Part shown: positions 1-64,000 of the stretch, piece by piece | Layout: each line of letters opens with the position of its first letter | How positions within the stretch are numbered: the stretch's first letter is position 1 | Made by a program: the position numbers and the translations under genes | Notes under the pieces: model-generated | Database searches by the model: none | What the model saw: the letters and a program-made list of their open reading frames with translations, nothing else | Told to the model about the DNA's origin: nothing | Assembly: GCA_002005505.1 (NCBI GenBank) | Contig: KV908515.1 | Coordinates: forward strand, 230,840 to 294,839 | Reading direction: 5' to 3' | Source: Botryococcus braunii | Lineage: Eukaryota; Chlorophyta; Trebouxiophyceae | DNA length: 64,000 nt

Positions 1-19
1 AAGAGCTGCATAGCGCTGT
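1..19 (+). CDS. TFB1: TFB1 exon, 3' tip only
   Basis: The window opens inside a reading frame giving ELHSA plus two bases, followed by donor GTATGA. That is the same donor as the exon ending at 1262. The phase of 2 fits the single leading base of the exon at 379. The stretch is too short to be sure. Confidence 0.4.
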
Positions 20-3000
20 GTATGAAACAGTCATAGCAGGGTGGCACCGACTATGGGTTATTCTCCTTTATTGTGGGGCAATGTGCACTTCAGGGAGGTT
101 CATGCCTCCCTGAGTATGCTTAATGCCTTTGAACATTGGAGGGCTGCTTTTAGCGTTGTATTGTGAGACATCTGGCGTTAAATCCAGACCTAACATGAGT
201 TTCAACACACATAGAACACCTTGGCATGAATCTCTGGCCTCCTCCCTAGATGGTACTTTTTCAGAAATGCGCAGCCCCCTGGAGGACATCAATTTTTTGC
301 AAATGCTGGCAGAGGTTCTGTTGAGATCCAAAGTGATACCAGACAGGGCCCATGCAGGGATCTGAGAAGTCTTTTCAGGCAACTGGTAGAGGGGGGCTTG
401 CTCTCGGAGGCCGAATTCTGGAGCAGCCGCCAAGCACAGCTGCAAGCGGGTCGCCGAAGCACGGGGGAGCAGAGCACTGGCTCTGGTGCTTCTACCCAAC
501 GTCCAGGGCTTGCTTCTGCCATGCTTCCTGAAGTGAAACGTCTTGATAATGGAAAGGTTGCCCCTGTCCTTTCCTGCGTTTTGAAGAGCTAACTCCTGTC
601 CCCGGGGCATGGGCATTGGGGGCCCCTTTCAACATAGCAAAGGCTGTTGAAACCCAAGAGATATTGACACACGTCGACATGGGGTAGTGCACCATCCAAG
701 TGAGGCCAGAAACCAGGGCAATGCCTTCATCATAAGGTGCGCGGATAAGGAGAAGCTTGGCTGTCTGTCCGGAGGCCTCGAGTGGGGAGAAGGAGCTTGG
801 AGGTGGTGACAGACACATTGCAAGGGGGTTTGGACTGGTCCACGGTCTATGGAAGACACAGAAGTCTCTTGATCAGCTTGTATTTCTTAGATTGCACATT
901 GACGTATTATCCTCTGCTTCCGACAACTTTGTAGTATGTGCGAACGGTGACGTTGAGGGGTTAGCTCCCAACCTGTAGAAGGCAGATGTAAATCAAATCC
1001 AGACTTAGGTTCTGAGTTGGGGTTTGAGGCTACAGACGCAAGGTGCCTGTGATGGTCAACCACAAACCCCGGGCCCTTTGAATCGATATATTGTAAATGT
1101 GGCTCTGTGCTGTAGATGAGCTTAACCTTGACAGCAGAGCTGCAAGCTCAGATCTTCAAGGAGAAGCCTTGGGTGGCAGCAGCTTTTCAGGAGCTGGTGC
1201 CCTCTTTACTGCAGCCCCACGCTTTCTGGGAGCAGTATGTGTCTTCAGAACTTGCCCGCAAGGTATGACCTTCCCTCTCTCAGGCTTGCCTGCAATAGCC
1301 AAGCAGATGCCGTCTTTTGGCTTGGGTTGCTTGAAGGTGAATAGAGGACAGATTTCACATTTTCCTCCGCCTGTCGTGGCTGTTTGGCTGCGGCTCCTTG
1401 TTGGGTGCTGTACCGTTGCTGACTCCTTCTATCAGCAACCTCGGTAGGGGTTCCTGGGACCTGTCTCCATTTGTATGTTACAAGATTTTTCTCTGGGTTG
1501 CTGTTCAGTGTAACAAATGGCATATGTACCACCACAACTGGCTTGAAAACTTGGTAAAAGGCGGGAGTGAAGATATACATATTGTCTGGAACAGCAACTC
1601 TGCAGAACAGCTCCTCCTAGGCTGCAGTGTCCTGATGGGCAACCCTCAAAAAGAGTGCGATACGAGGCTACATGTGGTGCCTGTGGGTGCGACTTTCGAG
1701 CTAAGGGGTGAGGCTGCCTAGATTTTGTTTGGAGTTGTTAGCCAGCTTGGAGAAAAGTTAGAGAAGTGGGTCACCTTTGCAGGGAAGAAGCTCAAAGCCC
1801 GGTATGTGAGGAGGATAGGGATGGTAATGTAAATTTGTGTAGACGTCTTTCAAAGTACCACTATGTCTCCCTGACCTCCTGGCCCCCCGGAGGGATTGGT
1901 CACCAGATATATGCCAAGGGTGACCCCCAAAACAAAGCAGAAACAGCGATAAACAGTGGGGCACAACCCCAAAAAATGCCGAAGGCACAGGCCTCAGTTA
2001 AAACTCAGTACTGCAGAGCAGCTGCATTGTGAAATGTTTAAAATGTCACCACAAGATCTCCAAGGGCGTCATGGTGATGTGGGGCAGGAACGGCGCAAGA
2101 GGAAAGCAGCTGGGCATGACGTGGTGGGAGGAGAGGATGACATCTTTGCCCGGTTTCGGAAGGCAATCACTGCCCCCCAGGGCAAGAGGGTGCGGGGAGT
2201 GGACCCCACTGTCAATGTGGCAGCCGATAACTTTGACAGGCTAGCCCCAGGCTTTGGGCTCAGCCACAAAGCCACCTTGGTAGGGACCCTTTCCCACTGG
2301 AAAGGTTCAAGTTGTATATGTCATCCGCAATCTGCATGCCGGAATTTTGTTCGTCTGTCCACCGAGTTTGCCTATATGATAAAACAAGGTTTCGAAATTC
2401 GACAGGCTAGCATCTTCTCCAGAAGTTATTGGGCTGGGACTGTGCGAACTCCAACGTATAGATTGCGTAGCCCCACTTGAGGATCTCCTGCCCTACTGTT
2501 TGGAGCACTCTTGCCTGTGTTCGAAGGGCATTCTATTGCATTCCCCCCCTTACACTTCCACTTATTTGTTCTGATATACCTTTGAGGACAGCTTCCCAAA
2601 CACCTGCGTTCCAGCATCTCCTACCTTCCGGAAGCATTGTGCACTTGTGGCATGCTGATGCCTACTTATTTGAAGAGGTTTGATAGTATGGCTGATGTCT
2701 ATCTGGGCTTGTAGGATGTGACTGTGTCTGCCTTTTTATGCAAGGAAGAGTGGGGAGTAGCGTAGTGCGCAGAGGAGCAGGGCTTGGCATTAGACATGCA
2801 TTAAAGCTTCGCTTTTTTTCCTTTTATTGCTGGATTTTGGGTTGTAGTGATCTGACATTGCCAATTGATTTGTATGAAGGAATTTGAGTGCCACAGGATG
2901 CAGATGTAGTGGGTAGGATGGGAAATGAGGATCTCAGCTTTCCGGCTGAGATAAACCGGCATGGGGCTGTGGTCCTGGGCGTTGCTGCTGCTGACCCAAC

Positions 3001-6000
3001 TGGGCCTGATGTCCCTTCTGACCGGTTGGCACCCCTTCCTTGCCATCTTCTCAACAATAGCCCGAATGCACAGAGTTTGCTGTTCCTGCAGCAAAGGGGG
3101 GGGGGGGCGGGCGGGCCTTGAATTGCACATGTCCACCTCGTTAATCATTTGATGCCGATTAATGCTGCATCGTTATGGAGGTGTGTCAAAGATGGGGGAA
3201 AGTTGTCACCAATGTTGGGAAAAGTTGTTGACCGGGGATGTTGATAGCTTTCTTGTTGGGTAAGCATGTGTGGTGAGAGAGAAGTGAGTCCTGGTGAAGA
3301 CGGTAGACGTTGCTACATCAGCTATTACAGATATTGTTGAGACAGTTGGTGAGAAGAACCTCACTGGGTATACCATACGCCACCCCCAGAAGAGGAGTGG
3401 GGAGGGGGTGGGGGAGAAGCAGGAGTGGGCAGAGTGGTGGGTAATAGGCCTGGCGAGGTGGGTGGTAGGCTCGGCTGCCAAAGCAAGTAGGTTGAGAGGG
3501 GTGCCATGAGGAGGAAGGCATGGACCAGGCAGAGGAGTGCAGATTGGCTGAAATTGGGCAGTAACTAACAGATACGTTGATGTTGGGCCTATCTAGGGGG
3601 AGAGGAGACGGGGAGGCTGCAGAGGGCTGGGAGATGCGGGCAGGGAGCGCACTGGAAGACCTGCGTCAGCCTGCGCCTTCTGCTTGGGAGCCCCTCAGCA
3701 TCAGGGTGAGGCTTTGTGCTACTTAGTCACGTATTGTAAGCCTTTGGAGAATTTGTAAAATAAGGAAATGCGTCAAACAACAATATGATTATGTATTTTA
3801 CATGGCGGTACCGTTGCCAGAATGCCCTTGGTGAAACAACACTGTCCCTATGGTGTCAGATGCCTCTCACTGAGTGGGCAGCTGGCAACGGCTTGCACAC
3901 AGAGACAGACCACAAGTTCATGAGGGCATGGGTTGTGGAAAAGGGGGGAGGGAGAAGGAGATGGCAGATGGGAAGAGATAATGGGATGAGGGCGAGACAG
4001 TGTTGGATGAGGGGGGGGAGGAGGGGCAAAGAGGGGATACCGTCTCTTGGAAAAGCAAGAAGGGACCCCAAGGAGAGATACAAGGGTACCAATGAGTGCC
4101 CCTGGTTTCAGCTGCACTCAGATCTTGTCAAGATCGGCTGGAGTCATCACCAAAGCAGCTGCAATCGCACATGTATCGTGCATGCTCAGGGCCCGTGACA
4201 CGTTTTTGTGGGCGCTGCAGGACCCACGGTCCTATTTTCAGGTGGGCAAGCACAGCCAAGCAAAGTCGGAGGGTCACGCTGCAGCCTCAGACACCCTAGA
4301 TAGTATTCAGGGCCTGGTGAACCAGCTGATGGGACTGAGGGAGGGCCCTCTACAACCGGGAATGTCAGGTGCTTCTGCACTGGCAGTGTTATCTGAGGCT
4401 AGCCAGGTTGCCCCCCAGCAGAATGGGTCCAGTGCAGTGCCCGCATCCCAGCTCGGACAGTCCCTGTTGGTGAGCTCCACATCTGTGACCACTTCACTGG
4501 CTTTGCTGTGTGTCTGCAGGTTGGTCGACTGGAATGTCTCCTGACATTTTTTGGGGGGGGGGGGGGGGTGGGAGGGGGGGAGGGGTTGGCACCCTTGAGC
4601 TCCTGCACGTCAGTCTGGTATCCCACCCAGCCTATTCCCCTTTGGTAATTTCAAGTGCTTGGGGGGTTGGGGCTTGTCTCCCTCCAGGGAATTTGTCTTT
4701 TGGTGCCGGGGAGAGGGGGGGGGGGAGCGTTCCAGAGCGTGGTGTGTGCAGTTACTCTTTTGCCGCTGTCCTTGTAACTATGACGGCCTCGGAGGCTTGC
4801 ACAGCATGGGAGGTTTCAACAGGGACAGTGGAGTGTGCAGGCATATGTTAGCCCATGTTGCACCACCTTGTGGGGGATCCAGCATCATTTGGGTTCGCGT
4901 CATCTCGTATTGATCTGTACTTGTTGATCTGTATTTTTTGTGTCTCAGCTTTATTCCTCTGAAGTCTTTCTGCCTAGTAGGAAAAGGTGAAGCGTGGGGT
5001 ACATAGGACGAACTAGCTGATGTGGCAAAACAAAATTTGTTGAGCAGCGGTGCATAGAGGGAGATTGATCTGCTTCTGCTGCTTTCGAACCTCCCAGGGC
5101 GAGTTGAGCAGCTAAATCCCTGTTTCAAATTGTGCAAGTTCCACCATACTCTTGTTTTAGTCTGTCCTAATCTTACTCCCTCCCCTTTGGAATCTTTTGG
5201 ACGGCAAAGCTTGGAAAGGACTGGGGTAGCCCTGCTTGCCTGCCCCTGCTGGCTTGAAATGTCAAATTGGAGGTGACAAATGTGAGCCTACTGTGGGGGA
5301 GGGCAGGCGGTAGTTCGAGGTGAAGTACTGAAGGGAAACGAGATGTTACGGCATCTCTGGGCCTGTTTCCCGTTGAATTCCACATCTCGACAGGCAAAGG
5401 CAGACCGGCTGACTCAGGCCCTCTCACAAATATATGACAGCCTGAAGCGCCTCCAAGAGTGAGTCCTAGTTTTCACACATGTGTTGCGCCAGGCCCTTTC
5501 TCAGTTGCTTGCCCTTTTCACCCCGGTCAAAACATGTTGTGTTTGGTAGTCGATGATGCTCCCCCAGTCATATGAATTTGACAGCCTTAGCACCTAGTTA
5601 ACTGACATCCTCGTTCCATGCTTGTCTTTCTCCTACAGTTGCTCTCAATCGCCCTGCTTAATCTGACAATACCATGTGCACACGCCTCCGCAACCAGCCC
5701 TCATGGACCCCACCCTGCTGGTTTACAACTCTCCTGCAGTCTAGCCGCCTCCTGTGGATACCAGCAAGGATTTAAAAACCTTCCCAGAGCTCACTCCTCC
5801 CAGCAAACTTCATCACATGTCACACGTGCTCATCTGAAACATCCAAACTAGCCTTTTGTCATGGCCCAGCACCTCAACAACAGGTCTGTGGGCCACCCTG
5901 GCCATCGTCAGCTAGCTCTGTTGAGTTCGGTAACTGCGGTGACCATCCCCTACATCCAAGCCCTCATAGAACATGGCCGTTGAGCATAGCATAGCATTGC

Positions 6001-6351
6001 ATGCTCTTTGCCTGTCAACAAAACTCACCATGGCATAAACTTTTGTACATCAAACAACATCTGGATTGTCATTGTTGCCAAATTAAATTAAAAACAAGTC
6101 AACAAATTCCCAAAAGTAAGACGACAAGGAATAGGGACAAAAGTGAGAAAGTAGGGAGGTTTGTACGAGACCTCAATGCTCTTACACTGCGTGAGCGTCT
6201 ATTGGCACCAGGCCAAGCAAGAAAAGAGGAGATGGGGGTGCACAGAGAGTGCCAGGGGCCGCAGCGTAGCACACTGACACGGCTAGCCAAGCCCCTGCAG
6301 CAGGCCGTGGACGCGGCGCTTGCTCATGCTGAAGCTGAGCGTGGGAAATAG
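1..6351 (+). CDS. TFB1: TFIIH core subunit p62/TFB1, 3' part of a multi-exon gene
   Basis: The gene encodes the p62/TFB1 subunit of TFIIH, a nuclear complex for RNA polymerase II initiation and nucleotide excision repair. Exons read as 1-19 (partial), 379-556, 1116-1262, 2022-2279, about 2951-3024, 4221-4469, 5307-5458 and 6270-6351, ending in TAG. Except around the fifth exon, whose ends are uncertain, all junctions are GT-AG and agree in phase. In order they give a first BSD domain (LSEAEFW), a second BSD domain (IFKEKPWVAAAFQELVP then FWEQY), the RVRGVDPT region, INRHGAVVL, DPRSYF, LRHLWACFP and a C-terminal LQQAVDAAL helix. This is the order found in plant TFB1. The N-terminal PH domain must lie upstream of the window. 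At least one more exon is probably missing between INRHGAVVL and DPRSYF. Identification rests on remembered family similarity, not a search. No lesion is seen, so the gene is probably functional. Confidence 0.83.
379..556 (+). CDS. TFB1: TFB1 exon: first BSD domain
   Basis: The acceptor CTTTTCAG at 371-378 opens an exon of one base plus 59 codons, with donor GTTGCC. It encodes QLVEGGLLSEAEFWSSRQ, the end of BSD domain 1 with its Phe-Trp pair. It then encodes QRPGLASAMLPEVKRLDNGK, matching the QRVGFKSVMLAD-type segment that follows BSD1 in plant TFB1. Confidence 0.8.
1116..1262 (+). CDS. TFB1: TFB1 exon: second BSD domain
   Basis: The exon is exactly 49 codons, with acceptor GTGCTGTAG and donor GTATGA. 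It encodes LTLTAELQAQIFKEKPWV, then FQELVPSLL and FWEQYVSSELARK. This is a clear BSD domain with the family's aromatic pair (FW) and the IF..KP start seen in the second BSD of p62/TFB1. Confidence 0.88.
2022..2279 (+). CDS. TFB1: TFB1 exon: basic linker with RVRGVDPT motif
   Basis: This is an 86-codon open stretch in phase with the previous exon. It contains ERRKRK, EDDIFARFRKA and KRVRGVDPTVNVAADNFDRL, which correspond to the EEIL..E...KIRRVDPTLDMEAD segment of plant TFB1. Donor GTAGGG follows. The 5' boundary is the least certain part, because several AGs lie nearby. Confidence 0.7.
2951..3024 (+). CDS. TFB1: TFB1 exon: NRHGAVVL segment, ends uncertain
   Basis: The frame gives INRHGAVVLGVAAADPTGPDV, matching the conserved LNRHAAVVLEG segment of plant TFB1 between the RVDPT motif and the DPRDYF motif. 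The acceptor after CCGGCTGAG keeps phase 0. The donor is unclear (GTTGGC at 3025 does not keep phase), so the 3' end is approximate and another exon may follow. Confidence 0.5.
4221..4469 (+). CDS. TFB1: TFB1 exon: DPRSYF segment
   Basis: The acceptor GGGCGCTGCAG opens 83 codons, with a strong donor GTGAGC. It encodes DPRSYFQVGKHSQAKSEG, matching DPRDYFE in plant TFB1. A Gln/Ser-rich helix region follows (DTLDSIQGLVNQLMGLREG) where TFB1 has its long helical segment. Both ends keep phase 0. Confidence 0.78.
5307..5458 (+). CDS. TFB1: TFB1 exon: helical region LRHLWACFP
   Basis: The exon is 50 codons plus two bases, with acceptor GAGGGCAG and donor GTGAGT. It encodes EMLRHLWACFPLNSTSRQAK and RLTQALSQIYDSLKRLQE. 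These match ELVRHFWSSYP...KVGKLKDAM in plant TFB1. The phase of 2 is completed by the last exon. Confidence 0.82.
6270..6351 (+). CDS. TFB1: TFB1 last exon with stop
   Basis: The acceptor GCAGCGTAG opens an exon whose single leading base completes the previous codon. It encodes TLTRLAKPLQQAVDAALAHAEAERGK and then TAG. The PLQQAVDAA core matches RPMQQALDAAF at the C-terminus of plant TFB1. No canonical AATAAA poly(A) signal was seen just downstream. Confidence 0.78.
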
Positions 6352-7410
6352 TAGCCAGCCCTCCCCGCATGGCTCCTCACACTGCACTGGCCCAGTTTTT
6401 CCCACGCACTGGCATCATCACGACTGCGACGCGTCGGACACAAAGTATGCGGCCTTGCCCATGTCGCTCCTGTTCATAGAAGGAGGAAGGGAAGCAATGT
6501 GGGATCGTTGCTTTCTTTCCGAAAGGGTGTTTCTCAGCTGCACTTTCCATTCCATCTTATTGACAACACGCAGAAAGGCTGTTAAACATGGAACCTGCAC
6601 GAACCGCAGCAGGGCTACTGGCAAAAGAAACCTCAATCACCACGACTGTTACCGGGATCTTTGACAGAATGAAGCTCCTAGGGCATCATGGATAGACAGA
6701 GCACGCCGGGGCTCCATGTGTGGGCCCCTTCCCGCAGTGCTTTCCTTGTCCATGGCCCTGGCTACGCATGTGCATGGCTTGCCGCCGTGCATGTGTCAGA
6801 TTCCCTCATCTGCACCGGCATTGCCAGTTAAGGTGCTGACATCTTACGGCTCCCACACTAGTTGTCCTGGGCATGCTGTCTGGCGGAAATGACTCTCTGA
6901 ACAAGTGCAGTGCTGCTGTATTGCCCAGGCGAAGCGCAGATGAGGAAAACTTACCACGCTTTGCAAATGCCTTTGCGTATTGCCACTTGCCGGCCAAGGG
7001 CTCCACAAGGCTCCCTTCAGCCCAGTTCCTGAATTTGCAATGCAGGGCTGATTAGAAGTTGAGCGAAGCTGAGGGATGGGCTTCGCAGAGCCTCAGTGAT
7101 GAGACAGCAGTCTGAGTGGCCTTATGGTAAAGCAGCATCTGTGGTGCTGTGGAAGTTCTGAACAAAAAAATTCAATTGGGCACACATATTTGAAGAGACG
7201 ATGCTCTGACAGCAATACATAAGACTGACCTGGCACCCTAAGACGTGTCTCATTGGGCAACGCCTTATACAGCCTTGGGCTGCTCAGCTTCGATACTTGT
7301 CCAGCCAGATGCAGCATCAGGTGTTGAAAACTGAGCTGATGGAAACACATTACATGTTTAGGGCAAGATGGAATGGGTTTGTATACAAGGCAGCCTTGCT
7401 CGTATCCACA
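6352..7410. other. Gene-free stretch after TFB1
   Basis: No coding exon, RNA gene or repeat could be recognised here. The start of the stretch should contain the TFB1 3' UTR. Confidence 0.5.
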
Positions 7411-7552
7411 TGCTGAAACTAAATCGGCACTCCTCGAAGTACCTTATATTTTATATCCCTTAGGCCTGTATGACCAATCATGCTGCAGTAACTAAATTGG
7501 CACTTCTCGAAATACCTTAAAATTTATACCCCTTTGGCCTGTATGACCAATC
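7411..7552. repeat. Two-copy tandem repeat, unit about 71 bp
   Basis: Units 7411-7480 and 7481-7552 both begin TGCTG and end CCTGTATGACCAATCA. They share the ACTAAAT.GGCACT.CTCGAA core, with scattered differences. Confidence 0.85.
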
Positions 7553-7905
7553 AGTTAAAATAAGCTATGGGAGGCTCTCAACTGCGACATTCCCAGCAGA
7601 GCCATCTAGATGCCGTTTAGATTGCCGTCAGCATGCCCTGCACCAGACTCTAGGAGCCTGGATGCCCTTAAAAGGCAGAGCGTACGATGCGTTTGCGCCA
7701 TATAATCACTGGCACCGAAAGGCAGAGGAGCGCAATGGCCAGGAGAAGAAAAGTAGCCATGGATGCTGCTGGGCGCTCGCAGCCCCTCTGCAATACCACA
7801 AGGCTTCCACGAGCCCTGTCCTTGTATTCTACAGGCACCTCAAGCTTTACCTGCACCCAGGCAGGCGGGGGTTTGGACACACCTTATGCATGCACATCGA
7901 TGTCA

Positions 7906-8032
7906 ACACACACACCCACCCACCCACCCTCAAAAGCACACTTCCACACCCCCTCCCCCCCCCCACACACAGTGAGACACACACACACACACGCAGACAC
8001 GTCCACACGCACGCTCACACACATGTACACAC

Positions 8033-8091
<59 letters not shown>

Positions 8092-8290
8092 TCTGTGTGT
8101 GTGAGTGTGTGTGTGGGTGTGTGTGGGTGTGTGTGTGTGTGTGTGTGAGTGTGTGTGTGTCCCTCCCTCCCTCTCCCTCCATCTGTCCCCCCACCTTCCT
8201 TTTGGCCCCCCCAATGCTCTCTCCCTCCATGCGAACGCGGAGAGAGAGAGAGGGGGGGCGGAGAGAGAGGGGGATGGGGGGGGCAAGTGT
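7906..8290. repeat. Compound microsatellite (CA)n (CT)n (GT)n (GA)n
   Basis: CA-rich sequence up to 8033 runs into a pure (CT)n tract at about 8034-8086, then (GT)n to about 8160, then CCCTC and GAGAGG runs. Apparent open frames here on both strands are translations of the repeat and are not genes. Confidence 0.95.
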
Positions 8291-10680
8291 TGGGGGACAA
8301 GAAGAATAAGAATGAAACAGCAAGCCAGGGGGCAAAAGATCATTTCTGAGTGGGGCATGGTTCTGCACGAGGTGAACAGCTCATGAAGATTCTCATGCTG
8401 CTATGGGAATTCTGCAATCAAAAGAATCTGGACAAGCAAGGTGTAAACCAAGACTATTGCTTCCACATTGATAAGGCCAAGGTTGTATAGGATCTGCAAG
8501 ACGATAGTGCAAGACATCAAACCCCCAATAGGCGAACAATGTACTGTTGTGACACCAGGTACTGCCAAGCTCCATGGTTTCACATACTTGATCAAGATGC
8601 AGTGCAATATAGTCATGTATACATGTGTTTTGCTCAGACATTGTGTGTACGCAGATGCATAGACAGGAAATTCCTACTTACATCATGCTTGTGTGAATCT
8701 CGCTGTCCCCAAAGCACACAGTGCAGCCCTTGCCTGCAGAGCCATCCCAGTTGGAAAGCAAGGCAGAAGCCAGGACTGGCAAAAGCAGATGCACCTTTTC
8801 TTACGGACAATTTCTCACCTGTACGGCGTTGAGGCACAACCAGTCTCTTCCACAGTGTGCTCACTGGTACGGTAGTGGATCACTTTCTTTTGACCTTCAA
8901 CACATGGCTCGCATGGACCTACAAGACGTAGGTAACGATCATGCCGGAAGGAGACCAAAACGGACTCCTATGGCTTGCTTCAAGAAACATTGAGACTGGA
9001 CGCACCCGTTGCATTGCAAAACAAAGACAGACTATGATCAGGATGAGTTGAGTCTTTTTCGCTGGTGTCCTTCACACCCGCGGCCGAACTGGGATGCTCG
9101 CTCGCTAACAATAGAACATAGACTAAAAGTCCCGGAGATCGCAAGAGTAAGAGTAAATATTCCTTAATCAGATGCATCTCCTGTCAGTTAGGCAATTTCT
9201 CGTCGGCATCCAGTCGGCCTCCCTGATCAGGACCAAACTGGAGACTGGTATATTTCACTTCTCCGTTTAAAGTTGCTCTTGGAAATGCTTCAGAACAGAT
9301 TACGCCCACAAAAGCCCCGTGAATGAGATATTGGCTTTATAACACACATTATAGAGGTTAAAATCCCACGCTAAGCCAGGGACTACACAGCATCTGACTG
9401 TTTTGAACCAAGTTTGCGAGAATGACGTACAAGAAAAACCTCGACCTCTCAATCTGCAATAGAAGGATTGCTGTTGCACAACGTTTCGTCCCTTAACAGG
9501 CAGTTTGCTGCCTGGAAGATTTTCCTGAAACATGAAGCAACAATGGGCCTTCAGCAGGGCTGACGTGTCGAGAATACCCGGGGTACATCGTCTGGGAAGG
9601 CCTGATCAGTGATCGTAAGATCATCTTGGGTAAGACGAAATTTTCTTCCATACACCCATGACAAGAAGTCTTGTCACAGCGTTACTCACGCAAGTCTGGC
9701 CTGCAAAACCCCAGTTTGCGCTTACAGCCCACAAGCTTCAATATCAAGGTCCTACATGAGCAAGGCAAAACGTGGGTGGAAGCTAGGCCAACGAGATACA
9801 GCCCCTACACATGACCAACGCTTGGTTTCACACACACCAGTTGCACCAACAAGTGGAAGTTCACCATATTTCTCAATTTTGGGCCCCGCAACTCAGCGTA
9901 GGGCCCAACATCACCCCTTGAGGGTGCGTCCCCTCCCCTCTGCCCGTCCGCATTCACACGGGCCAGGCTTTCAGCCCAGCCAAAACATCCAGAAATACCC
10001 CAAAACAATCACAGATTGCTTGAAAATAGTGCAGCAAAATGCTACCAAGGTGTCGGGCTCACGGCTTCCTTTCGGACCTTGGGCATGCAAAATTCCGTCC
10101 CTTCCCCGATGCTCTCCAAACTTCGCACCCTTTCTCCTTGCCACCACGGCCACCCACTGGTATGCCTCTCGCAAAAAGAAAGCCCTGGGAATGCCCTCTA
10201 AAGCTCTTACAAGCAGAGCCCTTACCTCCCCGGGCTTCAAACGGCAAGTCCCACCTGCAACTTCAGGGCGGTACTGTACCATCTTTGTCACGCAGGGCCC
10301 ACTAGATTTTCTTTGTACTACGGCAACTTGCAGTACGCCTCACACGTGTACTGCCCATGGCCCTCAAATCCCCTGATTAAATGTCCTGAAATGCCGATTT
10401 CTGCAGCCCAGATTTGCGCCTGACAAGATTTATTGTCATGGGTGCATAACAGGGCCCCAATCCAATTTCGACTTAGCAGTGGAGGACAGGTAACATTTAC
10501 ACCAATTTCAAAGGACTGCCGCTGAGAGTACTTCCGACATGAATTCACACAGTACATGCATCAGTTTCCATTAATATGCTTCACTTTCAATATGGATGGA
10601 GAGCAGTGCATGTAATGTGTGAATGTCACACATGTTTGTGGATTTTTCAATATTTTATAAAGGTTCCTGATATCGACATG
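8291..10680. other. Gene-free stretch
   Basis: No exon, RNA gene or repeat could be supported. The longest open frame (9609-10376, +) has no recognisable domain and a Pro/Ser/His/Lys-rich composition. Confidence 0.4.
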
Positions 10681-10708
10681 GGTAACCTAACCCATGGGTT
10701 AGGTTACC
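10681..10708. repeat. Perfect 28-bp palindrome
   Basis: Two 14-bp arms meet with no spacer at CCCATGGG. Each arm contains CCTAACCC, so the palindrome is also a head-to-head pair of telomere-like GGGTTAGG words. No gene is adjacent. Confidence 0.9.
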
Positions 10709-11232
10709 TAATTGAGGTATGGTCAGATAGTATATTGTTTCACTTTGATGTTTGGAGCCAGTTTGAGACGTGGCCATTTACAGGCGTGGGAATCACATCC
10801 TACAGTGTCCATCGAATGTGTATGTAGATTCTTTGGGAAGGGGGGGAGAGGGGAGGTATGGGTGTTTGGGGAAGCTCTTACATTTTTCTTCGCGTTATTC
10901 ATGTTTTCCATGTTACTCGGGAGTTCACAGTGCCATATCCATCCAAGATATCAAGTACTCGGAAGTAGGATGTGGTTCTGAGCCCTCGCTACATCTTCCT
11001 TTGTCCCCGCCGCGCAGATCTGCCGGTTAGTTTCCTCTTTTCAGGCAGGCCAGGGTGGGTGCAGTTTGGGGCCCCACTGCAGCCCAGTTGGGGGCTTCAA
11101 ACGCTGCCAGCCCTGCGTGCCACGTTGCCAGCTTACCCCTAGCTGGCGCCCTTCAAAGCAAAAGGACTCCCCAAACCTTTTGCAAGTTAGCCTACTTCAG
11201 TCTTTACTGCTTTTGGGAGAAAATCTAACACA

Positions 11233-11288
11233 TCCCCTGTAGGATCACAGGGGGGCGGGATCACATCCCCTGTACGATCACAGGGGGT
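11233..11288. repeat. Tandem pair of small hairpins
   Basis: The unit ATCACATCCCCTGT-AGGATC-ACAGGGGG occurs twice with one changed base in the loop. In each copy CCCCTGT pairs with ACAGGGG. Confidence 0.75.
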
Positions 11289-11290
11289 CT

Positions 11291-12485
11291 CCCAGCTAGT
11301 CTTAGGAACTTGGCTGTGAAGCGACATACTTCTATGACAGACTTGAGTCTCCTTCACGTAACTTCACGTAGAGGTTAGGACAACTTTGCACTGACACACA
11401 TAGCATCGTGGTATTCAGTGGAATTTGGTTTTGGGACCTCGAATACGTATTCGAGGTCAGTCAAACAAATTCTCAGGCCTCCACATCAGTGTGTTGCCTT
11501 AGGTGCATGAATTGGGACCTTTAGTTACCTTGTCTAGGACACATCATATGTATTGGATTACTAACTAGGAACCTCTTGTAGTGAGAGTCCTTGAGGGACT
11601 CGACTTTTATCGAGTCCCTTGGGCGCCAAACGCGGTCAGGAATACAATTGCTGAAGGCGACAAACTCGGCATTCTTTGGTTGGCCAAATCTTGAGCCACG
11701 GACTGATAGTCCTGTCTGATTGATGCAAATTGGAGTCTGCTGCTGCACATGCTATTTGATTTGTCTTTGAGACACGTGTACTTGTTTGGTTGCCGCAACG
11801 GAAGGCGCTCCTGTCGAAACTGCATTAGTCGCGCCAAAGGGTACGTTGTCATTATGACAGAGGGTAGACTAGCATGCTCTCTTTGATCTACAACGTGAGT
11901 GCCATGTTGCACGTTGCTCTGTCTAAAACGTAATGCTTGGGGCAATAGGTGTGCCGATGTCTGACTTTAAAAACCTCTTCATAGGGCATTGACCAATCCT
12001 TTGGGGACTTAAAAGGTATTAGAATACATCCTTTATGTCTATAGGAATCATCTTTGTAGCCTGATGATGGTGTCGTGAATTCAATGTGCTGTTCGGACCC
12101 AAAGGGGCAAGGTCGTGCCGGACGTACGTCCGGCACATTGCTGTGTCTAAAAAGGAAACACTGAAGCAACTTGTATGTGACGACATATATCAAACGAATA
12201 GTTGTGAGATGCGTTAGGTACTGGGGCAGTCCTATGTAAGATTCTTTAGTTGGCCAGATCTTGAGCCACGGACTGGAAGTCCTGTCTGATTGATGCAAAT
12301 TGGAGCTTGCTGTTGCACAAGCTATTTGGTTTGCCTTTGAGACAGTTGTACTTGTTTGGTTGCCGCAACGGAAGGCGCTCCTGTCGAATCTGTATTAGTC
12401 GCGCCAAAGGGTGTGCCGAAGGTCTGACTTACGAAGCCTCTTCATAGTGCATTGACCAATCCTTTGGGGACTTACAGGTGCTCCA
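11291..12485 (+). mobile_element. Old copia LTR, 5'-truncated solo remnant with doubled R
   Basis: The sequence is a diverged relative of the element 1 LTR, starting inside U3 and ending just after R2. R1 is 11671-12015 and contains an internal GT-AG segment at 11841-11948. R2 is 12241-12477. R1 minus the 108-bp segment is 237 bp, exactly the length of R2. R1 is followed by GTATTA and R2 by GTGCTC. Neither the LTR start nor its CA end is preserved, and no internal coding region adjoins. Confidence 0.8.
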
Positions 12486-14300
12486 CAGTAAGCTTAAGTC
12501 AGGATTGTGAAAAGCTGGGTGCAACTCGGTTGGGAGCTATGCAATGCAATACGTTCTGAACGGTATGTTCTATCACTACAACTTCCGGTCGCTCTTGCTT
12601 TTAAGTGCCTGCATGTTGAAATTCCATTCAGTAATGTTGCATCTCTTCTAGAACAGATCTGCAAGCGCGGTAGCTGTGTTCTGATTGGCGCTGGCTTGCC
12701 TTCGGCTGTGTTTCTGTAAGTCGTGCGCCCGACGTCGACGTCTAATGTGTTGTTGATACTTGCATGTGGTGAAATAGGAATTGCGCTGCCCATAACCTTC
12801 ACTGGCAGAATGAGGTTTTACGTCTTAATCGTCAAGTTAAGTTCCGAAACACTCCATATACGTCTTTATCGTCCCATAGAGGTCTTGTAGACGTCTCATA
12901 TTCTCCGTCAACATCCTATAGATGTCGTGGGGGACAGGAAGTGTATGGGAAGTGCACATAACATCACATATACCTTGGGAAGTGGACATAACATCTCATG
13001 AATCCATGGGCGTGTGAACTTCCATGGGCGTGTCGTAGCATGGGATTTTCCCAGGAACGTTACGCGGACTTACTGTATGTAAGGGATGTTGACGTAATAG
13101 TGATTAAAGGCTCTTCCCACGGACATCCCAAAGGGCCCTATCACAATGGCCTTGACGAACCCTCGTTAATCGAAAATCGGTGTACCACGAGGGTCGAATT
13201 CGCATCGAGCAAACGGAGACGGAGGCTAAACGCCGACGGCCCGTCGGCGTTTAGGCGACCAAAAGGGGGGGGGGGGGGTGTCAGGCCAAACGGAAACGGA
13301 GGATCATCCATCCGGAAGGTCTTCGGACCCAAAACCCAACCTATAAAGTGCCTCGCCAATATTCAAAACATATTTATGTTAAAAAACAATATACTGTAGA
13401 GTACAAATGTTTTGTGTATCGCGAATTTTTTTATTATTCTGAATTCAACCTGGCTCACGAAACTTAAATCATTATGGAATTTTGCATTCTTCATTACAAA
13501 AGTAACAGAAAGCATATTAGAAATAAATCTGGGCCTTTCCTTGTGATTCGATACGAGCAACATTGCATTTGTGGACCGCGAGTCCCTATCGTCAACTGAA
13601 CGAGGAATTGAGCATTGTAATAGCGAAGGGCTCGGAGCGTTTCGCCTCTAAAATCCGGTACATCAGTAGTTAACGTCGACGATAACAGGCATTGTGATAG
13701 GGGCCAAAGAGACAATCTTCCCACAATCTTCCCACAATCTTCCTGTAGTCATCCCGGGAGTTCGGGAAGTGCACAGGAAGACATTGCAAAAGTGAATGGA
13801 AGCATTCGGTAAACATGCAATTTCATTTCAATTACATTATATCACACAAACAAGTCACGTGGGCGTCTCGTCCACGAATTCATGCTGTCTTGTTTCCCAA
13901 CACATCCCAGGCTCAGCACCCCGAGTGTCAGCAACAACAAAATACATAATAAATCAACTCGGCTTAGGCTGGCTGGGATAGCAGATCCCCTCCAAAACCC
14001 AAGAAAGTTGCATCCCCCTAATCTAGAAGGTAAAAAGCACTGAGTTTATACTTAACACACATTAATTCACCAACACAACAGTCGAAAACGTTGGACTCGA
14101 AAGTAAAAATGCAGTTAACGCATGATCGACAAATGCACACCAAAGTTAAAGAGCGGTAATCATGACAGACCATACCGGGAATGTTCCCCCCTGCCATCGC
14201 TTTCTTGCTTTACCCTCACCTTTCCCTGTCATGTCGCCGGTTATATTTTTCACCACCACGTCCATTCATGGCCCCTGGGTTCCGCGCACCCACATGTAGA
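12486..14300. other. Gene-free stretch with a hairpin and a poly-G run
   Basis: No gene is recognisable. The stretch holds a strong hairpin at 13226-13254 and a G run at about 13265-13278. Confidence 0.45.
13226..13254. repeat. Perfect hairpin, 14-bp arms with 1-base loop
   Basis: CTAAACGCCGACGG and CCGTCGGCGTTTAG are separated by one C. Similar flanks (AAACGGAGACGGAGG and AAACGGAAACGGAGG) lie on both sides, so this may be the core of a small inverted-repeat element. A terminator function is not supported. Confidence 0.85.
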
Positions 14301-14523
14301 TACGTGATTTGCAACTCGGATATGCTTCACTTTTTAACATAAAGTGTCGATATATATCGATATGTCGATATATATATATGAGGGATGGCAGAAACCTCAT
14401 ATTGTTCTGTTACAAAAACTGTCCTAAGCGATGTGCGCGTCGGGAGAATGGTTGGCATAGCATGTGGCCGGCAGGTTGTGGCCTTCTTGCGAGATGAAGC
14501 TTGGTTGGATCCATGTGTCCGTC

Positions 14524-14525
<2 letters not shown>

Positions 14526-14592
<67 letters not shown>
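14526..14592. repeat. (GT)n microsatellite
   Basis: About 33 uninterrupted GT units. Coding-looking frames across it are artefacts. Confidence 0.97.
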
Positions 14593-14594
<2 letters not shown>

Positions 14595-14818
14595 CTTGTG
14601 TGTATGTCAGCTTGCCTATCCTCTTGCGGTTTCCGGCAGTTCCTCGAGGCTTGCCACGGGCATGGCGAGGAGGCTGGGTCCATTCGACACAGGATTGCTA
14701 GAGTCAGCGTTTGACGTACGGCCTACGCATGCCCCTAATCCCAGTGCCTCTTCTTCGGACCGGACGACGGAGAGCAGCCCAAAGGACAGACGGGCTAACA
14801 AGGAGTATTTTCGGGAAG

Positions 14819-15845
14819 CAGGTGTGGGCCCTATTCACCCTCCGTCTCCTTTCGCAACACCGAACAATAATGTTTCTGCGGCTTTACCCGGCGGCTGGGT
14901 GCATGCCGAATCGGCATGCACGCAGCCCCATTGCCAGTGTGCAATGAAGGCATTGCCGATGTGCTCCAAAGCGCACATCCACAGCCTGAAAGAGCGCGCC
15001 TGCCTACTTTTCCCTTTGTTTCTATGCTAATTCATATCATACTCATTCATGAGGTTCTTTTCCGGGGGAAGATGGGGATTATGTGGGGGCCATCCGGAGT
15101 ACATGGGGGGGATCCGGACCCGGAATATACATAACACAACACACTTTAAGGTTTCTGATGGGTAGGAGGATGCTTTGCAACTCGTGGCATGTGAAGCTAC
15201 AGGGTGAACTTCCTCCTAGCAAATAAAAGCTAGCAACACCTATCTTCCTTCTCGTATTCAACGGTAAATTTGACATTGGTGGCAACATATTGCACTTGAA
15301 CCCTATTATTTAGTCATAATTGAAGGTAATACCTTCAGTATGTGTTGCATGTTCGTATGAACTTTGTCTATGGTCTTAGGATGATAAACATCTGCAGTAT
15401 TCAGAAGAAACCCGATTATAATCGAAATCAGTGGTTTATATGTTCTTCGATTAGCTTAAGCAGGCTGCTCCTCAGTCGCTCCGAGTCGTTTCTCAGGCGG
15501 TTCTGCAGATTGTGGGTATACGTTTAATTGCGGTACATCTAAGCCACGGTACACGCTAAGTGGTGCAGGTATAGGCCTTATTGACTTCCCGTCGTCTATT
15601 ACAACACCGACTCACCGTGTGTCTGCTGCTGTGACCGGCGAATGGGTGTGTATGCCGGCATGTTCCGCACCGCAAACCTTCACGTTAAACCAGCGTGCCT
15701 GCCTGTTTTTTCTCTCGCTTTCTACGCTATTTGATATCATTCTCATGTTAGGGGTTCTTTACGGCTACAACGATATGACTTCGGGTTGTGTGAGGGGTTG
15801 TGTTTCGGGGGTCCCTTTGGGGATCCGGACCCGGAGAACTGAGAA
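14819..15845 (+). repeat. Diverged direct duplication, two copies of about 300 bp
   Basis: Copies 14819-15135 and 15563-15845 share the same order of words. These are CAGGTRTRGGCC, CAACACCGA, TGCATGCCG/TGTATGCCGGCATG, GCGCCTGCCT/GCGTGCCTGCCT, TATCAT.CTCAT and a closing GGGGATCCGGACCCGGA. Divergence is high, so the repeat is old. Confidence 0.7.
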
Positions 15846-15911
15846 CAAAACAAAATGATGCACCTTTTGAGGTTAAGGATGACCAAGCGGTTGCTGGAAT
15901 GTGCTTTTGCT

Positions 15912-16128
15912 GGTTGCCTTCCCTGTGAGCTCATATGACGTAGACAACAGTATTCTTCAAATTGCTTAAGCCAAACGTGGATTTGCCATGCCACACAATC
16001 ATGCAGAAGTACCAAACTGTCCCACTCATATGACCCTAACGTACCAACGCTTCCTGTATGCAGGCGATACCTTCTGGGGCAGGTTGTTGGCCACATCTGT
16101 CACTTGGGGTCCCACCCAAACTGCATCC

Positions 16129-16174
<46 letters not shown>

Positions 16175-16394
16175 TTGGTTGCCTTTCCTGTTCAGCACAT
16201 ATGACCTAAACAACAGTTATCTTCATTTTACTTGAACAAAACGTGGATTTGCCATGCACACAATCTTGCAGAAATGAAATTCCCGTTCATATGACCCTGA
16301 TTGACACACCAAAGCTTTCTGTATGCTTGTAAACAGGGCCTTTTGGGGTACGGTGCTGGTCACATCTGCCACCAGGGGTCCCACCCAAACTTTC
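15912..16394 (+). repeat. Tandem duplication, two copies of about 217 bp, with (GT)n between
   Basis: Copies 15912-16128 and 16177-16394 both run from GGTTGCC through AACGTGGATTTGCCATG and TCATATGACCCT to GGGGTCCCACCCAAACT. The 16132-16170 junction is a (GT)n microsatellite. Confidence 0.85.
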
Positions 16395-16755
16395 AGTTAC
16401 AGGTACGCAGATGCGAACGTTAAATATAACAAAATTATATATGGATGATGTAGGGAGTTGGTAGGGAGTTTTCAAAATTATCCAGATAGAGTTGTTGTGT
16501 TCTTAGGGAGGAGGCTGTGTGGAAGTAGGCTTTCAACGCAGTTGTTTGCAGTGTCTTGGGTTGAACGATCGGGTGGAACTTCGGGTTGCTTGATTGTCTC
16601 GCTGGAAAGGCACGTGTGTTGATCCAGTAGTAAGAGACAATTGGATGTATTGGCTGTTGGGATCTGGTGGTTGTGTAATATCTATTTAAAGTGTAAGCAA
16701 GTTTGTTTTCTTTTTGATCTTTCTTTACCAGTTGCTCGTCAAAGCTTCTGGAATA

Positions 16756-18038
16756 ATGTCGCAGACAGAAACACAAGATGAAGGATTCCATGTCAGTATT
16801 GCGATAGAACCTGCCAGCCCAATGGGCAAGAATGTCTTTAGGAATCCTACCTATGATGCAGAAGGAGTCACTGATGATTCTGTGTCATATGTTACAGGGG
16901 TCCTTAATGGAATGCAGCAGCAAACTGATGAGGGTCTACAAAGACCACAGGGAGACTCAGAATGGGAACCATGGGGATATTATCCACCGACTCGAAGCAT
17001 ACCTCTAAACCCTGCTTTCTCAAGACGAGACAACCTTGGTACCTTTGTTTCAGCAAGCTGCTGCATCTCCTGCCCCTATGTCTTCTAGAGTGCTAGGCTT
17101 TCAACCAAATTTGCCTGCCTCTAGACGTGTCTTAAGCCCTTTGTTTGGGATACCTAGGACTGCAGTCAGGATGCCAGTGAGGCCTACACACTTACCTGTA
17201 CCTAGTGCACCACTGGCAGGTGCACCAGGCAATGTTTCCTCTTTCATGACAAATGTACCACACACTAGTATTATGCAGTTGTCAGGAAACATAAATCAGC
17301 CAAGTGCAGCATTAGGTACTACAGTAGTACATGTTCCCTTGGCAACTGGTGGCACAATGCCAATCAGTTTGCCCATATCAACAATCTTAAGTTCTATTGC
17401 ACCAAATGTTCAAAGTGTGAGTGCTACACAGGGGACTGCTGCAGAATCAACAGCACAAGTGTCTCGCCCCACCTCCTCCACCTCCACCAAGTGGTGGGCC
17501 TCCTTATAGTGGTCCACCAGGAGGTGATGGCTGGCCTCCAAATCCACCAGGGGGTTCCTCCTCAGGCCCTCCCTGGTTTAGTGGTGTACCTGACAGTTGG
17601 GGTATGGTGAATTCCAACCCCTACGGTTACAGTGGGTATCCTTTTATGAAGTTCAAGCCACCCTCTCTCAAAGGCTTACTCCCAAATTAGAGCCCCTGAA
17701 ACTAAATGATGACAAGTGGGTCATTTGGTCCAGATATGTTCATGCAATGTTGATAGAGATAAGGGTAGAATATTGCATTCTTCAAGGCATGCGAGGACAT
17801 TTAGATTATTATAAGGCCCAGAGCATTATAACCCAGTCTTGTTCAGAGGAGTGTCAAACTTAAATCTCTGATCATTTGTCTGCCTACTCTATGTGGGACT
17901 ATTTGATGGCCTTATTTGTTACAAAAGCAAATGGCAAAATCGTGTCCCTCCAGGAAGAGTCACGCTCTTTCAAGATGCATGCAAATGAGAAACCTTCCTC
18001 ATATGTGTTAAGGGCTAGAAAAATAGCCAATACCATTA
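16756..18038 (+). pseudogene. Copia-type gag, forward arm of a large inverted repeat
   Basis: Translation from 16756 starts MSQTETQDEGF. In shifted frames it reaches a Pro/Gly-rich segment (PPPPPPPSGGPPYSGPPG) and then KLEPLKLNDDKWVIWSRYVHAML and SYVLRARKIANTIKSLG, the copia gag (UBN2-like) region. Frameshifts and a stop near 17088 break it. Just upstream are TATTTAAAG (about 16683) and a pyrimidine tract ending TTTACCAG (about 16730), which look like a TATA box and a splice acceptor. From 16936 on the sequence is mirrored by the reverse arm. The LTR is not identified. No protease or integrase follows. Confidence 0.7.
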
Positions 18039-18087
18039 AAAGCCTTGGACATGAGTTCAGTGACCTCTCACTCTGCACTATGCTTGT

Positions 18088-19187
18088 AATTGTATTGGCT
18101 ATTTTTCTAGCCCTTAACACATATAACGAAGGTTTCTCATTTGTATGCATCTTGAAAAGAGCGTGACTCTTCCTGGAGGGACATGGTTTTGCCATTTGCT
18201 TTTGTAACAAATAAGGCCATCAAATAGTCCCACATAGAGTAGGCAGACAAATGATCAGAGATTTAAATTTGACACTCCTCTGAACAAGACTGGGTTATAA
18301 AGCCCTGGGCCTTATAATAATCTAAATGTCCTCGCATGTCTTGAAGAATGCAATATTCTACCCCCATCTCTATCAACATTGCATGAACATATCTGGACCA
18401 AATGACCCAGTTGTCATCATAAAGTTTCAGGGGCTCTAATTTGGGAGTAAGCCTTTGAGAGGGTGGCTTGAACTTCATAAAGGGATACCCACTGTAACCA
18501 TAGGGGTTGGAATTCACCATACCCCAACTGTCAGGTACACCACTTAACCAGGGAGGGCCTGAGGAGGAACCCCCTGGTGGATTTGGAGGCCAGCCACCAC
18601 CTCCTGGTGGACCACTATAAGGAGGCCCACCACTTGGTGGAGGTGGAGGAGGTGGGGCGAGACACTTGTGCTGTTGATTCTGCAGCAGTCCCCTGTGTAG
18701 CACTCACACTTTGAACATTTGGTGCAATAGAACTTAAGATTGTTGATATGGGCAAACTGATTGGCATTGTACCACCAGTTGCCAAGGGAACATGTACTAC
18801 TGTAGTACCTGATGCTGCACTTGGCTGATTTATGTTTCCTGACAACTGCATAATACTAGTGTGTGGTACATTTGTCATGAAAGAGGAAACATTGCCTGGT
18901 GCACCTGCCAGTGGTGCACTAGGTACAGGTAAGTGTGTAGGCCTCACTGGCATCCTGACTGTAGTCCTGGGTATCCCAAACAAAGGGCTTAAGACAGGTC
19001 TAGAGGCAGGCAAATTTGTTTGAAAGCTTAGCACTCTAGAAGACTTAGGGGCAGGAGATGCAGCAGCTTGCTGAAAAGGAACAAAGGTACCAAAGTTGTC
19101 TCGTCTTGAGAAAGCATGGTTTAGAGGTATGCTTTGAGTCGGTGGATAATATCCCAATGCTTCCCATTTTGAGTCACCCTGTGGTCT
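18088..19187 (-). pseudogene. Copia-type gag, reverse arm of the inverted repeat
   Basis: This is a nearly identical minus-strand copy of 16936-18038. On the minus strand the Pro-rich segment and KLEPLKLYDDNWVIWSRYVHAML are readable in one frame over 18263-18703, and the region before it over 18615-19238 in another. The two arms are separated by a loop of about 50 bases. The arm stops at CTTTGT (19187), where an LTR remnant begins. Confidence 0.75.
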
Positions 19188-19927
19188 TTGTTGAGAGCCC
19201 TTGTAAGACTCGTCTTTTGTCGGGTCCCTTGGCGCCAAACACGGTCGGGTATTTAATTGCTGGAGGCGACTGTCTCGGCATTCTTTGGTTGGCCTCCACG
19301 AGCCAAGTCCGAGCGTCCCGTTCGAAGCGAAGCAAATTGCACTTGTATTTTGCTTGTATTATTGTATTTGCTGTTGGAACAGTAGCACGTTTTTGGTAGC
19401 AGCAGTGATTGGCGCCCCTCACTATTTGACTGATTCGAACCTGTCGTCGCGCCAGAGTATGCTCAAACATCTATGCTAAGTAGAAGCACCAGCATCAAAT
19501 GCTGTGATTACAGTAATGCAACTTGCGTGTGGCTGAAGCACAGTGTTGGGAACAATAGGCTTGTTGAGGCTCAAGGCTTACTGAACCTCCGTCACGAATA
19601 CTTAACACATCTGTCTTCGACATTACAGGTATTGAATGTAGTTCCTATTCAATTACATAATTCCTATGTGGTTAGATAATTCCTATGTGGTATTTTGTTG
19701 ACTCTCTCAAAGTTGTGCTGATTTGTCGTCAAGGGAACGAGCGTCCCGGACTCATGTCCGGCACAGAACGTATCTGAGATGATGTTGTGAATTCAGCTGA
19801 TGTGAGACGCAATACATCCTTATATGAGACTGTGCCAGTAGTGCAAGCAGTAATGATGTCCTATGTACATTCTTTGGTTGGCCTCTACGAGCCACGCCTG
19901 AGAGTCCTGTTCGAAGTGAAGCAAAAT
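19188..19927 (+). mobile_element. Truncated copia LTR, element 1 relative
   Basis: Starts inside U3 (GGCGCCAAACACGGTCGGGTATTTAAT). R1 is 19280-19628 with an internal GTATGC...CAATAG segment at 19457-19558, and ends TTACAG before GTATTG. A second R begins at about 19869 and is cut at 19927 by an inverted LTR end. It is a distinct subfamily from the LTR at 19977. Confidence 0.75.
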
Positions 19928-19976
19928 TGTGAAAGGTTATGGGCAGAGAGAACACCTGAAGTCCGCAAAGGATTGG

Positions 19977-21654
19977 TGTTGTAGGTAATGACCTAGATCA
20001 GGTTATTACTTAGGGAACATTACTGTTGGACTTATTCAGAGGTATTCTTCTGACTCATCCTAGGCAAAACAGTCGTGCATGCCAGGCTGCCCTGGACGGC
20101 ACGACACTGTTGTGCCTTAGGTGTAAACTACTGCATATGTCTCCCAGCGAGTCCTAGGAACTTGGCTGTGAAGCGACATAATTCCTTGACAGACTTCAGT
20201 CTTCCTCACGTAACTTCACGAAGAGGTTAGGACAACTTTGCATTGACTCACACAGCATCGTGGCACTCAGTGGAATTTGTTTTTGGGACCTCGAACACGT
20301 ATTCGAGGTCAGTCAAACTAATTCTTAGGCAGCCACATCAGTGTGTTTAGTTAGGTACATAATATGGGACCTTTAGTTTATTGTCTAGGACACATCATAC
20401 GTATTGGATTACCAATTAGGGACCTTTTGGAGTAGGAAGTTTTGAGGGACTCGACTTTTATCGAGTCCCTTGGGCGCCAAACACGGTCAGGTATTTAATT
20501 GCTGGAGGCGACAGCCTCAGCATTCGTTTGGTTGGCCGAATCCTGAGCCACGGACTGGAAGTCCTGTCTGGTTGATGCAAATTGAAGCTTGCTCTTGCAT
20601 ATTTGATTTGTCTTTGAGACAGTCGTACTTGTTTTTTGGTTGCCGCAACAGAAGGCGCTCCTGTCGAACCTGTATCAGTCGCGCCAAAGGGTACGTTGTC
20701 ATTATGACAGAGGATAGAATAGCATTTTATATTTGATTTACACCGTATTTGCAATGTTGCTCATTGCTCTGTCTAAATCGTAATGCTTGGGGCAATAGGT
20801 GTGTCGAGGTCTGACTTACGAAACCTCTTCAGTGCATTGACAAATCCTTTGCGGACTTACAGGTATTAAATGTAGTTGCAATTTCATGAAATAATTCCTA
20901 TGTGGTTAGATATTTTGTTGACTCTCGCAAAGCTGTGCTGTTTGGTCGTCAAGGGAACGAGTGTGCCGGACTCAGGTCCGGCACAGAACATATCTGAGAC
21001 GATGCCGTGAAACCAGCTGATGTGAGAAGCTGATACAGTAGAAACGGCCAAAGGATGCGAAAACAATGGTTACAAGTTGTTTGGGCTCCACCTCAGTACC
21101 CGTCCAGTCCGGCCCGGTCCTTCCTCTGCCAAAGCCTTATTCTATCCTGTTCTAAGTGTGTCCCTGTCTCCATCGCCAATGCGCCTTGTCAAGTAAGGGT
21201 CACTCCCTTGGCGCGTGAAGTAGCCACTTCTTGGCGTGGAGGAACATAACTCACGAAGGGACCTTTATGGAGGTCCAAATCCTCGTGGTCCGGTCATTTT
21301 CCTATAACACGCGACTTTTCCTGTTACAGAAGCAAATTATCCGTGTATGAGAATGTGCCAGTAGGGCAAGAAGTAATGATGTCCCATGTAATGATTCGTT
21401 TGGTTGGCCGAATCCTGAGCCACGGACAGGAAGTCCTGTCTATTTGATGCAAATTGAAGCTTGCTCTTGCATATTTGATTTGTCTTTGAGACAGTCGTAC
21501 TTGTTTTTTGGTTGCCGCAACAGAAGGCGCTCCTGTCGAACCTGTATCAGTCGCGCCAAAGGGTGTGTCGAGGTCTGACTTACGAAACATCTACAGTGCA
21601 TTGACAAATCCTTTGCGGACTTACAGGTGTTCTCTTTGCCCATAACCTTTCACA
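19977..21654 (+). mobile_element. Solo copia LTR, complete, with doubled R
   Basis: Runs from TGTTGTAGG to CCTTTCACA with no coding region, and sits inside an inverted LTR. TATTTAA is at 20492, 30 bp before R1. R1 is 20522-20862 (internal GT-AG segment 20691-20798) and R2 is 21394-21626. R1 minus the segment equals R2 at 233 bp. The LTR is about 300 bp longer than its relatives because another element is inserted at 21031-21328. Confidence 0.85.
21031..21328 (+). mobile_element. 298-bp insertion with TG...CA ends and 5-bp duplication
   Basis: The insertion runs from TGATACAG to CTGTTACA and is flanked by GAAGC at 21026-21030 and 21329-21333. The same LTR position is empty in the inverted copy near 21930 and in the element 1 LTRs. 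TG/CA ends and a 5-bp duplication fit a small solo LTR. Orientation is unknown and the family was not recognised. Confidence 0.75.
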
Positions 21655-22655
21655 ATTTGTCAATGCACTGTAGAGGTTTCGTAAGTCAGACCTCGACACA
21701 CCCTTTGGCGCGACTGATACAGGTTCGACAGGAGCGCCTTCCGTTGCGGCAACCAAAAAGCAAGTACGACTGTCTCAAAGACAAATCAAATATGCAAGAG
21801 CAAGCTTCAATTTGCATCAAACAGAAAGGACTTCCAGTCCGTGGCTCAGGATTCGGCCAACCAAACGAATCATTACATGGGACATCATTACTTCTTGCCC
21901 TACTGGCACGTTCTCATATATGGATGAATTGCTTCTCACATCAGCTGGTTTCACAGCATCGTCTCAGATATGTTTTGTGCCGGACCTGAGTCCGGCACAC
22001 TCGTTCCCTTGACGACCAACAGCACAGCTTTGCGAGAGTCAACAAAATATCTAACCACATAGGAATTATCTCATTAAATCGCAACTACATTTAATACCTG
22101 TAAGTCCGCAAAGGATTTGTCAATGCACTGTAGAGGTTTCGTAAGTCAGACCTCGATACACCTATTGTCCCAAGCATTACGATTTAGACAGAGCAATGAG
22201 CAACATTGCAAATACGGTGTAAATCAAATACAAAATGCTATTCTATCCTCTGTCATAATGACAACGTACCCTTTGGCGCGACTGATACAGGTTCGACAGG
22301 AGCGCCTTCCGTTGCGGCAACCAAAAAACAAGTACGACTGTCTCAAAGACAAATCAAATATGGAAAAGCAAGCTTTAATTTGAATCAAACAGACAGGACT
22401 TCCAGTCCGTGGCTCAGGATTCGGCCAACGAAACGAATGCTGAGGCTGTCGCCTCCAGCAATTAAATACCTGACCGTGCGCCCAAGGGACTCGATAAAAG
22501 TCGAGTCCCTCAAAACTTCCCAGTCCAAAAGGTCCCTAATTGGTAATCCAATACGTATGATGTGTCCTAGACAATAAACTAAAGGTCCCATATTATGTAC
22601 CTAACTAAACACACTGATGTGGCTGCCTAAGAATTAGTTTGACTGACCTCGAATA

Positions 22656-23396
22656 GGTAGTGTTGGAAAAGACATCTTTTATTGGACATATAATGTCTTA
22701 GCATAAGTTGCATGTTCGTATGAACCTTAGTTTATGGCCCTACAATAATGGACAGTTATCTTACTTTGCAAAAATTGGGTCTTTCCGTAAAATCCGGAGG
22801 TTCTTAGAGATACGGATATTTTAGGACGACAACGGATGTTTCGGACTCTTGTTGATTCGGTCTATTTCGAAGTACGAGTCGATCGGGCACGTACAATAAA
22901 CAATTGGCTGCAAAGTGTACTTGTTTTTAAGTACGATCGGTTATTTTACGAATGAGTCGACGAGGCCGATCGACAAGGCGTAGAAGTATTTCTGTCCATA
23001 ACTGTCGACGGAGCTGATCGACGCGGCTTATAGCATTCTGGTAGTATTCTGTCAATAGGAATCTGTTTTGCACGGAACAACGATTCTAGGTTTGTAAAGG
23101 GGTAGAGACAGAGTCGTATCCTCAGACATTCGATTGCTGTCTCCGGTGCCTCAAGTCGGACCTCTGTATTTCCGTTTGGCACCGTCCTTTGCCTGCATTA
23201 ACTCAGCTGTCGCTTGCTATGCAGGAATCCTGAAACTGTTTTTGATCAAATTGACATCAAATAATCGAATATGGTATCGGCGAGACCGTTTGGTGTCGAT
23301 ACTGGTCACTGCTCCCGCCAGCAGCGAGGAGAATAATACGCATACAACTATTTGCAAGCTTCAGCAAGTCTCCAGAAATTCACGCCCATTTCTCTG
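22656..23396. other. Unassigned stretch, possible LTR remnant
   Basis: No gene is seen. It begins TGTTGGAAAAGACATC directly after a truncated LTR. The word TTGCATGTTCGTATGAAC at 22707 and its surroundings recur at 15345, so it contains a dispersed repeat. Confidence 0.4.
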
Positions 23397-24775
23397 TGTT
23401 GTAGGTAATGACCTAGATCAGGTAATTACTTAGGGAGCATTACTGTTGGACTTATTCAGAGATATTCTTCTGACTCATCCTAGGCAAAACAGTCGTGCAT
23501 GCCAGGCTGCCCTGGACGGCACAACACTGTTGGGCCTTAGGTGCAAACTACTGCAGACTTCTTCCAGCTAGTCCTAGGAACTTGGCTGTGAAGCGACATA
23601 ATTCCTTGACAGACCTCAGTCTTCCTCACGTAACTTCACATAGAGGTTTGGACAACTTTGCATTGACTCACACAGCATCGTGGCACTCAGTGGAACTTGT
23701 TTTTTGGGACCTCGAATACGTCTTCGAGGTCAGTAAAACTAATTCTTAGGCGGCCACATCAGTGTGTTTAATTAGGTACAGAAAATGGGACCTTTAGGTA
23801 TTTTGTCTAGGACACATCATCCGTATTGGATTACCAATTAGGGACTTTTTGGAATGAGAAGCTTTCAGGGACTCGACTTTTATCGAGTCCCTTGGGCGCC
23901 AAACACGGTCAGGTATTTAACTGCTGGAGGCGACAGACTCGTCATTCGTTGGTTGGCCGAATCCTGTGCCACGGAATGGAAGTCCTGTCTGTTTGCTACA
24001 AGTTGAAGCTTGCTATTGCATATTTGATTTGTGTTTGAGACAGTCGCACTTGCTTTTTGGTTGCCGCAAGGGAAGGCGCTCCTGTCGAACCTGTATCAGT
24101 CGCGCGCAAAGGGTACGTTGGCAATTTGACAGATGATAGAATAGCATGATGTATTTGATAACCACTGCATTTGCAATGTTGCTCATTGCTCTGGCTAAAT
24201 CGTAATGCTTGGGGCAATAGGTGTGTCGAGGTCTGACTGACGAAACCTCTACAGTGCATTGACAAATCCTTTTGCGGACTTACAGGTATTGATGTAGTTG
24301 TGATTTATTGAGATAATTCCTATTTGGTTAGATATTTCGTTGACTGTCGCAAAGCTGTGCTGTTAGGTCGTCAAGGGAACGAGTGTGCCGGACTCAGGTC
24401 CGGCACAGAACATGTTTGAGACGATGCTATGAAACCAGCTGATGTGAGAAGTAATTTATGCGTATATGAGATTGTGCCAGTAGGGCAAGCAGTAATATTG
24501 TCCCATGTAATCGATTCGTTGGTTGGCCGAATCCTGTGCCACGGAATGGAAGTCCTGTCTGTTTGCTACAAGTTGAAGCTTGCTATTGCATATTTGATTT
24601 GTGTTTGAGACAGTCGCACTTGCTTTTTGGTTGCCGCAAGGGAAGGCGCTCCTGTCGAACCTGTATCAGTCGCGCGCAAAGGGTGTGTCGAGGTCTGACT
24701 GACGAAACCTCTACAGTGCATTGACAAATCCTTTTGCGGACTTACAGGTGTTCTCTCTGCCCATAACCTTTCACA
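23397..24775 (+). mobile_element. Copia element 1, 5' LTR with doubled R and internal intron-like segment
   Basis: The 1379-bp LTR runs from TGTTGTAGG to CCTTTCACA and is followed directly by the primer binding site. TATTTAA is at 23914, 30 bp upstream of R1. R1 is 23944-24285 and contains GTACGT...CAATAG at 24113-24220 (108 bp). R2 is 24514-24747 (234 bp), exactly R1 minus that segment. R1 is followed by GTATTG, and R2 ends GGACTTACAG 28 bp before the LTR end. Both R copies carry GTGTTTGAG, which differs from the LTR at 31768. The 5-bp left flank is CTCTG. Confidence 0.9.
24113..24220 (+). other. Candidate spliceosomal intron inside R1 of the LTR
   Basis: The segment starts GTACGT and ends CAATAG, and is absent from the second R copy of the same LTR. 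The two R copies are otherwise collinear. Equivalent segments are at 11841-11948, 19457-19558, 20691-20798 and 32484-32587. Confidence 0.65.
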
Positions 24776-24790
24776 GGTTATGGGCCCACC
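24776..24790 (+). other. Primer binding site for half initiator tRNA-Met
   Basis: GGTTATGGGCCCACC directly follows the LTR. It is complementary to the anticodon-stem/loop region of plant initiator tRNA-Met (GGUGGGCCCAUAACC) and not to a tRNA 3' end. Drosophila copia is primed in this way. Confidence 0.85.
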
Positions 24791-24926
24791 TGCCCATCGA
24801 GCTACGCCGAAGCCAAGGTTGCAGAGTACGAGGAGTCCGCCTTGAATACCTGCTGCACGTCATATCCAGAACGATTCATATCTGCAAAGTGACCCAGACT
24901 TGCAGAAACCCATAACCTTTCACACA

Positions 24927-26879
24927 ATGACCCAGTCTGCGGAATCATCTCCAATGGACCAGCTGAACCAACAGCCTCCTGTAAGTCTGGGTGGTCAATC
25001 CACAGAACAGGAGAAGACAGCACTCCCAGTGGTTTCGATACTGACAGCCTTACTGCACGAGGACACAACAAAGCCATCAACAACAAATGTTAAGGTAGCC
25101 CATCCCTTATTAAAGGATGGGTGGAATTTCAAGTCCTGGCTTTATGATCTGACCACTGCAGCTATCCACAAGGAGTGCACGGAGGCCTTTCAGAAACCCC
25201 TTCCTTTCACGAGAGCAAATGCTGCTGCCATGATGCTGATCACTGGCAGTGTCCCAGTGGAGTGGAGTCCTATGTTGACAATGAAGCCCTCTGCCTTTGA
25301 TGCCCTGTTATACATAGCCAATAAGTTCACTGGAGGACACAACAAGTCTGTTAACCGCCAGTGGCTACACACACTCAAAACAGAGCACATGACCAGGGAG
25401 GAGACGTTCGAGACATTTGTCATGAAAAAATTCATACTTTTCCAGAACCTCCTGGACAACTCCCACTCCATTGACCCCGAAGATGTCACTAATGCTATTG
25501 TGGATTGTCTCCCCACTGAGCTAGCACAGTTCAAAGGAGCACTCTATGGGCATTGTTGCGGGCGCTCCTCAGAAGATGTGGTAAAAATCCTGCAGAGCCA
25601 TGCCTATGGTGCTGGCTTCAATGACCAGCTCCCTCGACCTCTTCCCAAGGCAGCGGCAGTCCTCCCAAAGTCCCAGGACCCTGAGGCAGACCAGTCAGAG
25701 CAAGACAGAAAGAGGTCACGAAAAGTCAGGTGCTGGGAGTGTGGGAGCCGTGGACACATCAGCAAGGAGTGCACAAAATGGAAAAAGGGTACTGGAGAGG
25801 AGCAAGCTGGCGACAGAAGTAAGCATTCACTGCCAAGTGTTCCCTCTGCATCCAACAGTACCCATGTTCCATGTCCTAAAAACGCAGAAGCCGTTCCTAT
25901 CTCACTGCCCAGTGTGACGTTTAATGTATTACAAAGTGGTGGGATAGGGCACTCGTGCGAGGAATGGCTTGTGGACTCTGGGGCTACTGTCCACCTGGTT
26001 AATGACTTTGGTGTATTGCAGAACCCCACAGTGTACACAGAACCACGTCAACTGCAGTTGGCTACATCAGAGTCTCATGGTTCCATCATTGCTAGTGGGA
26101 GTGTGTGTCTGGTGAATGCAGAAGGGCAGTTACTGTGGCTCCATAATGTACAATGTGTTCCACAGGCCAGCACAAATCTCTTGTCTGTATCAGCTGGGGT
26201 AAGGGATGGTATTCAATTTGTTCCACGTGAGAATGGGACCTACAGCAGTCTGGTGGGACCCATGGGTTGGGAGTGCAGCATTGTAGAAAGATATGGGTTG
26301 TATGTTCTGAGGGGAATTTATCCCACCAAATATCAGGTGGCTTGTCAAGTGTGTGTGAACCCTATGTCTGCACATCATGCTGCGCACAAACCTGCACATA
26401 ACTGCAAGTTGCGAAAACTTTGGCATGAGAGGTTAGGGCATCCTGGGAAGACAGCCACAGAGCGTTTGAGCAGGGAGGAGTTGTGTACTGGGATACCTGT
26501 GTCCCTTCTTCCTTGTTCAAAGTGCGATACTCACTGTGACCCTTGTGTTCGGGGAAAGCAGTGTAAACCATCTTTCAAGCCAAGTTCACATGAGCCGCCT
26601 CGAGTACTGCATCGAATACATGCGGATACGGTTGGTGCCATGTCAACTCCTGGCGTTGAAGGGGAAAAGTTTTCTGTCACAGTAGTGGATGAGTTGTCTA
26701 ATTTCGTTTCAGTGTTACCAGTCACTAGCAAGGCTACCATTGCATCTCATTTGACAGACACTACTACATACTGGGAGAGACAGACAGAATCCAAGGTTAA
26801 GGCGGTTAGGACTGACAGGGGCACAGAGTTCTTGAATAAAACGTTTCATGGGTTCTGTACAGAGAATGGCATTCTGTGA
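24927..26879 (+). pseudogene. Copia element 1 gag-pol, copy A, cut in the integrase
   Basis: The polyprotein starts MTQSAESSPMDQ. It has a gag region with LLKDGWNFKSWLYDLT near residue 60, a CCHC zinc knuckle CWECGSRGHISKEC near 267, protease WLVDSGATVHLV near 345, and the HHCC region LWHERLGHPG near 497. The integrase core has its first Asp in HADTVG near 565 and its second in RTDRGTEF near 627. The frame ends two codons after NG at 26874, where an inverted LTR begins, so the catalytic Glu, RT and RNase H are missing from this copy. The bases before the ATG repeat the LTR end (CCCATAACCTTTCACA at 24909-24924). Confidence 0.88.
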
Positions 26880-28252
26880 AAGGTTATGGGCAGAGAGAAC
26901 ACCTGTAAGTCCGCAAAAGGATTTGTCAATGCACTGTAGAGGTTTCGTCAGTCAGACCTCGACACACCCTTTGCGCGCGACTGATACAGGTTCGACAGGA
27001 GCGCCTTCCCTTGCGGCAACCAAAAAGCAAGTGCGACTGTCTCAAACACAAATCAAATATGCAATAGCAAGCTTCAACTTGTAGCAAACAGACAGGACTT
27101 CCATTCCGTGGCACAGGATTCGGCCAACCAACGAATCGATTACATGGGACAATATTACTGCTTGCCCTACTGGCACAATCTCATATACGCATAAATTACT
27201 TCTCACATCAGCTGGTTTTATAGCATCGTCTCCAACATGTTCTGTGCCGGACCTGAGTCCGGCACACTCGTTCCCTTGACGACCTAACAGCACAGCTTTG
27301 CGACAGTCAGCGAAATATCTAACCAAATAGGAATTATCTCATTAAATCACAACTACATCAATACCTGTAAGTCCGCAAAAGGATTTGTCAATGCACTGTA
27401 GAGGTTTCGTCAGTCAGACCTCGACACACCTATTACCCCAAGCATTACGATTTAGCCAGAGCAATGAGCAACATTGCAAATGCAGTGGTTATCAAATACA
27501 TCATGCTATTCTATCATCTGTCAAAGTGCCAACGTACCCTTTGCGCGCGACTGATACAGGTTCGACAGGAGCGCCTTCCCTTGCGGCAACCAAAAAGCAA
27601 GTGCGACTGTCTCAAACACAAATCAAATATGCAATAGCAAGCTTCAACTTGTAGCAAACAGACAGGACTTCCATTCCGTGGCACAGGATTCGGCCAACCA
27701 ACGAATGACGAGTCTGTCGCCTCCAGCAGTTAAATACCTGACCGTGTTTGGCGCCCAAGGGACTCGATAAAAGTCGAGTCCCTGAAAGCTTCTCATTCCA
27801 AAAGTCCCTAATTGGTAATCCAATACGGATGATGTGTCCTAGACAAAATACCTAAAGGTCCCATTTTCTGTACCTAATTAAACACACTGATGTGGCCGCC
27901 TAAGAATTAGTTTGACTGACCTCGAAGACGTATTCGAGGTCCCAAAAAACAAGTTCCACTGAGTGCCACGATGCTGTGTGAGTCAATGCAAAGTTGTCCA
28001 AACCTCTATGTGAAGTTACGTGAGGAAGACTGAGGTCTGTCAAGGAATTATGTCGCTTCACAGCCAAGTTCCTAGGACTAGCTGGAAGAAGTATGCAGTA
28101 GTTTGCACCTAAGGCCCAACAGTGTTGTGCCGTCCAGGGCAGCCTGGCATGCACGACTGTTTTGCCTAGGATGAGTCAGAAGAATACCTCTGAATAAGTC
28201 CAACAGTAATGCTCCCTAAGTAATTACCTGATCTAGGTCATTACCTACAACA
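26875..28252 (-). mobile_element. Element 1 LTR in inverted orientation
   Basis: A 1378-bp LTR on the minus strand, complete from terminus TGTGAAAGG (26875) to CCTACAACA (28252). R2 is 26903-27136 (234 bp). Both R copies carry the same GTGTTTGAG variant as the 23397 LTR. It abuts CATTC in the integrase on its left and the polypurine tract of the inverted pol on its right, so it is the 3' LTR of the minus-strand internal region. Confidence 0.9.
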
Positions 28253-28263
28253 CTTCCCCTTGG
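28253..28263 (-). other. Polypurine tract
   Basis: On the minus strand CCAAGGGGAAG directly precedes the LTR start TGTTG. It is the expected plus-strand primer site. Confidence 0.75.
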
Positions 28264-31200
28264 ACGTTTCAGAGGTCCAGCTATTGTACTACTTCTCAGG
28301 CAACGCCCACTGTAGTACATGCTTCTGGGTCAGGCGTGCTTCGGGGAGATACTAGTGAAGGAGGTAGCTAATCTCCTCACCCTCTGCCTTTGCCCGTGGT
28401 CACTCGGTCGTGGTGAACACCAGCCGGAAAATAAGACGTCACTCGCGTGAAACGACACCAAGTGTATTGCGGTGAATCTTGAACAACACAGGGACGAGTG
28501 GTTTCGTAAAGATGTCCGCCACATTCTTCTGGGTGGGTACATACTTACGTCCACGTCACCCTGAATGACAGCAGCACGTGCATGGTGAAATGCCACAGCA
28601 ACATGCTTGGTGTACTTGGAATTTACAAGATTCCGTAAATTCCGATCACACCCAGAGTTATCAATGAACAGAGGAGGTTTCCACACATCAACATGAATCT
28701 CCTCCAAGAAACCGCGAAGCCAAATGGCTTCTTTGACAGCATGACTAGCAGCTCGAAACTCTGATTCCATTGTTGATGTAGCAGTGGCACTTTGTTTCTT
28801 GCTGCCCCAAACAACTGACCCACCATAAACTTGGAACACGAAACCTGTAGTGGATGCTCGCATATCTAGATCACCCGCATAGTCGGCATCGACATAACCC
28901 TCAAGAGGAGATGTGCCCCCACCAAGCTGGAGTGCAAGATCCCGAGTGTCCTTCAAATACCGGACCACTCGAAGACCTTCTTGCATATGTGCAGTGGTAG
29001 GTGTGCCTCTATACCGTGAAAGAACCCCTACCGCATGAGCAATATCAGGACGTGTGGTATTAGCTAAATACAGAAGAGAGCCAATCAGCTCACAGTAACG
29101 ATGCCCAGGTTCCAAAGCAACCCCAGCCCCATCAATGGGATTGGACTGAGTGGAGTGACTGGTGTGCACAAAGATTTACTCATGGGTGTGTCATAGGCCC
29201 GTGTGTCACCACTAAGTCCAAAACTGTCCACCAATGCATCTATCTTCAGCCCACTACTCATCCACATCAGCTTCCGCTCTCGATCTCGAACAATCTGACA
29301 TCCCAGGAAATCCTTGACTTCCCCAAGATCATGAATAGAAACCTCTTTCCCTATAGTCTCCTTAAAGGCCAATACACGTGGGAGAGCCTTTGACATGATC
29401 AGCATGTCGTCTACAAAGAGAACCAAATACACAGGATCTTCCCCTGGAACATTTGACACATAGATTCCTGCATCTGACATGCATGCAGTAAATCCATGTT
29501 TAGCCAGTGTGGCATCAAGCGTATGATACCAGGCACGTGGAGCTTGTTTGAGGCCGTACAGAGCCTTACGCAAGCGACACACTTGGGGACCACCATTGTG
29601 AAATCCTGGAGGTTGAGTAACGTAAACCTCTTCCTCCATTCCCCATTCAAAAAGGCCGTTTTTATATCGAGCTGATGAATTTCCATATCCTCAGCAGCTG
29701 CCTTACACAGAAGAACACGTCGAGCCCCAAAGCTACTGGTGGGTGCGAAGACTTCGTCCACATCAATACCCTGAATTTGACGACATCCTTGTGCAACAAG
29801 ACGAGCTTTGTACCTTATAACATTACCATGGGCATCGACTTTTACAGAATAGATCCAGTGAACTGGGATGACTTTCTTTCCTCTGGGTCTTTCAGTGTAC
29901 TCAAAGCACTCATGAGCATCGAGAGAGTTCTTCTCCTCGATCATGGCTTGTTCCCAAAACACCCACTGATCAGACATTCGTGCCTCACGATAGTTACTTG
30001 GTACAGGAATCTTGCTAAATCTCACTCCTGCAGGACTAGCAAGGCAAGCACGTAGAAAAGCAATACTGGCAGGTTCACTGGCATCCCCTCCTGAATCCGC
30101 GGTACGGAACACACATGAAGGCATCTCCCCACTGGGTTCTGCCCCATCTTGCTCATGCAAAATGTCTCTAACAATCCTGGCAGATCCTGCCCATGGATTA
30201 TCTGAGCTCTGCCTTGTGGCAGATGGCAGATTATCAAAGAATGCAACCTTGCCTCTGGATCTCATCTGACCCACTACTCTCTGTGCTTCCTGACTCCCGC
30301 TCTCATCTTCTCTCACAGCAACAGCAGTTATCATCTCTTCATGTTCACATACCATCTCAGAATGGTCCACTGCGTCATGCACATTGCTAACTCGAAGTCG
30401 AGTTTCACGATCAGATTCACATTTTGCATTAACAAGCCTCCCTACAGCCTCATCACGTACATGCATAGCAACAGCATTGTCATCGCTACACTGATCAACA
30501 GCACTTGAATCACCCTCCACTGCAGAGTCAGTGTCAACTCCAGTACCCCTCCCAGTACATTCTGCTTCTCCTGCTTCCCCTACGTCTCCTGCTTCCCCTG
30601 GTTCCCTGGACGTTGTAATCCCCCCTTCTTCTGTACTGATGTCATCATGTACAGTGACGGTGGTAGGAGCTTCATCAGCAGCTTTGATCCCAGCCTGCTC
30701 TGTGATGTCACCAGACTTGGGTTGCTGTTTACGAGCATTTCGTTGCTGCAGACGCTCTGCACGTGTCAAAGCTCCAGGCTGCAGCTGGAAACGTGCCGTA
30801 CCACCAGGCCAGGGGAATGCGCCCGGGGTGCGTGAAGTTGGAGACTTGGCCAGTGGTACTGCCATGAGTCTCAGTCGGGCTATGGTGCGAATCCCTCCAC
30901 TGGTGGTTGGTGCAGAGGTCCCATGCCTGGTAGCAGCATGCATGCGCCTGGGCACCTCACTGACTCCAGGTGATTGGCTTGAGGATGCTGGACGAGGCGC
31001 TGTAGAGCCAGGAGACGCCACTGGGGATGACGCGGCGGGGGCGCAGGGTGCAGTGAGGTTGGAGTGCCTAGTGCGCGCAGGGGGTGCACAAGGTGCGCGG
31101 GGTGCAGTGGGGTCTGGATGCAGTCGGGCAGTTTGAGGGCGAGCTGGGGAGGGTTCATCGTCCTCGCTACTGTTGTCCTCCATGGGAATTGTTGCCTCAG

Positions 31201-31767
31201 TGGATGCAGGGGTCTCCAATTCCACAGGATTCAGGTCCTGGTCCAGGCTGGGTCCCGGTTGAGGTGAGGCTGGGTCCGGATCCAGGCTAGATCCAGGCTG
31301 GGTTGCAGATACAGGACCGGGCCCAGCAGCTTGCAGCCCAATGGCAGACGCACCACTTGGCTCTCCACAAAATGTACACTCGGAGACACCACTGTCCTAC
31401 CAGGCAGTCGGACCTTGTACCCCTTGGTGTGTGGACAGTATCCCACAAACATACCTGCCTCAGACTGTGCACCCAAAGATGACACCTGGTGTTTGGCATG
31501 TTTCACGTATGCCAAACAGCCCCACTTGCGCAAATGGGACAGATCAGGGACAGAGCCAGTGAACATTTCAAATGGGGTTTTCTCCGACCAGAGACTGGCA
31601 TCACATTATGTAAATATGCAGCAGTAAGCATTGCATCCACCCAAAGACTCTCATCTGCCTGAACACCCAACAGCAATGTTCTGGCCTTCTCTTTCAATGT
31701 TCGATTCATTCTCTCAGCAACTCCATTCTGCTGTGGAGTATACGCGGCAGAGGTCTCAGTGTGAATG
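28264..31767 (-). pseudogene. Copia element 1 pol, inverted 3' part: integrase end, RT, RNase H
   Basis: On the minus strand this copy begins at CATTC (31767), in the integrase codons where copy A stops. It continues with the catalytic-Glu region (QQNG then MNRTLKEKARTLL), a long acidic Pro/Ser linker, RT (PVHWIYSVKVDAHGN, KALYGLKQAPRAW, LFVDDML near 29430) and RNase H (GYVDADYAGDLD, ESEFRAASHAVKEAIWL, FIDNSGC, TKHVAVAFHHAR). Frameshifts at about 31600, 31340, 29640, 29165 and 28560 break it. Together with copy A it would make one element of about 7.7 kb. Confidence 0.85.
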
Positions 31768-33140
31768 TGTTGTAGGTAATGACCTAGATCAGGTAATTAC
31801 TTAGGGAGCATTACTGTTGGACTTATTCAGAGGTATTCTTCTGACTCATCCTAGGCAAAACAGTCGTGCATGCCAGGCTGCCCTGGACGGCACAACACTG
31901 TTGGGCCTTAGGTGCAAACTACTGCATACTTCTTCCAGCTAGTCCTAGGAACTTGGCTGTGAAGCGACATAATTCCTTGACAGACCTCAGTCTTCCTCAC
32001 GTAACTTCACATAGAGGTTTGGACAACTTTGCATTGACTCACACAGCATCGTGGCACTCAGTGGAACTTGTTTTTTGGGACCTCGAATACGTCTTCGAGG
32101 TCATTCAAACTAATTCTTAGGCGGCCACATCAGTGTGTTTAATTAGGTACAGAAAATGGGACCTTTAGGTATTTTGTCTAGGACACATCATCCGTATTGG
32201 ATTACCAATTAGGGACCTTTTGGAATGAGAAGCTTTCAGGGACTCGACTTTTATCGAGTCCCTTGGGCGCCAAACACGGTCAGGTATTTAACTGCTGGAG
32301 GCGACAGACTCGTCATTCGTTGGTTGGCCGAATCCTGTGCCACGGAATGGAAGTCCTGTCTGTTTGCTACAAGTTGAAGCTTGCTATTGCATATTTGATT
32401 TGTCTTTGAGACAGTCGCACTTGCTTTTTGGTTGCCGCAAGGGAAGGCGCTCCTGTCGAACCTGTATCAGTCGCGCGCAAAGGGTACGTGGCACTTTGAC
32501 AGATAATAGAATAGCATGATGATTTGATAACCACTGCATTTGCAAGTTGCTCATTGCTCTGGCTAAATCGTAATGCTGGGGCAATAGGTGTGTCGAGGTC
32601 TGACTGACGAAACCTCTACAGTGCATTGACAAATCCTTTTGCGGACTTACAGGTATTGATGTAGTTGTGATTTAATGAATAATTCCTATTTGGTTAGATA
32701 TTTCGTTGACTGTCGCAAAGCTGTGCTGTTAGGTTGTCAAGGGAACGAGTGTGCCGGACTCAGGTCCGGCACAGAACATGTCTGAGACGATGCTATAAAA
32801 CCAGCTGATGTGAGAAGTAATTTATGCGTATATGAGATTGTGCCAGTAGGGCAAGCAGTAATATTGTCCCATGTAATCAATTCGTTGGTTGGCCGAATCC
32901 TGTGCCACGGAATGGAAGTCCTGTCTGTTTGCTACAAGTTGAAGCTTGCTATTGCATATTTGATTTGTCTTTGAGACAGTCGCACTTGCTTTTTGGTTGC
33001 CGCAAGGGAAGGCGCTCCTGTCGAACCTGTATCAGTCGCGCGCAAAGGGTGTGTCGAGGTCTGACTGACGAAACCTCTACAGTGCATTGACAAATCCTTT
33101 TGCGGACTTACAGGTGTTCTCTCTGCCCATAACCTTTACA
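31768..33140 (+). mobile_element. Copia element 1 LTR, second plus copy
   Basis: A complete LTR from TGTTGTAGG to CCTTTACA, with one base lost near the end compared with the 24775 terminus. TATTTAA is at 32285. R1 is 32315-32652 with an internal GT-AG segment at 32484-32587 (104 bp). R2 is 32880-33113 (234 bp), again exactly R1 minus the segment. Both R copies carry GTCTTTGAG where the 23397 LTR has GTGTTTGAG in both. The left flank is GAATG, the reverse complement of the CATTC at 26870. Confidence 0.9.
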
Positions 33141-33155
33141 GGTTATGGGCCCACC
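33141..33155 (+). other. Primer binding site for half initiator tRNA-Met
   Basis: Identical to the site at 24776, directly after the LTR. Confidence 0.85.
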
Positions 33156-33291
33156 TGCCCATCGAGCTACGCCGAAGCCAAGGTTGCAGAGTACGAGGAG
33201 TCCGCCTTGAATACCTGCTGCACGTCATATCCAGAACGATTCATATCTGCAAAGTGACCCAGACTTGCAGAAACCCATAACCTTTCACACA

Positions 33292-36200
33292 ATGACCCAG
33301 TCTGCGGAATCATCTCCAATGGACCAGCTGAACCAACAGCCTCCTGTAAGTCTGGGGGTCAATCCACAGAACAGGAGAAGACAGCACTCCCAGTGGTTTC
33401 GATACTGACAGCCTTACTGCACGAGGACACAACAAAGCCATCAACAACGAATGTTAAGGTAGCCCATCCCTTATTAAAGGATGGGTGGAATTTCAAGTCC
33501 TGGCTTTATGATCTGACCACTGCAGCTATTCCCAAGGAGTGCACGGAGGCCTTTCAGAAACCCCTTCCTTTCACGAGAGCAAATGCTGCTGCCATGATGC
33601 TGATCACTGGCAGTGTCCCAGTGGAGTGGAGTCCTATGTTGACAATGAAGCCCTCTGCCTTTGATGCCCTGTTATACATAGCCAATAAGTTCACTGGAGG
33701 ACACAACAAGTCTGTTAACCGCCAGTGGCTACACACACTCAAAACAGAGCACATGACCAGGGAGGAGACGTTCGAGACATTTGTCATGAAAAAATTCATA
33801 CTTTTCCAGAACCTCCTGGACAACTCCCACTCCATTGACCCCGAAGATGTCACTAATGCTATTGTGGATTGTCTCCCCACTGAGCTAGCACAGTTCAAAG
33901 GAGCACTCTATGGGCATTGTTGCGGGCGCTCCTCAGAAGATGTGGTAAAAATCCTGCAGAGCCATGCCTATGGTGCTGGCTTCAATGACCAGCTCCCTCG
34001 ACCTCTTCCCAAGGCAGCGGCAGTCCTCCCAAAGTCCCAGGACCCTGAGGCAGACCAGTCAGAGCAAGACAGAAAGAGGTCACGAAAAGTCAGGTGCTGG
34101 GAGTGTGGGAGCCGTGGACACATCAGCAAGGAGTGCACAAAATGGAAAAAGGGTACTGGAGAGGAGCAAGCTGGCGACAGAAGTAAGCATTCACTGCCAA
34201 GTGTTCCCTCTGCATCCAACAGTACCCATGTTCCATGTCCTAAAAACGCAGAAGCCGTTCCTATCTCACTGCCCAGTGTGACGTTTAATGTATTACAAAG
34301 TGGTGGGATAGGGCACTCGTGCGAGGAATGGCTTGTGGACTCTGGGGCTACTGTCCACCTGGTTAATGACTTTGGTGTATTGCAGAACCCCACAGTGTAC
34401 ACAGAACCACGTCAACTGCAGTTGGCTACATCAGAGTCTCATGGTTCCATCATTGCTAGTGGGAGTGTGTGTCTGGTGAATGCAGAAGGGCAGTTACTGT
34501 GGCTCCATAATGTACAATGTGTTCCACAGGCCAGCACAAATCTCTTGTCTGTATCAGCTGGGGTAAGGGATGGTATTCAATTTGTTCCACGTGAGAATGG
34601 GACCTACAGCAGTCTGGTGGGACCCATGGGTTGGGAGTGCAGCATTGTAGAAAGATATGGGTTGTATGTTCTGAGGGGAATTTATCCCACCAAATATCAG
34701 GTGGCTTGTCAAGTGTGTGTGAACCCTATGTCTGCACATCATGCTGCGCACAAACCTGCACATAACTGCAAGTTGCGAAAACTTTGGCATGAGAGGTTAG
34801 GGCATCCTGGGAAGACAGCCACAGAGCGTTTGAGCAGGGAGGAGTTGTGTACTGGGATACCTGTGTCCCTTCTTCCTTGTTCAAAGTGCGATACTCACTG
34901 TGACCCTTGTGTTCGGGGAAAGCAGTGTAAACCATCTTTCAAGCCAAGTTCACATGAGCCGCCTCGAGTACTGCATCGAATACATGCGGATACGGTTGGT
35001 GCCATGTCAACTCCTGGCGTTGAAGGGGAAAAGTTTTCTGTCACAGTAGTGGATGAGTTGTCTAATTTCGTTTCAGTGTTACCAGTCACTAGCAAGGCTA
35101 CCATTGCATCTCATTTGACAGACACTATTACATACTGGGAGAGACAGACAGAATCCAAGGTTAAGGCGGTTAGGACTGACAGGGGCACAGAGTTCTTGAA
35201 TAAAACGTTTCATGGGTTCTGTACAGAGAATGGCATTCACACTGAGACCTCTGCCGCGTATACTCCACAGCAGAATGGAGTTGCTGAGAGAATGAATCGA
35301 ACATTGAAAGAGAAGGCCAGAACATTGCTGTTGGGTGTTCAGGCAGATGAGAGTCTTTGGGTGGATGCAATGCTTACTGCTGCATATTTACATAATGTGA
35401 TGCCAGTCTCTGGTCAGGAGAAAACCCCATTTGAAATGTTCACTGGCTCTGTCCCTGATCTGTCCCATTTGCGCAAGTGGGGCTGTTTGGCATACGTGAA
35501 ACATGCCAAACACCAGGTGTCATCTTTGGGTGCACAGTCTGAGGCAGGTATGTTTGTGGGATACTGTCCACACACCAAGGGGTACAAGGTCCGACTGCCT
35601 GGTAGGACAGTGGTGTCTCCGAGTGTACATTTTGTGGAGAGCCAGAGTGGTGCGTCTGCCATTGGGCTGCAAGCTGCTGGGCCCGGTCCTGTATCTGCAA
35701 CCCAGCCTGGATCTAGCCTGGATCCGGACCCAGCCTCACCTCAACCGGGACCCAGCCTGGACCAGGACCTGAATCCTGTGGAATTGGAGACCCCTGCATC
35801 CACTGAGGCAACAATTCCCATGGAGGACAACAGTAGCGAGGACGATGAACCCTCCCCAGCTCGCCCTCAAACTGCCCGACTGCATCCAGACCCCACTGCA
35901 CCCCGCGCACCTTGTGCACCCCCTGCGCGCACTAGGCACTCCAACCTCACTGCACCCTGCGCCCCCGCCGCGTCATCCCCAGTGGCGTCTCCTGGCTCTA
36001 CAGCGCCTCGTCCAGCATCCTCAAGCCAATCACCTGGAGTCAGTGAGGTGCCCAGGCGCATGCATGCTGCTACCAGGCATGGGACCTCTGCACCAACCAC
36101 CAGTGGAGGGATTCGCACCATAGCCCGACTGAGACTCATGGCAGTACCACTGGCCAAGTCTCCAACTTCACGCACCCCGGGCGCATTCCCCTGGCCTGGT

Positions 36201-37131
36201 GGTACGGCACGTTTCCAGCTGCAGCCTGGAGCTTTGACACGTGCAGAGCGTCTGCAGCAACGAAATGCTCGTAAACAGCAACCCAAGTCTGGTGACATCA
36301 CAGAGCAGGCTGGGATCGAAGCTGCTGATGAAGCTCCTACCACCGTCACTGTACATGATGACATCAGTACAGAAGAAGGGGGGATTACAACGTCCAGGGA
36401 ACCAGGGGAAGCAGGAGACGTAGGGGAAGCAGGAGAAGCAGAATGTACTGGGAGGGGTACTGGAGTTGACACTGACTCTGCAGTGGAGGGTGATTCAAGT
36501 GCTGTTGATCAGTGTAGCGATGACAATGCTGTTGCTATGCATGTACGTGATGAGGCTGTAGGGAGGCTTGTTAATGCAAAATGTGAATCTGATCGTGAAA
36601 CTCGACTTCGAGTTAGCAATGTGCATGACGCAGTGGACCATTCTGAGATGGTATGTGAACATGAAGAGATGATAACTGCTGCTGCTGTGAGAGAAGATGA
36701 GAGCGGGAGTCAGGAAGCACGGAGAGTAGTGGGTCAGATGAGATCCAGAGGCAAGGTTGCATTCTTTGATAATCTGCCATCTGCCACAAGGCAGAGCTCA
36801 GATAATCCATGGGCAGGATCTGCCAGGATTGTTAGAGACATTTTGCATGAGCAAGATGGGGCAGAACCCAGTGGGGAGATGCCTTCATGTGTGTTCCGTA
36901 CCGCGGATTCAGGAGGGGATGCCAGTGATCCTGCCAGTATTGCTTTTTTACGTGCTTGCCTTGCTAGTCCTGCAGGAGTGAGATTTAGCAAGATTCCTGT
37001 ACCAAGTAACTATCGTGAGGCACGAATGTCTGATCAGTGGGTGTTTTGGGAACAAGCCATGATCGAGGAGAAGAACTCTCTCGATGCTCATGAGTGCTTT
37101 GAGTACACTGAAAGACCCAGAGGAAAGAAAG
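33292..37131 (+). pseudogene. Copia element 1 gag-pol, copy B, cut early in RT
   Basis: The start codon matches that of copy A, but one base is missing near 33352 (G run after AAGTCT), which shifts the first about 20 codons. The frame is then open from 33393 to the cut. It has a zinc knuckle near 34093, protease DSGATVHLV near 34330, HHCC near 34782, and a complete integrase triad (HADTVG, RTDRGTEF, QQNGVAERMNR ending near 35300). An acidic, Pro-rich linker follows (35640-36960), and then the start of RT up to RGKKV at 37131, where an inverted LTR begins. The rest of RT and RNase H are missing. The coding sequence is almost identical to copy A. Confidence 0.88.
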
Positions 37132-37748
37132 TGTGAAAGGTTATGGGCAGAGAGAACACCTGTAAGTCCGCAAAAGGATTTGTCAATGCACTTGTAGAGG
37201 TTTCGTCAGTCAGACCTCGACACACCCTTTGCGCGCGACTGATACAGGTTCGACAGGAGCGCCTTCCCTTGCGGCAACCAAAAAGCAAGTGCGACTGTCT
37301 TAAACACAAATCAAATATGCAATAGCAAGCTTCAACTTGTAGCAAACAGACAGGACTTCCATTCCGTGGCACAGGATTCGGCCAACCAACGAATTGATTA
37401 CATGGGACAATATTACTGCTTGCCCTACTGGCACAATCTCATATACGCATAAATTACTTCTCACATTAGCTGGTTTATAGCATCGTCTCAAACATGTTTT
37501 GTGCCGGACCTGAGTCCGGCACACTCGTTCCCTTGACGACCTAATAGCACAGCTTTGCGACAGTCAACGAAATATCTAACCAAATAGAATTATATCATTA
37601 AATCACAACTACATCAATACCTGTAAGTCCGCAAAAGGATTGTCAATGCACTTGTAGAGGTTTCGTCAGTCAGACCTCGACACACCTATTGCCCCGAGCA
37701 TTACGATTTAGCCAGAGCAATGAGCAACATTGCAAATGCAGTGGTTAT
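37132..37748 (-). mobile_element. Element 1 LTR, inverted, truncated
   Basis: Begins at the exact LTR terminus TGTGAAAGG and contains R2 and part of R1. It stops inside the internal GT-AG segment of R1 at GTGGTTAT, where the element 2 LTR begins. The 5 bases before it are GAAAG. Confidence 0.85.
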
Positions 37749-38114
37749 TGTTGAGTTCTGAACATTATTATTGAATGCCTTGTGCTTTAAGTGATCTTCA
37801 TGTGTGCACTATTAGGATATGGGTCCATTGAGAACATAAGGTACCTTGAGACACGGCAGATTCTGGACGTTTTCGAACATAAGGTACAATCCTATCTAGA
37901 TCACACGTTTGTCGGATGAACTCTTAAGGCTGCCCCACCGGAGTGAATACCAACTGGTTGTGAAAGATGCTGGGCATCACCAGATGCTAGTCTTGTCCGA
38001 CAGTTGTGTGTGGCACTCAGCAGACAGTCGTACGGACTGTAGCTGGAGTAACTTCGTCTATTGACGACCTGTCTGCTTTGTACAGGGAAAGCCGATTGCC
38101 CATAACCTTTCACA
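37749..38114 (+). mobile_element. Copia element 2, 5' LTR, short form with a single R
   Basis: The 366-bp LTR runs from TGTTGAGTT to CCTTTCACA. It matches the 694-bp 3' LTR of this element except that a block of 328 bp is precisely missing: only one R is present, followed directly by GGAAAGCC. One further base differs near the end (CCCATAACC here, CCTATAACC in the 3' LTR). Confidence 0.88.
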
Positions 38115-38128
38115 GGTTATGGGCCCAC
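38115..38128 (+). other. Primer binding site for half initiator tRNA-Met
   Basis: GGTTATGGGCCCAC directly follows the LTR. The next bases (GCCCTTCCAGCTGAGCCA) also resemble the continuation of the tRNA complement, so pairing may be longer than in element 1. Confidence 0.8.
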
Positions 38129-38504
38129 GCCCTTCCAGCTGAGCCAAGTAAAAGCAGGAGTGAAGGTCGTCTACGGATGGGTCAGACGTAAGCGTCAACA
38201 AAGGAGCTCGAGCATGGCGCAGCGGCGCAAGGGAACTCGAGTGTACCAGGACCATTATCTTACTCACAGTTTACCTTTCTGGGAAATTCATAATTGAAGT
38301 TTTAGCTGTGCTTTATCATTCATAGACGTTGTCTAGAAGCACTGAGTGAGTCGGGCCGGACTCCGGCGCAAACTTCTGAGGGGAACATATCTGCTACTAC
38401 TGTGCAAGACTGGCTGGTAAATTTCCATGACATGGAGGGAATTGTAGGGTATTGCTGCATTCCAGAAGTTTATGAGTAAGTTTGGCTGGTGAAGTGACAA
38501 TAGT

Positions 38505-41447
38505 ATGACAAAAAGGGGCAAAGAAAAGGAAAGTAGCAGTGAAACAGCAATGTCTCAACCTGGAGAAGTCAGTGGGGCCACTCCAGGGCAGTCTATGACC
38601 GGGACACAATCAGCCACTGCAGAACCAAAGGTGGAGATTGACAAGGCAGCCTACATCCCCAATACCTCTAATCCAAAGATGACTGTCATGCTTGATGATG
38701 GAGGGCGCAATTTTGAATTTTGGTATGAAAATTTGGAGGCGTGCGCAAACACCAAGGGGGTCAGAGCGGCTTTGGAGAGGCCAATGCCAGGGTCGGTGGA
38801 GAACTCAGCCATCAAGCAGTGGCTGATCCAGTCAGTTCCAGTCATCTGGCATTCTCAGATCTCATGCCACAAAGCAGCGTTCGACTTCATCGCGTGGGTG
38901 AAGAACAGTCACACTGGAGGGAGCAACCAAGACATCAACCTTGAGTGGTACAAGGAAATGGAGCAGGGCATCAAGACAGGGGAGACACTCAAGGTCTACC
39001 TCTACAGAATGATGGATCTGGCTACAAGTCTCAGAAACAACGCGTTCATCCTCTTGGACCACAATGTTGGGGAGCTGATGGTGAAGGGCCTCCCTCCTGT
39101 GCTGAGGCTCGAGTCCCTGGAGGTTATGGCAACCGACAAGCCGCCATTGGAGCTGATTCAAAGAATCCTGCGCGCCGCAGCCAGCCGTGGGTACAAGGAC
39201 CCACCTGCAGAGGGAACACCTCAGGCCATGGCAGCTGCAGCAGTGGCTGGTCCCTCTGGGGGGGTAGCTGGAGCGTCATCAAGCGCTGGAGCTGCACCAG
39301 GAGTGGGAGCAGTACCGGGAGTTGGAGCAGCACTACCAGCAAACGAACAGCCTCCCGCTGGCCCCTCTGCAACTACTTTTGGTGGCAGGGGGCGTGGACC
39401 TGGCAGGGCAAGAAGGCCCAGAGAGGAGCTTACATGCCACTTCTGCAAGGCAAAGGGCCACTTCATGACTGACTGCGGACCGCTCAGGCAGCTGCAGGCT
39501 CTGCATCAAAACATGCAAGCGGCAAGCGTTGGGCCTGCAGCTTACTGGGGCCAGGGAGGCCCACAGTCGTCTCCTCAAGCCTGGTGGGACCATGGATCTG
39601 GCCGGGGTGGCCCGCCTTCATCCGCTTCCAGCCCTGGACCTCCTTCAGCATATAACTATCCAACAAGTCAACACACGTTTCCGGGGTGGCATTTACCACC
39701 TCCACCCCCTCCTTCTGGTGAGGCGATGTTTATCTCTCTCAATGTGCTTGCCCCAACTTCGCATGGAGCTAGCAGCACATCTTGGTTAATAGATAGTGGT
39801 GCCTCTGTGCATATAGTCAATGATCTCTCATTGCTCCATAATCCAGTTATGCATAGACAGCCTCTTCCTCTGCACTTGGCAACCTCAGACGCCAAGGGAG
39901 GAATCATTGCATCTGGGTCTGTATGCCTTGTGAATGCAAGGCACGAAGTATTCTGGCTGCACAATGTGCAGTGTGTTCCTTCTGCGCATACCAACCTCAT
40001 TTCAGTCACTGGTGCAATTCAGGATGGAGCATCTTTCCTGACTGACACTGCAGGTGGTTACACAGCCATGAAGGGACCTGAAGGGTGGTGTGGAGATATC
40101 ACCCGCGCACGAGGTCTGTTTTTTTTGGAGTTTGTTAGTCCTGTCAGAGGGCAGCAAGTTGGCTGCAGACATATTGATCACATGGCTGAGGCGTCTCATC
40201 TTAGGAAAGGACACGTGTGTAGCGAGAGATCTCTGTGGCATGCTAGGTTAGGTCATCCTGGTGCCAGCAGCATGCAGAGGTTCTCCAAGGAAGATCTGGT
40301 TACAGGAATCAATATCTCCCTTGCTCCCTGCTCTGAGTGCCCCAAGCACTGTGAATCGTGTATACAAGGGAAACACTCCAGACCTCCTTTCCCTGTATCT
40401 TCCAGGCCTGCACATCACCCACTCGATAGAGTCCATGTGGATACTGTGGGTCCCATATCACCTCCTGCCATCACAGGTGAACGATATTGGGTCACTGTAG
40501 TGGATGAAAGTTCACACCAAGTTGCCTCCCTGCCTGTGAAGTCAAAGGATGGCATCCCAAAGGCTGTGATAGACCTGCTCCGTTTTTGGCAGACCCAACG
40601 AGGCACGGTTGTGAAGTGTGTGAGGACTGACAGGGGTTCAGAGTTCCTGAACCAGCAATTCAAAGAGTTTTGTGCTCAGCAGGGCACTAAGATGGAGTCC
40701 TCAGCGCCCTACACGCCTCAGCAGAATGGGGTGGCGGAGAGGATGAATAGGACCCTGAAGGAGCGAACAAGGACTCTGTTGGTCCATGCTGCAGCAGACC
40801 CCTCCCTTTGGAAGGAGTCGCTTGAGACAGCTACCCTCCTCTACAATGTGGGTCCTACTTCAGGCAGGTCCCTGACCCCCATGGAATTATTCTTTGGTGT
40901 CAAACCTGATGTGTCTGTGCTGCGCACGTTTGGCTGTGTAGCCCATGTGCACATTCCCAGTGGCCAAAGGTCTGTTTTTGGGCCCAAGACCATCCCTGGG
41001 ATGTTTACTGGTTATTGTCCCCAGTCTAAAGCGTATCGTGTGTACGTGGGGAATGGAGTGTGGAAGGAGAGTAGGGACGTCAGCTTTATCGAGCACTTGA
41101 GGGGGGCTGAGAGAGTGGGTCTATCAAAGGTCCAGCCTGGGTCTGTCTATGATTCTAGGATATCACCCCCCCTTGGCAGTGAGAATCTGGCAACGCCTCA
41201 AGCAATTCCCTCTGCTGCTCCACCCACGTTCTGGGATGAGGAGGATGACCATGGAGTGGAGACGCTTTCCACTGGGGCTCCTGGGACCTCTGGACTTTGT
41301 GCTGGGGATCAGTCTGGAGACGGGACCACAGCAGCACATGACCAAGGAAACCCCACCAGCCTGGATTCTACTGTTGGGACCCCAGAACCATCTCAGCACT
41401 CGTGGTCGGTGCTTGAGCATATGCAGAATCTGGCCAGGGGGGTGTAG
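38505..41447 (+). CDS. Copia element 2 gag-protease-integrase polyprotein
   Basis: A 980-residue open frame starting MTKRGKEKESSS. It contains a gag domain (MLDDGGRNFEFWYENLEA near residue 65), an Ala/Gly-rich segment (245-285), a CCHC knuckle CHFCKAKGHFMTDC near 310, and a Pro/Gln-rich spacer. Protease WLIDSGASVHIVNDL is near 426 and HHCC LWHARLGHPG near 575. The integrase triad is in VDTVGPIS (643), RTDRGSEF (706) and QQNGVAERMNR (about 743), followed by the conserved FGCVAHVHIP and YCPQSKAYRVY segment. All catalytic residues are present. It ends LARGV at TAG beside a run of six G. RT and RNase H follow in the -1 frame, so a frameshift is needed for a full polyprotein. Codons and order match elements 1 and 4. 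Confidence 0.9.
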   Translation: MTKRGKEKESSSETAMSQPGEVSGATPGQSMTGTQSATAEPKVEIDKAAYIPNTSNPKMTVMLDDGGRNFEFWYENLEACANTKGVRAALERPMPGSVENSAIKQWLIQSVPVIWHSQISCHKAAFDFIAWVKNSHTGGSNQDINLEWYKEMEQGIKTGETLKVYLYRMMDLATSLRNNAFILLDHNVGELMVKGLPPVLRLESLEVMATDKPPLELIQRILRAAASRGYKDPPAEGTPQAMAAAAVAGPSGGVAGASSSAGAAPGVGAVPGVGAALPANEQPPAGPSATTFGGRGRGPGRARRPREELTCHFCKAKGHFMTDCGPLRQLQALHQNMQAASVGPAAYWGQGGPQSSPQAWWDHGSGRGGPPSSASSPGPPSAYNYPTSQHTFPGWHLPPPPPPSGEAMFISLNVLAPTSHGASSTSWLIDSGASVHIVNDLSLLHNPVMHRQPLPLHLATSDAKGGIIASGSVCLVNARHEVFWLHNVQCVPSAHTNLISVTGAIQDGASFLTDTAGGYTAMKGPEGWCGDITRARGLFFLEFVSPVRGQQVGCRHIDHMAEASHLRKGHVCSERSLWHARLGHPGASSMQRFSKEDLVTGINISLAPCSECPKHCESCIQGKHSRPPFPVSSRPAHHPLDRVHVDTVGPISPPAITGERYWVTVVDESSHQVASLPVKSKDGIPKAVIDLLRFWQTQRGTVVKCVRTDRGSEFLNQQFKEFCAQQGTKMESSAPYTPQQNGVAERMNRTLKERTRTLLVHAAADPSLWKESLETATLLYNVGPTSGRSLTPMELFFGVKPDVSVLRTFGCVAHVHIPSGQRSVFGPKTIPGMFTGYCPQSKAYRVYVGNGVWKESRDVSFIEHLRGAERVGLSKVQPGSVYDSRISPPLGSENLATPQAIPSAAPPTFWDEEDDHGVETLSTGAPGTSGLCAGDQSGDGTTAAHDQGNPTSLDSTVGTPEPSQHSWSVLEHMQNLARGV

Positions 41448-41470
41448 AAACTCAATCCCAGGTAGAAAAA

Positions 41471-43717
41471 ATGCAGAAGGTACAAGAGGGGTTGCGAATG
41501 CAGGGGAAGTCACAAATTCCCCTTCCTCCAGGGACCACCCTTACAAGGGAGCAGCGTTATGTACAGCGCGTGGCTAGGAGAGAGCATTCTGACATCCCAT
41601 TGCATGCCCCTGACCCAGGTCAGGCAATTGTGAGTGAGCCAAACATGGTTGGTCTCCCTGATATGCAGGGGCAGGTTGAGACAGTCGAGGCTATGTTCGG
41701 TGCAGATGTAAGAGATGAGAGCAGTGGGTTAGACATGCCAGCAGTAGGGGAAGCTGGTGCCCAATCCCAGTCACTGGCTAGTCATGCTTATGGTGTGCAG
41801 GCTGACATTGTAGGCGCAGCTCAGGCAAGTCTGGGTAGTGTGCCCAAGTGTGAGTCCAGGAGAGAGAGAGAGCTGCTGCTCCCCTCTGCATTGCGGAAGG
41901 TGCGAGAATGTAAGGGTGCTGCACATGAGTCCAGTAGTCAAGGAGAGAGAGAGAGACTTGAGAAGGAATCAGATAATCCCGGCAGTACTGCCCAGTCCCA
42001 GCATAAGGTACATAATGTACCTTATTCTGGCAACCAGGGAGAGAGAGAGAGAGAAGGGAACAGCATCAGTAAGGCTGACAGCCCTGCTGCACCACAGCAT
42101 AAGGTACAGAGTGTACCTTCTGTCACGTTGGGAAAAGTTCACGTGCCCTCAAACTTGAGGGAAGCCCAGCGCTCACCTCAGTGGGAGTTTTGGCAGCAGG
42201 CAATGCAAGAGGAGATGGAGTCTTTAGACACCCATGAGGTTATGCAGTATGTGGAAAGACCCCATGGGCAGAAAGTTATCCCTGTTCATTGGATTTTTTC
42301 TACAAAAAACGATGCACATGGGAATGTCACTCGGTTTAAAGCAAGATTGGTTGCCCAGGGTTGCAGACAGATTCCTGGTATAGATGTTGGTGAGGTTTTT
42401 GCACCTACCAGCAGCTATGGTGCTAGGAGAGCTGTGCTGGCAGTGGCTGCCACACAAAATCTTGAGATCCACCAAGTGGATATCAAGACAGCTTTTCTCA
42501 ATGGGGAGTTGGAGGAAGAGGTCTATGTAACCCAACCACCAGGATTTGAGAATGGCAACACGAGAGTTGTGTGCAAGCTCAGGAAGGCACTCTACGGTCT
42601 TAAGCAAGCCCCACGGGCTTGGCACAAGACCTTGAGCGACAAGTTGAGCGTGATGGGGTATAGTGTGTGCAAGAGCGACGCTGGGGTATACATCAGGAGG
42701 GCCCCTGATGGTAATCTGTCGTTTATTCTTGTTTATGTCGATGATCTTCTCATAGTTGCCAGAGTGGTTGCAGAGATTGAGTGGGGGAAAGAGTTATTGA
42801 AGAAGGACTTCACCATCCATGATTTGGGAGAGGTGAATGATTTCCTGGGGTGTCAGGTCCTACGCAATAGAGTTCAGGGCACTATTTCCATGAGTTGCAC
42901 TCCCAAGATTGATGCTCTTGTGGAGAAGTTTGGCGTTGCTGATGATGGACGTGGGGTTGATACCCCCATGTCCAAGGACTTCGTGGCTAGCAGCAGACCC
43001 GAGTCCTCAGATGGTATGTCACATGGGGCTGGTACCCCTCTGCCACCTGGTCATCGATACTGCGAGTTAATTGGATCGTTACTGTACATAGCCAATACGA
43101 CCCGGCCTGACATTTCTCAGGCTGTTGGAGTGTTGTCAAGGTATAGAATGACACCCACTACCTCACACTGGAATGAGGCCATTCGAGTGCTGAAGTACTT
43201 GAGAGATACCAGAGAGTTAGCTCTTACTCTGGGTGGAAAGGGCCCTGAGCTAGAAGGCTATGTTGATGCCGACTATGCTGGGGACCTGGACCACAGGTAT
43301 TCCACCACTGGCTATGTTCTATCAGTCTATGGTAGTGCCGTGGTTTGGGGAAGCAAGAAGCAGAGCTCAGTTGCTACCTCAACTGTGCAAGCTGAGTTTA
43401 TGGCAGCTGGCCATATTGTGAAGGAAGCCAACTGGCTAAGGGGCTTCTTGGAAGAGATAGGGGCTGCACCTTGGAGGGTCAAAATTTTCTGTGACAACCA
43501 AGGATGCATTTCTAATTTACGGAACCCCCTGTATTCCAAATTCACAAAGCACGTTGCAGTAAGCTTCCACTACGCTAGGGAAGCTATGGCACTTGGGCAG
43601 GTAGATATCCTCTATGTGGAATCTGCACGCAATGTGGCTGACATTATGACCAAGCCACTTGCCAAGCCCGTGTTTGTTGGTCATCGTGATTCACTAGGTT
43701 TGAGAAGATACACTTAA
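41471..43717 (+). CDS. Copia element 2 reverse transcriptase-RNase H
   Basis: A 748-residue open frame in the -1 frame relative to the upstream polyprotein. The frame is open upstream of its first ATG back into the G run at 41437-41442. After a linker with repeated GEREREL-like charged runs comes RT (KVIPVHWIFSTKNDAHGN near 260, QVDIKTAFLNGELEEEVYV near 335, KALYGLKQAPRAW near 375, LVYVDDLLIV near 423). RNase H follows (GYVDADYAGDLD near 596, AEFMAAGHIVKEANWLRG, IFCDNQGC, RNVADIMTKPL near 727). The YVDD box and RNase H acidic residues are intact and no internal stop is seen. With the first frame, this makes element 2 the best-preserved element in the window. Confidence 0.9.
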   Translation: MQKVQEGLRMQGKSQIPLPPGTTLTREQRYVQRVARREHSDIPLHAPDPGQAIVSEPNMVGLPDMQGQVETVEAMFGADVRDESSGLDMPAVGEAGAQSQSLASHAYGVQADIVGAAQASLGSVPKCESRRERELLLPSALRKVRECKGAAHESSSQGERERLEKESDNPGSTAQSQHKVHNVPYSGNQGEREREGNSISKADSPAAPQHKVQSVPSVTLGKVHVPSNLREAQRSPQWEFWQQAMQEEMESLDTHEVMQYVERPHGQKVIPVHWIFSTKNDAHGNVTRFKARLVAQGCRQIPGIDVGEVFAPTSSYGARRAVLAVAATQNLEIHQVDIKTAFLNGELEEEVYVTQPPGFENGNTRVVCKLRKALYGLKQAPRAWHKTLSDKLSVMGYSVCKSDAGVYIRRAPDGNLSFILVYVDDLLIVARVVAEIEWGKELLKKDFTIHDLGEVNDFLGCQVLRNRVQGTISMSCTPKIDALVEKFGVADDGRGVDTPMSKDFVASSRPESSDGMSHGAGTPLPPGHRYCELIGSLLYIANTTRPDISQAVGVLSRYRMTPTTSHWNEAIRVLKYLRDTRELALTLGGKGPELEGYVDADYAGDLDHRYSTTGYVLSVYGSAVVWGSKKQSSVATSTVQAEFMAAGHIVKEANWLRGFLEEIGAAPWRVKIFCDNQGCISNLRNPLYSKFTKHVAVSFHYAREAMALGQVDILYVESARNVADIMTKPLAKPVFVGHRDSLGLRRYT

Positions 43718-43726
43718 AGCATGCAG

Positions 43727-43737
43727 GCAAGGGGAAG
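43727..43737 (+). other. Polypurine tract
   Basis: GCAAGGGGAAG directly precedes the 3' LTR start TGTTG, matching the tracts of elements 1 and 4. Confidence 0.75.
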
Positions 43738-44431
43738 TGTTGAGTTCTGAACATTATTATTGAATGCCTTGTGCTTTAAGTGATCTTCATGTGTGCACTA
43801 TTAGGATATGGGTCCATTGAGAACATAAGGTACCTTGAGACACGGCAGATTCTGGACGTTTTCGAACATAAGGTACAATCCTATCTAGATCACACGTTTG
43901 TCGGATGAACTCTTAAGGCTGCCCCACCGGAGTGAATACCAACTGGTTGTGAAAGATGCTGGGCATCACCAGATGCTAGTCTTGTCCGACAGTTGTGTGT
44001 GGCACTCAGCAGACAGTCGTACGGACTGTAGCTGGAGTAACTTCGTCTATTGACGACCTGTCTGCTTTGTACAGGTACGGTGCGGCAGTGTGTGTTGTAT
44101 CATTGTTGCTATTGTGAGAGTGAACAAGCTTAGTGTACCCTGTAGTCACTCAAACAGATAAGGGACAGTGACTTCAGGGAGTATAGGCATGTACTTGAAC
44201 GTAGCCGTCTAGAGCCTTATCTAGTGATTGCTTGATCGGTGCTTGTGTACAAGATAATGATGTAACGTAACTGGTTGTGAAAGATGCTGGGCATCACCAG
44301 ATGCTAGTCTTGTCCGACAGTTGTGTGTGGCACTCAGCAGACAGTCGTACGGACTGTAGCTGGAGTAACTTCGTCTATTGACGACCTGTCTGCTTTGTAC
44401 AGGGAAAGCCGATTGCCTATAACCTTTCACA
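43738..44431 (+). mobile_element. Copia element 2, 3' LTR, long form with doubled R
   Basis: 694 bp. TCTTAAGG is at 43911, 30 bp before R1. R1 is 43941-44074 and R2 is 44269-44402, both 134 bp. R1 is followed by GTACGG. R2 ends GTCTGCTTTGTACAG, a good splice-acceptor match, 29 bp before the LTR end. Removing 44075-44402 (GT...AG, 328 bp) gives the short 5' LTR. The 3' flank is GTAAG, which does not match the 5' flank of the element (GTTAT). Confidence 0.9.
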
Positions 44432-46308
44432 GTAAGAAGGGAATCAGTAAATTCAACTCCCTCCCTGCCTGCTTGGCTGATAGATAGTGGTTCAACTGAT
44501 CATATTTCCCCCAGCAAAGAGAATATGATAGACTATGTTGAGTACAAGGACCCTGAATACCTTGTAGTTGCTAATGGGAAGAGGGAAGCTATACTTGGGG
44601 AGGGTAACATGAAAGTGTTTACAGAGTTTGGAACTTCCTTTGTTCTTTACAATGTCAAATATGTCCCTACCTCCAAGAAATACTTGGTGTCTGTGGGAAA
44701 AGCATATCTTGATGGCCTAAATGTGAATATTCTAGGCATTGAATGTTTCATTTCAGACTCAAATGGAACAAATTTAGGATATGCAGAACACTGCTTCCCT
44801 TATCAATGGTTTATTGATTTGTCAATCACTGAAAAACATGTGACTTTCAGTAAGGAGATAAACCATGTTGAAGCCTGCATAGCACAAATAGACATTGAAA
44901 AGGTGGACCTGTGGCACAAACGTTTAGGTCACCTTTCTCCTCAAAATATGTCTAGAATGAAGAAGGAAGAAATGGTTAAAGGGATGTCTCTTCCATCTAT
45001 TGACTTAACAAAGCACATTGGCAACCATGGAGTGTGTGAACCATGTATGCTAGGGAAGATGACCACACAACCCTTTAAACCGACAGGCACCAAATGTACT
45101 AGAAAACTTGAAGTATTGCATATGGATGTGATAGGACCAGTCAGTCCTGAGTCAAATGATGGTGAAAAATATGCATTAACTGTCATAGATGAATTCACTG
45201 AATTCTCTAAAGTCATCTTGCTGAAATCTGAATCCGATGCAGTGAAAGAGGCTACACTTCTTCTCACTACATGGCAAAACCAGTGTGAATGTAGAGTCAA
45301 GTACATACGTACTGACAATGGCACTGAATTCATGGGGTTGGATAAATTCTGTAGGAAGTATGGAGTAGTCCATCAGAAGACTGCTCCGTTCGCACATCAG
45401 CAGAATGGCAAGATTGAGAGACTGAATGGGACACTGCAAGAGAGGGCGAGGGCCATGCTGGCAGCCACAGAACTTCCAACCGAATACTGGGGTGATGCTC
45501 TGCTTACTGCAAATTACCTTAGGAATATGTGTGCTGTAGCAAACTTGAGTATTACTCCCTTTGAAGCATGGTTTGGTCATAAGCCTAATCTCAGCCACTT
45601 GCGTGTGTTTGGTTGCAAATGTTTTGCATTGATCATCAAGTCCAAGAGGGCAGGAAAATTCGACTGTGTAAGCTCTGAAGGCATTTTTCTTGGGTATGAT
45701 GACCTCAGTCAAAATTACAGAGTGCTTATTGATGGCAAAGTCGATGTCTATGCTAGGGAATTTGTCAGGTGTGAGGAGGTCACTGCAGACGTGTCTGACA
45801 GTGGTCCTGCAGGTGCAGTAAATGTTGATCTAGACTTAGTAGAGTCTGACAGCGCTTTTGATTATACTACAGATGAGGATGGTCCCACTGACCCCCTCAC
45901 TGATATTCCTGCAAGCATGCCTGATGTCTCTCTGGCCCCCTTGGGCAATTTAGAGGTAGCTAGTCCAGGTGCGCAGGTGCACGCAGGTGAGCAGCTGAGC
46001 GCAGGAATGGCAGGGGAGCCAGGGGAGGTATTGGCTCAGCAGGAGCCAGTACCAATGGAGACTAGGGGTGGTCAGAAAGGGCTCGCGGGTAATCTGGACA
46101 TGGTAGAGCCAGATACCTGTTCCACAAGTGGCCTGGGTGCGCGCTCCATTGATGGGGGTGTTCCACAAGTCACCAGCCACACCAGTGTTGAGGGTCATGT
46201 CTCAGCCCCTCACTTAGAGCCAGTGGAATTTGATTTCCTGGCTGCCGGTATTCCCCACTCACCTGCTGGTTTGTTTGGAGGGAGGTATCCTGAGAGATAA
46301 CGTAATAC
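44432..46308 (+). pseudogene. Copia element 3 protease-integrase, 5' part lost
   Basis: The frame enters at the protease active site (WLIDSGSTDHISPSKEN, about 44470) directly after the element 2 LTR, so gag and the 5' LTR are gone. It continues through HHCC (DLWHKRLGHLSPQNM, CEPCMLGK) and integrase with Asp in MDVIGPVSP, Asp in RTDNGTEF and Glu in HQQNGKIERLNG. The YLRNMC and FGCKCFALI region and an acidic linker follow. The stop at 46300 is created by the element 4 insertion context (target AATAT at 46309). The sequence is more distant from elements 1, 2 and 4 than those are from each other. RT continues at 54813. Confidence 0.85.
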
Positions 46309-46313
46309 AATAT

Positions 46314-47040
46314 TGAACAATTCTGGGCGTAATGTTCCCTGTATGTCCCGGCACGAAGGGTGTTAAGCTCGGTCGGGTCTCTTGCTGTGTGTAGGAGAGC
46401 AAGCAGAGCCCGACTATGTGTTGACACTTGTGGCAACTGATCAGAGATAAGCACCCGGAGTGCTCTTTCAGTCCCAAACAAGTCATTACATTGCTTCTTG
46501 CTCTCTCTCAACGCCAAGGAATTCAAACTACCTCTTCTACGCATCGACAGATAGTCCGCATTACCATTGTTCGATGAGCCAAGCATTAGCAACATTCTAA
46601 TACTCTTATCTAGACCTCTTCCTAATCAATTGTTCATGCAAGTCACACTAAGATGCAGCACTTTACCTGTATGTCCCGGCACGAAGGGTGTTAAGCTCGG
46701 TCGGGTCTCTTGCTGTGTGTAGGAGAGCAAGCAGAGCCCGACTATGTGTTGACACTTGTGGCAACTGATCAGAGATAAGCACCCGGAGTGCTCTTTCAGT
46801 CCCAAACAAGTGCCGAGCCCTTCATGCCTGCTGTCTATATCCTTTCTAGCAAGAACGCGTCAAATTGCATTACTCTCTTTCGCCTAAGTGGAATCAGTCC
46901 AGATCAATTATGGCAGAACTCTAGAGTTCTGCCATCCTTACTCAACCTCTGAGATTGTTCACAGTGATTGCTTTAGAGAAGCCTGGCCACTATTACTCTT
47001 CTGAGGGAAAGTCACTAATTGTTCTTTCACTATTATAACA
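46314..47040 (-). mobile_element. Copia element 4, 3' LTR
   Basis: A 727-bp LTR on the minus strand (TGTTATAATAG ... AATTGTTCA). R1 is 46667-46811 and R2 is 46339-46483, both 145 bp. On the minus strand R1 is followed by GTAAAG and R2 ends GGGACATACAG before GGAACATT. A TATA-like ATATAGA lies 25-30 bp upstream of R1. The target duplication AATAT is at 46309-46313 and 54808-54812. Confidence 0.92.
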
Positions 47041-47050
47041 CTTCCCCTTG
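47041..47050 (-). other. Polypurine tract of element 4
   Basis: On the minus strand CAAGGGGAAG directly precedes the LTR start. Confidence 0.75.
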
Positions 47051-47058
47051 ACTTTTCC

Positions 47059-48636
47059 TCACAAAAACTTGGCCAGTCCTAGAGCCTCACGATGGCCCTG
47101 AAATACCTGCCTTGTCAAAGGCTTGGTAAATATATCTGCCACATTCCTAGCAGAAGGAACGTATTTCACATCAACTTGCCCCAATGCAATAGCTTCCCGA
47201 GCAAAGTGAAAGCTGATTGCAATGTGCTTGGTATGCTTAGAGAACACTGGATTTCTGAGATGATTGATGCATCCCTGATTATCACAGTGGATCTTCACAA
47301 TCCATGGAGAAATACCAATTTCTTCCAGGAATCCCTTCATCCAATTGGCCTCTTTGACAGCTGCACTTGCCGCCATAAACTCAGCCTCTACAGTGGACGT
47401 GGCAACTGCAGACTGCTTCTTGCTTCCCCAAACTACAGCTCCTCCGAACACACGAATTACGTAACCAGTAGTGGAAAACCGATGATCCTGATCACCACCA
47501 TAATCTGCATCAACAAAGCCCTCCAGCTCGGTGTCCTTCCCTCCAAGCACCAAAACAAGATCCCTGGTAGCCTTCAGATATTTTAGCACTCTGATGGCTT
47601 CATTCCAGTGAGCAGTAGTGGGAGTAATCCTGTACCTGGAAAGCACTCCCACAGCCTGGGAAATATCAGGCCTAGTGGTGTTAGCAATGTACAACAGTGA
47701 CCCAACCAGTTCACAATATCTGTGTCCTGGTGGCAAGGGACTCCCAGCTCCAATGCTGGCACTGTTGTCCTTAGACACAGGTTGCTGTGTGGCCACAAAA
47801 TCCTTAGTCATAGGGGTGTCAGGCCCCACAGACTCCAGATCCAGCCCAAATTTCTCAACTAGTGCATCAATCTTGGGGATGCAGCTCAATGAAATCAACC
47901 CTTTCTCTCTATCTCTCATCACTTGGCAGCCCAAGAAATCTTTCACCTCTCCTAGATCATGAATGGTGAACTCCTGCTTAAGCAACCCTTTCACTCTCTC
48001 AATCTCACCCATGCCCTTGGAAACTATCAACAGATCATCAACATAAATCAGCACAAAGGATTTTCCTCCATCCACAGAACATTTCACATAGACACCAGCA
48101 TCACTCTTGCACACCTCATACGCCATGGTATGTAGCTTCTCATTAAGGGTCTTATGCCATGCCCTTGGAGCTTGCTTCAGGCCATACAGTGCCTTCTTCA
48201 AGCGACACACTGTGTTACCATCCCCATTTTCAAACCCAGGAGGTTGTGTGACATAGACCTCCTCCTCTAATTCACCATTTAAAAATGCAGTCTTGACATC
48301 CACCTGGTGAATTTCAAGACCCTCTTGTGCGGCCACTGACAGCAGAGCTCTCCTAGACCCATAACTGCTGGTGGGAGCAAATACCTCCATTACATCCACT
48401 CCTGGAATTTGCCTACACCCTTGAGCCACCAGCCTAGCCTTGAACCTCAGCACATTACCATGAGCATCCATTTTCACTGAAAAAATCCAGTGAACTGGGA
48501 TTACTTTGTGACCACGAGGTCTTGGAACAAACTCCATCACCTCATGAGCATCTAATGAATTTTGCTCTTCCTGCATAGCAGCCTTCCAATATTCCCACTG
48601 TGGGGACTGCTGGGCCTCCTTTAGACTGGAAGGCAC
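47059..48636 (-). pseudogene. Copia element 4 reverse transcriptase-RNase H
   Basis: A 525-residue frame, intact through RT (KVIPVHWIFSVKMDAHGN, QVDVKTAFLNGELEEEVYV, KALYGLKQAPRAW, LIYVDDLLIVSKG) and RNase H (GFVDADYGGDQDHR, VEAEFMAASAAVKEANWMKG, IHCDNQGC, RNVADIFTKPLTRQ). It ends close to the polypurine tract. It is cut off from the upstream integrase frame by frameshifts in the linker near 48640 and 48970-49200, so the element as a whole is broken. It is closely related to element 2. Confidence 0.88.
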
Positions 48637-50653
48637 AAAATCTTCCCAAATCGCACCCGAGTGTGCTTCCCCTGATCTTGCTTACTCTCACCCTCACTGT
48701 CACCCACTACTCTTTCGCTGAATGTCGCCGCACTGCACGTGGGGACTGTGGGCAAAGATCCAGATCTCCCCCTCTGCTCTTTCTCTCTCTTAGACTCACA
48801 GCTTGCCCTCTCAAGCTTGCTGTCAGACACACTCACATCATCCTCCCAAACACAGGTACCTCTCGGAAAGCTCTTGTAATTGGGGGAATTCTCACACTGT
48901 CCAGGCTTCCGATTCACCTCCTCAGACACACTCTCACATGGCTGACGGTTTGCAGTCCCGTCTGGACTCTCACAGGCATTTGAACCACTCTGCATTGCAT
49001 GAGCTCTTGGTCTGTCTTGATGCTGTGCCCATGTCTCTTTCTCTCTCTGTCTGCTCCCTACTAGACATGAGCGCTGGGGCGCGAGGCCCAGCAGCACACT
49101 CCCATGCATGGCCCACACTTGCGTGGCTGGCACCACATTGTCCTTGGGCATCACAGATTGAGTTCCCATCTCTAACATTTCTCTCAGGCACTGAGCAGGT
49201 CCCACCCATACAGCTCAGCTCACTTGGACCATCTGCAGTCTGATCAGAGACTGCCCCCCTCTCATCTCTTACAAGTGAAGCAGGTCTCTCGGAGTCCTGA
49301 CCCAATTCCTGCACTTCCCCTGGTCCCTGTGACTCTGTGTCACCTTCAGTCATCCCCTCTCGCTCACAGCTCTCTCCCTTATCCTGTGCCAGCAGGAGAT
49401 CTCGAGCCGCAGTTCGTTGCTCATAGCGTTGAGCCCGCGACAGTCCGTCCGGAGGCGGAATGGTTGTTGCCGGATGAGTGTTACGCAGTGACTGCTGTGC
49501 TCGCTCTAATATCCGTTGGTGTTGCCCGCTGTCCGAACTTCCTCGCGCCAGTCGTTGAATTACGTCCAGAGCCCCGGACTGATCCAAGTCCGGCTGCTGT
49601 TCTCCCGTGCTTGATTCAGGAGTCACACTGGGAATGCCCTCCTCTTGGGAAGGCTTCCCCTGACTAGCAGGCTCAGTTGCAGCCTGGTCAGAGGGTACTG
49701 GGAAGGAGCTGTCAGGTCTAATGCTGGAGCATGGGCTGCTGACAGTCTGATTCTGCGTGCTGCACTGTGGCAATGACACCACTGGGTTGCTGCTGTGCAT
49801 TTGCCCTGGTAAGTCTTCAGGGTATGAGAACTGCTGAGGCGGGTCAGGGAGAACTGCCATTCCCACCCGAGTAGCTCCTCGAATGTGTTCCACAAATTGG
49901 ACATCTCTGCTCTCTCTCCAGATCCCCCCTCCCATATAGACACGGTATGCCTTTGACACTGGAGAGTAACCAGTGAACATCCCAGCCACAGCTTTTGGTG
50001 CAAATGCCCCCCTCTGCTGATCAGGAACGTGCACAAATGCGAGGCATCCCCATGTGCGCAGCAAGGATACATCTGGTTTATATCCCATGAACATTTCGCA
50101 GGGAGATAGGGGCCTGCCTGTGCTGGGTCCCATATTTAGGAGGGTGCAGGCTGTCTCCAGGGCTTCCTTCCACATAACAGGGCTTGCTGCAGCAAAATTG
50201 AGGAGGGTTCTGGTGCGCTCCTTGAGGGTCCTGTTGGCTCTCTCAGCAACTCCATTCTGCTGAGGGGTATATGGGGCAGATGTCTCCAGCTTAGTGCCCT
50301 GGGATGCACAAAATTCCTTGAACTTGGCATTTAAGAACTCTGTGCCTCTGTCACAGCGGATGCACTTCACTGTAGTTTCCTTCTCAGTTTGCCAATACAA
50401 AATTAGGTCTCTGACAACAGCTCCAATTACATCTTTTGACTTCACTAGCAGCACTGCCTTTCACCCAGATGCCTCATCAGTCACAGTTACCCAAAAGCGT
50501 TCTCCAGTAATGGCTGCTGGTGATATGGGGCCCACAGTGTCAATGTGGATTCTGTCAAGGGGTTTCTCAGCTGGTCTAGAGCTTTCACCAAATGGGGGAC
50601 GTGCATGCTTCCCCTCAATGCAAGCTTCACAGTACTTGTGATGGAATGTGGGG
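48637..50653 (-). pseudogene. Copia element 4 integrase and linker
   Basis: On the minus strand this continues the HHCC region (YCEACIEGKHARPPFG near 50630) into integrase. The first Asp is in HIDTVGPISP (about 50545), followed by an in-frame stop near 50462. Then come Asp in RCDRGTEFL and Glu in QQNGVAERANR, the FGCLAFVHVP-like segment (WGCLAFVHVPDQQRGAF) and a long Ser/Gln/Glu linker. The frame breaks at about 48970 and the linker continues in another frame to about 48640. The start of the integrase region is separated from gag-protease by the inserted block at 50654-51118. Confidence 0.8.
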
Positions 50654-51118
50654 ATTTCCCGGCATTTCTAGACATTTCCCTTACCCCCGAGCCTAGGCGC
50701 ACATGTCGTACGAGCAACGCGAGTACGCACGTGCCTAGCGTCTAGCCTTGGCTTCCTAGCCGTCGAATTCCATTGGATAGTTATGGACGTTACTCTCATA
50801 GTAGGATTCTAGGATATTTTCTAGATACTATTGTAGAGGTTTGGTGGACTAGTGCGCTACCATTGGAGGAACGTGAACACACGATCACGAACCACGGGAA
50901 GGAACGGATAGAGACGTAAGCCACGGGAAGACACGCACTCAGGTAATTTGGAAGCTTAGTAGACCACAAGTAGGGAGTGGAAGCTCCGTGAGGTGGGGTT
51001 ACTTGTAATTGGAAAGAGCGTCCAACTTGTCGGCCATCCGGCCTTGTCTCTCTCTCTCTCTCACAACTTGGAAATTCTCCCTAACTTGTGCATTCTACGA
51101 CAGTACTTAGGACACTTT
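50654..51118. mobile_element. Unrecognised insertion in element 4 pol
   Basis: About 465 bp separate the gag-protease frame from the HHCC region and have no copia homology. The block runs from about AATGTGGGG to TTTTCACA, so TG...CA ends can be drawn at 50648-51122, with ATGG on both sides. It contains a short (CT)n run at 51048-51062. It may be a solo LTR of an unrelated family. The target codons around it are not perfectly restored by removing it. Confidence 0.45.
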
Positions 51119-52783
51119 TCACAATGGGGACAATAAGGTGTCTAGACCAGTAACCAGTTGCTCACTGCTCAGGCGTTTCATCCATGGATCTCCTGGGTGT
51201 CCCAATCTGCTGTGCCACAGGAAACGTTTGGCACAGTTATGGCTTGGAGCTTTGGAGCATTTCTTCTTCAGAGCAGCTGTTACTGAATAAGGAACCTTCA
51301 CTGGTGCTACTGGGAGGCAGTTATGGATATAATACAGGCCATTCTCTGGTTTCACAGGCATCTGCCAACCACTCGGTCCTAAGACAGCAGTGAAGGCTCC
51401 CAGTCTATCTGTACTGAACCGGATTCCATCACGCAGAGCAGCAGATATTGATAAAATATTGGTGGTGGCTGAGGGAACACACTGGACATGATGCAGCCAC
51501 ACTGGAACATGCTGAGAGGACATGAGACACACTGACCCAGTAGCAACAATACCCCCAGTGGCATCAGATGTAGCGAGCAGCAGTGGAATAGGGTGGTCAT
51601 GTACTGTAGGGGCATGCAGCAGGGAAAGGTTGTTCACAAGATGTACAGACGCTCCACTGTCCACAAGCCACGACTGTTTGGACTCTTGGTGTTTACTGCC
51701 ATCCAGCACATTACATGATACCACGTATGGCATACCTTCTGAGGGAGGAGAAGGTGGGCCTGGAGGAGGGTGCAGAAGTGGGAACGCTCCAGTGCCTGGG
51801 AATGCATGCTGCACGCTTGGAGGTGGCTGAGGTGCTCCAGGAAACTGCCCTTGGGGCCACATGGCAGCCAGTTGTTGTATAGCTACCACCACATTGCGTT
51901 GTGTCTCTGCATCCCTTTGGCGTTTGCGGCAGTCTCTCCAAAAATGGCCTTTCTTGTGGCAGTAGTTGCACGTGCCTCTCACTTCTCCCCTTGATTCTGT
52001 GTCTGTTGGCTGTCTGGAGGGAATGGCCCCGCTAGTAGAAGGGGCTGGGGCTGCCTCTAGTTGAGCAGGCATTGCTTTCATCACCATGGCAGGCTGTTCT
52101 CCATCATCGTTGTAGCCAGAAGCCTCTGCTGTGGTGGAGATGAGAGCTGCCAGCCCATCCAGGGGGTGAGCTACTGCAGTGGGTAGCAGCCCAGGAGGAT
52201 TGGCTGTAGCTGGCAGTCCCTGCACTATCTGAGTGGCCACATGACCATCCAAGAGGTCATGTCCATTGCGTTTCAAGCAGCTTTTGAGATTTATCATTCT
52301 GGACACATACTGAGAGATTGTTTCTCCACGTCTCATCCCTCTTGACATTTCCTTCAGCCAGTCTGCATTGGCTTGAGTGTTGTAACCACCAACAAATTTC
52401 TTGCAAATGAACAGATATGCATCATATGCCGATGGCTTACTTGACAATTCCCCTAACCATTCCTCAGGAACTGACTCATACAGCAGAAGCATTGCAGCCG
52501 CATTATGGATAGTCCCAGGCATGGCTGACTGAATGGCAGGAAAAGAACCCTTAGCACTATTGGCCGCAGTACAGGCATTGTCCCATACCACAAAATTTGT
52601 GCCATGACGATCCAGCTTAATATGCACCTTGACTTGGGTGGCTATGACCTTAGGAAGTACATCTCCCTCACCCTTTGATGTACTGGGTGTACATGGCTGT
52701 CGTGTGGGAGACGATGTAGACACCTCCTCTGTTGTGGGCTCCTCCTCTGATGGCTCCCTTGATTTAGATCTCTTCCTCGCCAT
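51119..52783 (-). pseudogene. Copia element 4 gag-protease
   Basis: A 554-residue frame starting MARKRSKSREPSEEEPT. It has a gag domain (HIKLDRHGTNFVVWDNACT near residue 55), a zinc knuckle CNYCHKKGHFWRDC near 275, a Pro-rich spacer, protease WLVDSGASVHLVNNL near 378, and HHCC start FLWHSRLGHPGD near 527. The frame closes 8 codons into inserted sequence. Its ATG lies 14 bases after the stop of an extra upstream frame. Confidence 0.85.
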
Positions 52784-52799
52784 GTTGCTCGAATGTCAC

Positions 52800-53324
52800 T
52801 CAGTCTTCGTTAGGTTCTGAACGCTGCGAGTCCCCGTCTTCGTCTCCGTTATCTGGGTCCGTGCACCACTCCTCTGGGCTGTATCCTTTTCTGCTGCCCA
52901 AAAGGGAAAGTAGGAAGTCCTCGTCAAGAGTGGCGAGAGCACACTCCACTGCTGTGTAGGCTGCCCTTTCTTCCCAGTATTCGGGTTTGCTGGGTCCTCC
53001 GAGCTGTTGTAGAAGCCGTTCAAATAATGCTCGCGTGACGAAGCCTGGATCCGCGTTGATGAATGAACACTCCCACGCAGTTACTTTGTAGGCTGGGTAT
53101 GCAGAGAATCGTCGTCTGAACCACTGAGGCTGTTCGACTTTACCCAGTCCGTACGCGCGGCTGACAAAATCCTTCACCAGGAATGCTCGTTCTTCTGGTG
53201 TTCTCGGTCCCGTATCTCCTCCAGCTCGCCTCAGGCTATCGTATGTAGGTGGTGAAGGAGGTGGGGGTACAAAAGGTCTTTTACCGCCAGTCGACATCCT
53301 TCCGCTCTGCTTCGTTCGTCCCAT
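52800..53324 (-). CDS. Extra open frame between primer site and gag in element 4
   Basis: A 174-residue frame starting MGRTKQSGRMSTGG, 43 bases downstream of the primer binding site. It is the first ATG frame of the element's RNA. It has a basic, Pro-rich N-terminus (KRPFVPPPPSPP), a central region rich in aromatic residues (QPQWFRRRFSAYPAYKVTAWECSFI), a predicted helix (FVTRALFERLLQQLGG) and an acidic tail (DPDNGDEDGD). There is no signal peptide or membrane segment. I do not recognise the family. Elements 1 and 2 have no comparable frame in their leaders. It ends TGA 14 bases before the gag ATG, so gag would need reinitiation, leaky scanning or splicing. It is intact, unlike pol. Confidence 0.6.
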   Translation of the reverse strand: MGRTKQSGRMSTGGKRPFVPPPPSPPTYDSLRRAGGDTGPRTPEERAFLVKDFVSRAYGLGKVEQPQWFRRRFSAYPAYKVTAWECSFINADPGFVTRALFERLLQQLGGPSKPEYWEERAAYTAVECALATLDEDFLLSLLGSRKGYSPEEWCTDPDNGDEDGDSQRSEPNED

Positions 53325-53366
53325 CGTAGGCTCGGAACATACTTTCAGTTGCCCAGCTCAAGAGTT

Positions 53367-53381
53367 GGTGGGCCCATAACC
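53367..53381 (-). other. Primer binding site for half initiator tRNA-Met, element 4
   Basis: On the minus strand GGTTATGGGCCCACC directly follows the LTR end TTGTTCA. It is the same site as in elements 1 and 2. Confidence 0.85.
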
Positions 53382-54807
53382 TGAACAATTCTGGGCGTAA
53401 TGTTCCCTGTATGTCCCGGCACGAAGGGTGTTAAGCTCGGTCGGGTCTCTTGCTGTGTGTAGGAGAGCAAGCAGAGCCCGACTATGTGTTGACACTTGTG
53501 GCAACTGATCAGAGATAAGCACCCGGAGTGCTCTTTCAGTCCCAAACAAGTCATTACATTGCTTCTTGCTCTCTCTCAACGCCAAGGAATTCAAACTACC
53601 TCTTCTACGCATCGACAGATAGTCCGCATTACCATTGTTCGATGAGCCAAGCATTAGCAACATTCTAATACTCTTATCTAGACCTCTTCCTAATCAATTG
53701 TTCATACAAGTCACACTAAGATGCAGCACTTTACCTGTATGTCCCGGCACGAAGGGTGTTAAGCTCGGTCGGGTCTCTTGCTGTGTGTAGGAGAGCAAGT
53801 AGAGCCCGACTATGTGTTGACACTTGTGGCAACTGATCAGAGATAAGCACCCGGAGTGCTCTTTCAGTCCCAAACAAGTGCCGAGCCCTTCATGCCTGCT
53901 GTCGATATCCTTTCTAGCAAGAACGCGTCAAATTGCATTACTCTCTTTCTCCTAAGTGGAATCAGTCCAGATCAATTATGGCAGAACTCTAGAGTTCTGC
54001 CATCCATTACTCAACCTCTGAGATTGTTCACAGTGATTGCTTTAGAGAAGCCTGGCCACTATTACTCTTCTGAGGGAAAGTGTGAAAGGTTATGGGCAAT
54101 CGGCTTTCCCTGTACAAAGCAGACAGGTCGTCAATAGACGAAGTTACTCCAGCTACAGTCCGTACGACTGTCTGCTGAGTGCCACACACAACTGTCGGAC
54201 AAGACTAGCATCTGGTGATGCCCAGCATCTTTCACAACCAGTTACGTTACATCATTATCTTGTACACAAGCACCGATCAAGCAATCACTAGATAAGGCTC
54301 TAGACGGCTACGTTCAAGTACATGCCTATACTCCCTGAAGTCACTGTCCCTTATCTGTTTGAGTGACTACAGGGTACACTAAGCTTGTTCACTCTCACAA
54401 TAGCAACAATGATACAACACACACTGCCGCACCGTACCTGTACAAAGCAGACAGGTCGTCAATAGACGAAGTTACTCCAGCTACAGTCCGTACGACTGTC
54501 TGCTGAGTGCCACACACAACTGTCGGACAAGACTAGCATCTGGTGATGCCCAGCATCTTTCACAACCAGTTGGTATTCACTCCGGTGGGGCAGCCTTAAG
54601 AGTTCATCCGACAAACGTGTGATCAAGATAGGATTGTACCTTATGTTCGAAAACGTCCAGAATCTGCCGTGTCTCAAGGTACCTTATGTTCTCAATGGAC
54701 CCATATCCTAATAGTGCACACATGAAGATCACTTAAGCACAAGGCATTCAATAATAATGTTCAGAACTCAACAGAAAGTCACTAATTGTTCTTTCACTAT
54801 TATAACA
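53382..54807 (-). mobile_element. Copia element 4, 5' LTR, split by a solo LTR
   Basis: Matches the LTR at 46314-47040 almost base for base. R2 is 53407-53551 and R1 is 53735-53879, both 145 bp. At 54080 it is interrupted by an element-2-type LTR and resumes at 54779. The outer end TGTTATAATAG (54807) is followed by target duplication AATAT. Confidence 0.92.
54081..54773 (-). mobile_element. Solo LTR of element 2 family, long form
   Basis: A 693-bp minus-strand LTR from TGTGAAAGG to CAGAACTCAACA, with both R copies. It is inserted in the element 4 LTR with 5-bp duplication GAAAG at 54076-54080 and 54774-54778. The other element 4 LTR has the empty site. It contains no coding sequence. Confidence 0.93.
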
Positions 54808-54812
54808 AATAT

Positions 54813-56443
54813 ACACACCAGAAACACACCAAACAAACACATTCTCAAATTTCTGTGGATATGTACAAGTGCAGAAAGACACAGTAATTGTTGAACCAGC
54901 CACATATGTAGAAGCAATAAATTCCCCTGAAGCTGACAAATGGGTACAAGCCATGGATGAGGAAATGAAATCACTCAAAGCATTGGGCACATGGTCATAT
55001 GTGGTGGTGGATAACAAAGAATTCAAGAAGGCCTAGCCAGTCAAATGGGTGTACAAAGTGAAACTGTCTGAACTTGGGGAAGTGGAACGGTTCAAGGCAA
55101 GGCTGGTAGCAAAAGGCTTTAAGCAAATATATGGGGTTGATTATACTGAAGTGTATGCCCCAGTTTCCAAACACTCAACACCAAGATATTTGCTGTCCCT
55201 AGCAGTGACCAGGGACATGAGAGTTCATCAAATGGATGTGAGCACTGCCTTCCTGCATGGGGATTTGGCAGAGGACGTTAAAGGCAAACAACCTGAAGGG
55301 TATCATGTGGGTGGGCCCAACACTGTTTGTCAATTGCACAAGGCACTGTATGGGTTGAAACAAGCTCCACGCGCATGGTACGTAACGATAAGCTCCTATC
55401 TGAAATCTGCTGGTTTTGTAATTTCAGATGCAGATCCTTCATTATTCATACTTCAGAGTGTAGAGGGAGCTACTGTGTATTTGCTGCTATATGTTGATGA
55501 CATACTGATAGTGTCTGAAGATATTGCTAGCATAGAAAAGACCAAATTGTTGCTGTCTGCTAAGTTTTCAGTGAAAGACTTAGGTGAAGCAAGGCACTTT
55601 CTGGGGATGCAGTTAGCATTTCAGTATGATGAAGGAGGTGTGCTGAAAAGTATTAAATTGTCAAACGAGAAACTGGTCACAGGCATTCTTGAGAGCTTTG
55701 ACATGATAAACTGTCGCACGAAATCAGTCCCCCTTGATGCATCCTGGAAATTGCAGAAAGATGTTGGTGAACCCCTCCCTTCTGAAAATCGCTATAGGGA
55801 GCTTGTGGGAGGGATATTGTATTTAGCCAACACTGTTAGGCCAGACCTATCCTACTCAGCTAGTTTACTAGCAAGGTTTTCTAACTAGCCCACTTCAACG
55901 CATTTGAGCGCATGCATGAATGTGCTGAGGTACCTGGCAGCAACCAAGGAGCTGGGTTTGGAGTGGGAAAAGGGGAAGGGAGGCTTGGTGGCCTTTGTGG
56001 ACTCTGACTATGCAGGTGATCTGGATGGCAGAAAGTCTACATCAGGCTACGTATTTATGTCCAGTGGTGCAGCAGTCTCTTGGGGTAGTAAGCTGCAGCC
56101 ACTGGTGGCTCTGTCCACAGTGGAGGCAGAGTTCATCTCAATGTGTACTGGGGTGCAAGAAGCGCTTTGGTTCAGCAAGCTGAGGGCTGACCTGGGAGAG
56201 GGGGAAGGTGGTGTTGTGGTGTACACTGACAACACAGGTGCCCTGGCCAATATCAAGGGGATTCCCATCTCAACTAGGACCAATCACATTGCAATGAGGT
56301 ACCACAGGGTGAGGGATGAGGTGGAGAAGGGTGCTATCATTCCAAAATATGTGGGCACTCCAGAAAATATTGCTGATATGTTCACGAAGGTTTTGGCCAA
56401 AGCTCCCTTCACAAAGCTTAGAGCACAGGCTGGCTTGAAATGA
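54813..56443 (+). pseudogene. Copia element 3 reverse transcriptase-RNase H
   Basis: Resumes element 3 after the element 4 insertion. It reads EPATYVEAINSPEADKWVQAMDEEM, then TAG at 55034, then RT (PVKWVYKVKLSELGEVERFKARLVAKGFKQ, QMDVSTAFLHGDLAEDV, KALYGLKQAPRAW, LLLYVDDILIVSE) and ELVGGILYLANTVRPDLSYS. A second TAG is at 55886. RNase H follows (AFVDSDYAGDLDGRKSTSGYVF, VEAEFISMCTGVQEALWF, VYTDNTGAL, HIAMRYHRVRDEVEKG, ENIADMFTKVL). Active-site residues are kept but two stops break the frame. Confidence 0.87.
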
Positions 56444-56514
56444 AGCCAACTGATTGAGCCTGGCTGAAGTGATTTGGGAATGCTTATTTGTCCACTCCTA
56501 CACATGAGGGGAGG

Positions 56515-57541
56515 TGTTATAAAATGGGGATCATCAGGTGTACTTGGGAAAATTTCACTGCACATCTGATGAGATTCCCCTACATTGATTTGCATGTTTG
56601 AAGAGGCCAAATAAGGTACAGCTGCATAAGGTACAGGTGTACTGCATGATATGTCGGAGACATACTTAGTGTATAGAATAAATGTGTAAGTATATTGACT
56701 GATGAAAGACATTTGAGACCTGCTCATAAGCATTGAAATAAAGTTAAAGGGCCTGCAGACTTGATCCTGGAGTGTACAGGGTGTTACGGACTTACAGTAG
56801 AAGTTCCGGGGTGCAATTACGGTACTTATCGTGAGATTCGAGTAAGTTAGACGTAAATGCGCCATCTCCGAGTGGTTTAAAGGTCTCAGGAACTAACTCG
56901 ATGATCGAATCGAGATCCGAACGGGTTCACGGAGCTCATATCTTCTCGTCGAGTCATTTCACGGAGCGTGTGTTTGGCTCCGAGGCTCTGGATCGAAACT
57001 CTTGTGGATAGATCTTGTCGTTTATACGGGCTAAGATATTTTCGGGTCGAGTTCGAGAATAAACCGGTAGGACTGAACGGCAAGTGTACGGTTCTACGAA
57101 TTCACGCATAGTACGGAGCCGCAGATCAGCTCTCCGTAGTGTTAGAGTGACAAAGACAAGCAAATGCAGAGGAGGCAATGATGTCAGACCTCCTGAGGTA
57201 CCGTAGGTATTTAAGGGATGAAGGCAGAGGGTACTGGTCAGTTCATACGTTGTCGAACTCTAGTTTGTGAAGCCCGTCAAGTGGATAGGGCTGTCCAACT
57301 GTCTTTTGTGAGCATTGCTGATGATTGCAATACCTCGCAGGTATCCCTGAATGTTATGCTTAGCTTAGTGAGTCACATCAACACACAACACACATTGTAA
57401 CAGTTCATACGTTGTCAAACTCCACTTTGTGAAGCCCGTCAAGTGGATAGGGCTGTCCAACTGTCTTTGTGAGCATTGCTGATGATTGCAATACCTCGCA
57501 GGGTGTCTTAAATGTGTGTAGGTCGACGCTAACCGTGCCAT
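56515..57541 (+). mobile_element. Copia element 3, 3' LTR with doubled R, 3' end approximate
   Basis: Starts TGTTATAAAATG after the purine tract ATGAGGGGAGG. TATTTAAG is at 57208-57215, about 30 bp before R1. R1 is 57241-57340 (100 bp) followed by GTATCC. R2 is 57403-57501 (99 bp) and ends ACCTCGCAG before GGTGTC. The LTR end is not certain. GTGCCA at about 57541 would be a plausible CA end. Confidence 0.7.
57208..57215 (+). promoter_or_regulatory. TATA-like box upstream of R1 in element 3 LTR
   Basis: TATTTAAG lies 26-33 bp before the first base of R1. Equivalent TATTTAA words lie 30 bp before R1 at 23914, 32285 and 20492, and TCTTAAGG lies at 43911. No such word precedes the R2 copies. Confidence 0.6.
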
Positions 57542-58888
57542 TCACGAAAAGCAACTGGGCCAGACAGACATAAGAAGTGTCCAATGTGCCGCAACAGAAA
57601 AGGACAAATCCTTAAGTAATGATGGAAGCAAGACCCCCATGCAAAGCTCAATCCACATTTGTGGCATTCTCCAACGGCCCCATAAATGCACTACTAAGCC
57701 AACCGAGCACCAAAAGAGCCTTTAAAATAGCAAGCACTTTTATTTCCATGCTACTCGGCATCAATCAACAAAGTTTAACCGTGTAGGATCCGCATACGGA
57801 AAAGTTGACACTTTACCATCGAAATCCCAATGATATGCTTGAAAAACCATATTTTCATCAGGGCAATGCAATTTTAAAGTGTTTGCAAAGGGTTAGTAAC
57901 CCAAAGCAAGCCAAATGAGGGGAAGCGTACACTCACCATCGTGAAGTGCCACCTTCCTCCCCCACCGTCCCCACGGAAACGACGGAGCCAAACGCCATTA
58001 GAAACATTACAGAAAAATACGATCATTCTTGCTTGGATCTACACGCCAAGCTCGGCGACGACCCTCGCAGGCCACAACCATTCCCGTCATTGGAACTTAT
58101 ATGGATGCGAAGAACGGATTCTCCCAACCAAAGTCCATGAACTTGATACCAAGGTATTTTTGATCCTTCTAACTTAAGGGAAACAACCCAAATAGAACAA
58201 CAGGCAATCAACGAAGACACACGTAAGCATCGACACCATCGGCAAGACAGACTTAAGCGTCAAAGAGGATCAACGACCAACATCGCAAGTCCACCGACTC
58301 AGATATGGGCCACCAAAATGTAATATTCTTGGAAAAGATGGCCGTGCACCGACGAAAGTGCTAGTATGGTCCGAACACCATACCATATACTGTGCGAGCC
58401 TACGAGGCTACACTCAGTACCAATGTACCGCCCGGCACGTGCGGGGACGAGCCCCGGCACCGTCTGCATACGGGCGCGCTACACCCCAGTGTCCATGAGT
58501 GCACGAAACTCCATGCCCCGAACAGTAACTGCAAAAAGTGAGGTTGAGTGGTGAGAGATTCCCAACATGCCCTATACGACAAGATGGTTATGGCATGACA
58601 CATGCAAGCCCAAATGAAAAAGGATATGTTCCTGCCTTGCCCAAGAACATAAATTGTTCTCCCTTACATCCCCCAGCAAGGACTTTAGGTTTGGCCTTTG
58701 TCCTGTACTCTAAGAAAAACCTCCTCCTTTTCCATGCTTTTTGGCCAATCACAAAGCAGGCACCAAGGCTAAGGTCATGTTTTCTCTTTGCAAAGAAATC
58801 ATGCAAGCAAGCCTCTGCACAACTCTCAGGTTCTACCAACTCAAAGGGTTCAGAGAGTGAAGACAAATAGGCCAAACAATGGTGATCC
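57542..58888. other. Gene-free stretch with possible gypsy LTR traces
   Basis: No gene is recognisable. On the minus strand TTGGTATCAAGTTC (about 58138-58151) resembles a tRNA-Met 3'-end primer site of Ty3/gypsy elements, and CCACCAAAATGTAATATTC near 58311 could mark an LTR edge. Neither is backed by an adjacent coding region in the right place. Confidence 0.3.
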
Positions 58889-58889
58889 A

Positions 58890-59270
58890 TGACCCTTGCG
58901 AGTCAAGTTTTTGGTTTCCCCTTCCACTTCCCTCTTCCCTTTCCTTTTCCTTGCCAATTACCTTGCTCTTGAGGTGGTGGAAGCCCTCCTTGCACTGGTG
59001 CCACCAATGGTGGGGCTTGTGGTGCAGGGGGGAAATAACCAGGTTGAAAAGTTGGTGGTTGGAACCTTCCCGATTAAGCATTGGCAGCCAACCATTCCCT
59101 TTTCAACTGACACTGCCATGCTTCATGTCCCAACTATTTGCAAAACTAACATTCCCTATTAGCGGGGATTACCTTCCGGGAGTCCACTTTTCTTCCATTC
59201 CCTGGTGCACCGGGGGGTCCTCCAACAGCTCCCCAGATGTAACGCTAAACGTGGGCTCAGTACAGTATTC

Positions 59271-59335
<65 letters not shown>

Positions 59336-60129
59336 TGGGTAGGCTTCGCCAAGGGGTACGTTCCTTGGCCGGCCGAAGTGTGTATCACCACTGCTCCGAG
59401 GTTCGAGGATACCCCTCGAACCTCCCACGGTTGGTCCTTCCCAGCCGGGGTCCCAGACGCTGGCCCTCGGTCGTTCCCATCGACCGTCCGCTGGTGACTA
59501 GGACCGGGGACCGGCGCTCTACACCGATCGGTCCAAGACCTTGGCGCTACACCAGAAGGGTGGTGCACCTCGTACGTACGTGACCCTTGAGCTTCCTCTA
59601 GGATATGAGCTGCCCCAAGATTGGTGTGGATGTTTGTTAATGTCCTCCTCTTGGGGGGACCTCCCTTCGCATCCCCATGGGCACTCTTGAAGCCACCTTC
59701 ATACTTGACTACAAAAGAGCACAAGTCATCCAGGTCTGTGAAGGGTTTCTATGTCCCCGGGTTGATGGTACTTGCCAGTCTAAGCGGCACATTGAGCCCC
59801 TTCATGAATAAGTGCAACTTATCTTGCTCTACTATCTCATACTCCACCTCAATATCCGAAAGCAAAGCAACAAATCGTTCAATATACCGTTCCACACTTT
59901 CATTCCCTTACTATACTTTATCCAACTTTTGTCTTGCAAGTGCTACAGTGTCTGTGGCATCATAACGTTTGGACATGAAACCTTTAATGTCCTCCCATTC
60001 TATGGAATCTTCCTCTCCTCCTTCCTTTTCCCACTTACGTACAAAAGCATCCCACACTTTAAGGGGCCTTTCATCCAAGTGTTGCACTGCCAAAGCAACC
60101 TTGCTTGTGTCGTTCAGCTTGCCCCTCAT
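58890..60129 (-). pseudogene. Decayed Ty3/gypsy gag
   Basis: On the minus strand 60129-59911 reads MRGKLNDTSKVALAVQHLDERPLKVWDAF and MSKRYDATDTVALARQKLDK, the retrotransposon gag (PF03732-type) fold. It continues after two stops with GNESVERYIERFVALLSDIEVE and LHLFMKGLN, down to about 59660. After an interruption by a (TA)n tract and GC-rich sequence, a damaged CCHC knuckle (C..C....GHEAWQC) and a Pro/Gln- and Gly/Lys-rich tail follow at 59150-58890. Multiple stops show it is dead. No protease or RT is present. Confidence 0.72.
59274..59332. repeat. (TA)n microsatellite
   Basis: About 29 TA units, lying inside the decayed gypsy gag. GC-rich sequence follows to about 59590, including the hairpin GAGGTTCGAGG/CCTCGAACCTC at 59397-59424. 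Confidence 0.97.
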
Positions 60130-61465
<1,336 letters not shown>

Positions 61466-62157
61466 TAATATATTCAGAGCTTGGAGTATCCTGCGTGGTG
61501 GCGGCACGGAGGGTGTCAGACGATGTCCTCTCTACTTGTTCGTTGTGAAGTAGACGAGTGACATATGCATACAGTGACTGGTTAGCAACAACTTGGAAGA
61601 CACCCGGAGTGCCACTATTGTTCCAACCAAGTATTACAAAGCTCTCTTCTCTCCTAACGAGACGGTGCTGTTTGAATGACCTTATCCTACTCTCACTTGG
61701 ATAAGTCTCAAGACATTGCCCGATGAGCATCCTTCAACACTAAATGCCTAGCATGTCATACTACAGTGTCTCTAGCTGATTTAATGAACAATCTAATACT
61801 AGACAGGATACCTGCGTGGTGGCGGCACGGAGGGTGTCAGACGATGTCCTCTCTACTTGTTCGTTGTGAAGTAGACAAGTGACATATGCATACAGTGACT
61901 GGTTAGCAACAACTTGGAAGACACCCGGAGTGCCACTATTGTTCCAACCAAGTGCCTTGCTCCTCCGTGCACACACCACAAAACCCTCTTTCAACAAACG
62001 TGTCTGTAACGTGCGTTATGACTGTCAATGTTCAAATCATGTATTGCCGGGAAGAACCTACAGTTCTGCCCACACCTTAATAACTGATATGGTTCTGTCC
62101 TTGAAATTGTCCACCAGTACTCCACTGAGGGAAAGGCATAAATATTACATAACATAA

Positions 62158-62159
<2 letters not shown>
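61466..62159 (-). mobile_element. Solo copia-type LTR in a (CT)n tract
   Basis: On the minus strand it runs from TGTTATGTTATG (62159) to GAATATATTA (61466), 694 bp. R1 is 61812-61953 and R2 is 61491-61632, both 142 bp. R1 is followed by GTATCC and R2 by GATACT, both after CCACGCAG. R starts ACTTGGTTGGAAC, resembling R of element 4 (ACTTGTTTGGGAC). CTCTC lies on both sides, but because the site is a (CT)n tract this cannot be proved to be a target duplication. The inner end is TA rather than CA. Confidence 0.75.
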
Positions 62160-62208
<49 letters not shown>

Positions 62209-62480
62209 CCTCAGAGTCTCTCTCCCCCTTTGTCCGTCCCCTCTATCCCTCTCTCTCCCTTTGTTCCACCCCCTCGCACTCTCTCTCTCTCTCTCTCTCC
62301 CCCCCCCCCTCTCTCTCTCTCCCCCTCCCCCCTCTCTCTCTCCTCTCTCTCTCTCTCTCCCCCTCTCCCCCCCTTTCTCTCTCTCTCTCTCTCTCTCTCT
62401 CCACCCCCTCCCTCCCTCCCCCTCTTTCTCTCCTCTCCCTCTCTCCCCCCCCCTCTCTCCTCTACCCTCTTCTCGCCCCC
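62160..62480. repeat. (CT)n and C/T-rich microsatellite block
   Basis: Pure (CT)n at 62160-62206, followed by mixed CTCTC and CCCC runs. Apparent Glu/Arg/Gly-rich frames on the minus strand are artefacts. Confidence 0.95.
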
Positions 62481-62639
62481 TCGTCTCCTTCCCATATTTC
62501 TGTTTTGTTGTTGTTCTCTTCCCCTTCACACATAATTTTGTCCTATCTATATATTTTTTTTCACCTGCAGCTTCTCGGCTGTTGACACGTGACTATAGGG
62601 GCACTGGGGGCCTGAGACTGATATATTCACTTTTTTCTT

Positions 62640-62745
62640 AATATAGCCCGGCGGAGTCCAGACTGGGGGGCAAATACTCTGGAGTCCAGACTGGGGGTTT
62701 AATGGCCCGGCGGGGCTCTGGAGTCCAGACTGCCGCCGGCAAAAC
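62640..62745 (+). repeat. Short interspersed triplicate GGAGTCCAGACTG
   Basis: The word GGAGTCCAGACTG occurs at about 62654, 62681 and 62730. CCCGGCGG occurs nearby twice. Confidence 0.8.
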
Positions 62746-64000
62746 CTCTAGAACCGAGGTGAAAAAATGGGGAAAAAGGGGGGGCGAGGTGAAAAATCAT
62801 GGAGGCGGAAAGAGGCCAGGAGGTGAAAAGAAATGGTGGCAGGAATTTTACAAAAATTACAGAAGTTTTGGACAACCCCATAGGGTCCTCTGCAGATTCT
62901 TACAGCTCCTTCAAGACCATCACCAAAGCAACAAAACTTCCTTTCTAGTATTCAACCGTGCCTCACTGACCACTAACTGAACCCTTTAAAAATTTGACTT
63001 CAACCCCTTCAAAATCTCAGCTCAAGGACACCAGATAATAGAAGCCCTAAAGAGGCCTATGGATTTCAGTGAATGCACTCTACAACAAAAACAAGAGTAA
63101 TGTCACAACGCTCTTCAAGTTCCTGCTGTGCACATATCTGTAACAGTGGAATAATACACTCTGATTGGAGATTATACTCACCACACCTAGTCCCATTATA
63201 AACAGTTTTGTAAGAGTGCAGATTTAACCCTTCAAACTAATGCTGAACAGACCCTAAGAATGGAACCTCACTCCTCAAATGGAAAAGCACTCTTGGCAAC
63301 AATTGTAACCTGCTTCAGTTTCTGTTCTTGCGACCCCTCCTACGGCTCATGATGATGTCGGGATCATGCAAATCCAGTCTGTCCCCCTTTACCCTGAGCA
63401 ACATCCTTTTTTGCTCTTCCAAATCTCCCACCATGCTGCCACTTGATGAGTGCGGCCGCTGTGACAATGATTAGGAGGTCCACCACATGTAGAAAGCTCC
63501 CGAGGATGACAAGAATGGCAAATCAGCCCAGCAAGACTGCCCTTAAGCCTCAGACATCCTCTTGAGCTGGGAATTTGATCACGCATCGACATGTCAGCTT
63601 GGAATCCCTGAATGAGCAACAAAGACTATTGTCAGAAGTGCTAACCGTATGTATGCCACCAGCAAATAGCCCAAGTGATCCTTTTTGTTTTTTACCAAGA
63701 TAGATCCACCGAGTCAGATTTCAAAAGGCTTAGAGAGAAAAGAGCAAAATGATGGCAAATAGAAGGGCCATTAACTGCTGTGTTTTATGGTGTGTGTGTG
63801 TGGGGGGGGGGGGGGTGGGGGAGCTACAAACCAGATTCCGCGTTTCCGCATGCACAATTTATGGTGTGCGGTTAGGATAAGCTTCACTCTTAATACTAAA
63901 CCATTAGGTCATGCAGAACGGCACCAACATGGAACTATTTTGAGTTCAGCGTACACACCTCTAATCATGTGGGGTATGATACATCCTAAGTATCTGCAGA
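62746..64000. other. Gene-free stretch
   Basis: No exon, RNA gene or mobile element is recognisable. It contains a G run at about 63803-63820. Confidence 0.45.

Follow-up and report, generated by a model that had tools for sequence, protein, structure and literature searches.

Doubled R blocks in the LTRs of Botryococcus braunii copia elements suggest that R2 is a spliced copy of R1

Why should an LTR carry its R block twice, and can an element that is copied from spliced RNA keep its introns by this arrangement? These questions are raised by a stretch of 64,000 nucleotides from Botryococcus braunii (the window, by which the whole stretch is meant; part of contig C190 of an assembly of 176 Mb in 989 contigs). 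Retroelements that are copied from spliced RNA normally lose their introns. A first-pass annotation had reported a block doubled inside the copia LTRs of the window and had read the 5′ leader as an R1 exon, an intron (spacer plus R2) and a U5 exon, with R2 rebuilt from spliced RNA. A repeat comparison of the LTRs concerned confirmed the doubled block: the order in the copia LTR is U3 – R1 – spacer – R2 – U5. The sequences suggest that R2 is a spliced copy of R1, the LTR holding both an intron-containing transcript start and its processed version. Taken as a whole, replication of these copia elements via spliced RNA, with R2 rebuilt at each jump, is the best explanation and in our judgement a very probable one. 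In the titles and abstract openings covered by a literature search no LTR of the doubled-R type was found.

Anatomy of the copia LTRs

The window contains nested copia elements with open reading frames for gag_pre-integrs, rve, SH3 and RVT_2 domains. One ORF (38493–41444) contains gag_pre-integrs, rve and SH3_retrovirus and the next (41417–43714) RVT_2; the integrase thus precedes the reverse transcriptase (RT), which is of the RVT_2 type. With these domains, LTRs that start with TG and end with CA and target duplications of 5 bp (the last two by eye) the elements belong to Ty1/copia, and their LTR breaks the rule of one R per LTR. A protein search with the window pol ORF gave a best identity of 86% among the best 120 of 8000 scored candidates; named relatives among the matches listed include [Myrmecia] bisecta, Paspalum and Tanacetum. 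The genome also contains PF00504 exons, one of which matches chlorophyll a/b-binding proteins in the PDB; together with TGTAA as the likely poly(A) signal (see below), these suggest a chlorophyte alga as host. The features are as follows (window coordinates).

23397–24775, plus strand: family A LTR, 1379 bp, TGTTGTAGG...CCTTTCACA
23914–23920, plus strand: TATA-like box TATTTAA, ~30 nt before R1 (by eye)
23944–24285, plus strand: family A R1, 342 nt (exon 1 23944–24112, intron 24113–24220, exon 2 24221–24285)
24113–24220, plus strand: GT-AG intron within R1, 108 nt, GTACGTTGGC...GGGGCAATAG, missing from R2
24286–24747, plus strand: second, predicted intron, running from the donor GTATTG behind R1 through spacer and R2 to the acceptor ACAG that ends R2
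24506–24510, plus strand: TGTAA, putative poly(A) signal, 3 nt before R2
24514–24747, plus strand: family A R2, 234 nt, exon 1 and exon 2 joined without the intron
24748–24775, plus strand: family A U5, 28 nt
24776–24790, plus strand: GGTTATGGGCCCACC, putative primer binding site (PBS)
26875–28253, minus strand: family A LTR copy (R1 27706–27365, R2 27136–26903)
31768–33140, plus strand: family A LTR copy (R1 32315–32652, R2 32880–33113)
19977–21654, plus strand: subfamily A2 LTR, about 92% identical to A (R1 20522–20862, R2 21394–21626)
11288–12480, plus strand: old partial A-type LTR (R1 11671 to ~12016, R2 12241 to ~12478)
43738–44431, plus strand: family B LTR (R1 43941–44074, donor GTACGG, R2 44269–44402)
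54081–54773, minus strand: family B solo LTR, target duplication CTTTC (R1 54571–54438, R2 54243–54110)
46314–47012, minus strand: family C LTR, 3′ part (R1 46811–46667, donor GTAAAG, R2 46483–46339)
53382–54081, minus strand: family C LTR copy (R1 53879–53735, R2 53551–53407), followed by GGTTATGGGCCCACC
56515–57554, plus strand: family D LTR, 3′ end approximate (R1 57240–57340, donor GTATCC, R2 57402–57501)
61466–62100, minus strand: family E LTR, ends approximate (R1 61953–61812, donor GTATCC, R2 61632–61491)

Two observations support the LTR ends and hence the view that one LTR contains both blocks: the solo LTR 54081–54773 is flanked on both sides by the 5-bp duplication CTTTC (by eye), and GGTTATGGGCCCACC directly follows U5. 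The block lengths first given for families A (234 without the intron), B (134/134), C (145/145) and E (142/142) stand, while the blocks of family D measure 101/100; the copy for which 237/237 had been claimed (near 11291) is an old, decayed A copy, in which the block ends can be placed only roughly. A plus-strand placement of family E was rejected: it is on the minus strand that its three parts (R1, R2 and U5) fall into place and match the family found at locus L017, and GTATCC agrees with this strand.

The family A LTR has more than 40 near full-length copies among 69 genome matches. Two observations concern this family in particular. The spacer of the A2 LTR is interrupted by a stretch of 298 bp (21030–21327), possibly a small mobile element. 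Family A LTRs also abut inverted partial A LTRs (in the window at 37132–37748 and 26875–28253, elsewhere on C62 and C441). The break points recur at LTR positions 621 and 762, for which an inversion, an effect of assembly or nested insertion into preferred sites are possible readings.

Introns, block borders and genome-wide spread

In family A the segment 24113–24220 begins with GTACGT and ends with AATAG, and R1 without this segment is identical to R2 (0 mismatches in 234 nt). Family H was found as a complete element (L008) with LTRs of 1332 bp and CACTG target duplications (by eye). In its R1, two introns (GTAAGG...GTGCAG, 105 nt, and GTAAGA...GTACAG, 109 nt) separate three exons, and its R2 is the exact join of the exons, without any mismatch over 289 nt in the 3′ LTR and with 2 in 289 in the 5′ LTR. 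Three introns in two families thus combine GT...AG borders with exact absence from the processed copy. That they are gone from R2 precisely at their GT-AG borders we take as the decisive evidence for copying from spliced RNA. Introns of the host begin alike: those of the beta-tubulin gene start with GTACGT, GTGTGA, GTAAAC, GTGAGT, GTATTA, GTATGC, GTAAAA and GTGAGG and end with AG, and one of them starts with GTACGTTG, like the family A intron (all by eye).

The borders of the blocks were compared in 14 representative lineages (A, B, Bb, C, Cb, D, E, E17, F, G, H, I, J and K). In all of them R1 ends with AG followed by GTR and R2 ends with AG, the representatives other than K having been drawn from a list pre-filtered for GT/AG; in family K, R1 ends with CAG followed by GTAACG and R2 with CAG followed by GAATAC. 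The rule that GTA always follows R1 had to be widened to GTR, families Bb, E17, G and J having GTG. The AG at the end of R2 held throughout; the distance from there to the LTR end, put at 25–40 bp, did not, U5 reaching about 50–60 nt in D and F. The first base of R1 is A in 14 of 14 lineages, after removal of a leading C that in some is common to both blocks.

The motif TGTAA ends 1–3 nt before R2 in all 14 lineages and in none is found within 30 nt before R1; the chance rate from shuffled spacers is ~0.024 per lineage on average. UGUAA is placed ~17 nt before the cleavage site in chlorophytes (PMC1868727) and 10–20 nt before it in Chlamydomonas (PMC4701671). From its position and these distances, cleavage would occur ~10 nt inside R2, and TGTAA is a putative poly(A) signal. 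The motif had been missed in the first-pass annotation and would supply a reason why R2 must be there. Judged by eye only, 6 of the 14 lineages (A, Bb, D, F, G and I) have a clear TATA-like stretch near −30 of R1 and four have a weaker one (B, C, Cb and E17); in the other four (E, H, J and K) it is unclear or lacking. Reinserted poly(A)-ended RNA of family B was not found with a pattern that covered only tails starting 6–16 nt inside R2.

Direct-repeat pairs collected without a filter number 89: donor, acceptor and TGTAA occur together on one strand in 56, donor and acceptor alone in 10, TGTAA alone in 14 and neither in 9. Nineteen of the 24 one-signal pairs represent individual exons from the intron-bearing families A and H; the remainder consists of decayed copies, one block lying at the edge of a locus and one non-LTR repeat (L020:2144). 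Of the nine pairs without signal, three are decayed A copies, three were formed with neighbouring LTRs, two are the middle exon of H and one is a minisatellite.

R is doubled not only in the LTRs listed from the window but in at least one LTR at 18 of 20 RVT_2-centred loci elsewhere in the genome, which were picked by hand for variety of score and contig from 150 scored loci (of 2658 RVT_2 candidates); some of these doubled LTRs belong to adjacent elements. The two exceptions are L015, which has a single-R 3′ LTR, and L018, which ends before R. A local duplication, named at the outset as what would refute the layout, is thereby ruled out, the 14 lineages spanning the window and many other contigs and falling into about nine groups with R2 less than ~0.7 identical between groups (C, Cb, E, E17 and K are linked at 0.70–0.87, B and Bb at 0.79). 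For gypsy elements, one of three loci examined (L041) gave an LTR pair, of 480 bp and without a doubled block; these are too few for a rule.

Could R1 and R2 be ordinary duplicated regulatory repeats, homogenised by gene conversion or recombination, with no part for splicing? Direct repeats can indeed be homogenised, and unequal recombination could yield LTRs with one or three R blocks (see below). Ordinary repeats would hardly account for an R2 that lacks three GT-AG introns of R1 with exact borders in two families, nor for block ends that coincide with GT/AG and TGTAA in 14 lineages, nor for an unfiltered set in which most pairs have all signals and most of the rest are single exons or decayed copies. 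We consider this reading improbable.

Single-R and triple-R forms and the renewal of R2

LTRs with one or three R blocks exist. In family K, 40 LTRs were scored out of 859 candidates found with the single-R L015 LTR as query, so that the numbers are not genome frequencies: 32 are doubled (two with shortened U5), 7 single-R (five loci, query included) and 1 triple-R. The elements at C184 and C380 have single-R LTRs at both ends, 100% alike within the element, and are flanked by the target duplications ATTTC and AGTTT, respectively (by eye). The single-R haplotype of C184 equals that of the doubled L050, L015 shares its haplotype with three doubled LTRs (L051, L052 and L058), and C380 resembles L053 closely; the single-R forms thus match or resemble different doubled ones, and the second R has been lost more than once. 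None of five single-R LTRs checked contains TGTAA, the two TGTAA that were found being in the flanks. Family A has at least two single-R copies (L059 and L060), in which the intron, the spacer and one R are missing together.

In replication via spliced RNA a spliced strong-stop cDNA that lands on R1 would give a single R, and an unspliced one that lands on R2 a triple R. Both forms are also predicted by recombination between the repeats. At L015, where the 5′ LTR keeps spacer and R2 and the two LTRs are unlike, the single-R form may have arisen after insertion or by recombination. In this 5′ LTR (L015:780–1200 on G000:C672) a minisatellite-like sequence, which ends with CAG directly before the donor GTAACG, takes the place of R1. 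Its spacer, TGTAA and R2 have remained intact; the 3′ LTR is single-R. The triple-R LTR (L056, G000:C672:29440–30660) has a length of 1014 bp with two equal spacers of 179 nt; at L057, the one place examined for it, no partner LTR was found.

The forms also bear on the possibility that splicing serves translation only, the genomic RNA being unspliced and R2 being rebuilt by a slip of the reverse transcriptase between R1 and R2. A precedent for keeping translated and replicated RNA apart is BARE, with separate pools according to the title and abstract opening of PMC3735527. Unspliced RNA would carry the introns of R1 into R2, which is not the case in A or H, and unspliced strong-stop cDNA predicts triple-R LTRs, of which there was one among the 40 scored in family K with the single-R query. 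We therefore regard splicing for translation only as quite unlikely. Several points nevertheless count against replication via spliced RNA. A slip of RT or of DNA between R1 and R2 gives the same product as the R1-to-U5 junction, and nothing in the scheme accounts for the intron inside R1 being kept at the 3′ end instead of being spliced out there. The negative search for poly(A)-ended family B RNA (within the range of tails covered), the TATA-like stretch that is unclear or lacking in four lineages and the single-R case at L015 weigh on the same side.

R1 and R2 evolve in concert. In 36 LTRs from six related sets (L024 and L025 are perhaps the two ends of a single element; a filter excluded L029) the mean identity of R1 to R2 of the same LTR is 0.967–1.000 versus 0.80–0.96 between LTRs, in 6 of 6 sets, and in 32 of the 36 the R2 of the same LTR comes closest to R1, alone or in a tie. 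U3 and spacer are 0.65–0.95 identical between LTRs, from which it follows that R diverges across lineages about equally in some sets. The greater likeness within than between LTRs indicates that R2 has been renewed repeatedly and not merely inherited. An R2 derived once from a spliced transcript and since then simply inherited along with R1 would also lack the introns, yet in all six sets the likeness of R1 to its own R2 exceeds that of R1 to R1 and of R2 to R2 across LTRs, which makes a single origin very hard to believe.

Proposed replication cycle and known systems

Replication via spliced RNA, as first proposed for the window, is supported by the exact absence of R1 introns from R2 in two families, by the concerted evolution of the two blocks, by TGTAA before R2 but not before R1, by host introns of the same type (by eye) and by the single-R and triple-R forms. 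The start site, the splicing of the intron between R1 and U5, the position of the poly(A) site, the route of strand transfer and the function are inferred from sequence in what follows.

Transcription would start at the first A of R1. The 5′ leader would be spliced from the GT after R1 to the AG that ends R2, and also across any intron in R1, the genomic RNA thus starting with R(spliced)-U5-PBS. In the 3′ LTR cleavage and polyadenylation would take place ~12 nt after TGTAA, within the first ten or so nucleotides of R2, and hence before the acceptor is synthesized, with R1 and spacer being retained at the 3′ end. The minus-strand strong-stop cDNA of the spliced leader would then jump onto the 3′ end via a short R overlap and rebuild U3-R1(with introns)-spacer-R2(spliced)-U5 in both new LTRs. 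The 3′ end would contribute everything from U3 to the spacer, the introns of R1 included, and the spliced 5′ end would contribute R2-U5. An intron reaching from the end of R1 to U5 would contain the poly(A) site of the 5′ LTR, and the full-length RNA could in this way escape early polyadenylation. Going further, we think it rather likely that this copia radiation depends on the spliceosome, only spliced RNA jumping faithfully, with the leader encoded twice, the 5′ poly(A) signal hidden in an intron and the single-R forms without TGTAA as dead ends.

A natural design of this kind would combine a spliced 5′ end with an unspliced 3′ end, regenerate the introns in every round and tie splicing, choice of the poly(A) site and strand transfer together in one LTR. 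The old question of how identical LTRs act differently at the two ends becomes testable with host RNA; if true, the intron-hidden 5′ poly(A) signal solves the use of one poly(A) site only at the 3′ end. Tools for LTR annotation and dating may misread doubled-R elements.

In retroviruses such as HTLV-1 and BLV each LTR has a single R, which contains a splice donor, and the genomic RNA stays unspliced. The donor within the LTR and the long distance of the start site from the poly(A) site are features in common; here R occurs twice and the RNA that is replicated appears to be spliced. Ogre-type LTR elements have an intron in their coding part, which survives because unspliced RNA is replicated. 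They, too, keep an intron despite replication via RNA, whereas in the B. braunii elements the 3′ end would serve to restore it. In BARE, a copia element of barley, splicing is reportedly involved in the RNA pools. The distinct pools (PMC3735527, title and abstract opening) make BARE a copia element with more than one RNA form, as those described here would be; a duplication of R is not mentioned in that title or the start of the abstract.

With other Ty1/copia elements those of B. braunii share gag_pre-integrs, rve, SH3 and RVT_2, the TG...CA ends and the 5-bp duplications, and their putative PBS may likewise be of the half-tRNA type; they differ in the doubled R with introns in the LTR, R2 corresponding to spliced R1. 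Drosophila copia has a PBS for an internal part of initiator tRNA-Met. Directly after the LTR, families A, C and K have GGTTATGGGCCCACC, a putative PBS that we take to be complementary to the anticodon arm of initiator tRNA-Met, and families D and F have TGGTATCGGCG, also a putative PBS. Presumably, TGGTATCGGCG is of the tRNA 3′-end type and GGTTATGGGCC of the half initiator-tRNA type. The two kinds of putative primer site both follow doubled-R LTRs, one at L002, L003, L007, L009 and L012, the other in window families A and C. In family A the end of U5 and the putative PBS form an inverted repeat (24760–24784; CCCATAACC TTTCACA GGTTATGGG), and U5 thus resembles the tRNA loop with which the PBS would pair.
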